Origin: Bacteroidaceae bacterium
GTDB lineage: Bacteria; Bacteroidota; Bacteroidia; Bacteroidales; Bacteroidaceae
Reading direction: 5' to 3'
NCBI GenBank assembly: GCA_017547205.1
Contig: JAFYQH010000028.1
Span: forward strand, 1 to 49,041
DNA length: 49,041 nt
Both the position numbers and the translations under genes were made by a program. Shown here piece after piece: positions 1-49,041 of this stretch. Position 1 is the first letter of the stretch; the number at the start of each line of letters is the position of its first letter. The notes under the pieces were generated by a model. It saw only the letters and a list, made by a program, of their open reading frames with translations, was not told the DNA's origin and searched no databases.

Positions 1-291
1 AAGGCCGAGCTTTGCAAAGCCGAAATGAACCAGACCGTTGGTGATGAAAAGGAGCAGCAGAAAGCGTTCCTCAACAACGGACACAAGGCATACCTCCCAG
101 CCGGCAGCCTCAAGCAAGGCGCAGCCTACAGCAAGTCTTTGAGTATGTACTTCCCAGGTTCAACCGGTATTGATGAGGTTAAAAGTGAAAACAGTAAGAT
201 GAAAGGTATTTACGACCTTACAGGCAGAAAGGTGCAAAGCCCAGCTGGCGGAATCTATATTATAGATGGCAAGAAGGTGCTTATAAAGTGA
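1..291 (+). CDS. C-terminal end of a secreted protein with Prevotella-type tail (5' partial)
   Basis: Only the last 96 codons are in the window. The frame is open to the left edge, so the ATG at 25 is not a start. The end reads GIYDLTGRKV, then [14 protein letters not shown]. This is the same tail as in the GH95 and GH123-GH33 proteins of this window. Upstream of it, NNGHKAYLP resembles NNANKAYLV in the GH95 protein, so the same small beta-rich C-terminal domain appears to be present. Such tails are found on exported Prevotella proteins and resemble type IX secretion (type A) sorting domains; that role is inference. The catalytic or binding part lies outside the window, so the function is unknown. 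Confidence 0.8.
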   Translation, partial: KAELCKAEMNQTVGDEKEQQKAFLNNGHKAYLPAGSLKQGAAYSKSLSMYFPGSTGIDEVKSENSKMKGIYDLTGRKVQSPAGGIYIIDGKKVLIK

Positions 292-323
292 TGCTTGTGT
301 AAAAAATCATATATTGTTTAAGT

Positions 324-362
324 AAAACTCACCGGACTGCACTGCAGTCCGGTGAGTTTTTT
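324..362. terminator. Bidirectional intrinsic terminator
   Basis: A 13-bp perfect GC-rich stem (328-340 with 344-356, 3-nt loop) is extended by AAAA on the left and TTTT on the right. It therefore gives a hairpin plus U-tract in both directions. It sits between the convergent stop codons at 291 and 392 and would end both transcripts. Confidence 0.9.
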
Positions 363-391
363 AATGTTTATGGTTATTGACATGAGTTCCT

Positions 392-1003
392 TTATCCGAA
401 ATTCAGTTCTAACTGCTTTGGTTCTTCGCCAAGGAGGTTGAACGACATTCTGTGATAGGGAGTTGTGCCGTGCTCGCGTATCGCAGCGCGGTGCTTGGCT
501 GTAGGGTAGCCCTTGTTGCTTTTCCAGTCGTACATGGGATACTCTTCGGCAATGCGCATCATGTAGTCATCACGGTAGGTCTTTGCGAGTATTGATGCGG
601 CAGCAATGCTCATGAATGTAGCATCGCCCTTTACGACCGTGTTGTGCGTTATGCCGGGGTAGGGGGTGAACTTGTTGCCGTCTATGAGAAGATGTTGCGG
701 ACGAACTTTCAGTGCATCAACGGCGCGATGCATGGCAAGTATTGATGCGCGCAGGATGTTTATCTTGTCTATCTCGGCGGCTGTTACGATGCCTACTGCC
801 CAGGCTATGGCTTCGTGTTCAATGATGTCGCGTAGCATGTAACGCTGCGCTTCGGTGAGCTGCTTGGAGTCGTTGAGCAGTTCATTGCTGAAGTCGGGCG
901 GCAGAATCACGGCTGCTGCATATACATCGCCTGCAAGGCAGCCGCGTCCGGCCTCGTCGCAACCGGCTTCGATAATTCCTGTTGTCTGATATGGCTTGAG
1001 CAT
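392..1003 (-). CDS. rnhB: Ribonuclease HII
   Basis: This enzyme cleaves the RNA strand of RNA/DNA hybrids and nicks at single ribonucleotides misincorporated in DNA. The 203 residues are the usual bacterial length. The first two catalytic acidic residues are in CDEAGRG (D16, E17). A third lies in LLIDGNKF, and the [17 protein letters not shown] block typical of the family follows. The gene is the last one of the long leftward operon. Its ATG overlaps the sufS stop codon by one base (TGATG), so translation is probably coupled. It runs into the two-way terminator at 324-362. Confidence 0.95.
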
Positions 1004-2211
1004 CAGGCAAACATCTTTGCGGCTCTTTCGATGCCTTTGATGAGTATATCCACTTCCTCTTTAGTGTTGTATGCGGCAAATGAAGCACGTACAGTTCCCG
1101 GTATGTCCAGGTGGTCTATCAGCGGTTGTGCGCAGTGGTGTCCTGTACGTATGGCTATTCCAAGGCGGTCGAGTATGGCTCCCATGTCGGCCGGGTGTAT
1201 GTCGCCCACGAGAAACGAGACTGCAGCCCCGTCGGGCTTGCCGAATATGCGCATTCCCTCTATGGTGAGAAGCTGTTCCACGGCATACCGCGTAAGTTCC
1301 CTTTCGTGCGCGGCAATCTTCTCTATGCCTATGCTGTCTATCCATTCAAGAGCGCTTCCAAGGGCTATTGCACCTACATAGTCGGGTGTTCCTGCCTCGA
1401 ACTTGTACGGCAGTTCGTTGTATGTGGTCTTCTCGAAACGTACGGTCTTTATCATTTCGCCTCCGCCATGGTAAGGTGGCATGGCATTGAGCCATCTTTC
1501 CTTGCCATAGAGGATACCGATGCCGGTGGGAGCATATAGCTTGTGTCCGCTGAATGCGAAGAAATCGGCATCCAGCTGCTGCATGTCAACCTTTATGTGA
1601 GGTGCGCTCTGGGCTCCGTCGACAAGGACAGGAACGCCGTGGCTGTGGGCAATGTCAATAATCTCCTTTATTGGGTTTGTCACACCCAGAACATTCGATA
1701 CATGCGTGACGCTTACAAGACGGGTTCTATTGTTCAGCAAGCGGGCGAACGCTTCAATGTCGAGGCTGCAGTCTGGCTTTAGTGGAATGATGCGCAGGAC
1801 TATTCCTGTGCGGTCACGAAGCAATTGCCATGGTACGATGTTGCTGTGGTGTTCCATGGTGGATATGATTACTTCGTCGCCCTCCTTGAACATGCTGCCG
1901 AGTGACGATGCTACAAGGTTTATGCTCTCTGTAGTTCCGCGTGTGAATATTATCTCGTGGCTATGTGCCGCACCTATGAAATCCTTTACTGTATTTCGGG
2001 CATTCTCCATCTCTTCGGTGCATACCTGCGAGAGATGGTGCACGCCGCGGTGCACATTGGCATTAACAGTCGTGTATATCCTGTCCATGCATTCTATGAC
2101 ACGACGCGGTTTCTGCGTTGTGGCAGCATTGTCAAGGTATACAAGCGGCTTGCCGTATACTTTCTGTTCCAGTATAGGGAATTCCTTGCGTATGTCTGCT
2201 GTAAAGGGCAT
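1003..2211 (-). CDS. sufS: Cysteine desulfurase SufS
   Basis: This is a PLP-dependent class II (SufS-type) desulfurase that takes sulfur from cysteine to form a persulfide for Fe-S cluster assembly. The PLP lysine is in [11 protein letters not shown]. The catalytic cysteine is C360 in RTGHHCAQP, a motif of SufS rather than of NifS/IscS. The 402 residues match E. coli SufS. It is the fourth SUF gene, 9 bases after sufD. No sufE, sufU or sufA is in the window, so the sulfur-transfer partner must lie elsewhere. Confidence 0.96.
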
Positions 2212-2220
2212 TGTTGTTCT

Positions 2221-3558
2221 TTATTGTTTGCAGAGGCTGCATCCCTTGCAACGGTTCAACTCTCCGCGGAACCTCTTCTCCACAAGTATGTGCAGACGGT
2301 CACGGAGTGCTTCTATCTGTATGTTGTCAATGACTTCGCCGGCGAAGGCATACATGAGCAGGTGGCGTGCCTCTTCGGCAGGTATTCCGCGCTGCTGCAT
2401 GTAGAACAGTGCGTTGCCGTCGAGCTGGCCCACGGTGGAGCCATGGCTGCACTTGACGTCGTCGGCATATATCTCGAGCTGTGGCTGTGCGTACATGTGT
2501 GCGCAACTTGTAAGACAGAGATTGCGGTTCGTCTGTTCCGATACGCTATGCTGTGCATCGGGGCGAATGAGCATCTTCCCGGCAAATACTCCCGTTGATT
2601 GCTCGTCGAGTATGTATTTGTAGAGTTCGTTGCTTGTGCAACGGGGTACCTTGTGATCGACCAGTGTACGGTTGTCAATGTGCTGCTCCTTGTCGCCTAT
2701 CGCAAGTCCGTTGATGTGTGTTTCGGCTCCTTCCCCTTCGAGGCTTACCTCGACGCGGTTGCGTGTGAAGCCGTTCGTGAGTGTAATGTTGCTGTGCCTG
2801 AAGCAGCTGTCCTGTTCCTGACGTACGAACAGCTGACCAAGACGTGTGTTGCTGCCTGATGTCTCCTCTATTTCATAGAGGTCGAGTGATGCACCACGTC
2901 CGACGAAAATCTCCGTTACCTGTGTCGAGAGTGTCTGTTTCTGCAACGACGAGTGGTCGCATAGCAGAAGCGAGGCACGGCTGTTCTCTTCGAGTATAAT
3001 CAGCAGACGACGGTTCGACATCATGTCCACATTGGCCTGGAGCAGGGTTACAATCTGTATTGTATCCTCCACGACCGTGTTCTTGGGTATGTAGAGTACC
3101 AGGCAGTCCTGTGTGAATGCCGTGTTGAACTGAACTATGCTGTCACCGTTTGTGGCCAGTCTATTGTAGTATGGTCCGAGAAGGTCACGGCTGTCTGCAG
3201 CTATGTCGTTGATGCTGCCGAGCATGACTCCTTGCGGCAACTGCTTCCCTTTGTTTTCACCTGCCTGGAAACTGTCGTTTATTATATATGCGTGGTAGGT
3301 GTTGAGATTGGGTACGTCACATGTGAATGTGCCGTGTATAGCGGTTGCAACGCGTCCCAGGTTCATGCCGTAGTCGGTCGCGAATTTCTTTGCGACATCG
3401 GTATGAAGCCAATCCTCGTCCTTCCTGTCGGGGAACCCTGTTGCCTTGAACCTGATGATGGCCTTTGCGCGTTCCTCGTTCAGGATACTTGCGCAGGGCT
3501 CGTCAATCAGTTCCCTGTGACGGTCGAAAATATTTATGTATTCCTGTTCGCAGCCCAT
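2221..3558 (-). CDS. sufD: Fe-S cluster assembly scaffold subunit SufD
   Basis: SufD forms the SufBC2D scaffold with SufB and SufC. The C-terminal half has the SufBD beta-helix core. The conserved end (SHGSTVGQLDGNALFYMQQR, then GIPAEEARHLLMYAFAGEVI) closely resembles the matching part of SufB. The N-terminal third is divergent, as is normal for SufD. It lies between sufC (2-base gap) and sufS. At 445 residues it is of typical length. The very C-terminus is cysteine-rich (RCKGCSLCK), which is seen in Bacteroidetes SufD and has no known role here. Confidence 0.95.
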   Translation of the reverse strand: MGCEQEYINIFDRHRELIDEPCASILNEERAKAIIRFKATGFPDRKDEDWLHTDVAKKFATDYGMNLGRVATAIHGTFTCDVPNLNTYHAYIINDSFQAGENKGKQLPQGVMLGSINDIAADSRDLLGPYYNRLATNGDSIVQFNTAFTQDCLVLYIPKNTVVEDTIQIVTLLQANVDMMSNRRLLIILEENSRASLLLCDHSSLQKQTLSTQVTEIFVGRGASLDLYEIEETSGSNTRLGQLFVRQEQDSCFRHSNITLTNGFTRNRVEVSLEGEGAETHINGLAIGDKEQHIDNRTLVDHKVPRCTSNELYKYILDEQSTGVFAGKMLIRPDAQHSVSEQTNRNLCLTSCAHMYAQPQLEIYADDVKCSHGSTVGQLDGNALFYMQQRGIPAEEARHLLMYAFAGEVIDNIQIEALRDRLHILVEKRFRGELNRCKGCSLCKQ

Positions 3559-3560
3559 TA

Positions 3561-4316
3561 TCAGTTCTCGTTTTTAATCCAGTCGTATCCGCGTTCCTCA
3601 AGCTCCATTACAAGCTCGGGACCAGCTGTCTTCACAATCCTGCCGTTGTAGAGCACGTGTACTATGTCGGGCTTTATGTAGTCAAGCAGCCTCTGGTAGT
3701 GGGTGATGACTATGCTTGATGTGTCTTCGCGCTTGAGTTTGTTAACTCCTTCGGCTACAATGCGAAGGGCATCAATGTCGAGGCCCGAATCGGTTTCGTC
3801 GAGTATGCTCAGAGTGGGGTCAAGCATTGCCATCTGGAATATCTCGTTCCTCTTCTTCTCGCCACCGCTGAAGCCTTCGTTGACTGAACGGTTGGCGAGC
3901 TTGCTGTCGAGGTTCACGAGAGCGCGTTTCTCGCGCATCATCTTGAGGAATTCCGTCGCATTCATCGGTTCCTGGCCAAGATACTGGCGCTTGGCATTGA
4001 CTGCTGCACGCATGAAGTTTGTGATGCTCACTCCTGGTATCTCCACGGGGTACTGGAACGAGAGGAAAAGTCCCTCGTGGCTGCGGTCTTCGGGTGAAAG
4101 CTCAAGGAGGTTCTTCCCTTTGTATTTTACCTCACCTTCGGTAACCGTGTAGGCCGGGTGACCTACAAGTACGTTGCTGAGGGTGCTTTTGCCCGAACCG
4201 TTGGGGCCCATTATGGCATGTACCTCGCCGGCCTTTACGGTGAGGTTTATTCCTTTTAGTATCTCTTTGCCGTCAATAGTGGCATGAAGGTTCTTTATCT
4301 CAAGTAGATTTTCCAT
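3561..4316 (-). CDS. sufC: Fe-S cluster assembly ATPase SufC
   Basis: This is the cytosolic ABC-type ATPase that drives conformational change in the SufB-SufD scaffold. The 251 residues hold Walker A GPNGSGKS (37-44), the signature FSGGEKKRNE, and Walker B plus D-loop LSILDETDSGLD. It has no membrane segments, as expected for SufC. It sits between sufB and sufD in the same order as in other Bacteroidales. Confidence 0.97.
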   Translation of the reverse strand: MENLLEIKNLHATIDGKEILKGINLTVKAGEVHAIMGPNGSGKSTLSNVLVGHPAYTVTEGEVKYKGKNLLELSPEDRSHEGLFLSFQYPVEIPGVSITNFMRAAVNAKRQYLGQEPMNATEFLKMMREKRALVNLDSKLANRSVNEGFSGGEKKRNEIFQMAMLDPTLSILDETDSGLDIDALRIVAEGVNKLKREDTSSIVITHYQRLLDYIKPDIVHVLYNGRIVKTAGPELVMELEERGYDWIKNEN

Positions 4317-4332
4317 ATTTCTGTATTTTAAA

Positions 4333-5778
4333 TCAGCCTACAGCGCCCTCAAGCGAGACACTGAGCAGTTTCTGCGCTTCGATGGCAAACTCCATTGGAA
4401 GTTTGTTGAGCACCTCCTTGGCATATCCGTTCACGATGAGTCCTATGGCCTCCTCGGTCCCTATTCCGCGCTGGTTGCAATAGAAGAGCTGGTCTTCCGA
4501 TATCTTCGATGTGGTGGCTTCGTGCTCAATGACCGCGCTGTTGTTGTGTATGTCCATGTAGGGGAATGTGTGCGCGCCGCACTTGTCGCCAAGCAACAGA
4601 GAGTCGCACTGGCTGTAGTTGCGGGCACCGTCGGCATTCTTGCTTACGCGTACGAGTCCGCGGTATGAGTTCTGGCTCTTGCCGGCCGAGATTCCTTTGC
4701 TTATGATTGTGCTCCTGGTGTTCTTTCCAAGATGTATCATCTTTGTACCGGTATCGGCCTGCTGGTAGTTGTTTGTCAGCGCTACCGAGTAGAACTCGCC
4801 CTGTGAGTTGTCACCGCGCAGTATGCAGCTTGGATACTTCCAGGTGATGGCCGATCCTGTCTCAACCTGTGTCCAGGAGAGCTTGCTGTTGTGGCCGCGG
4901 CAGTCGCCACGTTTGGTTACGAAGTTGTATACGCCTCCTTTTCCCTCGGCATCACCGGGGTACCAGTTCTGCACGGTGCTGTACTTTACTTCGGCATTGT
5001 CGTGTACTATAATCTCCACTATTGCCGCGTGCAGTTGGTTCTCGTCGCGCATGGGGGCTGTACAGCCCTCGAGATACGACACGTAGCTGTCGTCATCGGC
5101 AACTATGAGTGTGCGCTCGAACTGGCCTGTGTTGGCCGCGTTGATACGGAAGTATGTCGACAACTCCATGGGGCAGCGTACTCCCTTTGGTATATATACG
5201 AATGAACCGTCGCTGAATACTGCTGTGTTGAGTGCTGCAAAGAAGTTGTCGCGGTAGTTCACTACCGTACCCAGGTACTTGCGTACCAGGTCGGGGTATT
5301 CCTGAATGGCCTCGCTCATTGAGCAGAATATGATGCCTTTCTCCTTGAGTTCTTCCTTGAATGTGGTTTTTACCGAAACGGAGTCCATGACGGCATCTAC
5401 GGCCGTACCGCTGAGCGCAAGGCGTTCTTCGAGGGGAATGCCCAGCTTCTCGAATGTCTTCATCAGTTCCGGATCTATCTCCTTGTTTTTGTTCTCTTTG
5501 CTCTTCTTCAAGGGGTCGGCATAATAGGATATGGACTGGTAGTCTATGGGCGGTATGTTCAAGTGTGCCCATTGCGGCATCTCCAGCGTGAGCCAGTGCC
5601 TGTATGCCTGCAGGCGTATCTCAAGCAACCAATCAGGCTCGTTCTTCTTGCTTGAGATGAGCCTTACGGTGTCTTCGTTGAGTCCGCTCTCTATAATGTC
5701 TGTCTTTATCTTACTGACAAACCCGAACTCGTATGCCTTGTTTGCCAGCCTTTTCAGTATATTATCCTTCTTTTTCAT
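4333..5778 (-). CDS. sufB: Fe-S cluster assembly scaffold protein SufB
   Basis: SufB is the main scaffold on which the nascent cluster is built from persulfide sulfur and iron. The 481 residues are standard length. Conserved parts include the [20 protein letters not shown] block, YLEGCTAPM, and near the end [20 protein letters not shown] followed by [18 protein letters not shown]. The cysteine in SQCDS and the glutamate in HEAT match the residues shown in E. coli SufB to act in sulfur transfer and cluster binding. The ATG overlaps the end of the preceding cvpA-like gene by 4 bases (ATGA), so the SUF genes are translationally tied to the infB operon. Confidence 0.97.
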
Positions 5779-6260
5779 CTATCTTTCCTAATCTCCTCGA
5801 TGACTGAAAAGGTTATCTTTGAAACCTTATTGTATAACACGGATTCTTTCTGCGATGTTTCACCTGTTATGCTGTTTCCGGGAAATAACCCGGCTGTAAC
5901 GTTTACAAGTACGGTCGTGACCAGTATGGCAACGGCTGCCGATGCCGCTCCTCCCAGCAACCTGTCCAGTATGCCAAGGAAGATCAGGCGCAGGAGCCAC
6001 TTGACAATCATGCCCAGTACGGACAGGACTATGATGGCAGCAACCAGTATTGCCGTGAATCCGGCAACGTAGCATATCCAATTCTCCCATCCTGTCATGC
6101 CATGCAGCCAATTGACGGCTACAGGGTGGTAGTGCACAGCCAGGAGCAGGCCTATTGCTATGCCTGCTCCAAGCGTGATTTGTTTGATCAGTCCTGCCCA
6201 GAACCCTATGATGAATCCTATGGTGGCTGCGGAAAGCAGGACTATATCCAGTGTGTTCAT
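5775..6260 (-). CDS. CvpA family inner-membrane protein
   Basis: The 161-residue protein has four hydrophobic segments (about residues 5-22, 28-45, 63-88 and 100-125) followed by a short soluble tail. This is the layout of the CvpA (colicin V production) family. The N-terminal [21 protein letters not shown]-like start with a conserved glycine pattern is typical. CvpA proteins are linked to envelope homeostasis in other bacteria, but their molecular activity is not known. It lies between infB (14-base gap) and sufB (4-base overlap), a position conserved in Bacteroidales. Confidence 0.85.
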
Positions 6261-6274
6261 GTCCGGTCCTAAAG

Positions 6275-9091
6275 TTAGAGCTTCTGCTTAACCTCGACCT
6301 CAACGAATGTCTCGATGATATCGCCTACCTTGATGTCATCCTGTGATGTGAGGCTGATACCGCACTCGAAGTTAGTACCCACTTCTTTGACATCCTCCTT
6401 GAAACGCTTGAGCGCGGCAAGTGAACCGGTGTGGATAACGATACCGTCGCGGATGAGGCGTGCGCGGTCAGTGCGCTTTACCTTACCCTCGCGTACCATA
6501 CATCCGGCTACTGTACCTACCTTGCTGATATGGAATGTCTCGCGTACCTCGATGGTTGCGGTAATCTCCTCCTTGACGATAGGAGCAAGCATACCCTCCA
6601 TGGCGGCCTTGACCTCCTCGATGGCATCGTAGATGATTGAGTAGATGCGGATGTCGACACCTTCGTTCTCGGCAACCTTGCGTGCTGTGACTGACGGACG
6701 TACCTGGAAACCTACGATGATGGCATCCGATGCTGCTGCAAGGCTCACGTCGCTCTCCGAAATCTGTCCTACGGCCTTGTGTATGACGTTCACCTGGATA
6801 GTCTCGGTAGATAGCTTGATGAGAGAGTCGCTTAGAGCCTCGATAGAACCGTCCACGTCACCCTTGACAATGATGTTGAGGGTCTGGAAGTTTCCGAGTG
6901 CGATTCGGCGGCCCACTTCGTCAAGTGTGAGCATCTTCTGTGTACGCAGTCCCTGCTCGCGCTGCAGCTGCTCGCGCTTGCCGGTAATCTCACGTGCTTC
7001 GCGTTCGCTGTCGACAACGTTGAATGTGTCACCTGCTGCAGGTGCACCGTTAAGGCCCAATATAAGTGCGGGCTCTGCCGGCTTTATCTCTTTGATGCGC
7101 TGGTTGCGCTCGTTGAAGATGGCCTTTACCTTACCCCACTGTGTTCCGGCAACAACGATGTCACCGACCTTCAGTGTACCGTTCTGTACAAGTACTGTAG
7201 CAACATAACCGCGTCCCTTGTCAAGTGTAGATTCGATGACCGAACCTGTAGCCTTGCGGTTGGGATTGGCTTTGAGATCGAGCAATTCGGCCTCGAGAAG
7301 TACCTTCTCCATGAGCTCTTCTACACCCATACCCTGCTTTGCCGAGATCTCCTGCGACTGGTATTTGCCGCCCCAGTCTTCGACAAGCATGTTCATGTTG
7401 GCAAGCTGTTCCTTAATCCTGTTTGCGTCGGCTGTGGGCTTGTCGCACTTGTTGAACGCGAACACGATGGGTACACCTGCTGCCATGGCGTGGTTGATGG
7501 CCTCCTTGGTTTGGGGCATCACGCTGTCGTCGGCAGCAATTATGATGATTACAATGTCGGTAATCTTCGCTCCACGGGCACGCATGGCGGTAAATGCCTC
7601 GTGACCCGGAGTGTCGAGGAAGGTGATGCGCTTGCCGCTCTCCATCTTCACGTTGTATGCACCGATGTGCTGTGTGATACCTCCGGCTTCGCCTGCGATG
7701 ACGTTGGCCTTTCGTATGTAGTCGAGCAGTGATGTCTTACCGTGGTCTACGTGACCCATCACGGTGATGATAGGTGCGCGTGGCTGTAGATCTTCCTCGC
7801 TGTCGCCCTCCTCTTCGATTGCGTTGGCAACTTCGGCACTTACATATTCTGTAGTGTAACCGAACTCTTCGGCAACGATGTTTATGGTCTCGGCATCGAG
7901 TCGCTGGTTGATGGATACCATCATACCTATGCTCATACAGGTTGCGATGACCTGTGTTACGGAGATGTTCATCATGCTTGCAAGCTCATTTGCCGTAACG
8001 AACTCAGTGAGCTGCAGAACCTTGCTCTGCTCCATCTCCTCGTTCATCTGCTGCATCTGGCGCTCTGCTGCCATGTCGCGCTTCTCCTTGCGGTACTTGG
8101 CTGCCTTGTTGCCCTTGCCGCGGTTGGTAAGACGGTCGAGTGTCTCCTTTATCTGCTTTGATACATCTTCCTCATTCACATCGTTCTTGTCGAAACGCTT
8201 GTGCTGGCGGTCACGGTCCTTGCGGCTTCCCTGTGACTGGTTGTTTCCCTTGTTGCGGTTTGCGCTCCAATCTTTGTTGCTGTTGTCGCTGCCGCTTTCC
8301 TTGACATCGTTTATGTCTACGCGCTGGCTGTTAATACGCTGGCGTTTCTTTTTCTTGTCGCCATCGGCACCTCCGACCTGCTGGCGCTGTGCCTCACGCT
8401 GCTGCTTGCGCTGTTCCTCGCGCTGTTTGTCCTTCTCCTCGCGTTCCTTCTTCTTCTCTTCCTTGCTCTTCTTCTTTGGGCGGGTAGACTGGTTTATGGC
8501 CGAGAGGTCAATCTGGCCTATGATGTTGAGCTTTGGAGCTTCAACCTCGTCTATCTGTGTGAGCTGTGCCTGCGGCTGTGCCTCTTCTGCAGCAGGTTTC
8601 TCCACGTTCTTATCCTCGACTGCCGGTGCCGGTTTCTCTGCAACAGGCTCTGGTTTGACTACGGGTGCAGGAGCCGGCTTTGGCTCGTCCTTCTTTGGCT
8701 GGCTCTTCTTGTTAAGCGCGTCAAGGTCTATTCTGCGTGTAACCTTTATTAGCGGTTCTTCTTTCTTTGGCTCAACCTTTGCTTCTGGCTCTGCTTTGGG
8801 AGTCTCTACGGCCTTCGGTGCTGGTGTTTCGACCTTTACTGCAGGCTTTTCCTCTACGGCTGGAGCAGCCTTAGGCTTTTCCTTATTCTGTCGCTCCTTC
8901 AAGAAGTTGTCCGACTGGATACGTGCCTTCTTGTCGGCGCTAAACTCCTGTATGAGCATCTCATAACCATCTTCGGGGACAACGGCGTTGGGGTCTTCCT
9001 TGATTTCGAATCCCTTTTTCTGCAGAAATTCCACGATGGTTGAGAGGCCCAGATTGAGCTCTTTCTGTACTTTATTCAATCTTATCTTCAT
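6275..9091 (-). CDS. infB: Translation initiation factor IF-2
   Basis: This GTPase brings initiator fMet-tRNA to the 30S subunit and promotes subunit joining. The 938-residue protein begins with a helical IF2-N segment. A long low-complexity region rich in Lys, Glu, Ala and Pro (about residues 75-340) follows, typical of Bacteroidetes IF-2, and then a second IF2-N-like region. The G domain starts near residue 440 with [20 protein letters not shown] and NKCD. Domains II-IV follow, and the protein ends in VEVEVKQKL. It is co-transcribed with nusA and rimP as in most bacteria. A single start is visible; E. coli-style internal starts were not assessed. Confidence 0.97.
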
Positions 9092-9129
9092 TCGTAATCC
9101 TTTCTTTTGGGGTTAATGTTGCTTGACTC

Positions 9130-10389
9130 TTATTCCTCATCCTCGAATTCCGATTTCAGGACTTCGATAAGGTGGTCAACAGTGTCCTCCTCAAGATCTG
9201 CTTTTTCAATAAGAACTTCGCGAGGTGTGTTCAATACTGCCTTGGCTGTGTCAAGGCCAATATTCTTGATAGCTTCGATTACCCACTCCTCGATTTCGTC
9301 GGCAAACTCATCGAGGTAGATGTCGTCCTCCTGTTGTGCGTCAATCTCGCGGTATACGTTGATTGTGTATTCCGTAATCATGCTGGCAAGTTTGATGTTG
9401 AGACCGTCCTTACCGATGGCAAGTGATACCTCTTCCTTTTTGAGGTTTACATCGGCAACACGCTTCTCCTCGTCAAGTGTGATGTCCTGAATCTTGGCAG
9501 GGCTGAGAGCTCTCTTGATGAAGAGTTCGATGTTAGATGTGAATGGGATTACATCTATGTTTTCGTTACGCAACTCGCGTACTATGCCATGTATGCGTGA
9601 GCCCTTTACACCGACGCATGCTCCTACCGGGTCGATGCGCTCGTCGTATGTCTCTACTGCAATTTTGGCGCGTTTGCCGGGGATGCGTGCGATTTTCTTT
9701 ATTGTGATGAGACCGTCATTGATCTCGGGTACTTCAAGTTCGAACAGGCGCTGCAGGAACATTGGCGATGTGCGGCTGAGGATAATCTTCGGGTTGTTGT
9801 TCTGGTTGTCAACTCGTGCAACAACCGCGCGTACATTGTCGCCCTTACGGTAGAAGTCGCTCGGAATCTGCTCGCTCTTGGGGAGTATGAGTTCATTGCC
9901 TTCATCGTCAACGAGCAGAAGCTCCTTCTTCCATATCTGGTAGACTTCGGCACTTACAATCTGGCCAACCCTCTCGCTGTACTTGTTGTAAAGGCTATCC
10001 TTCTCAAGCTCCAGAATCTTTGAAGCGAGTGTCTGGCGGAGGTTGAGGATCGCACGGCGTCCGAACTCTGCGAAATTGACAATTTCGCTCACCTCTTCAC
10101 CCTCTTCGAATGTGTCATCGATGAGCTGTGCCTCGCTCAATGATATCTCCAGGTTGTCGTCCTTTACATCGCTGTCGGCAACTACCACGCGACGGCGCTG
10201 TATCTCGAAGTCTCCACGGTCGGGGTTGACGATGACCGAGTAGTTCTCGTCAGTTCCGAACATGTTTACCAGTACTTTGCGGAAACTCTCCTCGAGCACG
10301 CTGATCATTGTTGTACGGTCGATGTTCTTCGACTCCTTGAATTCTTGAAATGTTCCAAGAAGGCTGATTGTTTCTTCTTTTTTTGCCAT
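9130..10389 (-). CDS. nusA: Transcription termination/antitermination factor NusA
   Basis: NusA binds RNA polymerase and nascent RNA to modulate pausing, termination and antitermination. The 419 residues contain an N-terminal RNAP-binding domain (1-130), an S1 domain (about 135-200) and two KH domains. The KH regions show VGACVGVKGSRIHGIVREL and SLAIGKDGLNIKLAS. After the KH domains comes an acidic tail (DEFADEIEEWVIEAI, then a helical stretch) instead of the two acidic repeats of E. coli NusA. The stop is one base before the intergenic gap to infB, and rimP ends one base upstream of its ATG. Confidence 0.96.
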   Translation of the reverse strand: MAKKEETISLLGTFQEFKESKNIDRTTMISVLEESFRKVLVNMFGTDENYSVIVNPDRGDFEIQRRRVVVADSDVKDDNLEISLSEAQLIDDTFEEGEEVSEIVNFAEFGRRAILNLRQTLASKILELEKDSLYNKYSERVGQIVSAEVYQIWKKELLLVDDEGNELILPKSEQIPSDFYRKGDNVRAVVARVDNQNNNPKIILSRTSPMFLQRLFELEVPEINDGLITIKKIARIPGKRAKIAVETYDERIDPVGACVGVKGSRIHGIVRELRNENIDVIPFTSNIELFIKRALSPAKIQDITLDEEKRVADVNLKKEEVSLAIGKDGLNIKLASMITEYTINVYREIDAQQEDDIYLDEFADEIEEWVIEAIKNIGLDTAKAVLNTPREVLIEKADLEEDTVDHLIEVLKSEFEDEE

Positions 10390-10390
10390 T

Positions 10391-10858
10391 TTATTTGAAA
10401 TTTATAATATACTTCGTGTACTTTACGCCGTCATAGGGGAAGCACAAGTCTTCCTCGACAAGCTGCGGGCGCTTCATGCCCTCTATCTTCTCCTTTTTAG
10501 TGATTGTAATGGTGAAAGCTACATCGGTCGCCTCCTTGAGGATTCCCTTGATTTTCTTGCCATCCTTTGTAAGTACCTCGACTTCCATCCCTACATGGTT
10601 CATATACTGCTGTGTAACCTTGAAAGGTTGTCCTAGGCCGGCAGACCCTACTTCGAGCTCATAGTCTTCCGTTTCGCGGCTGAGCCCGCTCTCTATGTGA
10701 CGGCTAAGGTCGGCGCAATCCTCAATCCATACACCTTCAGCATGGTCGATTTCTACTGTTATCTTGCTGTCCTTGCTGATAACAACGTCAACGAGAAAGT
10801 ACTCTTTGTCGGCAAGCCATTCGTTTGTCAAGTCGATTACCTGTTGTTTGTCAATCAT
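10391..10858 (-). CDS. rimP: Ribosome maturation factor RimP
   Basis: RimP assists 30S subunit maturation. The 155 residues are the usual size. The N-terminal alpha/beta domain includes WIEDCADLSRHIESGL. It leads into YELEVGSAGLGQPFK, the family's variant of EVSSPG.DRPL, and the C-terminal SH3-like barrel includes KIKGILKEATDVAFTI. It is the first gene of the operon that runs through nusA, infB and suf to rnhB. The predicted transcription start is about 90 bases upstream, with a hairpin in the leader. Confidence 0.93.
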   Translation of the reverse strand: MIDKQQVIDLTNEWLADKEYFLVDVVISKDSKITVEIDHAEGVWIEDCADLSRHIESGLSRETEDYELEVGSAGLGQPFKVTQQYMNHVGMEVEVLTKDGKKIKGILKEATDVAFTITITKKEKIEGMKRPQLVEEDLCFPYDGVKYTKYIINFK

Positions 10859-10909
10859 ATAAATTGTATTCTATTTAGGATTAAGATATGATTCATGTAT
10901 GTCTGTATG

Positions 10910-10934
10910 AAAAAGAGGGGCTTGTCGGCCCCTC
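10910..10934 (-). terminator. Terminator-like hairpin in the rimP operon leader (possible attenuator)
   Basis: A 7-bp GC-only-rich stem (10915-10921 with 10928-10934, 6-nt loop) is followed on the minus strand by UUUUU. It lies between the predicted promoter (10954-10985) and the rimP ATG at 10858. It therefore cannot end an upstream gene and would act on the operon's own leader. The plus strand lacks a T-run at this hairpin. Confidence 0.6.
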
Positions 10935-10953
10935 CACATCATCATTATCACTG

Positions 10954-10985
10954 CAAATTTAATATTATTTGCCAACTAATGCAAG
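10954..10985 (-). promoter_or_regulatory. Bacteroidetes-type promoter of the rimP-nusA-infB-suf operon
   Basis: Read on the minus strand: CTTG, 20 bases, then TAAATTTG, which matches the phylum's -33/-7 consensus (TTTG, N19-21, TAnnTTTG). The predicted start of transcription is near 10947, giving a leader of about 90 nt before rimP. Confidence 0.65.
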
Positions 10986-11063
10986 CATTTATGCCTTTTT
11001 TATGTGTCAATGCCCGAATATGGTATTTTTATTCCTTGCCGCCGGTATTAAATGGTTGTTCCT

Positions 11064-11095
11064 TTTGTCTGTGATGGCTATAATTGTTATCTTCG
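11064..11095 (+). promoter_or_regulatory. Promoter of the small membrane protein gene
   Basis: TTTG (11064-11067), 20 bases, then TATCTTCG (11088-11095), a one-base variant of the -7 consensus. The predicted start near 11102 lies downstream of the first possible start codon at 11052. This supports the ATG at 11112 as the true start. Confidence 0.55.
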
Positions 11096-11111
11096 CGACA
11101 AAATAAAGGTT

Positions 11112-11561
11112 ATGGCTACAAAAGGCAGCAATGCAAACATGAGATTCCTCTTCGGCAGCGTATTCTTCTTTGCAGTAGTGATACTTTCCATAGTGTTGTT
11201 CACGTATTATGCCATGAGAGAATCATGGAAGAAATCTCCCGATACCGTCTATACTTATACGGTGACCTTCTCGCCCGATTTTGATGGGCTTGACTACTCG
11301 GTGTATCTTGATGATAGCTTGCTGTATGTAGGCACTCCTGTAGATGCCGATACGGTTATAAAGGTGAGACGTTACATTGCCGAAGAACCTGTTACCATTG
11401 CCGGGGTCGATACGGTCGTGCGTATACCGCGCTTTACATCCACTTCGTCGCTTTTCGTAGTTGACGGAAGAACTGACAAACCGCGCATTTTCAATGTCGG
11501 TGAGAATTGCAGTTTTTATTTGAGATTGGAAAACGGAAGAGTTGTGGCAGATATGAAATGA
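11112..11561 (+). CDS. Small membrane-anchored protein of unknown function
   Basis: I do not recognise this family. From the ATG at 11112 the protein has 149 residues. A short polar start is followed by one transmembrane helix (about residues 12-33: FLFGSVFFFAVVILSIVLFT). An extracytoplasmic part of about 110 residues, rich in beta-branched residues, includes YSVYLDDSLLYVGTP. The longer frame from 11052 would place about 20 odd residues before it and is disfavoured by the promoter position. It is divergent from rimP and convergent with the S41 protease gene, and shares a long terminator hairpin with the latter. Confidence 0.75.
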   Translation: MATKGSNANMRFLFGSVFFFAVVILSIVLFTYYAMRESWKKSPDTVYTYTVTFSPDFDGLDYSVYLDDSLLYVGTPVDADTVIKVRRYIAEEPVTIAGVDTVVRIPRFTSTSSLFVVDGRTDKPRIFNVGENCSFYLRLENGRVVADMK

Positions 11562-11608
11562 CAAGAAAAGGAATAGTCTTGGCTATCCCTTTTCTTGTCA
11601 TTTCATAT
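11551..11608. terminator. 26-bp inverted repeat between convergent genes, covering a stop codon
   Basis: Bases 11551-11576 pair with 11583-11608 with a single mismatch and a 6-nt loop. The left arm contains the last codons and the TGA (11559-11561) of the plus-strand gene. The right arm ends 6 bases before the stop of the minus-strand protease gene at 11614. Its position suits a shared terminator, although the U-tracts are interrupted. Confidence 0.75.
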
Positions 11609-11613
11609 TATTT

Positions 11614-13293
11614 CTATTTGTTGGCCTCGTTCGAGGGGGCAGGCTTCAGTATCCTGCTGTATTCGTCCCTGTTGTTGAGAATCCTGCATGCTTCTTTTAT
11701 GTCCACGTCTTCGCGTAGGCTGTAGACGATGCTTCCTTTCTGGCCGTAATACCGTTTGATAATCTCATCTGCAAGCAGGTCCTTGATGTCTTTCTTGAAG
11801 TGTTCGAGTGATAAGTCTAGGTCGGCATTCAGTTTCTCTTCAAGAGCCTTCAGTTCCTCCTTTACTATATTGCCGAGTCCTTCGAACTCAATCATCTTCT
11901 TAAGGTCGCCAAGCATCTTTACGCTTCTCAGGTCGTAGCTGAAATTCTTTGATTTGAGATACTCGCAGAACTCGGAATATGTGGTATCGTCTATCTTGAA
12001 CTCCGATGCCGGTGCGATGGTGTCGTTCTTGAGTTTGAATTCGGTGGCGAAATCGAACATGGCCATGTCCTGGAGCAGATAATAGAGTAGGGTAGAGAGC
12101 TCCTCGGTCTTGGGTTCAAGGTCGGGGCGTATTCCGCCTCCATCCCTGACCTCTCTGCCGGCAGCCGTGTGGAATACAGTGGTAAGGCTGTCGGGAATTC
12201 GGCTTGATCGTCCGTCCTCCAACATATGTGAATAGTCCAGGGCCTGTACGCATCTTCCGCTGGGTATGTAGTATTTTGCAGTGGTGAGTTTCAGGACACC
12301 ACCGCCATTTACACTTCTAGAGCTTTGTACAAGTCCTTTACCGAACGTTCTTGAACCGATTATAACGGCTCTGTCCAGGTCTTGCAGCGCTCCGGCAAGA
12401 ATCTCCGATGCCGATGCTGACTGTCCGTTCACGAGTATCGCTAAAGGGCAAGCTTCGTCAATTGGCTCTTTGCGTGTGACATATTCCTCATTGGATTGTT
12501 TTATCTTGCCTTTTGTGGTGACTATGGTCTTTCCCTTCGGGACAAAGAGGTTTACAATCTCTACTGCTTCGTTCAAAAGTCCTCCTCCGTTGTTGCGGAG
12601 ATCTATTACAAATGACTCAGCACCTTGTTTCTTGAGGTCGACAACTGCTTTCCTCATCTCCTTTGCGCATTCTTCGGTGAAACTATCAAGGATTATGTGG
12701 CCTGTATTGCTGTCAAGCATTCCGTAATAGCTTATCGGGGGTAGGGATATGCTTGCCCTCTCTATCCTGAATGTCATTGTACCTTTCTTGCCCGGGCGCT
12801 CAATCTCAAGCATGAGCTTTGTGCCGGGTTCGCCGCGCAGCATGTTGCTGACGCTGTCGGTGCTCATCTCCTTGACCGGCTTCCCGTCAATGGATATAAT
12901 CAAGTCACCTGCCTGCAGGCCGGCTTTGTGTGCCGGCATTCCTTCGTATGGTTCTGAAAGTACGGTTGTCTTCTTGTCAGTATGATAACGTATTATGGAA
13001 CCGATTCCGGCGTATTTGCCTGTAGTCATCATCTTCAGTTCGTCACTCTCTTCCTCGGAGTAATATATAGTATATGGGTCAAGGCTCCGAAGCATGGCCG
13101 ATATGCTCCTCTCAATCATTTTCTCCGGCATGATGCTGTCTACGTAGAACAGGTTCAGCTCTTTTACAATAGAGTTGAATATCGAGAGTTGTCTCGAGAG
13201 TTGAAGTTTGTGTTGCTCGTCTGCTTTTGCGGTTTGGAACGATGATGTTGCAATGAATATTGCAATCAGTAATATCCTTGATATTCTTTTCAT
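11614..13293 (-). CDS. S41 family C-terminal processing peptidase
   Basis: This is a periplasmic serine protease of the CtpA/Prc type (559 residues). It has a signal peptide (ISRILLIAIFIATSSFQTAKA). A PDZ domain lies at about residues 85-175 (GLQAGDLIISIDGKPV). The S41 catalytic domain has the RNNGGGLLNEAV motif, the catalytic serine in GQSASASEI and the lysine in GSRTFGKGLVQS, the Ser-Lys dyad. A helical C-terminal extension of about 170 residues follows. Such enzymes trim or degrade envelope proteins from their C-termini; the substrate here is unknown. It is a single-gene unit, convergent with the preceding gene. Confidence 0.93.
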   Translation of the reverse strand: MKRISRILLIAIFIATSSFQTAKADEQHKLQLSRQLSIFNSIVKELNLFYVDSIMPEKMIERSISAMLRSLDPYTIYYSEEESDELKMMTTGKYAGIGSIIRYHTDKKTTVLSEPYEGMPAHKAGLQAGDLIISIDGKPVKEMSTDSVSNMLRGEPGTKLMLEIERPGKKGTMTFRIERASISLPPISYYGMLDSNTGHIILDSFTEECAKEMRKAVVDLKKQGAESFVIDLRNNGGGLLNEAVEIVNLFVPKGKTIVTTKGKIKQSNEEYVTRKEPIDEACPLAILVNGQSASASEILAGALQDLDRAVIIGSRTFGKGLVQSSRSVNGGGVLKLTTAKYYIPSGRCVQALDYSHMLEDGRSSRIPDSLTTVFHTAAGREVRDGGGIRPDLEPKTEELSTLLYYLLQDMAMFDFATEFKLKNDTIAPASEFKIDDTTYSEFCEYLKSKNFSYDLRSVKMLGDLKKMIEFEGLGNIVKEELKALEEKLNADLDLSLEHFKKDIKDLLADEIIKRYYGQKGSIVYSLREDVDIKEACRILNNRDEYSRILKPAPSNEANK

Positions 13294-13450
13294 GTTTGAA
13301 TAGTGATTCTGTTAAATTCTATATTTCCGCGAATATACACTTAATTCGTCGTTATAACCCTGCTGGTATGGAGTTTTTATCTCTTTTTTATGTTTTTTTA
13401 CCGAGATTGCCGGTTTTTTCTTTCATTATCCTAAAAAAAAGCCGAAAAAC

Positions 13451-13481
13451 TTGCAGGTATTAAAAAGATGTACTACTTTTG
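13451..13481 (+). promoter_or_regulatory. Promoter of the tRNA-Asn pair
   Basis: TTG (13451-13453), 20 bases, TACTTTTG (13474-13481), a full match to the Bacteroidetes -33/-7 pattern. It lies about 30 bases upstream of the first tRNA-Asn. The predicted transcription start is near 13488. Confidence 0.7.
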
Positions 13482-13512
13482 CAACGTCAAAAGACAAGGA
13501 TGACAAAAATAT

Positions 13513-13586
13513 TCTTCAGTAGCTCAGTCGGTTAGAGCACCTGACTGTTAATCAGGGGGTCGTAGGTTCAAGTCCTACCTGAAGAG
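13513..13586 (+). tRNA. tRNA-Asn (GTT), copy 1
   Basis: A 74-nt cloverleaf. The acceptor stem is TCTTCAG/CTGAAGA with discriminator G. The D-arm is GCTC/GAGC, the anticodon stem CCTGA/TCAGG with loop CTGTTAA (anticodon GTT), and the T-arm GTAGG-TTCAAGT-CCTAC. CCA is not encoded. A small hairpin (13589-13607, AGCGAG/CTCGCT) follows and may be a processing signal or a weak terminator before copy 2. Confidence 0.97.
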
Positions 13587-13631
13587 CAAGCGAGCGGAAG
13601 TCTCGCTATTTTAATGAACTTCCCAAAATAT

Positions 13632-13705
13632 TCTTCAGTAGCTCAGTCGGTTAGAGCACCTGACTGTTAATCAGGGGGTCGTAGGTTCAAGTCCTACCTG
13701 AAGAG
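13632..13705 (+). tRNA. tRNA-Asn (GTT), copy 2
   Basis: Identical over all 74 bases to the copy 119 bases upstream. The identity extends only 12 bases before the acceptor stem (AAAATATTC...), and the downstream flanks differ. There is no separate full promoter between the copies, so both are probably cut from one transcript. Confidence 0.97.
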
Positions 13706-13706
13706 C

Positions 13707-13738
13707 AAAGCAGAAAACAGCAGTTTTCTGCTTTTTTT
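13707..13738 (+). terminator. Intrinsic terminator of the tRNA-Asn transcript
   Basis: A 10-bp stem AGCAGAAAAC/GTTTTCTGCT (13709-13718 with 13723-13732, loop AGCA), followed by a run of seven T. Confidence 0.9.
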
Positions 13739-13856
13739 ATGCATTTTCTTTGGCTCTCCGGGCCGAGCAAAGCTATTCAAACATAAACGATATTAGAACG
13801 CTCTACATTTGTTATATCAGTTAGGAGTGTAACTATATATGGTTGTATGATTAAAC

Positions 13857-13896
13857 AAATTGATAGCGACAATATACAAATTGTCGCTATCAATTT
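13857..13896 (-). terminator. Terminator hairpin of the ppiD-like gene
   Basis: A perfect 17-bp stem (13857-13873 with 13880-13896, 6-nt loop), 22 bases after the minus-strand stop at 13918. On the minus strand it is followed by TTTGTTT-like sequence. Confidence 0.75.
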
Positions 13897-13917
13897 TATC
13901 GTTATGTAAGCAGTTTC

Positions 13918-16107
13918 TTACTGTGCCATCTGCATTGTGTGCAGTTTGTTCTCTACAGGGTAGATTTTCTCAAGTGCCATCTGGTATAACTGGGCTGCAA
14001 CATTGTCGTAGTTGAACATGCCTCCGTTGGATGTGATGTATTTGTTTTCTGTCTCTGCGTTGAAATCTCCGTTCTTCGGACTCTTTGCAGTAACCTTTAC
14101 TACATACACGCCGTTGTTACCCTTGATTGGTGCGCTTATTTCGTTGACATTCATGTTTGCAACGACTGCGCTGATTACGGGTTCATCTGAATTTACAACT
14201 GGTACGTGTGTGGCTTTCTTGTACTCAACCATGTCGATTGTGCAGGTCTTTACCTTGTTGTTGCCGCAGATGGCTGCAAAGTCTTTCCCGGCAAGTTCTT
14301 TGGTTATCATCTCGGCCTTCTTGTCTATTGCAAGGCGGCTTGCAATAGCCTGTGAAACCTTCTTTAAAGGAACATAGCCCTTGGGGTTGATGCCTGTTAC
14401 TACAGCTACAATGAAGTTGTCGTTGTTGCCACATTCTGTAATTGCAGAGAACTCACCCTCTGCTCTTTCGTCTGAAAGAATCCAGTTTATAAGGCTTGAT
14501 GTGTTGGCTATATTGCCAATATTTGCAGTAGAGGCGTTTACATCGTTCTGCTGGCGTACTATATAGCCGTTTTTGAATGCTTCGCTTCTGAACTGCTCTG
14601 CATTGTTGTATGTAGCGATGTATTCGCTGAGCTTGTTGTAGATGTTATCGTATGTTTCGTTGCTTGTTTCGATTTCCTTCTTGATGTATGCAATGTTATA
14701 AACATCTGCCTTGCCCTTCTTGGCGATGAGCTGGTATATCATCTTGGCGTTGGGTGAGAGTTCTGCTGTTGCATATTTGCCTACTGGGGCATTGTATATC
14801 TCCTCCTGGAGCTTTGCTGTGGTGATGATTCCCAATGAATAAAAGTTCTGTGAACGGAACCAGAGAGAATCTACATGGCCATAGTTCTTGGCGGTCTCCT
14901 TGAAGTTGGCCTTGCTGTTGAGTGCGTTCATGAGGCTGTCTGTTGTTGCAGCAAGAATGTCCTTGTCTTGACTCTCGATAAGGATGAGACGTATCATCAT
15001 TGAGTCTGCAACCTCTTCTTTGCGCAGATATTTGAATACGTTGAATGAGTTGTCCGATGCATTTGTGTATGGGCCTACAACTTCGTTCAGAGCTGCATTG
15101 TCTATGCGAATCTGTACATCCTCGCTAAGAGCGTCCTTGGTCCAAAGAAGGTCGTTGTAAGTGTAGTCGCAACCTGCCATGCGGAGCAATCTGTCGTACT
15201 CTGTATATCCGTTCTTCAAAGAGTCGGTATATTCCTGCATTTCGGCCTGTGCTTTTGCTCTGTCATTTACGCTCGGGGCTATGTTTACTGAGATGTACTC
15301 GATGTCGCGAGTGTCGAATGGTAACTCAAATACAAAATCTTTGTTGTCTTCGTAGAAGGCGTTTATCTCCTTCTCACTGGCTATTGCCAATGAGTCAGCG
15401 ATTTCGTTATATGGGTATGCTGCAACCTCTATGCTGAATGTGTTGTTGTTGAGCTCGAAGTTCTTGCTTGCAAGGGCAGGGTTGGGGAGTGCTGCTTTTG
15501 CAAGGAGTGTAGCTTGCTTTGAGTTGAGAAGCTCGAGCTTGATATTGTTCGCGAGGTATTCCCAGCATGCATGCATTTCTGCAGTGTAGGGGTCTATGCG
15601 GCCAATTTCAAGACCATTCTTGTAAGCCTCAGAAATCTCTTTCCATGAAACTGCATCAAATGCGATGCCTGATGACCTGAATTGTCTGTTGAAACTGTTC
15701 ATGAACATGCTGCTGTTGCTGTTCAGTGCCTCCTCAATCTCTTCGTCCGTGATGGCGATGCCCAGTTTCTCGGCCTGTACGGCTGCAATCTGTAGCTGTG
15801 TGTAGGTTTGCCATGCCTGCTCCTTTAATGCGTTGAGTTCCTCGTCGGTGAATGATGCAGCTCTCTGTGCCTCTGGAAGAGCTTCGTTCATCATTCTCAA
15901 AGTTTTTGTAGCATTGATGAAGTTGTTCTGGAATTCCTGGAATTCAATTGCAGAAACTTTTTCACCATCGATATAACCGGCAGAAATTTCTCTGCTGTTG
16001 GGCTCAAGTGCCCTCCAGGCATCACTTGCGATAAACGCAAACAATGCGAGACCCACAAAGATAACGAGCAGCGGGCCTTTGTTACGTAGCTTTTGTAGTG
16101 TAGCCAT
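13918..16107 (-). CDS. PpiD-like membrane-anchored peptidyl-prolyl isomerase/chaperone
   Basis: This 729-residue periplasmic folding factor is anchored by one N-terminal membrane helix (about residues 12-29, GPLLVIFVGLALFAFIAS). It then has a SurA-N-like region (EKVSAIEFQEFQNNFI and the helical block to about 190). The middle part contains parvulin-like sequence around residues 350-460, and the helical/beta C-terminal part ends in QMAQ. The parvulin signature is weak, so catalytic isomerase activity is uncertain; a chaperone role is more secure. A TAACTTTG box at 16150-16157 and the upstream terminator at 16197-16258 indicate that it is transcribed on its own. Confidence 0.85.
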   Translation of the reverse strand: MATLQKLRNKGPLLVIFVGLALFAFIASDAWRALEPNSREISAGYIDGEKVSAIEFQEFQNNFINATKTLRMMNEALPEAQRAASFTDEELNALKEQAWQTYTQLQIAAVQAEKLGIAITDEEIEEALNSNSSMFMNSFNRQFRSSGIAFDAVSWKEISEAYKNGLEIGRIDPYTAEMHACWEYLANNIKLELLNSKQATLLAKAALPNPALASKNFELNNNTFSIEVAAYPYNEIADSLAIASEKEINAFYEDNKDFVFELPFDTRDIEYISVNIAPSVNDRAKAQAEMQEYTDSLKNGYTEYDRLLRMAGCDYTYNDLLWTKDALSEDVQIRIDNAALNEVVGPYTNASDNSFNVFKYLRKEEVADSMMIRLILIESQDKDILAATTDSLMNALNSKANFKETAKNYGHVDSLWFRSQNFYSLGIITTAKLQEEIYNAPVGKYATAELSPNAKMIYQLIAKKGKADVYNIAYIKKEIETSNETYDNIYNKLSEYIATYNNAEQFRSEAFKNGYIVRQQNDVNASTANIGNIANTSSLINWILSDERAEGEFSAITECGNNDNFIVAVVTGINPKGYVPLKKVSQAIASRLAIDKKAEMITKELAGKDFAAICGNNKVKTCTIDMVEYKKATHVPVVNSDEPVISAVVANMNVNEISAPIKGNNGVYVVKVTAKSPKNGDFNAETENKYITSNGGMFNYDNVAAQLYQMALEKIYPVENKLHTMQMAQ

Positions 16108-16149
16108 AGTCTAATTTTATTTATTGTTGAATTTTTGCATTAAACTTCG

Positions 16150-16157
16150 CAAAGTTA
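16150..16157 (-). promoter_or_regulatory. Probable -7 box for the ppiD-like gene
   Basis: TAACTTTG on the minus strand, about 43 bases before the ATG at 16107. I see no -33 TTG at the expected distance. It lies downstream of the preceding operon's terminator. Confidence 0.45.
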
Positions 16158-16196
16158 GTAAATTGCTTTGGATTTATTGTTATAAACAATGGAAAA

Positions 16197-16258
16197 ACTT
16201 GTGTAAAAATGGAGAAAGTAGCTACATAAAGTGACGTTTTCTCTATTTTTACACAAGT
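16197..16258 (-). terminator. Terminator of the coaX-lptC operon
   Basis: A 21-bp stem (16197-16217 with 16238-16258, one G-T pair, 20-nt loop). On the minus strand the stem is followed by TTTTTCC. It lies 35 bases after the stop codon of the CNNM/CBS protein gene. Confidence 0.8.
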
Positions 16259-16292
16259 CGGATTTTAACTTGGCTGTATGCTGCCGCGCAGG

Positions 16293-17552
16293 TTATGTGA
16301 GTGTGAACTTTACAAGTTCTATTTTCGTGCTGCGAAGTTTAATGGTCCGTATTCTATAATGGTCTATGCTTATAGTCTCGTTCAGCTGAGGGAATCGCTG
16401 GTGGTGGGCAAGAATGAAGCCTCCCAATGTCTGATATTCGTCGGATTCGGGCAGACCTAAGTCGAACATTTCGTTTATCCTTTCAATCTCCAGACGTCCC
16501 GAAAGAATGTATTCGTTGTTGCCCAACGACTTGGCGACAAGGTTCTGGTTGTCGTGCTCGTCTTCAATCTCGCCTATGATTTCTTCTACAAGATCTTCAA
16601 GCGAGATTATGCCTGATGTTCCACCGAACTCGTCAATAACGACTGCCAATGACTTCTTCTGCTGCATGAGGGTACGCATCAGTTTCTGGGCGGAGAGGGT
16701 CTCGGGGACATAGGGCATCTTGCATATTTTCTGTTGCCACTTTTTTCCTAGCCTGAAAAGTTCCGATGAGTGTATGTATCCTATGATGTTGTCTATGTTG
16801 TCCTTGTAAACGACAATCTTGGAGTGACCAGATTCTATGAATACTGACTTCAATTCCTCGAGTGGGGTGTTTATTTCAACTGCCTCAATTTCCGTGCGTG
16901 GTACAAGGCAGTCCCTTACCTTTATGCTTGAGAAATCAAGGGCGTTCTGGAATATGAGAACGTCGTTGTTTATCTCTTGTTCTTCGTCGGCATTGTCTAT
17001 CGATGTCTGTATCAGGTTGTTCAGCTCTGTTACCGAAAAGGTGTTGTCACGCGCATTGTCCTTTATCCTTATGTTGAAAAGGCGAAGCAGAAGTGTTGAA
17101 CATACCGTTGTGAAACGTGCCAGGGGGTACAGTAATATGTATAGGACGTACATCGGCAGTGCGAAACGTTTCAGGGATCGGTTGGGGTTTATCCTGAAGA
17201 GTGCTTTCGGGACAAACTCGCCGGTGAATATTATCACTATCGTTGATATTATGGTCTCGAGCAACAGGCTTGCCGAGGGTGAGTCGTGGAGGCTGTGTAG
17301 AATCGTGCTGTTCAGTAGTCTGGCCATGAGCATACCATAAATCACAAGTACGATGTTGTTGCCTACCAGCAGGCTTGATATGAAATTATTGCTGTTGCTG
17401 TAGAATTGGTCTATAACGTAAGAATGCACAGAACGCTCTTGGCTATCTATGCCCAGAAGCAGTCTGTTCGATGATACGAAGGCAATCTCCATGCCCGAGA
17501 AGAGTGCCGAGAGGAGTATCACTGCAATTAGAAGTAAAATTGTTGTCGTCAT
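16293..17552 (-). CDS. CNNM/CBS-domain membrane protein (CorC/HlyC family, GldE-like)
   Basis: The 419-residue integral membrane protein has an N-terminal CNNM (DUF21) domain with several helices (about 1-185, starting TILLLIAVILLSALFSGMEIAF). A pair of CBS domains follows (about 205-325; VRDCLVPRTEIEAVE and VVIDEFGGTSGIISLEDLVEEI are the standard motifs), then a CorC/HlyC C-terminal domain (about 340-415). Relatives are proposed magnesium or cobalt exporters; the Bacteroidetes form is related to GldE, a gliding-motility accessory protein. No gldD is next to it, and 'hemolysin' would be a misleading name. It follows lptC with no gap and is the last gene of the coaX operon. Confidence 0.88.
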   Translation of the reverse strand: MTTTILLLIAVILLSALFSGMEIAFVSSNRLLLGIDSQERSVHSYVIDQFYSNSNNFISSLLVGNNIVLVIYGMLMARLLNSTILHSLHDSPSASLLLETIISTIVIIFTGEFVPKALFRINPNRSLKRFALPMYVLYILLYPLARFTTVCSTLLLRLFNIRIKDNARDNTFSVTELNNLIQTSIDNADEEQEINNDVLIFQNALDFSSIKVRDCLVPRTEIEAVEINTPLEELKSVFIESGHSKIVVYKDNIDNIIGYIHSSELFRLGKKWQQKICKMPYVPETLSAQKLMRTLMQQKKSLAVVIDEFGGTSGIISLEDLVEEIIGEIEDEHDNQNLVAKSLGNNEYILSGRLEIERINEMFDLGLPESDEYQTLGGFILAHHQRFPQLNETISIDHYRIRTIKLRSTKIELVKFTLT

Positions 17553-18140
17553 CTATTCTTCAATGGCGTAGATTCCTTTGGTGTTCTTGATGTGCCATGC
17601 AGAAAGATCCTGATTTGATGAGAAACCGTAGCCCTCGGTAACCTGGTTTTCCTGCTCTATCTTAATGTGGGCGTCGGAGTATATTATCTTTTCTTCCTGG
17701 TTCCAGTAAAGGAGGTCCGTGAAGAATTTCTCGTTCTTAAGGTTCCTTATATCGACGTTGCCTATAAGTTTCCATAGCTTCTGCTCGTTGAAGTAGTATG
17801 CCGTGTCGCATTTTATGGTAGCCTCAACGTTCATGGCACGGTCGTATTTCTCTAAATAAACGCCTTTCTCGAATGCCCAGTAGGGCGGGTTGCGCTTGTT
17901 GAATACGAGCCATTCTGCTGCGTCTATCCTGTAGCTTATACGCCCCGAATCGCTGATAAGCGTCTTTACGTCGTATGTACTCATTATAGCAAGTGAATCG
18001 CTGCTTCCGTCTACAGCAGGAGCGACACTCTCTGCATCGCCTTGGCATGATGCATGAAAAATGAGTACAACAATCGCTGTAAGGGCGATTGTTGTACTAT
18101 ATGCAAACTGCTTGATTTTAACGAATTCTGGTAGTCTCAT
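17553..18140 (-). CDS. lptC: LPS export protein LptC
   Basis: LptC links the inner-membrane LptBFG extractor to the periplasmic LptA bridge in lipopolysaccharide transport. The 195-residue protein has an N-terminal hydrophobic segment ending in a lipobox-like HASC (C33), so it may be a lipoprotein, as in other Bacteroidetes. The OstA/LptC-type beta-jellyroll follows (GRISYRIDAAEW, EATIKCDTAYYFNEQKLWKL, GNVDIRNLKNEKFFTDLLYW). The start codon lies 23 bases inside the end of the preceding TPR gene, and there is no later start that keeps the signal. Other Lpt genes are not in the window. Confidence 0.85.
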   Translation of the reverse strand: MRLPEFVKIKQFAYSTTIALTAIVVLIFHASCQGDAESVAPAVDGSSDSLAIMSTYDVKTLISDSGRISYRIDAAEWLVFNKRNPPYWAFEKGVYLEKYDRAMNVEATIKCDTAYYFNEQKLWKLIGNVDIRNLKNEKFFTDLLYWNQEEKIIYSDAHIKIEQENQVTEGYGFSSNQDLSAWHIKNTKGIYAIEE

Positions 18141-19548
18141 TTATCCAACCGCCTACTGTTACCGCCTTACCTGACGTATATCCTCTCATGAAGAGTTCCT
18201 CGGGTTTCGGAGTGTATTTTGAGTAAGTCGCAATATACTTGTCGGCCTCTCTTTTTACCGATGGGTCAATATTCTTTGCACGCTGCAGTCTGTCGATGCA
18301 TACATAGTATGTGCATGCATTGAGTGTGGCGTCGTCGCACCAGTTGGGAGTCGCTGCGTAGCACTGTGCTATGAGGATGTGAGGCTGGCCATAGTTGGCG
18401 TTGTGTGAGAGTGCTTGCAGTGCGTAGCTACGTGCCTTAGAGTACTTGTTCAAGCTGTAGTATATGGCGCCGACCTTGTAGCAGAGCTCAGCCTTGTTGG
18501 TTGCACTGCTCTCAAGTTCAATTGCCTGGTCGAACAGTTCCATCGCCTTGTCGATGTCACCTCTCTTGAAATAGCGGTAACCGCAACCCATTGCAGCCTT
18601 TGAAGTAGGCTCAATGGCAAGTGCGTATTCCGCAGCCGTGAGGTATGCATCTTCGTTAGTACATTTCAGCATGCCCATTACGGAGATTACCTTGTTTAAA
18701 TACTCGATGTTGTCCTTGTTGGCCTCGAGAGTTGGGGTATATATCCTGTTGAGGTCCTCACATGATGCGGCACCACTGTTGATGAAGAATGCGTCGATAT
18801 TGCTCTTAGATATACGTGATGCGCCAATCATCTTGCCATAGGCAATAGCATTGGTACTGTCCCTGGGGTTACCCTCGGCCTTGTACTTCGCTTCACTCTT
18901 TGCGATGTTATCGTGATACTTGTCAAGAACCTCGACAATGTATACCGATGCATTGAGGTAGTCCTCGATAAGCTGTTCGCCATGGCTCTTGTCCTGCTTG
19001 TATTTCTCGGCAGAGTACTTAACGAAACGTTCTGTTACAGTATATTCAGACATGCCTTTCTCCATTTCTACCGATTTTGCCAGCATGGCGTAGAGAGTGT
19101 CTACGGGAGCGTTCTTGTAGTACTGCATGTATGCCATGGCTTTCTTGCCTAACAGCTGTCCTGCCGAAAGCTTGGTCTTTGTTATCTCCTGGAGTTTGTC
19201 GATATACTTTATCTGCTGGTCATAAACCTGCATCATTTCCTTGATGTAGTCCTCTTTCTTTTGTGGGTCAGCTTCTTTCTTGATAAGCTCTGTAAGAATC
19301 TTTATACCGTTGGTGTATGTGTCAACGCGGGCTACCGGGAATTCAGTAAATACAACTTTCCATTCCGGGTAGGCTATGTCGTATGCCTTGTTCTTGACAT
19401 TTACGCTTGAAATGCTGATTGCTTCGAGGCACCTGACGCTATCTTCACCTTGACCAAAACGATATTCGTTGGTTACGCCGTTTTGAGCGTAAGCACTTGC
19501 CGTTGCAAGTACGAGAAATGCTAAAAATAACTTCTTCATCTTCTTCAT
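18118..19548 (-). CDS. Periplasmic tetratricopeptide repeat protein
   Basis: The protein (476 residues) has a cleavable signal peptide (MKKMKKLFLAFLVLATASAYA). The rest is almost all helical, with TPR units that are clearest at about residues 300-400 (AAMGCGYRYFKRGDIDKAME and ELCYKVGAIYYSLNKYSKAR). This suggests a protein-binding scaffold in the periplasm. The start could be the ATG at 19548 or 19539 (second Met). It lies 9 bases after the outer-membrane protein gene and overlaps lptC. The conserved neighbourhood points to outer-membrane biogenesis, but no direct role is shown by the sequence. Confidence 0.85.
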   Translation of the reverse strand: MKKMKKLFLAFLVLATASAYAQNGVTNEYRFGQGEDSVRCLEAISISSVNVKNKAYDIAYPEWKVVFTEFPVARVDTYTNGIKILTELIKKEADPQKKEDYIKEMMQVYDQQIKYIDKLQEITKTKLSAGQLLGKKAMAYMQYYKNAPVDTLYAMLAKSVEMEKGMSEYTVTERFVKYSAEKYKQDKSHGEQLIEDYLNASVYIVEVLDKYHDNIAKSEAKYKAEGNPRDSTNAIAYGKMIGASRISKSNIDAFFINSGAASCEDLNRIYTPTLEANKDNIEYLNKVISVMGMLKCTNEDAYLTAAEYALAIEPTSKAAMGCGYRYFKRGDIDKAMELFDQAIELESSATNKAELCYKVGAIYYSLNKYSKARSYALQALSHNANYGQPHILIAQCYAATPNWCDDATLNACTYYVCIDRLQRAKNIDPSVKREADKYIATYSKYTPKPEELFMRGYTSGKAVTVGGWINETTRIR

Positions 19549-19557
19549 CTATAATTT

Positions 19558-20796
19558 TTATCTTACTTTCATTTTCATGAACCATGATTCGTTGAATGTG
19601 ATTCCGATGTTTATTCTCAAATGGTTTTCGGTAATCATTCCTGGCGAATCGGGCTTCAATCTTGCAAACTCTCCTGATATGTGCAGGGTCGCATGGCTGT
19701 ATCTGTTGTTGTTATTGTAGAATGGGAGCGAGATACCTGCGCTAACACCGTATTCGTTACATCCCTTCTTGTCGTTAATCCTGGCGTATGGTTGGGAGTA
19801 GAATGCTCCGGCTCTGTATTCAATCATCTTCAGTATGTTGTTCGATAATTTGGTAGGAGTGTATTCCGCGCCAAGTGAAACCTTGCTCCTGTTCTGGCCG
19901 TCTCCGTTTCCGAAGAATGTTGATTTGTTCCAATTCTGGAAAGTGTAATCAGCACCGAACTTCCAATTGCCTTTATAGCCGTAGACGAATCCGACTCCGA
20001 ATGTGTGGGGAATGTTGAATCCTTTGTCTATCTTCTTTTCTTCCGATGACGAACTGTTTACCTCCGTTATTGTTGCATCGGCATCCATGTCGTGTCCGAA
20101 AGAATATACTGCACCGAGAGTGAGGGTGTGTTTTTCGGCAAGCTTTGTAATGTATTGTATACCAAGGTCTAACTTGTAACTTTTGATAGAGGCGTTGTAA
20201 ATGCGGCGGAGACTGGTACTGTTTACAAAATTTATTGTCACATCATGGGTTATGTCGCCATAGATGTATGATCCGGTAACTCCTACCGAAAGGTTCTTCA
20301 ACGGCTTCCATGCGATTCCAATGTATGGTTGGTAGATGCCTCCGCTGCCATTGTAGCTGTCAGTGCTTGATTCGTATGCACCGTCATTTGAAACCTTGCT
20401 GAATGAGTATCCTACTCTTGAGTATGGCAGGAAACCTATTGACATTCCGAGGCCCTTGCGTATGCGGAACTGCATGGCCAAGTATTCAAGGCTAGCATTC
20501 TTCGCATTGATTCTTTTGTCGCCCTCCTTGAAGTTTACATTCTGCAATGAGACACCGGCTTCGAATAGCATTGTGAGCGTGTCGGCTTCGGAGAACGAGG
20601 CCGGATTGACTATGTTTATGTATTTGCTGCTGCGGAGTCCATATCCGAGACCGCCCATCTGCCTGTTTATACTGAGGCTCTGGTTGGCAAGGATTCCAAT
20701 TCCATAGCGTGAGTATGGCGAATTTATACCATTGTCGGCATATGTGCTGACAACGGCAATAAGGGCCAATAGTATTGTCTGTGTTATCTTATTCAT
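19558..20796 (-). CDS. Outer-membrane beta-barrel protein (OmpP1/FadL-like)
   Basis: A 412-residue exported protein with signal peptide (TILLALIAVVSTYA). The mature start, NGINSPYSRYGIGILANQ, is a hallmark of a Bacteroidetes outer-membrane protein family. The remainder alternates polar and hydrophobic residues in short strands with glycine-rich turns, as in a beta-barrel, and ends in a strand (WFMKMKVR). FadL-like barrels move hydrophobic molecules across the outer membrane; the cargo here is unknown. The start overlaps the coaX stop by 8 bases, so translation is probably coupled. Confidence 0.8.
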   Translation of the reverse strand: MNKITQTILLALIAVVSTYADNGINSPYSRYGIGILANQSLSINRQMGGLGYGLRSSKYINIVNPASFSEADTLTMLFEAGVSLQNVNFKEGDKRINAKNASLEYLAMQFRIRKGLGMSIGFLPYSRVGYSFSKVSNDGAYESSTDSYNGSGGIYQPYIGIAWKPLKNLSVGVTGSYIYGDITHDVTINFVNSTSLRRIYNASIKSYKLDLGIQYITKLAEKHTLTLGAVYSFGHDMDADATITEVNSSSSEEKKIDKGFNIPHTFGVGFVYGYKGNWKFGADYTFQNWNKSTFFGNGDGQNRSKVSLGAEYTPTKLSNNILKMIEYRAGAFYSQPYARINDKKGCNEYGVSAGISLPFYNNNNRYSHATLHISGEFARLKPDSPGMITENHLRINIGITFNESWFMKMKVR

Positions 20797-21517
20797 TGCT
20801 GTATTCGAGTAAAATCCTGTTCAAACCTTTTGCAACAAGGTATTTGTCTGCAAAGATGCGACTTTTTATGTTATTTTTCAAGGGATTTTCGTCCCCACCC
20901 GTTAAAAAAACCAAAACATCGGAATATTTCTCTCTTGTTGCTCTTATGTATCCTTCCATTTCATGGCAAATGCCGTTGATTATTCCGCTGCGTATTGCGG
21001 TTTCGGTGTTGTTTCCAAGGAAGGGGGTATTGCCCTCTTTTTCAATCAAGGGCAGTTTGCCTGTAAATTCATGCAGTGCACGTATGCGCATCCTTATTCC
21101 TGGCGAAATGTTCCCTCCAAGGTAGTTGCCGTTGTTGTCAACGAAGTCAATGGTAATTGCGCTGCCTGCATCAATCACAAGTATATTCCTGCCTTCGGCC
21201 TCACTCCAGGCTCCTATTGCTGCTGCAAGTCTGTCAGGGCCAAGAGTGTCTGGTGTCCCATACTTTATGGCCAGTGGTCCTGGAGTCGCGTGACTGAACC
21301 ATACAACCGGGCAACCTAGTGAGTCGAGTGCCTTCTTTTCATTCTCGGCAAGGTCAATTACTGATGATATTATAGCTTTGTCAATCGTGTATGTCTTTTT
21401 CCATTCCTCGACGACGCTATTCAAATTCCCAGTTTTTCTTGTATGCAGTAACATCTGCTTTCCTTGAAAAAGAAAGAATTTGGCACTGTTGTTTCCTATG
21501 TCGACAATGAGATTCAA
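20789..21517 (-). CDS. coaX: Type III pantothenate kinase CoaX
   Basis: CoaX phosphorylates pantothenate in the first step of coenzyme A synthesis. I place the start at a TTG (21515-21517), giving (M)NLIVDIGNNSAKFFLF, which matches the usual N-terminal phosphate-binding loop of this ASKHA-fold enzyme. The frame extends upstream to a TTG at 21544, but that lies within the promoter box TACTTTTG (21542-21549). Other motifs are GPDRLAAAIGAW, VIDAGSAITIDFV, GGNISPGIRMR and FLTGGD. The protein has about 242 residues. It leads an operon of envelope genes. Confidence 0.92.
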   Translation of the reverse strand: MNLIVDIGNNSAKFFLFQGKQMLLHTRKTGNLNSVVEEWKKTYTIDKAIISSVIDLAENEKKALDSLGCPVVWFSHATPGPLAIKYGTPDTLGPDRLAAAIGAWSEAEGRNILVIDAGSAITIDFVDNNGNYLGGNISPGIRMRIRALHEFTGKLPLIEKEGNTPFLGNNTETAIRSGIINGICHEMEGYIRATREKYSDVLVFLTGGDENPLKNNIKSRIFADKYLVAKGLNRILLEYSNE

Positions 21518-21541
21518 AATACTCTTTTTTAAAATTGTCTG

Positions 21542-21549
21542 CAAAAGTA
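21542..21549 (-). promoter_or_regulatory. Probable -7 box of the coaX operon
   Basis: TACTTTTG on the minus strand, 25 bases upstream of the preferred TTG start at 21517. The expected transcription start is near 21535. No clear -33 element at the right distance. This position argues against the upstream start at 21544. Confidence 0.5.
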
Positions 21550-21684
21550 CTGCAAATAATCCGTAGTTTTAAATTTTTTGCCAAATTATCACTTCGGGTG
21601 TCCGTTTTTTTGTATGTTTGTCCTAATATGTGTCAGCACTCCTTCTTTTTATCCAGTAGGTGTAAGGAATCTGCATAAAATTAC

Positions 21685-21692
21685 TATTTTTG
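21685..21692 (+). promoter_or_regulatory. Probable -7 box of the lnb-like/pseudophosphatase pair
   Basis: TATTTTTG on the plus strand matches TAnnTTTG. The predicted start is near 21699, about 70 bases before the GTG start at 21772. The -33 element is not convincing. Confidence 0.4.
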
Positions 21693-21771
21693 CATTGTTG
21701 GAACAATTTTTCCGTTCCTGGATTGCTTTTTGTGTCATTTGGGTAATAATTCATCAACTAGAATCTTCCTT

Positions 21772-22929
21772 GTGAAAAGAATTATTGTGTTTTGGGTCTT
21801 TTGCCTTATAGGCCTTTCGTCGGCTTTGGCCGATAGTGTAAGGGTCAGTGTCGTTACGTGTTCGCCAGGTGATGAGGCTTATTCTCTTTTCGGTCATACA
21901 GGATTACGGTACTGTAATTCCGATGATGGGACTGACATCGTTTTCAGCTACGGTTATTTCAACTTCAATGCCCCGAATTTCGTGTGGCGTTTCATCCTGG
22001 GCGAGACCGATTATATGGTCGGAGCAGTGCCTTATAACCATTTCATAAGAGAGTATGAGGAACGTGGCTCAGCAGTTGTGGAGCAGGTGCTTGACCTCAC
22101 GGCAGGGCAGGAGTCTGCTCTGTATTCTGCGCTTGTCAATAATTGCAGGGAAGAGAATCGTGTATACCGGTATAATTATTTCTACAATAACTGTACGACC
22201 CGTGTCCGTGATCAGGTGTATTCCGTCGCGGGTGATGTCGCTTATGTAGGTGCTGGTGTACCTGCGCTTACATTCAGGGAGGCTCTTGCGGGAATGACTT
22301 CGTCCCATCCGTGGTATGCATTCGGGATAGACCTTTTGCTGGGGGCTGATGTCGATGAGCCGGCTTCGCGTTCAGCCTTGCAGTTCATTCCGGCTTTTTT
22401 TATGAATGACCTTGATATGGCGCATGTCTCAGGCACTCCCCTTGTTAAGGAGAAGAGGATTCTCTTGCATGAACAGCCACGGGTACATGAGGGAAGCAAT
22501 GCTACGCCTTTCAACGTGTCGCTTCTCTTCCTGTTGTTCACGATGATTGTGATATTGTGCGAAATTCGCCACAATAGGATATATTGGGGCTTCGATATCG
22601 TGATTATGCTGTTGCAGGGTCTCTCCGGACTGTTGTTGCTTTTCATGTCATTGTTCTCATCACATCCGGCAGTCGGCTGCAACTGCCTGATGCTGCTACT
22701 CAACCCTCTGGCTCTTATAATAATGCCCATAATGGTATATAGGACTATAAACCGGAAGACAGTTACAGTGGCTTGGTTTCAGGTTGCATTTGTGTTGATT
22801 TTCTTTATCTCGGCAATAATTCAGTTGCAGGTATATCCTGTACCCGTGTATTTCTGTGCAGTGGCTTTGCTCGCACGTTCATTGTTTCACCTATATAAAG
22901 ATAGAATATGCGAATTAAATCTCTTGTAG
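21772..22929 (+). CDS. lnb: DUF4105 / Lnb-type membrane protein (probable lipoprotein N-acyltransferase)
   Basis: Starting at GTG 21772, the protein has 385 residues. It has a signal peptide (KRIIVFWVFCLIGLSSALA), a periplasmic DUF4105 domain (about 20-235) and four or five C-terminal membrane helices (about 245-375). The DUF4105 domain shows FGHTGLRY (H42) and FYNNCTTRVRD (C141), a likely Cys-His catalytic pair. This family was recently linked to N-acylation of lipoproteins in Bacteroides (Lnb), replacing the absent Lnt. That assignment is by family resemblance. A TTG at 21730 would extend the frame but would place 14 polar residues before the signal peptide. The 3' end overlaps the next gene by 22 bases. 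Confidence 0.8.
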   Translation: MKRIIVFWVFCLIGLSSALADSVRVSVVTCSPGDEAYSLFGHTGLRYCNSDDGTDIVFSYGYFNFNAPNFVWRFILGETDYMVGAVPYNHFIREYEERGSAVVEQVLDLTAGQESALYSALVNNCREENRVYRYNYFYNNCTTRVRDQVYSVAGDVAYVGAGVPALTFREALAGMTSSHPWYAFGIDLLLGADVDEPASRSALQFIPAFFMNDLDMAHVSGTPLVKEKRILLHEQPRVHEGSNATPFNVSLLFLLFTMIVILCEIRHNRIYWGFDIVIMLLQGLSGLLLLFMSLFSSHPAVGCNCLMLLLNPLALIIMPIMVYRTINRKTVTVAWFQVAFVLIFFISAIIQLQVYPVPVYFCAVALLARSLFHLYKDRICELNLL

Positions 22930-24458
22930 CAATCCTTTTTCTTTCCTTTAGTTCCCTTCATATTGCTGCACAGCAGGAAATAAAGTCTCCTAAACTTTAC
23001 TTGGGTATTGTTATTGACCAGCTTCGTACCGATTTTCTGTATGAGTTTTCGCATCTATATGGCGAAGGTGGCTTCAAGAGGCTTTTGGCCGGGGGGCGCG
23101 TTTACCCGAACTCCTATTATGAGTTCGAGAACATAGACAAGGCGTCGGCCATTGCGGCCCTTTCTACCGGAACCAATCCTTATGTGAACGGAATTGTAGG
23201 CGAGAGATGGCTCGACCGTAAGACTCTTCGTACTGTCAGCTGTGTCGAGGACAACAAATATCAAGGGGTATATGCCATAGCCCCTTTTGCTCCCACCAAA
23301 CTCAAGGCCATAACGACTACGGATGAGATGAAGCGTGCTTCACGTGGAACATCTATCGTATGCTCCATTGCCGCCGATGAGGATGCAGCTATCATAGCCG
23401 GAGGTCATGCTGCCGACGCTGTCTTGTGGAAGAACAATTCGGCAGGTTACTGGTGCAGTTCCACATACTATGGCCTATTCCCCCAGTGGGCTGCTGCTGC
23501 TAACAAACGCCTTCAGGGAAAGCCTTCCAAGTGGGTTCCCTTGCTGGGAATGGAGAAGTACAATAACTATGGCGAGGAAATTTCTGAACCATTCAGTTAC
23601 ACTTTCGATGGCAAGAACAAGGTCAATGAGTACAAGACCACGGCATGTATGAATGACGAGGTCAACGAGATGGCTTTCTCTTTTCTTAGGAGTAGCGGGG
23701 CCGGCAAGGACAATATTGCCGATTGCTTGTTGCTGACCTACTATGCTGGCAACTATCTTGGTGCTCCTATGGAGGAACGCCCTGTAGAGATTCAGGACAT
23801 CTACGCCCGTCTTGACAGGAATCTCGAATCCTTGCTCAATGAACTGGACAATACAATTGGGCTCGACAATGTTGTTGTCTCGCTCTCATCTACCGGCTAT
23901 GTGATGACAGGTAGCGAGGATGGTGCAAAATACCGTCTGCCGTCCGGTACTATATACATGGACAGGGTGTTGGCCCTGATGAACGTATATCTCAGCGCGA
24001 TATTCGGCAAGGGAGATTATGTCGAGGGTGTCCATGGCCAGCAACTCTACCTTGACACTAAGCTCATGGAGCGGCTCAAACTTGACCGCATGGATGTAAT
24101 AGCCCGTTCGATAGAATTCCTCAAGTCCCTTGACGGTGTGGAGGATGTGTTCACCATTTACAGTCTGGGAGGTATGCTAAGTCCCGAACTGCAGTATGCG
24201 AAGAACGGTTATAATCCGGCTTGCTCGGGTGACATATGGCTGCGCCTTATGCCGGGTTGGAGAATTGCCGAGGCGAAGGTTCTGTCTGTTGAGGAAGTTT
24301 ATCGCACTCCTGTGATATTCCCTATAATAATTTATGGAAAGGATGTGGAGCATAAGGTGGTGGAGGAGATGACACCTGTCAATATCCTTGCCGCAGAGAT
24401 GGCACGCATTCTGCACACCAGACGTCCGAATGACAACTGCTTGAGGATTTTCAAGTAA
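22908..24458 (+). CDS. PafA-type alkaline phosphatase homologue, probably catalytically dead
   Basis: The 516-residue exported protein (signal peptide to about residue 21) follows the PafA fold closely: YLGIVIDQLRTDFLYEF, GEGGFKRLL, TGTNPYVNGIVGERW. Compared from memory with Elizabethkingia PafA, the nucleophile Thr79 (in IGHTS) is Ala83 here (in SAIAAL). The zinc ligands of TDYVGH are replaced (TYYAGN, Y278 and N282), the Asp-His of SADHG is missing (LSSTGY), and no counterpart of His486 is seen. Only the Asp of IVIDQ (D37) remains. The specificity residues N100, K162 and R164 are acidic here. It is therefore probably a binding or regulatory protein rather than a phosphatase. It overlaps the lnb-like gene and is probably co-translated. 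Confidence 0.85.
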   Translation: MRIKSLVAILFLSFSSLHIAAQQEIKSPKLYLGIVIDQLRTDFLYEFSHLYGEGGFKRLLAGGRVYPNSYYEFENIDKASAIAALSTGTNPYVNGIVGERWLDRKTLRTVSCVEDNKYQGVYAIAPFAPTKLKAITTTDEMKRASRGTSIVCSIAADEDAAIIAGGHAADAVLWKNNSAGYWCSSTYYGLFPQWAAAANKRLQGKPSKWVPLLGMEKYNNYGEEISEPFSYTFDGKNKVNEYKTTACMNDEVNEMAFSFLRSSGAGKDNIADCLLLTYYAGNYLGAPMEERPVEIQDIYARLDRNLESLLNELDNTIGLDNVVVSLSSTGYVMTGSEDGAKYRLPSGTIYMDRVLALMNVYLSAIFGKGDYVEGVHGQQLYLDTKLMERLKLDRMDVIARSIEFLKSLDGVEDVFTIYSLGGMLSPELQYAKNGYNPACSGDIWLRLMPGWRIAEAKVLSVEEVYRTPVIFPIIIYGKDVEHKVVEEMTPVNILAAEMARILHTRRPNDNCLRIFK

Positions 24459-24464
24459 ACATAC

Positions 24465-24518
24465 ATATTGATAAAGCACGGGGCTGAACAAACGTTCAGC
24501 CCCGTGCTTTGTCAATAT
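24465..24518. terminator. Bidirectional terminator hairpin between convergent genes
   Basis: A perfect 17-bp stem (24473-24489 with 24494-24510, loop AAAC), extended by further pairs with one G-T to 24465-24518. It lies between the stop codons at 24458 (plus) and 24532 (minus). Confidence 0.85.
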
Positions 24519-24531
24519 GTCAGGCAGGTAA

Positions 24532-24825
24532 TCAGTATGCCTGTTCAATATTCCAGACGAATGCACGTATGCCCAGCATCTCGGCATTCTGGTCAATTTT
24601 CTTTATCTCCTCCAGCAATCGTGTTACGATGGAATCGTCAACCATTGTTATGATTCCGGAGTTCATCGAAGCCCATGCGTGGCTGCCATAGTGGGGCTCG
24701 CCGGTCTTGCTTCCGCGTCCCTGCATCTGCTCTATCATGGAGAAGCCGCGGCAGTTAAGGTGGTCAAGGGCGTTTATTACGGCATCCTTGTGTGCCTGGT
24801 CAAAAGCTATAAATACACCTTTCAT
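24532..24825 (-). CDS. PII-like transporter-associated protein (PG0541 type)
   Basis: The 97-residue cytosolic protein has a PII/ferredoxin-like beta-alpha-beta layout. It starts MKGVFIAFDQAHKDAVINAL, then has a loop QGRGSKTGEPHYGSHAW where PII proteins carry their T-loop, and ends in IRAFVWNIEQAY. Small proteins of this sort (named after Porphyromonas PG0541) are found next to RND efflux genes in Bacteroidetes, and this one follows the RND permease gene. A role as a sensor or regulator of the pump is inference. A strong hairpin (24842-24869) lies between it and the permease gene. Confidence 0.75.
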   Translation of the reverse strand: MKGVFIAFDQAHKDAVINALDHLNCRGFSMIEQMQGRGSKTGEPHYGSHAWASMNSGIITMVDDSIVTRLLEEIKKIDQNAEMLGIRAFVWNIEQAY

Positions 24826-24841
24826 TTTATTCCGTTTATAG

Positions 24842-24869
24842 TCCCCTGCAGCCGACCGGCTGCAGGGGG
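24842..24869. promoter_or_regulatory. Intercistronic hairpin between RND permease and PII-like genes
   Basis: An 11-bp GC-rich stem (CCCCTGCAGCC/GGCTGCAGGGG, 24843-24853 with 24858-24868). On the minus strand, the direction of the operon, no U-tract follows. The T-run (24874-24880) lies on the plus-strand side only. It may protect the upstream mRNA from 3' decay or reduce expression of the last gene. Confidence 0.6.
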
Positions 24870-24885
24870 AATTCTTTTTTTGTTG

Positions 24886-27800
24886 TTATTTCTTTGCGCT
24901 TATGAGTTGCTCGTCATTCTTGTGCTCGTTCCAATATGCTTCAAGTTCACGCTTAGCCTTGTTGCTCTTGCGGCGGCGTTTGATGCCATTACCACCGAAT
25001 ACGCAGAACATCACAGGTGTGTATATGAGCGTCATTATTGTTGATATCGTAAGACCTCCAATTACGGCAATACCCATGGGACGCCACATCTCGGCACCTA
25101 CACCCTGGCTCACGGCAAGCGGTACCATACCAAGGATTGTGGTCAGCGTGGTCATTAGGATAGGACGCAGACGGCTGCGTGCAGCACGTACGGTGGCAGG
25201 AATCAATCCCAGTCCTCTTTCTCTGAGCAACATTGTGTAGTCAATGAGTACGATACCGTTCTTCACAACAATACCAATAAGCATAATGGCACCCAGGATG
25301 GACATCACGTTCATATTTGTTCCGGTCAGGAACAGTCCCAGCAATACACCGCTCAGTGCAAACGGAATTGAGAACATGATGATGAACGGATATGTGAGCG
25401 ACTCGAACTGTGCGGCCATTACAATGAACACGAGAATTACAATCAGGATTGCCAGCGTTCCAAGGTCGGCATTTGACTCCTGCTGGTCCTCATATGAACC
25501 CGCAATGTCAATGTTGTATCCGCTTGGGATATCCATTTTCTCAATGACATTGAGTCCGTACTCGACACCGTCACTCAATGCTGCTCCTGCAGCCATCACG
25601 GCGTCAACCGTTACGATACGTTCCCTGTCCTTGCGCTCGATGGTAGGCGGCAATTCGCGCTGAACCACCTTGCCCAGTTCCTTTATACGTACAGGCTTTC
25701 CTGTGCCGGAGTAGATTGTTATGTTCTCTATGTCAGCGATGCTTGTACGGCTTGTGGGCTCGTAGCGTACCTTTACATCATACTCGTCACCATCCTCGCG
25801 GAAGTATGTTGCCATAGCACCGTTGAAACGGTTGCGCAGGTATGTAGCTGCGGTGCTCAGGTTCAGCCCGTGCATTGCCAGCTTCTCGCGGTCGAAGTCA
25901 ACCTGATATTCGGGCTGATAGTCACTGCGGCTTATGTTCACCTGTGATATCACATCGGCTTTCTTCAGCTCTGCAGCAAGTTCCTTTGCCAACCTGTCGG
26001 TCACGTCAAAGTCGTATCCGTAGATTTCGAACGAAGCACCAGACTGGCCGCCCATGCCTCCACCGCCACCACCAAGCTGTACATTGCTTTTGGCAATCTC
26101 GGGGATGTTCTTGATATCAGCACGCATCTGGTCACAAATTGTCTCCAGTCCAATTTCTCGTTCTGTCAGCGGAACGAATGATATGTTGAAACTTATGATG
26201 TGCGAGCCATTGCTGCTCATCGATGCAAAGACATTGTCCTCGTCAGCCTGTCCCACGCGGAAGTTGCAGACCTTCAAGTCGTCTCCGTAACGCTCTTTCC
26301 ATGTATTCGTCAGTTTCAGGGCAACTTCCTGCGAAATCTCCACGCGTGTACCTATGGGCAGTTCCAGCGTCGCGGCAACACGTCCGTTGTCCTGTGTCGG
26401 GAAGAACTCACTCTTTATGCTTGATGCGCACATAAGACTGACAAAGAACAGTCCGAAACAGCATATGAGGACAGTCCAGCGGTGGCGTACAGCCCAGTTT
26501 ATTCTCTTGGCGTACCAGCTGTCAAGCTTGTCAAGTGATTTAGCAATAGGTGTGTAGAGTGTCTTGAACAGTTTGCTCTGCTTTTTCTGCAGTTTGAGCA
26601 TGTTTGAACAGAGCATGGGAATGAGTGAAAGTGCCGCTACAGTCGATACGACCATGATGATACACATCATCCATCCAAGCTGCTTGAACAGGATTCCAGC
26701 CATGCCGGTCACCATGGTTAGTGGGAAGAACACGGCAAGCATGGTTAATGTAGAAGCAATTACCGATACAGCAACCTCGTTTGTTCCATGTACGGCTGCA
26801 CTCTTGGGGCTTGAGCCACGCTCAATATGTGTAGTAACGTTCTCCAGTACCACAATGGCATCGTCCACAACGTTACCGATTGCAATGCTCAGACAGGACA
26901 ATGATATGATGTTGAGTGAACCGTCAGTGATGAGCAGGTAGATGAACGATGCGATAAGTGAGAACGGAATGGTTATACCGATGATGACAGTTGCTCTCCA
27001 TCGTCCAAGGAATATGAATACAACGAGCATCACGAACAGCAGCGCGTATGCAATGGTCTCTGAAAGTGTAGATACCGTGTGCATGATGTTTTCCGATGTG
27101 TCCACGATGATTCCTATCTCAATATCCTTGGGCAGACGTTTTTGCAGTTTCGGCAACTCTTCGCGGACTTTATTGGCAATTGCAACCGAGTTTCCGCCGG
27201 TCTGTTTCTGGATAATGATCATCGCACCCTGTTGCCCGTCTGTAAATGCCTTCTGGGCACGTTCTTCGGTGCTATCCACAATGCGCGCGATGTCCTTGAG
27301 GTAAACATTGGCTCCGTTATGTGTACCTACTACAAGGTTCATCATCTCCATTGGCGAGTCGAACTCACCCTCGACGCGCAGGGCGTATGTGTTGCTTCCT
27401 ATGTCGAAGTTACCGCCGGGGACATTCCTGTTTTCTGTAGCAATTACATTGCTTACCGTTTCAATGGGTATGTTGTATGCCTCCATCTTCACGGGGTCCA
27501 TGTATATGTTTATCTCGCGCTTCGGCGCACCCGAGATTGACACGGTACCCACACCGTCGATACGCGCAAGCGGGTTGGCGATGTTGTCGTCAAGAATCTT
27601 GTACAATGCCGGGAGACTCTCTTCAGCTTTTACGGAAAGCATGAGGATAGGAATCATGTCGGCCGAGAACTTGAAAATGATTGGTGTGTTCACCTCGTCG
27701 GGCAGGGCCGATGTTACCATGTCAAGTTTGTCGCGCACGTCATTTGTCAAGGCATCGATATCATATCCGTATTCGAACTCCAGTGTAATTACAGAGATGT

Positions 27801-28059
27801 TCTCGCTAGATTTTGATGTGATGTGCTTGAGATGCTCAACAGAGTTGAGTGTGTTCTCCAATGGTCGGCTGACATTGTTCTCGATATCCGATGCACTGGC
27901 TCCAGAATAACTCGTCATGACCATGATTGTATTGGTCTCGATGTCCGGAAGCAAGTCTATCGGAAGCTTCGAGAAAGAGAACAGACCGAATATAACGACC
28001 GCAATGAAGCATAGGGCGGTCATGATAGGTCTCTTTACCGAACTTTCAAATATGCTCAT
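24886..28059 (-). CDS. RND multidrug efflux permease (AcrB/HAE1 family)
   Basis: This inner-membrane proton antiporter exports drugs or other amphipathic compounds through a tripartite pump. The 1057 residues are typical. It has the usual twelve-helix plan with two large periplasmic loops. The proton-relay Asp pair is in IGNVVDDAIVVLENV. Characteristic blocks are SIFESSVKRPIMTALCFIAV at the start, the LPIDLLPDIETNTIMVMT region, and LIGIVVKNGIVLIDYTMLLR in the second half. A periplasmic loop holds a Gly-rich stretch (QLGGGGGGMGGQSG). The C-terminus is charged. The substrate is not predictable. It lies downstream of tetR, tolC and the adaptor gene. Confidence 0.95.
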   Translation of the reverse strand: MSIFESSVKRPIMTALCFIAVVIFGLFSFSKLPIDLLPDIETNTIMVMTSYSGASASDIENNVSRPLENTLNSVEHLKHITSKSSENISVITLEFEYGYDIDALTNDVRDKLDMVTSALPDEVNTPIIFKFSADMIPILMLSVKAEESLPALYKILDDNIANPLARIDGVGTVSISGAPKREINIYMDPVKMEAYNIPIETVSNVIATENRNVPGGNFDIGSNTYALRVEGEFDSPMEMMNLVVGTHNGANVYLKDIARIVDSTEERAQKAFTDGQQGAMIIIQKQTGGNSVAIANKVREELPKLQKRLPKDIEIGIIVDTSENIMHTVSTLSETIAYALLFVMLVVFIFLGRWRATVIIGITIPFSLIASFIYLLITDGSLNIISLSCLSIAIGNVVDDAIVVLENVTTHIERGSSPKSAAVHGTNEVAVSVIASTLTMLAVFFPLTMVTGMAGILFKQLGWMMCIIMVVSTVAALSLIPMLCSNMLKLQKKQSKLFKTLYTPIAKSLDKLDSWYAKRINWAVRHRWTVLICCFGLFFVSLMCASSIKSEFFPTQDNGRVAATLELPIGTRVEISQEVALKLTNTWKERYGDDLKVCNFRVGQADEDNVFASMSSNGSHIISFNISFVPLTEREIGLETICDQMRADIKNIPEIAKSNVQLGGGGGGMGGQSGASFEIYGYDFDVTDRLAKELAAELKKADVISQVNISRSDYQPEYQVDFDREKLAMHGLNLSTAATYLRNRFNGAMATYFREDGDEYDVKVRYEPTSRTSIADIENITIYSGTGKPVRIKELGKVVQRELPPTIERKDRERIVTVDAVMAAGAALSDGVEYGLNVIEKMDIPSGYNIDIAGSYEDQQESNADLGTLAILIVILVFIVMAAQFESLTYPFIIMFSIPFALSGVLLGLFLTGTNMNVMSILGAIMLIGIVVKNGIVLIDYTMLLRERGLGLIPATVRAARSRLRPILMTTLTTILGMVPLAVSQGVGAEMWRPMGIAVIGGLTISTIMTLIYTPVMFCVFGGNGIKRRRKSNKAKRELEAYWNEHKNDEQLISAKK

Positions 28060-28100
28060 ATCTCTTTGTTTTTATATTTGTGTTAATCAATAAGCTGCAA

Positions 28101-29120
28101 TCACTTTATAACTTCCACTTCCATACCGTCGCTTATGGCATTCTGTCCTGCTACTACAACCTGTGAGCCTGGCTCAACACCAGAAATCAGCTCATATCGG
28201 TTGTCCATGCGGCGGCCAAGCATTACCTTATTGTTCTTGACCTTACCGTTCTCGTATGTGAACACATAGTAGTCACCGCTTCCGGCCTGTTTTACAACAG
28301 CCGCATCGGGCACAACGACATGTTCTTTGGTACCGAAGTTTACAATAGCCTTGCCGTACATGCCTGGGCGTACCTTCATGTCGGTGTTTGCAAGAGTAAT
28401 CTCAACCGGGAATGTATGTGTTGCAGCATCAATGGTCGGGTAAATGATGTTTATCCTGCCGTCGAACTGCTGCTCACCGTATGTAGCGAACTGCAACTCC
28501 ACACCAAGGTTCTTATTAGTCTGGGCATAGTGTGACTCGCTCACGTTGATCTTCATCTTGACAGGAGTTATCTGCTCCACGACAAGTATAGGTTGTGAAC
28601 CATACATGTCACCGTTGTCATAGTTGCGTGCCGATACCACACCGTTTATCGGGCTTGTGAGTACAGTGTTCTCCATGCGGTTATCGAGTTGTTTCTTGCT
28701 TACCTCGATTTGTGTCCTTGCGTTGTCGTACTCTGCCTTTGATGTTCCGCCTACTTTGTACAGTTCCTCAACGCGCTTGAAGTCAACAAGCTGGTTCTCG
28801 TACTGCAGCTTCAGCTGGTCAAGGTTGCTGGCATCGAGCTGCACCAGCTTCTGTCCTTTCTTTACATGGTCGCCAACCTCGACAAAAATCCTGTCTATGC
28901 GCAGGGGCGAGTTAGGTATTATGTTGTTCTTGACCTCTGCCTCCACAGTTGTGGTGAACTCTTCAAGCTGTTCTACGGCTTCTGTACTTACCGTCGCAAT
29001 CTTAACGTTCGGTTTAACGCTCTGTGTGGCGGCTGCAGACTGCTCTGCGCTCTTGTCTGAACCTCCACATGAGATGAGCATCGCTGTTGCAATCGCAATA
29101 AATGTCAGATTCTTTTTCAT
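28101..29120 (-). CDS. RND efflux periplasmic adaptor lipoprotein
   Basis: This 339-residue membrane-fusion protein bridges the RND permease and the outer-membrane channel. The signal peptide ends in a lipobox (MLISCGGS, Cys18), so it is probably anchored by lipid. The order is a lipoyl/barrel-sandwich half (VGDHVKKGQKLVQLDASNLD), a helical hairpin (about 110-150), the second lipoyl half (TVLTSPINGVVSARNYDNGD), a beta-barrel and a membrane-proximal domain ending GQNAISDGMEVEVIK. It sits between tolC (16-base gap) and the permease gene. Confidence 0.94.
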   Translation of the reverse strand: MKKNLTFIAIATAMLISCGGSDKSAEQSAAATQSVKPNVKIATVSTEAVEQLEEFTTTVEAEVKNNIIPNSPLRIDRIFVEVGDHVKKGQKLVQLDASNLDQLKLQYENQLVDFKRVEELYKVGGTSKAEYDNARTQIEVSKKQLDNRMENTVLTSPINGVVSARNYDNGDMYGSQPILVVEQITPVKMKINVSESHYAQTNKNLGVELQFATYGEQQFDGRINIIYPTIDAATHTFPVEITLANTDMKVRPGMYGKAIVNFGTKEHVVVPDAAVVKQAGSGDYYVFTYENGKVKNNKVMLGRRMDNRYELISGVEPGSQVVVAGQNAISDGMEVEVIK

Positions 29121-29136
29121 AACTATTCTTATTTTT

Positions 29137-30462
29137 TTATTCTTTTCCCAAAACAGTATTCAATTCCGATTTTGCAACCAGATAGTCATATATTGAGTTG
29201 TTGTATGTCAATTTCGTGTTGGTGAGCGAAACCTGTGAATTTGTCAATTCGAGAATTGTGCCCTTGCCCACGTCATATCTTTTCTGGCTTATTTCCAACC
29301 CCTTCTCTGCAAGCTCAACAGCACTCTTGTTGCTTTCGAGCTGCTCTGCGCTCGCTGTCATATTGTCGACATAGCTCTGGGCCTGCATGTTGAGCATGCG
29401 CTCGGTGTTCATCCTTGTCTCGGCAAGCTGCTCCTGCTGTATCCTGTTGCTCTTCAGGCTGGTGAAGTTGCTTGCCTTGAACAGCGGTATGCTTAGCGAG
29501 AGGGTCAGTGACGAAGCGTTGCTCCAGTCATACTTTCTTACGTTCCAGTTCCTGTTTGACATTGACTGGTACTGGTAACTGCCTACCAGTGCAAGTGTCG
29601 GCAGGAACGAAGTCTTGAGTATGCTGCGCTGCTTGCCCAGAAGGTCGCTCTGCAGGTCGAGCTGCTTCAGGGCCGAGTTGCCTGTAAGGTCAATCTCGGT
29701 ACGGGCAGCCTGGGACATCTCTCCCTCATAGTTCTTCAGGTTGTCATCAACAACGAGCTCAACATCTGCTGTTATTCCCATAAGGACCTTGAGTTGCAGT
29801 TTGGCAATCTCCACGGCATTCTTGCCGCTTACGACCGATGGCCATGCGCTGTTCTTTTGCACCTCTGCGCTTATCTTGTCATATTCGCTTACGCGTCCCT
29901 GCTGGAACATTGCATTCACGATATTGAAGTTTGTCTCGGCGAGCTTGAAGTTTTCGCTCAATACATTGTATGAGTCCTGCGCCAGCATAAGCTGGTAGTA
30001 AGCCTTAGTAACCTGGTTTACAAGGTCAATCCTTGAACCGCGGCTCTTTTCAACGGCAAGCTTGAGGTCGCTCTTCGTAAGGCTCATTGTCTTGTAGACA
30101 GCCGGTGCATAGATAGGCAATGCAATCTGCAGTGCGCCGTTCCATGTGTTCGAGTCGTCATTACCCATCTTGAACGAACCCATGCTCGTCTTCATCTCGG
30201 CAACCTTTATGTTATATGTGACCGTACCGTCAATGCTTACGGTAGGCAGCAGGTTCTGCCAAGCCTCGCTCTTTGCAACCTCTTTCAGTTCTATCTCCTT
30301 TTCGGCAATCTTCATCGTCGGGTTGTCGCTGATAGCCAGTTCTATGGCCTTGTCAAGTGTGATGTGGAGTTCAGCCTTTGCTCCATCCTCCTGCGCAACT
30401 GCCGTCAACGTCAGTGCCGACAGCATTACAGCCACACCAATAAATCGCATTCTAAGATTCAT
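29137..30462 (-). CDS. TolC family outer-membrane efflux channel
   Basis: The protein (441 residues) has a signal peptide (to about residue 23, ...LTLTAVAQ) and two similar halves of long helices with short beta segments, the TolC/OEP plan. Typical elements are LDKAIELAISDNPTMKIAEK at the start, and in the second half AELAEKGLEISQKRYDVGKG-type helix and LELTNSQVSLTNTK. It would form the trimeric exit duct for the RND pump encoded downstream. The first gene after tetR, with an 7-base gap. Confidence 0.92.
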   Translation of the reverse strand: MNLRMRFIGVAVMLSALTLTAVAQEDGAKAELHITLDKAIELAISDNPTMKIAEKEIELKEVAKSEAWQNLLPTVSIDGTVTYNIKVAEMKTSMGSFKMGNDDSNTWNGALQIALPIYAPAVYKTMSLTKSDLKLAVEKSRGSRIDLVNQVTKAYYQLMLAQDSYNVLSENFKLAETNFNIVNAMFQQGRVSEYDKISAEVQKNSAWPSVVSGKNAVEIAKLQLKVLMGITADVELVVDDNLKNYEGEMSQAARTEIDLTGNSALKQLDLQSDLLGKQRSILKTSFLPTLALVGSYQYQSMSNRNWNVRKYDWSNASSLTLSLSIPLFKASNFTSLKSNRIQQEQLAETRMNTERMLNMQAQSYVDNMTASAEQLESNKSAVELAEKGLEISQKRYDVGKGTILELTNSQVSLTNTKLTYNNSIYDYLVAKSELNTVLGKE

Positions 30463-30469
30463 AGCTGTT

Positions 30470-31102
30470 TTATTTTATTTTTAGATATTCTTCTATTATT
30501 TCTTGTCCCTTAGGGGTTGATATTCCTCTCAGGTAAAACAATACGAGCGAGCGTCCCAGTTCGTCAAGGGTATATTTGCTCAGTTCGTTGCTTACATCCA
30601 TCTTCTTGACGGCAATTATCGCCTCAATGTCGCGTTGCAGGATGTACAGGAGAATCTCGAAGTTCGCATCCTCTCGGAAAAGCCCCTGTTTTCTCGCCAT
30701 CTCCATCCATGCAAGGAACTTCTTGTTATTTTTCTGCTCCCTTTTCCTGCTTCTCCTGCATATCTCGGGGTATTTTTCAATTTCCTTAAAGAAATTGCTG
30801 TTAACCATTTTCAGTTTGTCAAAGTAAAGGGAGTATAGCTTAAGGATTATGTCAAGAATATGGTTGGCATCGCGGATAATTCTTTTCGCTTCGTCCCTCA
30901 TCATCTTCTGTTGGAGCAGGAGCGACTCCAACAGAAGCTGTTCCTTGTCGCCGAAAAGCTCATAGATGGTGCGTTTTGACACAGAAAGAAGAGATGCGAT
31001 GTCGTCCATCTTCACCTCCTTTATGCCTTTCTCCAGAAACTGTTGCAGTGCAGTTTCTGTGATGAGCCTTTTAGTGTTCTCTCTTGTACCGTCTTCTTTC
31101 AC
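30470..31102 (-). CDS. TetR/AcrR family transcriptional regulator
   Basis: This 210-residue repressor-type protein has an N-terminal helix-turn-helix (about residues 10-60: TALQQFLEKGIKEVKMDD, ASLLSVSKRTIYELFGDKEQ), the classic TetR pattern, and an all-helical ligand-binding C-terminal part. It is the first gene of the efflux operon. A 28-bp palindrome overlaps its promoter, so it probably represses itself and the pump genes until an inducer binds. The ligand is unknown. Confidence 0.92.
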   Translation of the reverse strand: MKEDGTRENTKRLITETALQQFLEKGIKEVKMDDIASLLSVSKRTIYELFGDKEQLLLESLLLQQKMMRDEAKRIIRDANHILDIILKLYSLYFDKLKMVNSNFFKEIEKYPEICRRSRKREQKNNKKFLAWMEMARKQGLFREDANFEILLYILQRDIEAIIAVKKMDVSNELSKYTLDELGRSLVLFYLRGISTPKGQEIIEEYLKIK

Positions 31103-31122
31103 CCTTTTTCCCTTTTGCTTTG

Positions 31123-31154
31123 CAAAGTTACGACGAAAACTTTTTCAATGCAAA
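31123..31154 (-). promoter_or_regulatory. Promoter of the tetR-tolC-adaptor-RND operon
   Basis: On the minus strand TTTG (31151-31154), 20 bases, then TAACTTTG (31123-31130), a full match to the Bacteroidetes consensus. The predicted start near 31116 leaves only about 14 bases before the tetR ATG at 31102. Confidence 0.75.
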
Positions 31155-31162
31155 AAGTTTTC
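31135..31162. promoter_or_regulatory. Putative TetR operator
   Basis: A perfect palindrome with 11-bp arms GAAAACTTTTT (31135-31145) and AAAAAGTTTTC (31152-31162), spacer 6 bases. It covers the promoter's -33 element and most of the spacer before the -7 box. Size and symmetry are typical of TetR-family operators. A bound repressor would block RNA polymerase. Confidence 0.65.
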
Positions 31163-31220
31163 AGTGCAAAAATATTCCAAAATCAAATATTAATGATTTT
31201 TAATAGAGAAGTATCATAGC

Positions 31221-31260
31221 CAAGAGGCATGAATCGCAAAAATGCGATTCATGCCTCTTG
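31221..31260 (-). terminator. Terminator hairpin after the secA operon
   Basis: A perfect 18-bp stem (31221-31238 with 31243-31260, loop AAAA), 24 bases after the minus-strand stop at 31284. The U-tract on the minus side is weak. It separates this unit from the tetR promoter. Confidence 0.75.
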
Positions 31261-31283
31261 ATAATGTATGTTCTTTCTCTGGC

Positions 31284-31718
31284 TTATTCTTCAAGCAGTT
31301 GCTTGAGGAACTCGTTCATTTCCTCGTCGAACCCGGCAAGCAGGTCCTCGCTCAAGATTAGAGTATCGTCGTCAATGATAAGCAGGTCAACAATTGAAAC
31401 ATCATCGTCATCGGTCAGTACAAAAGAGTATGGCTTGGCGATGTTGAGACTTTCGAACATGCCCTTTTCCTGCATCTTCCCAAGTGTACTGCGGAGTTCC
31501 TTTTCAAAGATCTCCTCATTGTGTACCCCTTCCCACTCTATAATATGTACACGCGCGAGGGCATTGCCGTCATCGTCATGAATGCTCAGGTCGCCGTTCT
31601 CGCCGTTAACCTTGATGTGGAAGTCGGTTACTTTTGTCTCCTCTGCAGTGACATAGTTGCGTGCCATCTTCTCTATGGCATCCTGCAGCCTGTTTTGTGT
31701 TTCTCTGCTCAATGACAT
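31284..31718 (-). CDS. Acidic cytosolic protein of unknown function downstream of secA
   Basis: I do not recognise a named family. The 144 residues have no signal peptide or membrane helix and are strongly acidic (for example FVLTDDDDVSIVDLLIIDDD; the end is EEMNEFLKQLLEE). The first 25 residues form a basic amphipathic helix (ETQNRLQDAIEKMARNYV), then a beta-rich region (TDFHIKVNGENGDLSIHDDD). It starts 12 bases after the secA stop, so it is co-transcribed with secA, and no promoter is seen between them. The overall acid-rich alpha/beta appearance would suit a small partner or chaperone-like protein, but that is speculation. Confidence 0.75.
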   Translation of the reverse strand: MSLSRETQNRLQDAIEKMARNYVTAEETKVTDFHIKVNGENGDLSIHDDDGNALARVHIIEWEGVHNEEIFEKELRSTLGKMQEKGMFESLNIAKPYSFVLTDDDDVSIVDLLIIDDDTLILSEDLLAGFDEEMNEFLKQLLEE

Positions 31719-31730
31719 ATCGGTATGTTT

Positions 31731-34700
31731 TTAAAGGTTTTTGCCGTGGCAGTTCTTGAACTTCTTTCCGCTACCACATGGGCACGGGTCATTACGTCCT
31801 ACGGTCTTTTCGACGCGTACCGGTTCACGCTTGACGTTCTCGCGTGTATCACGCTGTGCAGCAGCCTGCTGGTTCGGGTCGTTCAAGTCTACCTTTGTCT
31901 CGTTGTACTTTTGCTGTGGCCTGTTGCGGTTTGGGTCAGGAGCAACCTTTACATTGTTCTGTTCCCTTTCTTGTATAGGAATCTGTCCGCGCATCAGTAT
32001 TGATACTGTCTGGTCGTTAATCTTGTTCACCATCTTGTCGAACAGTGTCACAGACTCCAATTTGAATATGAGCAATGGGTCCTTCTGCTCATAACTTGCA
32101 TTCTGTACCGAGTGCTTCAGGTCGTCGAGGTCGCGCAGGTTCTCCTTCCATGCGTTGTCGATGGTGTGGAGCAGTATTGCCTTTTCGAAGCTTTTTATAA
32201 CTTCTTTTCCTCTTGTCTCGTATGCAGCCTTGAGGTTTACCGGTATCTGATATACATGACGGCCGTCTGTTATAGGAACATATATGTGCTCCTCATGCAT
32301 TTCGGGGTGCTCCTTATATACGAAGTCGATGAACGGTAGTGCAATCTCGGCCATGCGCTCGGTGCGCAGTTTGAAACTTGCCATTGCAGCCTCGAAGCAC
32401 TTCTCGGCATTCTTCTCGGGGTTGCCCTTTGTGAACTCCTCCTCGGTTGTGATGGGGAGCTCAATTGCCAGCAGGCGCAGCATCTCCATCTTTGCATCCT
32501 CGAACGTGTAGTTCTCCACAATATGGCAACAACGGTCCCATACCATGTTCACAATGTCCATGCCAATGCGCTCTCCAATGAGTGCATGGCGACGTTTGGT
32601 ATATATTACAGTACGCTGCTTGTTCATCACGTCGTCGTATTCAAGCAAGCGTTTACGTATACCGAAGTTGTTCTCCTCAACCTTCTTCTGCGCGCGCTCG
32701 ATTGATTTCGAAATCATCGAGTGCTCAATCATGTCGCCGTCCTTGAATCCCACGAAGCGGCTGTCGAGAACCTTTGAAATGCGTTCCGAACCGAACAGGC
32801 GCATGAGGTTGTCTTCGAGCGATACGAAGAATACCGAAGAACCCGGGTCACCCTGTCGTCCCGCACGTCCGCGCAACTGGCGGTCCACACGGCGTGACTC
32901 GTGGCGCTCCGTACCGATGATGGCAAGACCTCCCGCATCGCGCACCTCCTTGCTCAACTTGATATCGGTACCACGACCGGCCATGTTTGTTGCAATGGTC
33001 ACGGTGCCCGAAAGACCAGCCTTGGCAACAATGTCAGCCTCCTTCTGGTGTAGCTTCGCGTTAAGTACATTGTGGGGTATCTTGCGCAGTGTAAGCAGTC
33101 GGCTCAGCAACTCCGAAATCTCTACCGATGTGGTACCTACGAGTACCGGGCGTCCCTCTTTTACAAGCCTGTCAACTTCCTCTATTACGGCATTGTACTT
33201 CTCGCGCTTCGTCTTATAGATGCGGTCGTTCATGTCCTTGCGCGCAATGGGGCGGTTGGTTGGTATCACCACCACGTCAAGCTTGTAGATATCCCAGAAT
33301 TCTCCTGCCTCGGTCTCGGCCGTACCGGTCATACCTGACAGCTTGTGGTACATGCGGAAGTAGTTCTGTAGCGTAATCGTCGCGAAAGTCTGTGAGGCAG
33401 CCTCTACCTTTACGCGCTCCTTGGCCTCGATAGCCTGGTGCAAGCCGTCCGAATAGCGGCGTCCCTCCATTATACGTCCGGTCTGCTCGTCTACAATCTT
33501 CACCTGGCCGTCCTCTGTCACCACATACTCGACATCGCGGTCGAACATCGTGTATGCCTTGAGAAGTTGGTTTATGGTGTGTACTCGCTCCGACTTGATT
33601 GCATAGTTCGTGAGCATCTGCTCCTTCTTGGCAACCTTCTCCTCGTTGCTGAGCGCGGCGTCATTCTCGAGCATCGACAACTCGGTTGCAATGTCGGGCA
33701 GCACGAACAGGTTCTGGTCCTCGGAGTTTCCGGTGATGAGCTCAATGCCCTTGTCTGTGAGGTCAACGCTGTTGCTCTTCTCGTCTATCACGAAATAGAG
33801 CGGTTCTACAGCCTCGGGCATACGGCGGTTGTTCTGCTCCATGTACACCTCTTCGGTCTTGAGAAGGCCGGTCTTTACGCCAGGTTCGCTCAACAGCTTT
33901 ATAAGCGGCTTGTTCTTGGGAAGAGCCTTGTGGCTGCGGAAGAGCGAGAGATAACCCTCGTTTACCTCATCCTTGTTGCTTGAATATATCTTTGTTCTAG
34001 CCTCGGCCAGGAACTGTGTCGCCAGTTTCTTTTGTGCCTCGACAAGCCTTTCCACCAATGGGCGGTACTCCTCGAACATCTGGTCGGCGTTGCGCGGAAC
34101 CGGTCCCGAAATGATGAGCGGTGTACGCGCGTCGTCAATAAGTACAGAGTCGACCTCGTCGACAATCGCGTAATTGTGTTGGCGCTGTACCAAGTCGCTC
34201 GGCTGAGTAGCCATGTTGTCGCGCAGGTAGTCGAATCCGAACTCATTGTTGGTACCGAATGTGATGTCGGCAAGGTATGCGTTGCGGCGCGCGTCCGAGT
34301 TGGGCTGGTGCTTGTCGATGCAATCGACGCTCAGTCCATGGAACATGTATAGCGGTCCCATCCACTCCGAGTCACGCTTTGCCAGGTAGTCATTCACTGT
34401 CACGACGTGAACACCGTTGCCGGTCAGTGCGTTCAGGAATACAGGCAGTGTCGCTACGAGAGTCTTTCCCTCACCGGTAGCCATCTCGGCAATCTTTCCC
34501 TTGTGCAGTACCACACCGCCGAAGAGCTGTACATCGTAGTGTACCATGTTCCACACTGTGTCGTTGCCGCCTGCCTGCCAGTGGTTGCGGTATATAGCAT
34601 TGTCACCGTCTATTGTGACGAAGTCGAACTTCGCGGCCAGTTTGCGGTCGAAGTCGTTGGCTGTAACCACAACCTCTTCGTTCTCGGCAAATCGGCGTGC

Positions 34701-35051
34701 GCTGTCCTTTACAATGGCGAACGCCTCGGGCAGAGCCTCGTCCAAAGCCTTGTCCAGTTTCTCGAGAACCTCCTTCTCCAGTTTGTCAATCTGGTTGAAT
34801 ACCGCTTCTCTCTTTTCAAGTTCGGTATTCTCAATGCTTGCCTTCAATTCGGCAATTCTGGCTCTTTCTTCGGTTACTGTACCCTGTATCTTCTCTCTCA
34901 ATGCTGCCGATGCTGCACGAAGCCCGTCGTTGCTGAGCTCCGAGATTGCAGGGTATGCAGCCTTTACTTTTTCCACCCAAGGCTGTATCTCGCGCATGTC
35001 GCGGCTAGCCTTGTTTCCGAACAGTTTGCTTATAAATTCGTTAAAACCCAT
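31731..35051 (-). CDS. secA: Protein translocase ATPase SecA
   Basis: This motor ATPase pushes preproteins through SecYEG. At 1106 residues it is longer than E. coli SecA (901), as usual in Bacteroidetes, owing to insertions in the N-terminal half and a longer C-terminal linker. Walker A is [10 protein letters not shown] and the [20 protein letters not shown] helicase block is present. The nucleotide-binding domain 2 has [12 protein letters not shown] and [25 protein letters not shown]. The zinc-binding C-terminus is [18 protein letters not shown], which binds SecB or ribosomes in other species. A TATCTTTG box (35115-35122, minus) lies 64 bases before the ATG. Confidence 0.98.
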
Positions 35052-35114
35052 ATTTTATATTTTTTTATTTTCAACTCGGTAATTACGCTTGCGCGTGCGT
35101 TCTAAAATATCATG

Positions 35115-35122
35115 CAAAGATA
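35115..35122 (-). promoter_or_regulatory. Probable -7 box of secA
   Basis: TATCTTTG on the minus strand, a full match to TAnnTTTG. No TTG is present at the -33 distance. About 64 bases before the secA ATG. Confidence 0.45.
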
Positions 35123-35257
35123 ATGATAAAAAGAATAACTCCTATTATGTTTTGTGTAATAAATTCTTCATTTCTATAATCTGTTACAAACAAATAGCAT
35201 GCCAAAGCAGTTTTTCTAATTTCTTTGTCATAGTGTCATGTTTTAATCTTTTTTGTT

Positions 35258-35265
35258 TATCTTCG
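35258..35265 (+). promoter_or_regulatory. Possible -7 box of the GH110 gene
   Basis: TATCTTCG on the plus strand, a one-base variant of TAnnTTTG, 18 bases before the ATG at 35283. The -33 element is not clear. Confidence 0.35.
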
Positions 35266-35282
35266 CAGAAATGTTTTGAATT

Positions 35283-37118
35283 ATGAAAAATGCACGCATC
35301 TTATTTGGAATGGCATTGATGTTCACATTGTTTTCTTGTGGAAACGGTACAAAATGCTATTATGGTTCTGATTTCGGTATCGTACCCGGTACAGGTGAGG
35401 ATATGACCGAGGAGTTCGCAAAGGCATTAGAGACCATCAAGGCTGAATGTAATGGCGAAATTCCGGCCCAGTTGCTGATTGACAGCGGTGAATACGATTT
35501 CTACCCCGACAGTGCCCTTGTGCGCGAGTACTATGTGTCGAACCACGACCAGGATAATCCTAAACGTGTGGCTTTGGCTCTTGAGGGTATGAAAAATTTC
35601 ACACTGAAGAACCTTCCAACACATACCGGCAGCGAATATGCCAATTTGATGATGAATGGTCGTATGTTGCCGGTTGCTATGGTCGACTGCGAAAATTGTA
35701 CGCTGGAAGGAATAGCTGTCGATACCCGTGTGCCACAGATTACTCAGGTCGAGGTGCTTGAGAATGCCGGAGGCTATATAACATACCGTATTGCACCGTA
35801 TGTAAACTACCGTATCGACAACGGACGCCTTGTCGTTTATGGCAGCAATTGGGAGTTCGTTCCCAGTTGGGGTATTGCCTTTGAAGGTGATACAAAACAC
35901 ATCATATACACCACGAGCGACATCGGTGTCGGCACTTCGGGTGTCGAGGAGATTGAACCCTATGTCATCCGCGCGCCCTGGAACGATGCACGTCTTGTTC
36001 CAGGCAGTGTCATTGCAATGCGCTCGTATGCCCGTCCCACACCAGGCATTTTTGTTACTGAGTGCAAGAATACAAACCTGTTGAATTCAAGAGTTTTTTA
36101 CGCCGAGGGTATGGGCTTGCTTGCGCAGATGAGCGAGAACATTACACTCGACCGTTTCTGCGTGTCACTGCGCGATAACGAACGCTACTTTACCACTCAG
36201 GCCGATGCCACCCACTTTTCGGGTTGTAAGGGTAAGATTACCTCTGTCAATGGCTTGTATGAGGGAATGATGGACGATGCAATTAATGTGCACGGAACAT
36301 ACCTGCGCGTCACCCAAAGACTCGATGACAACACTTTGGTAGGCCGTTATATGCATGGTCAGGCCTACGGCTTCTATTGGGGTGGCGCGGGTGACAGCGT
36401 GCAGTTCGTGCGTTCCGATGTAATGGAAATTACCGAGGGTAACCGCGTTGTGGAGATTGCGCCTTATGACAAGGAACAGCTTGCAGGTTGCAAGGAGTTC
36501 AAGATAAAGTTCGAGAAACCTTTGCCGGCCGACATTGCCAACGGAAAGTACGGCATCGAGAACCTCGAATGGACTCCCGAGGTCTACTTTGCAGGCAATA
36601 CAATACGCAACAACCGTGCGCGCGGTGCATTGTTCAGCACTCCAAAGAGCACGCTTGTCGAGAATAACCTCTTTGACCACACATCGGGCACGGCAATCCT
36701 GCTCTGCGGTGATTGCAACGGCTGGTTCGAGACAGGTGCATGCCGCGATGTGGTTATCCGCAATAATCGCTTTGTCAATGCGCTCACAAGCATGTTCCAG
36801 TTTACGAACGGCATAATCTCAATCTATCCCGAAATTCCCGACCTGGCATCGCAGACAAAATATTTCCATGGTGGTAACGGCAAGGGAGTTGTTATTGAGA
36901 ATAATACCTTTGAGACGTTCGATGCCCCGATAGTCTATGCCAAGTCACTCGATGGCTTGCGTTTTGTGGGTAACAAAGTGTTGCAGAACAACGATTACAA
37001 ACCATTCCACTGGAATACCCACCGCTTCCTTTTTGAGAAAGTCGTGAATGTGACAATCGAGAACAACGAGTTCGAAGGCGGCTTCGACAAGGAAAAGGAT
37101 GTGAAGAACAATTATTGA
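35283..37118 (+). CDS. GH110 alpha-1,3-galactosidase lipoprotein
   Basis: This enzyme removes terminal alpha-1,3-linked galactose, as in blood-group B and alpha-Gal epitopes, by an inverting mechanism. The 611 residues start with a lipoprotein signal (MFTLFSCGNG, Cys19). The rest is a right-handed parallel beta-helix with repeated short turns (VIRNNRFVNA, VVIENNTFETF, VTIENNEFEGG). The key conserved motif is GMMDDAINVHGTYLRV, with Asp331-Asp332, which in GH110 carries the catalytic acids. The overall sequence resembles Bacteroides GlaB-type enzymes, but the split between branched-B and linear-alphaGal specificity cannot be read from it. The stop overlaps the next gene's ATG (TGATG). Confidence 0.9.
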   Translation: MKNARILFGMALMFTLFSCGNGTKCYYGSDFGIVPGTGEDMTEEFAKALETIKAECNGEIPAQLLIDSGEYDFYPDSALVREYYVSNHDQDNPKRVALALEGMKNFTLKNLPTHTGSEYANLMMNGRMLPVAMVDCENCTLEGIAVDTRVPQITQVEVLENAGGYITYRIAPYVNYRIDNGRLVVYGSNWEFVPSWGIAFEGDTKHIIYTTSDIGVGTSGVEEIEPYVIRAPWNDARLVPGSVIAMRSYARPTPGIFVTECKNTNLLNSRVFYAEGMGLLAQMSENITLDRFCVSLRDNERYFTTQADATHFSGCKGKITSVNGLYEGMMDDAINVHGTYLRVTQRLDDNTLVGRYMHGQAYGFYWGGAGDSVQFVRSDVMEITEGNRVVEIAPYDKEQLAGCKEFKIKFEKPLPADIANGKYGIENLEWTPEVYFAGNTIRNNRARGALFSTPKSTLVENNLFDHTSGTAILLCGDCNGWFETGACRDVVIRNNRFVNALTSMFQFTNGIISIYPEIPDLASQTKYFHGGNGKGVVIENNTFETFDAPIVYAKSLDGLRFVGNKVLQNNDYKPFHWNTHRFLFEKVVNVTIENNEFEGGFDKEKDVKNNY

Positions 37119-38785
37119 TGGAACTTCTTCATCGTTTTGCCCGGGATGTGCAGCCCGGAGAACTGCCTTCCCGTTTCAATAATCCTTTCTATTACTCACC
37201 GCACAGGCTTTGCATAATTGCAGCCGGTGCGGTGCGTGACATTTTGTCATGCAATGCCCATGTGGCTGCCGAAGTTGCAAAAGGCAAAATGTTTGGTGTG
37301 CTTGTTGTGCAGGATACACAGGGGCAGGTAGGTTTTCTTGCCGCCTTTTCGGGGTTGCTTTGTGGCACCAATATGCTCGACGGCTTTGTACCGCCTGTCT
37401 ACGACCTTCAGTCGCCGACAGGTTATTTCAAACAGGAAGAGGGTAATATATCCCAGTTGAACGATAGGATAAAGGCAATGGAGTGCGATACCGGGTATCT
37501 GCTTGCTGTTGGCGAGGTAGCGACATTGAAACGCGATATGGAGCAGGAACTTTCTGTTATGCGTGATGCCATGCGTGAGAGCAAGAGGCAGCGCGATGCC
37601 ATGCGCTCTTCGGGCACTCTTTCGCCTGAGCGAGAAGCGGCGTTGGTTCGCGAGAGCCAGTTTCAGAAAGCTGAGTTGAAACGTGCTGCTGCAAGGTGGC
37701 AACAGAAGATAACCGATAGCGAAGAACTTGTAGCTCCGTTGAAGGTTGGGATTGTGGCAATGAAGGAGGAGCGCAAAGCCCGTTCGGCAGCTCTGCAGGA
37801 GTGGCTTTTTACGCAGTTCAAAGTGCTCAATGCACGTGGCGAGGAGAAGAGTCTCCTTGATATATTTGCGGCAACAACAGGTAACTTGCCACCTGCAGGG
37901 TCGGGTGAGTGTGCAGCTCCAAAACTATTGCAATATGCCTATAGACATGGTTACAAGCCACTTGCTGTGGCCGAATTTTGGGTGGGCAGTTCTCCGGCCG
38001 GCGAAGTGCGTCGAGATGGTTGTTTCTATGGGGCATGCAAGAGCAAGTGCGAGCCCATACTCTCATATATGCTTCAAGGTCTCGATGTCGAAGAGAATGC
38101 CCTTGAGAAGGGTGGTGATATTGATGCTGTTGAGGTTGTCTATGAAGATGAACACCTTGTTGTCGTGAATAAACCGGCTGATGTGCTTTCTGTTCCGGGT
38201 GTGGTTGGTGGAATGTCGGTGCAGCAGTGGCTGCGCGAAAACCATGTACATAGCAATGAACTCTTTGTTGTCCATCGTCTCGATATGGCGACATCGGGGC
38301 TTCTTGTTGCAGCAAAGTCCATGGATGTCTACAAGTCAATGCAGGGAATGTTCGCTTCGCGCAAAGTAGAGAAGGTCTATCTTGCCCTGCTCGACGGCGT
38401 GCCTGTCATGGCTGAGGGAGTGGTGGATGTTCCGCTTGCGCCCGATTACGACAATCGCCCGCGTCAAAAGATGGATGCAGTCAATGGAAAGAGTGCTGTC
38501 ACTCGTTATAAAGTGTTGGATGTCATGAAAATGGACGGCGCTGTTTGTGCATTGGTTAAGTTTGAGCCTGTTACCGGGCGCACCCACCAGTTGCGTGTCC
38601 ATGCTGCTTGCAAAGAGGGATTGGATACTCCCATTGTCGGTGACGCTTTGTATGGCAAGCAGGGTAAGAGGCTTATGCTACACGCCTCGTCGCTTGTGTT
38701 CAATCACCCTGTAAGCGGCGAACTTCTTCATCTTGAGGCAAAAGTGGATTTTGTATCTCTCTTTGTTGACCGTAGCGCGGAGTAG
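37118..38785 (+). CDS. RluA family pseudouridine synthase with long N-terminal domain
   Basis: This RNA-modifying enzyme converts uridine to pseudouridine in rRNA or tRNA. Of its 555 residues only the last 200 are the RluA catalytic domain (starts VVYEDEHLVVVNKPADVLSVP), with catalytic Asp389 in VHRLDMATSG and the RTHQLRVH motif. The first 340 residues form a separate part with a charged coiled coil (about 125-215) and a cysteine cluster (CFYGACKSKC). This long form occurs in Bacteroidales. I chose the ATG at 37118, which overlaps the GH110 stop by one base; a TTG at 37115 is the alternative. The RNA target is unknown. Confidence 0.9.
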   Translation: MELLHRFARDVQPGELPSRFNNPFYYSPHRLCIIAAGAVRDILSCNAHVAAEVAKGKMFGVLVVQDTQGQVGFLAAFSGLLCGTNMLDGFVPPVYDLQSPTGYFKQEEGNISQLNDRIKAMECDTGYLLAVGEVATLKRDMEQELSVMRDAMRESKRQRDAMRSSGTLSPEREAALVRESQFQKAELKRAAARWQQKITDSEELVAPLKVGIVAMKEERKARSAALQEWLFTQFKVLNARGEEKSLLDIFAATTGNLPPAGSGECAAPKLLQYAYRHGYKPLAVAEFWVGSSPAGEVRRDGCFYGACKSKCEPILSYMLQGLDVEENALEKGGDIDAVEVVYEDEHLVVVNKPADVLSVPGVVGGMSVQQWLRENHVHSNELFVVHRLDMATSGLLVAAKSMDVYKSMQGMFASRKVEKVYLALLDGVPVMAEGVVDVPLAPDYDNRPRQKMDAVNGKSAVTRYKVLDVMKMDGAVCALVKFEPVTGRTHQLRVHAACKEGLDTPIVGDALYGKQGKRLMLHASSLVFNHPVSGELLHLEAKVDFVSLFVDRSAE

Positions 38786-38814
38786 TGTTGCTTTCTCCGC
38801 ATGGTGCTTGTTCC

Positions 38815-38931
38815 TTATTCCTTTGCCGTCTTGCGGAACTTTGGGTGTTGTTTTTCTTGCTGTACATCAAAAAACTTGCGGAATTCATCTTCAAAACAGA
38901 AAATTTCAGTAATTTTATCTTTTGAGAATAT
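38815..38931 (-). pseudogene. Remnant of a transposase N-terminus
   Basis: The minus-strand frame reads IFSKDKITEIFCFEDEFRK, then FFDVQQEKQHPKFRKTAKE and a stop. The start, SKDKITEIFC..DEF..FFD, is very like the N-terminal residues of transposases common in Bacteroides and Prevotella insertion sequences (I recall SKDKVTEIFCIADDFCKFFD-type starts). Only about 38 residues remain; no catalytic DDE region or terminal repeats are seen. Family assignment is from memory and uncertain. The fragment is next to the RluA gene's 3' end. Confidence 0.45.
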
Positions 38932-39065
38932 AGCGGGAGGGGCTGCGGAACTGTTTGTTAGGCACTTGGAATTATCGCGATTGTTGATATTCTCTTGATT
39001 TTTAGTGTGTTGATTCGGATGTGGATTGAAATTCATATATCGGACTCACGTTGAATAAATTTACT

Positions 39066-39073
39066 TATCTTTG
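39066..39073 (+). promoter_or_regulatory. Probable -7 box of the GH95 gene
   Basis: TATCTTTG, a full -7 match, about 80 bases before the ATG at 39155. The leader would be about 75 nt. The -33 element is not clear. Confidence 0.45.
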
Positions 39074-39154
39074 CCAAAGGTGGCGTTGTGTGTCAATTGC
39101 ACATGAATACCAAATACAATTGATGTTTAAACCGTTTATAAATACAAAACCAAA

Positions 39155-42100
39155 ATGAAAAAACTTTTAACCATTATGTTGCTGCTGGTGGTGTCGGTTG
39201 CTACCGGTCTGGCACAGATTGACACAAGCAAGGAGTACCGCATCAAGGATGTCGGTACCGGTAATTATCTGAATGCGGCAAACCACACTGCGCACGCTAC
39301 CGGTCCCATCGGTGGTGTGACAGTAGCTGCCTATGCCGAGAGTGACGAGCAGATTTTTACATTCGAGGCTGCGGGTAGCGGTTATTACCTGAAGACAAGG
39401 AGTGGCTATTACATCTACTGCCAGCAGTGGAATGTCGATGCTCTTACAACAAAGAGTGTGCTCACATTCACCGATGCTGGCAATGGCAATTACTACATTA
39501 TGAACGGCAGCAACTACTTCAAGGTTGAGAATGTGAGCGGTACATACTACCCGTTCTGCGATGCTCCATCAAGTGCAAAGGCTACATGGACTTTGGAGCC
39601 TGTAGTTACAGGTGACATCAGCATTGCAGTGCTTGGTACTACCGATGCTGCAGCAGGTGTTGTCTACAATGGCACCGAGTACAAGAGCGGAAGCACACTG
39701 AACACTAACGCCTCTATCAAAAAAGAGGATTTCACTGCAATGCCGGTTGACGGAATGCACGCTGTAATCAATATTGACGGCCTGAATATTTATGTGAGCT
39801 ACTTCAGCAACAGCACAAAGTTCTACACTATAAAGGGACATAAGGTAGATCTCTACTACGTGAGCCTGAACCCCGATTATTGTGATGGTGTAAATCTTAA
39901 ACTCACAAACAAAAATGCTCCACAGGATAACCGTGGTCTTTGGATGTTCGAGGCGCAAAGTGACGGTGGATACAAGGTTTACAACTATTCAACCGGTCTC
40001 ACAAAGGTTCTTGGCATTACAGGTAGCGAAGCCAATGCACGTGCATCGATGGTCGACCGCAACAGCACTTCACATTCAACGGTTTTCGATGGTACAATCA
40101 ATTTCGACGGCACAGCATCATACATAAAGATTAAGGGTAGTAACAACAATTACTGGAACAAACGAGGCAATTATCTGGCTCTGTGGGCCGATAACGGTGC
40201 TGTTGGTGACAACGGAAGTACATTCTTCATGGAGGAGGCCGACTACTCTCTGTTCCCCGATGAGTATAAATTCGAATACACTCCAAAGAATGCCAACACG
40301 CTGTGGTACAAATCGTCGGCAAAGTCGGGCGGTTCAAGCAACGCATGGCAGGAGTATGCCTTACCATTGGGCAACGGCGAGCTTGGATGCATGGTGTTCG
40401 GCGAGGTGCAGAGCGAGGAGATACAATTCAACGAGAAGACTCTGTGGAGTGGCCCTGCAAACACAATCGGTGCAGATGGTGGTAACCGCACATTCGTGAA
40501 TTTCGGTTCACTGTTCATCACCGACAACAATGCACAGGCGGCAACCGACTATGTGCGTTACCTTGACCTCGAAGAGGGTATTGCCGGTGTGGAATTCAAA
40601 AAGAGCAACGGCACACGACAGGTGCGAAGATACTTCAGCTCGGCTCCCGACTCTGTAATTGTAATCAACTACAAGAATATCGGCAGCGAGAAACTGAACC
40701 TCACATTCAGCATGACCCCATGTAGCGACATCAGTGCAAGCAGTGTTACATACAGTAACGGCGCAGCATCGTTCACCGGAGCAATGGAGGCTGTGAAGTA
40801 TGCGGCACGCGTACACGTGGCTGCCGACAATGACGCTACCATAAGCACTGCTTCAAACGGAATAACAGTGAGCAATGCAACCGAGGTGACATTCTTCCTG
40901 AAGGGCGGTACCAACTTCAACGGCGATATGACTGTCCTTGATAACTATTTCACGAATGAGACACAGGACGATGTCAACAACCGCATAAAGGCCGACATTG
41001 AAAAGGCTGCAGCCAAGGAGTATGCGGCACTTGAGGCGGCTCACATTGCCGATTTCAGCGCAATTACAAAACGTATGACACTCGACTTTGGTCTTGAAGT
41101 GCCAACCGTCGACACCAAGACTCTTATTGATAACTACTATCCCAACAACCAGGACGGCAACAGCGTCGATAACGACCATCTGTTTCTTGAACAGCTCTAT
41201 TTCCACTATGGCCGTTACCTGGCTATCAGCTCAAACCGCAAGCCAATTGCGGCGCCAAACAACCTGCAGGGTATCTGGAACAACCTTGGCCGCCAGGCTT
41301 CACATGGCGTATGGAACTCGGATATCCACACCAACATCAACATACAGATGAACTACTGGCCAACAGAGATGACCAACCTTGGCGACCTTCACATGCCATT
41401 CCTGAACTTCATTATCCGTGGTGCGCAGAGCGAGGGTTGGAAAAAGGTTGCTCGTGAGTATAATAATGGAGATACCAAGGGCTGGAGCGTGATGACAGAG
41501 TCATCGCTCTACAATAGTATGAGTACTTGGGGCAGCAACTATCTGGTTGCCAATGTATGGTACACCAGCCACCTGTGGATGCACTACCGCTATACACAGG
41601 ACAAGGAATTCCTGAAGAAGGCATTTCCTGTAATGTGGAGCTGCGCCGAGTTCTGGTTCCACCGCTTGAAGAATGTGAATGGCGTGTATCTCGCACCAAA
41701 CGAGTATTCGCCCGAACACGGCCCCAGTGGCGAGGACGGTACAGCGCACGCACAGCAGATGATCAGTTATCTGTTCGAGAACCTGATGGAGGCGATAGAG
41801 ATTCTTGATGCGAGCGAGCATGGTCTTACACAGGCGCAGATAGAGAAACTCAATGACTACTACCTGCACACCGACAAGGGTCTTGCAACCGAGTCTTGTG
41901 CAAGAGCAAACAACGGCGTGACGGTTGGTACAACCTTGCTTCGCGAGTGGAAATACTCGGCACATACAAGTGGCGAGACAGGACACAGACATATGTCGCA
42001 CTTGATGGCTCTCTATCCAATGGAGCAGATTACACCCGAAAGCCAGTACTTTACCCCGGCAGTGAACTCTTTGAGACACCGTGGCGATGCGGCTACAGGC

Positions 42101-43216
42101 TGGTCAATGGGTTGGAAGGTCAATCTCTGGGCACGCGCACAGGATGGCGACCACGCCCACATAATCATAAAGAACGCGCTGCAGCACGCTGGCAGCAACG
42201 GTGGTGTATATTACAACCTGTTCGATGCGCACCCACCATTCCAGATTGACGGAAACTTTGGTGTATGCGCGGGTATGGCCGAGATGTTGTTGCAGAGCGC
42301 ACACGGCTACATAAACATCCTGCCTGCATTGCCTACTGTTTGGGAAAAGAACGGAGAAATCGCCGGCATGAAGGCTATCGGTAATTTTACTGTCGATTTC
42401 AATTGGGAAAACGGCAAGTGTCAGAAGGCTACTATCACAAGCAATGCCGGTGCCGAACTGAAGGTGCGTTGCAACCGTGGTGCTATGGAAATTGGCAAGG
42501 CGCTTGTAACCGTGAACGGCAAGAAGGCAGCTGTAAGCGTTGAAAACAGCATTGCAACCATTCCTTGTGAAAAGGGCGATGTTGTTGTCATTGACTTTAC
42601 CAAAACAGCCGAATCGTATGTCGAGAGCCACGAACTCGATGTTACTGAGGTCGGATATGCAACTCTCTACCTTGGTTTCGACGCCACTATCCCTGAACTT
42701 AAGGGTGAGGACTGCGGTGTCTATACCATTACAAGTGTAGGCGACAGCTATGCGCATATGGAGGCTGTAACCGGCACGTTGCCGGCAAACACTGGCGTGG
42801 TGGTGAAGGCCGATGAGGGCACATATACATTTGTGCAGTCGTCAACTTCTCCTGCAAACATTGACAAAGGACTGCTCGTGGGTACACTTGTCTGTGAACA
42901 GATAACCAAGGAGGAAGGCAAGGAGTATTATATCCTCTCGAATGAATATGAGCCGGTAGGCTTCTACATAGCCGGAAACGGAACGGATAACAAGTATTTC
43001 TGGAACAACGCCAACAAGGCATATCTTGTAATTTCCAAGGAGGTTGCACAGGGCAGCACCGGTTTCCGCTTTGATATTGACGGCACTACAGGAGTTGAAG
43101 AGGTGAAAACGGAAAACGTAAATGTAAAAGCTATTTACGATTTGCAAGGTAGAAAAGTCAACACTCCAAATAAGGGGTTGTACATCATTGATGGCAAGAA
43201 GGTATTTATAAAATAA
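39155..43216 (+). CDS. GH95 alpha-L-fucosidase with accessory domains
   Basis: The 1353-residue secreted enzyme probably removes alpha-1,2-linked fucose from glycans. After a signal peptide (about residue 20, ...ATGLAQ) come a ricin-like beta-trefoil region (about 25-150), a second beta domain (150-375), the GH95 core (about 380-1160) and a tail domain. Key residues by comparison with the Bifidobacterium enzyme AfcA are Asn727 and Asn729 in [12 protein letters not shown], Glu854 in YSPEHGP and Asp1032 in [11 protein letters not shown]. His725 matches the His that distinguishes fucosidases from the alpha-L-galactosidases (Thr) of the family. The last 30 residues are the Prevotella tail [10 protein letters not shown]...[13 protein letters not shown]. 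Confidence 0.9.
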
Positions 43217-43222
43217 AGTAAC

Positions 43223-43360
43223 AATATAGCAGTTGACCCAATGTGGTTTGTCTCTAACCTTGTGTGAGAGATCTCTTTATTGCAGTTTTAGAGATTTCTC
43301 ACACAAGGTTAGAAATGACACAAACACCGGATTATCGCAATTTGGGTCAACTGCTATATT
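43223..43360. repeat. Nested inverted repeat between the GH95 and GH123-GH33 genes
   Basis: Outer arms: 19 perfect base pairs (43223-43241 with 43342-43360, AATATAGCAGTTGACCCAA). Inner arms: 23 pairs with one G-T (43254-43276 with 43290-43312). The loop is 13 bases, and the unpaired segments between the stems are 12 and 29 bases. The whole element is 138 bases long. It begins 7 bases after the GH95 stop and ends before the -7 box of the next gene. It could be a strong terminator-like structure or a miniature inverted-repeat element; no clear target duplication is seen. Confidence 0.8.
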
Positions 43361-43375
43361 ATTGCCAAAAATATA

Positions 43376-43383
43376 TATCTTTG
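43376..43383 (+). promoter_or_regulatory. Probable -7 box of the GH123-GH33 gene
   Basis: TATCTTTG, a full -7 match, 42 bases before the ATG at 43425. It lies just downstream of the nested inverted repeat, which overlaps the -33 zone. Confidence 0.45.
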
Positions 43384-43424
43384 AAAAATATTAGTTATCC
43401 GAAATTGTTTAATTCAAAGTACTT

Positions 43425-46400
43425 ATGAAAAAGATTGCTTTATTGTTCATGTTGCTTGTCGCAATGGTGTTTACAGCCGTTGCTCAAGCCGACTACTACG
43501 TTGTGCATGGAGCCGACGAGAACGTGACTCACGGTACGCACTATCCCAAGGCCGTGGGTGTGGCCAATGTGCGCGGTGACCAGCAGGTCCTTGACAACAT
43601 TGCGTCAGCACCGCGTTGTGCAGCCTATTTCGACAAGACAGCAACACTCTTCGAGGTAAAGAGCGGCGAGACAATTACACCACTCATTACCATCAACGGT
43701 GCATGGATGCACGGCTATGTCTATGTCGACTGGAACGGTAACAAACAGTTCGATGTGAACCTTACAGGTGAAGGTCCCTACATAAAGGGTGAGGGTAACG
43801 AACTTATGTGCTGGTCTCTTTACAGTCATAATGGTAACGGTGATAGTGGCTGGAATAGTGCCGGTCTCTACCAGGGCAATGGCGATGTTCTTGCTCCGGG
43901 CTCGTTCCGCGTGCCCGAGGGGCTTGAGGTTGGTGCAACCTACCGCATGCGCTATGCAATACAGTGGAACAGCATAGACCCCACAGGCGCGTATGCCAAT
44001 TTTATAAGCGACGGCGGTTCTATTATCGATGTTACACTCAAGATATCGGGCATTGCATCCGAGGATGAGCAGCAATCCTATCCTATTGACGAGTATGCCG
44101 AGCCGCGTGTGGGCACAACTCCCGATGAGGCATCATGGAATGCCATAGCTGACGGCCTCAATGCCTCATGGGCTTCGCGCGACGTGCACTACAAACTGCA
44201 CGAGGTTCCGCAACTGGAGCTGAAGAACGAGGCTGCACTCTACGCATGGAAGGGCGAGCGTGCCAACATACAGGCCGTGCTTTACAGCAAGAGCGACCAA
44301 GGCATGCTCTCGGTACGCATGACCGAGTGGACAAAGGGTGGTGCGGCTACCGGTATCAACGGAGGTGACGCACGTTTCGTCAACTATGTAATTACTGACG
44401 ACTATGTATCCTGCGGCAATCACCCCATGACCTTGCCACAGTGGCTTGTTGCCGATGTAATCGACCAGGACAAGCCTCACGCCGTTCCGGCAATGGAGAC
44501 ACGCCCTGTGTGGTGTACCATTGAAGTGCCCCGCGACATTGAGGCAGGTGAGTATGCCACAGCTCTTGAGGTTGTCGATGAGAACGGCAATGTAGTGAAG
44601 AGCCTTACGCTCAATATCACCGTAGACAGCCACTCGTTGCCTACCGTGGCGAACCAGAAATTCCATCTCGACTTTTGGCAGCAGCCTTACGCTATCAGTC
44701 GCTACTATGGTGTAGAGCGCTGGAGCGATGAGCACTACGATGCGCTGCGCCCCTATCTCAAGGCTCTTGGCCGTGCTGGTCAGCGCACCGTCACCACAAT
44801 CCTCTTCTATGAGCCCTGGGGCGAGCAGACACACGACCTTTTCGACCCTATGGTGCAGACAACGAAGAAGAGCGACGGAACTTGGGATTATGACTATACC
44901 GTGTTCGACAAATATGTCGAGTTGTGTGCCGAGTACGGCATCGACAAGCAAATCAACTGCTTCAGCATGGTTCCCTGGGATATGAGCTTCCGCTACTGGG
45001 ACGAGGCTTCATCAACATACAAGTCTCTCAAGACAACTACAGGTACTGCCGAGTACAGTGAGTTGTGGACAAGTTTCCTCACATCCTTCAAGGCACACCT
45101 GGTTGAGAAAGGCTGGTTTGAAAAGACAAATATCGCAATGGACGAGCGTGGCGAGGCCGACCTGCAGAATGCCTATAACATTGCCAATGGTCTGGGCTTC
45201 AACTGCGCCCTTGCCGGCAACTACCACTCATCGCTCTGCGGAACATACCGCGACCTCTGCGCACAACTTGGCCAGGAGCACCTCTTTACGGCGCAGCAGC
45301 TTGCAAGCCGCAAGGCAAAGGGCTGGGTGACAACCTTCTACACAAGCTGCGCTAACAGCGAACCTAATATCTATACCAATTCCTATCCTGCCGAGGCTGC
45401 CTATCTGCCAATCTATGCGGCGAAGATGAACCTCGACGGCTATCTCCACTGGGCATGGTGTAACTGGGACGAGCATCCTTTGACCGACAGCCGTTTCCGC
45501 AAGTTCGGTTCGGGCGACACATACTGCTACTATCCCGGTAACCGCTCAAGCATCCGTTTCGAGCGTCTTATCGAGGGTATACACCAGTTCGAGAAGATAC
45601 AGATACTCAAGGAAGAGTACAAGAACAACAGCGCAAAGCTTGCACAACTCAACACATTGCTTAACCGCTTCACCGGTGGCATTGCAGGTGCCGAGTGCGC
45701 GGCTTTGGTTGACGACCTTGAGGCGTTCCTCAACGGCAAGGAGGTTGAAATTCCCGTTGCAAAGGATGTGACGACAGGTTACTATCACATCGTGGGTAAG
45801 GCAACTTCGCGTGCCGAGCACCTTTATAACGATGCCACACTGAGCGGCAACAGCCTGCGTTTCACCTTGCAATCCAATAGCATGGTAAACACCAACAACG
45901 GTATATGGCACATAACAGTCAAAGATAACGGCAAGCTCGGCGTTAAGAACGGTGACGGTAACCCCGTCGTTACCGGTGCCAACTGGGGTGGCTCAATAGA
46001 CGGCACATTTACGGAACTTACCATTGGCAGCACTGTCGATGTAGGCGAATACCGTTATTACTATTTTACCGAGGCGCTCAACTGCACCAACGGTGGTGCA
46101 AATTTCAAGGTCGGCGGTGTCGACTTCATCACTACATGGGCCGGTCATCCCGATGCCGACGACAACCAGTGGCGTTTCGAGCCGGTTGACGTAGAGGGAA
46201 TGAATATCTACGATGTTGTTGTAGAGGGCAATGCCGACGTATATGTGGCATATAATAATGGAACAACAATCGAGAATGCCTTCAACGGTGGCTTCTTCAT
46301 TACAGCAAGTGCCATCACCGCGCAGCAGCTCACTGCTGCAATGGTAGGGAATGTGCTTGAAGGAGCCGATGTCACTATCGAGGGCAATACCATCAAGGTT

Positions 46401-48425
46401 ACGAATATAAAGGTTGCAATCCAGCCGGTAAAGCAGGACCTCTACAATACCAGCAAGGGTGACGGTGTTATTCCCCCGTACCGCATACCGGGTATTACCA
46501 CGGCAAGCAACGGCCGCCTCATTACAGCCGCTGCGCGCCTTGTCTGCGGAACCGACCCCGGTTACGGTCAGGTCGATGTCGTTTGCCGCTACAGCGACAA
46601 CAATGGCGAGACATGGAGCGACATGATTGATGTGGCAGTTGGTACGGGCCGCACATCGGCGACTGTCAACTATTTCGATACAGCATTCGGTGACCCTGCA
46701 ATTGTTGCCGACCGCACCAGCAACGAGGTTCTTATCATTGCGGTGGCCGGCTGTACAGTGTACGGCAACGGCAACACCACACGCCAGAACCCCAATATGA
46801 TTGCAACAATTCATAGCAAGGACAATGGCGAGTCATGGGAAGCTCCCGTCAATGCTACCGAGCAGATATATTCACTTTTCGATGCCGGCAATGTCGTGCA
46901 GTCGGCTTTCGTCGGCGGTGGCAAGGTATTCCAAAGCCGCATTGTAAAGAAAGACAAATATTACCGCCTTTATGCAGCCATGTGTGCGCGCCCCAACGGT
47001 AATCGCGTCATCTACTCCGATGACTTCGGCCGCACATGGTATGCCCTTGGTGGTGCATCGGCTCTCCCTGCCCCCGGTGGCGACGAGCCCAAGTGCGAGG
47101 AGATGCCCGACGGCCGCGTAATCCTTTCAAGCCGTGTAGGCGGTGGCCGCATATACAATATCTACACCTACAGCAACACCCTTGAGGGTACAGGAGAGTG
47201 GAGCACGTCGGTAAAGAGTACTTTTGAAGGCTCAGGTCTCACCCCCGGTGGCAACTCTACTAACGGCGAGATTCTTGTAGTACCCGTGCAGCGCAAGAGC
47301 GACGGCAAGGAGATGTATCTTGCCCTGCAGTCACTCCCCACAGGTGGCGGCCGCACGAATGTCGGTATCTTCTATAAGGAACTGACCGATGTTACAGACA
47401 TCAATAGCGTAGAGAACTTTGCCAAGGACTGGAACGGCTTCTTCCAAGTGAGCAACACTTCGTCGGCATACAGCTCAATGGACCTGCAAGCCGATGACCG
47501 TATCGGTTTCATCTACGAGGAGACATTGACAGGTTTCGGTCGTCGTGACAATCCTGTTTCTACAAGTTTCCCCACAGGTGCAGGGCAACATAATTTCGAC
47601 GGCTTCGATAATATATATGTTGCATATAGCCTCGAATACATAACGAACGGTGCCTACAGCGTCAAGCGCAATGTCGACCGCCGTGCATTTGTCCAGGACT
47701 ACTTCACGGCTCTTGTTGCCGATGCTGCAGAGGATGTCAAGGCTAATGTAGCCGACGCGCTCGAGGCGTTGAGCGAGGAACCTACTGTTGCCGAAATAGA
47801 CAATATCTATTCTATCATAGCAGGTGGCGAACCTGCCGACAAATGGGACGGCAAGGTACTTACCTTCACCAATGTGCAGCAGAATGGTATAGAGCGTGTA
47901 CTTTATATAAATGATGAAAATAAACTTGATATAACCACTTCAACTGCCGACGAGGTGGGTGCAGTGGCGCAGTTCCACTGCAAGAAGGAGGCAAGCGGCA
48001 AGTACAGTTTTTTTAACAAGGAGAAGAACCTGTACATGATTTGGCGTGCCGGTGCTAACTATGGTTACAACAACAATGCCGGAACACTTGCTGCATACAA
48101 TGCCACATACTGCGACTGGAGTATCAATGCCGGCAGTGTTGCCGACAGGTATTATCTTGTGAGCAAACGTAACGACGGCACAACCGATGGCTCTTTGATT
48201 GTTATGGCATCGGGCGTTTTTGATGCATATTCGGCTACCGAAGGTTATACAGCCAATTATAGCAACCTTTTCCGCATTGATGTTGTGGGTATCGCAACAG
48301 GCATTGAGAAGGTAGAAATCAGCAATGAGAAAGAAGAAATCTTCGACCTCGCAGGCCGCAAGATTGATACTATCACTAAGGCCGGTATTTATATCGTAGG
48401 TGGCAAAAAGGTACTTGTAAAGTAA
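43425..48425 (+). CDS. Bifunctional GH123 beta-N-acetylgalactosaminidase / GH33 sialidase
   Basis: This 1666-residue secreted fusion has a signal peptide (KKIALLFMLLVAMVFTAVAQA). A GEVED-like beta domain (about 30-205) contains GYVYVDWNGNKQFD. The GH123 module with its DUF4091 part (about 230-770) has the catalytic Asp573-Glu574 pair in MDERGEAD, and LHWAWCNWDEHP is also typical. A beta-trefoil-like region (780-925), then the sialidase N-terminal domain (925-1010), leads to the GH33 module (1010-1415) with YRIPG (Arg1020), Asp-boxes SDNNGETW (1057), SKDNGESW (1131) and SDDFGRTW (1198), and Tyr1349 with IYEE. A ricin-like domain and the Prevotella tail (DLAGRKI...GIYIVGGKKVLVK) end the protein. 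Both active sites appear intact. Confidence 0.88.
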   Translation: MKKIALLFMLLVAMVFTAVAQADYYVVHGADENVTHGTHYPKAVGVANVRGDQQVLDNIASAPRCAAYFDKTATLFEVKSGETITPLITINGAWMHGYVYVDWNGNKQFDVNLTGEGPYIKGEGNELMCWSLYSHNGNGDSGWNSAGLYQGNGDVLAPGSFRVPEGLEVGATYRMRYAIQWNSIDPTGAYANFISDGGSIIDVTLKISGIASEDEQQSYPIDEYAEPRVGTTPDEASWNAIADGLNASWASRDVHYKLHEVPQLELKNEAALYAWKGERANIQAVLYSKSDQGMLSVRMTEWTKGGAATGINGGDARFVNYVITDDYVSCGNHPMTLPQWLVADVIDQDKPHAVPAMETRPVWCTIEVPRDIEAGEYATALEVVDENGNVVKSLTLNITVDSHSLPTVANQKFHLDFWQQPYAISRYYGVERWSDEHYDALRPYLKALGRAGQRTVTTILFYEPWGEQTHDLFDPMVQTTKKSDGTWDYDYTVFDKYVELCAEYGIDKQINCFSMVPWDMSFRYWDEASSTYKSLKTTTGTAEYSELWTSFLTSFKAHLVEKGWFEKTNIAMDERGEADLQNAYNIANGLGFNCALAGNYHSSLCGTYRDLCAQLGQEHLFTAQQLASRKAKGWVTTFYTSCANSEPNIYTNSYPAEAAYLPIYAAKMNLDGYLHWAWCNWDEHPLTDSRFRKFGSGDTYCYYPGNRSSIRFERLIEGIHQFEKIQILKEEYKNNSAKLAQLNTLLNRFTGGIAGAECAALVDDLEAFLNGKEVEIPVAKDVTTGYYHIVGKATSRAEHLYNDATLSGNSLRFTLQSNSMVNTNNGIWHITVKDNGKLGVKNGDGNPVVTGANWGGSIDGTFTELTIGSTVDVGEYRYYYFTEALNCTNGGANFKVGGVDFITTWAGHPDADDNQWRFEPVDVEGMNIYDVVVEGNADVYVAYNNGTTIENAFNGGFFITASAITAQQLTAAMVGNVLEGADVTIEGNTIKVTNIKVAIQPVKQDLYNTSKGDGVIPPYRIPGITTASNGRLITAAARLVCGTDPGYGQVDVVCRYSDNNGETWSDMIDVAVGTGRTSATVNYFDTAFGDPAIVADRTSNEVLIIAVAGCTVYGNGNTTRQNPNMIATIHSKDNGESWEAPVNATEQIYSLFDAGNVVQSAFVGGGKVFQSRIVKKDKYYRLYAAMCARPNGNRVIYSDDFGRTWYALGGASALPAPGGDEPKCEEMPDGRVILSSRVGGGRIYNIYTYSNTLEGTGEWSTSVKSTFEGSGLTPGGNSTNGEILVVPVQRKSDGKEMYLALQSLPTGGGRTNVGIFYKELTDVTDINSVENFAKDWNGFFQVSNTSSAYSSMDLQADDRIGFIYEETLTGFGRRDNPVSTSFPTGAGQHNFDGFDNIYVAYSLEYITNGAYSVKRNVDRRAFVQDYFTALVADAAEDVKANVADALEALSEEPTVAEIDNIYSIIAGGEPADKWDGKVLTFTNVQQNGIERVLYINDENKLDITTSTADEVGAVAQFHCKKEASGKYSFFNKEKNLYMIWRAGANYGYNNNAGTLAAYNATYCDWSINAGSVADRYYLVSKRNDGTTDGSLIVMASGVFDAYSATEGYTANYSNLFRIDVVGIATGIEKVEISNEKEEIFDLAGRKIDTITKAGIYIVGGKKVLVK

Positions 48426-48440
48426 ATACCTGAACCGAAC

Positions 48441-48487
48441 AATAATAGGGCAGCCTCTTGGAAAAACCGAGGGGCTGCCTTATTATT
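48441..48487 (+). terminator. Terminator of the GH123-GH33 gene
   Basis: A long stem (48441-48461 with 48467-48487), with core GGCAGCC/GGCTGCC and AT-rich base pairs at the foot, loop AAAAA. It begins 16 bases after the stop codon. Confidence 0.85.
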
Positions 48488-49041
48488 TGAAAGATTCCAA
48501 GGCGCTGATTTAAAACGATTGCTTGTCACGGTGGATATATTAATCCTTTGTAATAGAATCGGGGATTTCGGAATCCACATGTTACCGCAACCCGCGCGGC
48601 ACAAAAACTCTCCTGCTTTTCAAAGGGGAACGGCAACGCGGGGGAGCGTTGCTTGCGATGACAATGCGAGAGCATTGTTTGCGACGGAGGAAGATTTACC
48701 TTCCCAGAGGAGCGTGTTTCAGCACAAACCTTTAGGTTTACGAAGGAGTGCCGTATGGCTAAGCGGCAGTTTCGGAGGGAGTTAAAACACAGCCATCCAT
48801 GTCATGTCGAGCGAATGCGAGACATCTCCGTTTTGTGTGTTACAGAAGTTCACCTGACAGTCATGCTGTTATCTTTTATTTATTTAACCGTCATTCTATC
48901 CTTACTTTTTGACGCAAAAAGTAACAAAAACTTCGGCACACGGGCGCAACAGTCGCTCGTTCCTCTCGCTCGTTAATTGCCTTGCAGGCAATATAACTCG
49001 TCCGTCACTCGCTTGTCGCTTCAAGACTTTCTGCCGTCAGC
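48488..49041. other. Non-coding 3' region, no gene supported
   Basis: No credible gene is seen: the open frames here (48519-48785 and 48755-48976) are low-complexity and lack signals. The region holds a chain of small stem-loops (48633-48825). After it comes repeat-like sequence (TTGACGCAAAAAGTAACAAA near 48910) and a short palindrome ATTGCC/GGCAAT at 48976-48992. Similar stretches recur between genes in Bacteroidales genomes as far as I recall. Confidence 0.6.
48633..48825. repeat. Series of short stem-loops
   Basis: Five perfect short hairpins occur within 193 bases: GCAACGC/GCGTTGC (48633-48652), ACAATGC/GCATTGT (48661-48678), AAACC/GGTTT (48726-48739), TGCCG/CGGCA (48749-48768) and ATGTC/GACAT (48804-48825). 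The first two are each followed by TTGCGA, so they look like diverged tandem units with compensated stems. The element is probably a dispersed intergenic repeat; this is inference. Confidence 0.55.

Follow-up and report, generated by a model that had tools for sequence, protein, structure and literature searches.

A GH123–GH33-type sialidase fusion protein of gut Bacteroidales, a probable two-step decapping enzyme for Sda/GM2-type glycan caps

Introduction

SiaBb3 of Bifidobacterium bifidum is a protein in which a GH123 module precedes a GH33 module and which, according to the available sections of its description (December 2025), takes Neu5Ac and then GalNAc off both GM2 and mucin Sda (PMC12856340). 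A sialidase-dead (GH33) mutant is inactive on these two substrates, a mixture of the two single mutants produces lactosylceramide from GM2, and 6'-sialyllactose is preferred over 3'-sialyllactose (PMC12856340). The same pairing appears in an annotation listing from 2021, in the accessible part of which Allo_01388 of Allobaculum mucolyticum is entered as 'GH123,GH33', with 1765 aa and a signal peptide (PMC8409761). Another B. bifidum protein, SiaBb1, also combines a sialidase with a further decapping function in a single polypeptide; in the portion of the report at hand this function is an esterase acting on 9-O-acetylated Neu5Ac (PMC7232152), a combination that parallels a GDSL-sialidase ORF described below and not the protein that is the subject of this work.

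Both modules have relatives among solved chains. The solved chain of BvGH123 from Bacteroides (Phocaeicola) vulgatus (PDB 5l7r/5l7u/5l7v) is without a sialidase module, and the 531-residue solved chain of the Treponema denticola sialidase TDE_0471 (PDB 10qf/10qi) aligns only with the sialidase part of the protein described here. In the excerpts available, asialo-GM2 and Gb4-type glycans are substrates of Uhgb_GH123, which is identical to a Bacteroides plebeius protein (PMC7531118), and five beta-HexNAcases of Akkermansia are active on GA2, only one of which, a GH20 enzyme, takes GalNAc from sialylated Sda (PMC11790493). A GH123-GH33 fusion is not named in the accessible parts of four other reports (PMC11155115, PMC11323728, PMC12834350, PMC12997984); in those same parts BT_2751 is listed under GH123 as 'Neuraminidase like protein' (PMC12834350) and mention is made of a GH20 protein that contains a peptidase domain (PMC12997984).

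We have analysed a 49,041-nucleotide stretch of a Bacteroidaceae genome (contig JAFYQH010000028.1 of assembly GCA_017547205.1; hereafter the window) that encodes such a fusion. An initial annotation of this DNA stated that no characterised enzyme with this pairing was known, which SiaBb3 has made outdated. The GH123-GH33 pairing is already in print, and the window protein is a new Bacteroidota relative, not a new kind of enzyme. What is added here is a member from the Bacteroidota, its frequency in one genus, an export route that is likely to differ, and a surrounding family of sialidase fusions.

Results

The fusion gene is a single ORF of 1666 codons for amino acids on the + strand (43425..48425), as is every feature of it given below, and its domains were assigned by profile searches and by matches to PDB sequences. 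As initially annotated, the polypeptide is unsplit, with no frameshift in the ORF, and it carries both modules in one chain, GH123 first. Residues 1-21 (43425..43487) resemble a signal peptide without a lipobox cysteine; secretion is suggested by this N-terminus only, as read from the sequence. An accessory GEVED domain (Pfam PF20009; residues 98-191; 43716..43997) scores 24.3 bits in the full-length protein, marginally below the cut-off of 24.4, and 27.5 bits when the region is scanned by itself. The GH123 beta-N-acetylgalactosaminidase module (44169..45608) consists of an N-domain (residues 249-384) and a catalytic domain (418-728), and is joined by a linker of beta-rich domains (785-1001; 45777..46427) to the GH33-type sialidase module (1005-1375; 46437..47549). 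In the predicted model the linker contains strands, with pLDDT values, taken by blocks, mostly above 80; part of the linker is weakly ricin-B-like (RicinB_lectin_2, E 0.045, below the cut-off), and a search of PDB sequences with the linker by itself gave a best E of only 0.38. Beyond the sialidase, the predicted model of residues 1376-1666 contains a helical segment (1403-1465; 47631..47819) and a predicted beta-trefoil domain (1478-1620; 47856..48284), accessory and possibly sugar-binding, whose Foldseek matches are to beta-trefoils (best E 1.4e-05). The chain ends in a tail (1625-1666; 48297..48422) that, from a tail profile and the presence of T9SS genes, is a likely type IX sorting signal. 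A structure model of the two modules together has a mean pLDDT of 73.5 and a pTM of 0.54, values too low to fix the orientation of the modules or to say whether their sites face one glycan.

A search for related proteins gave 51 ORFs of at least 1100 aa with both modules, 34 of which were kept after those sharing exact 200-residue pieces had been dropped; with the window protein they make up a set of 35 fused ORFs, in which L018, L024, L047 and L026 are truncated or end prematurely and both of two near-copies, L039 and L050, are retained. Since 34 further distinct ORFs hold both modules, their joint presence is not due to chance. Two alignments were drawn from the set: A2, with the window protein and 29 of the 34 (omitting L050, L018, L024, L047 and L026), and A3, with the window protein and 25 of 30 (omitting L045, L044, L084, L046 and L050).

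The GH123 module is recognised by Pfam GH123_cat (PF13320) at residues 418-728 with an E value of 4.4e-95 (319.2 bits, cut-off 23.1) and its N-domain by Pfam with E 1e-32; the nearest solved chain in a PDB sequence search is BvGH123 (5l7r, E 1.6e-129). The catalytic Asp-Glu pair that had been proposed, D573-E574 (45141..45146), aligns with the DE of BvGH123 in 5l7r, and both residues are found in all 35 fused ORFs. We infer from these features that the module would release beta-GalNAc.

The sialidase module is more divergent. NCBIfam NeuramTDE0471 matches residues 981-1372 with E 7e-78 and 262.6 bits, not reaching its curated cut-off of 900, and Pfam BNR_2 (PF13088) gives 20.8 and 25.0 bits against a gathering score of 31.4; because the module falls below both cut-offs, and neither model defines GH33, we term it GH33-type and divergent. 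The Asp-box model BNR (Pfam PF02012) passes its threshold when the domain is scanned alone (32.8 against 27, in three stretches), the T. denticola sialidase TDE_0471 is a match among PDB sequences (10qf, E 2e-64), and the fold is that of a sialidase beta-propeller. The arginine triad, the Asp acid/base and the Tyr-Glu nucleophile pair are all present. They comprise R1020 of the RIPG motif, the first triad arginine (46482..46484; Arg in 35/35 fused ORFs); the acid/base D1044 (46554..46556; Asp in 35/35), which aligns with the Asp replaced by Ala in 10qi, the D165A mutant; E1221, the nucleophile partner (47085..47087; Glu in 35/35); R1237, the second triad arginine (47133..47135; Arg in 35/35); R1310, the third (47352..47354; Arg in 34/35, with one gap); and the nucleophile Y1349 (47469..47471; Tyr in 33/35, with two gaps). 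We assign the roles of R1020, E1221, R1237, R1310 and Y1349 by analogy with the family, and those of the last four also by motif spacing. RIPG and Y1349 are thus where the initial annotation had placed them. Its count of three Asp-boxes holds for two, which match the strict pattern (SKDNGESW at 1131 and SDDFGRTW at 1198); the third (SDNNGETW at 1057) has Asn at the Asp position, occupied by Asp in 25 and by Asn in 10 of the 35 fused ORFs. Release of Neu5Ac is the activity that such a module would be predicted to have.

Both modules are strongly constrained. D573, E574, R1020, D1044, E1221 and R1237 are invariant in the 35 distinct fused ORFs, window included, and mean identity to the window protein is 0.81 for GH123 and 0.87 for GH33, with lower values for the N-domain (0.72), the linker (0.66), the trefoil (0.62) and the tail (0.49). 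The median dN/dS of GH123 (0.083) and of GH33 (0.064) are the lowest of all domains; these values are rough, since dS approaches saturation and, per domain, 318-457 pairs with dS above 2 or not computable were dropped.

The fusion is frequent within one genus. Among the matches listed for the 101 genomes searched, one ORF spans both modules in at least 24 of 44 same-genus genomes, our own included; two of the ORFs counted are cut by contig ends, and several further genomes show pieces only. The relatives retrieved with the protein as query lie in 40 loci, not every one a fusion, of which 37 are titled Bacteroidaceae, Prevotellaceae or Bacteroidales and 31 bear titles that name the cecum, colon or rectum of buffalo, sheep, goat, yak, deer or cattle. 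Reading of the sequences confirmed the fusion in G201 and G435, which are genomes from a different family of the same order. In the order sample GH123 was found in 60 of 393 genomes, and the full-profile matches in frames longer than 1400 aa are those of our genome, G201 and G435; a further genome, G082, has a weak GH123 match in a 1442-aa frame. In a phylum-level sample drawn around L070, a record titled Clostridium sp., GH123 was found in 20 of 395 genomes and, among the matches listed, no GH123 frame exceeds 1302 aa. This second sample is at least partly Bacteroidota, because it includes places identical to those of same-family genomes (G680:C4:104957 is G045:C4:104957), and either the title of L070 may be in error or the sample may have had another centre; the two samples overlap, and none of the genomes searched is known to belong to the Actinomycetota or to the Bacillota, the phylum in which we place Allobaculum mucolyticum.

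In a GH123 tree of 45 rows, five stand-alone GH123s are separated from a single group (100/100) that comprises 34 fused rows plus six further ones. Three of the six (L055, L056 and L088) have GH123, a linker and a proper C-terminal tail without a sialidase in frame; of the other three, L054 is truncated by the end of its contig, L053 is divided between two frames and L058 is broken. L088, which lies on the same contig as L030, shows no sialidase elsewhere in its 14 kb, and L055 and L056 have less than 0.8 kb of sequence beyond the gene. The topology would fit a single fusion event with later loss of the sialidase in some members. In the sialidase tree (53 rows) the fused rows require five changes, and L062, L065 and L067, which are without GH123, fall among them; since sialidases without GH123 lie among the fused rows, the sialidase module has in addition moved or been lost. 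Midpoint rooting was used for both trees, in which the stand-alone rows have long branches. The GH123-only relatives offer a natural comparison of GH123 with and without a sialidase partner. As a separate observation, locus L066 holds two very large ORFs (2-6865, 2288 aa; 7335-16697, 3121 aa). Both contain a sialidase module that is 60-67% like that of the window protein, and F5/8C, InlB-repeat and GEVED domains are present as well in the second.

Two components of the type IX secretion machinery, SprA and GldM, were searched for and both are encoded in the genome: a 2469-aa frame matches SprA_N with 651 bits (cut-off 27), GldM scores 531 bits (cut-off 180), and neither matches in any of 14 control genomes. 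A profile built from nine tails, four of them from this genome, finds 34 places in it at E ≤ 1 and 30 at E < 0.001, four of the places being rows of the profile itself. None of the T9SS sorting-domain models in the Pfam and NCBIfam scans matched the fusion protein, so that type IX export is put forward here as no more than probable. A search for nanA gave two matches in the genome, both below the cut-off; the search is unspecific, because all 14 control genomes also matched. One of the two adjoins a GlcNAc 2-epimerase gene that scores above its own cut-off.

The window's sialidase is one of six sialidase matches in its genome. Locus L079 (G000:C53) has a GH20-sialidase ORF at 1667-7180 (1838 aa, running off the contig), and L080 (G000:C8) a GDSL-sialidase ORF at 1924-7185 (1753 aa), near which lies an ORF with GDSL and SASA esterase domains (10783-12864); together, the sialidase and esterase ORFs of L079 and L080 look like a set for the removal of O-acetylated sialic acid. 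Two more sialidase ORFs have 1123 aa, without a named N-terminal domain, and 675 aa. In L082 (G000:C12, 3341-9094) a 1917-aa ORF carries a C10 (streptopain-type) peptidase at residues 44-239 and a sialidase at about 1041-1393, and ends in a tail 74% identical to that of the window protein. This protease-sialidase chain is possibly a mucinase; a limited literature search found no published account of a C10 peptidase-sialidase fusion. Sialidase fusions also stand next to each other: a GH20-sialidase ORF (L044) and a GDSL-sialidase ORF (L045) are each found 0.6-0.9 kb upstream of a GH123-sialidase ORF, on the same strand.

Discussion

The window protein resembles SiaBb3 in having GH123 at the N-terminal and a GH33-like sialidase at the C-terminal side, a signal peptide and an extracellular destination, both of them predicted in our case. 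The two are of similar make in finer points, as far as these are given in the available sections (PMC12856340): D617/E618 of SiaBb3 corresponds to D573/E574, a match by role and not by alignment, and 128 residues separate Glu from Tyr in both proteins (E1430/Y1558 and E1221/Y1349, again paired by role and not by alignment). The divergent sialidase of SiaBb3 has only three Asp-boxes, compared with two canonical boxes and an Asn-bearing third in the window protein. The lengths are similar (1753 aa for SiaBb3, 1666 aa here). The modules of SiaBb3, at 281-757 and 1229-1607, are separated by a longer linker, and SiaBb3 is a sortase-anchored protein of the Actinomycetota, whereas the window protein is from the Bacteroidota and has a likely type IX tail. 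The GH123 module of SiaBb3 is reported to be 36% identical to CpNga123 (PMC12856340), while BvGH123 is the nearest of the solved chains to that of the window, and because of this the specificities of the two enzymes may differ.

We consider that the window protein is probably an extracellular, two-step mucin decapping enzyme of gut Bacteroidales, acting on Sda/GM2-type caps with sialic acid removed first. The sialidase module would first take Neu5Ac off the GalNAc-beta1-4(Neu5Ac-alpha2-3)Gal cap, present as Sda on mucin O-glycans or in GM2; the GH123 module, which would require that the neighbouring sialic acid be gone, would then take off the beta-GalNAc and expose the galactose. The beta-trefoil and GEVED domains probably tether the enzyme to glycan or to the cell surface, and the probable route outward, directed by the C-terminal tail, is type IX secretion. 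Sialic acid first is the likely order because of the results obtained with SiaBb3, Uhgb_GH123 and the Akkermansia beta-HexNAcases. That one enzyme strips both Neu5Ac and GalNAc from such a cap had been suggested in the initial annotation; it is the best reading and has been shown experimentally for SiaBb3, and for the window protein action on Sda is what we infer. Two observations weigh against this reading, namely the preference of SiaBb3 for 6'-sialyllactose and the nanA matches, which are below the cut-off. The Sda-decapping design, until now described in B. bifidum and listed for Allobaculum, would thereby extend to the Bacteroidota and, if the activity holds, Sda-type caps would be a recurrent food source across phyla.

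Possibly, though this is on balance rather unlikely, the protein is instead a pair of general decapping enzymes that act on different mucin glycans, the fusion serving co-secretion or co-localisation without a shared Sda substrate. In the same genome sialidase modules are found in ORFs with GH20, a GDSL esterase or a C10 peptidase, which resembles a module added to many partners, and because of these other partners a general sialidase fits as well as an Sda-specific one. The relatives L055, L056 and L088, with GH123 and no sialidase in frame, imply that the two steps need not share one chain, and Uhgb_GH123 also cuts a Gb4-type glycan in the excerpt available (PMC7531118). Against this, removal of an Sda cap calls for exactly a GH123 and a GH33, and SiaBb3, in which these two modules are arranged in the order seen here, acts on Sda with the second step dependent on the first, according to the sections available (PMC12856340). 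It is highly improbable that one module is catalytically dead and acts as a lectin for the other: catalytically dead relatives do occur among glycosidase folds, but nothing in the fusion protein points that way and dN/dS indicates strong constraint on both modules. We reject this possibility, since the catalytic residues are present and, where alignable, invariant in the 35 fused ORFs. A false joining of two genes in this metagenome-assembled genome has next to no probability and is ruled out by the 34 further distinct fused ORFs from other assemblies, and by the single ORF across both modules in at least 24 of 44 same-genus genomes, our own included, even though the assembly is incomplete (83 contigs) and the halves sit in two overlapping frames in one relative (L027/L053).

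Returning to the two-step decapping enzyme, its sialidase may belong to a wider scheme. We raise, as a speculative and somewhat doubtful extension, the idea that the sialidase is a shared unlocking module in the genus, each chain (with GH123, GH20, a GDSL esterase or a C10 peptidase) being directed at one sialic-acid-protected target. Were this so, removal of sialic acid and the step that it blocks would be combined on one molecule, and the C10 peptidase-sialidase would be a self-sufficient mucinase that desialylates mucin and then cuts its backbone.

The fusion gene has two glycosidase genes upstream, both on the + strand. A GH95 gene (alpha-fucosidase family, by profile; 39155..43216) encodes a protein whose tail, by alignment, is similar to that of the fusion, and a gene with GLAA-B beta-barrel domains (Pfam PF23763/PF23764; 35283..37118) is termed GH110-like, which is our interpretation of the domain name. 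From their families we presume that both encode decapping enzymes attacking mucin caps. In 9 of the 43 loci listed, the fusion or what can be seen of it is adjoined by the GH110-like gene together with a pseudouridine synthase gene; the 43 include copies of one contig and many loci with too little flank to reveal the pair. At E 1e-30 none of the 43 gave a match to the GH95 gene. In the window the GH110-like and pseudouridine synthase genes (35283-38785) overlap by 4 bp. A palindromic repeat of about 144 bp (43220-43363), whose arms are 22 nt long and enclose a 24-nt inverted repeat, lies 61 bp before the fusion gene and may be MITE-like or regulatory. An 80% copy (G000:C12:33028-33171) precedes the C10 peptidase-sialidase ORF by about 170 bp, and the genome contains ten further partial matches, eight of them to one 24-nt arm. 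Elsewhere in the window, two tRNA-Asn genes with an identical anticodon are arranged in tandem (13513-13587 and 13632-13706).
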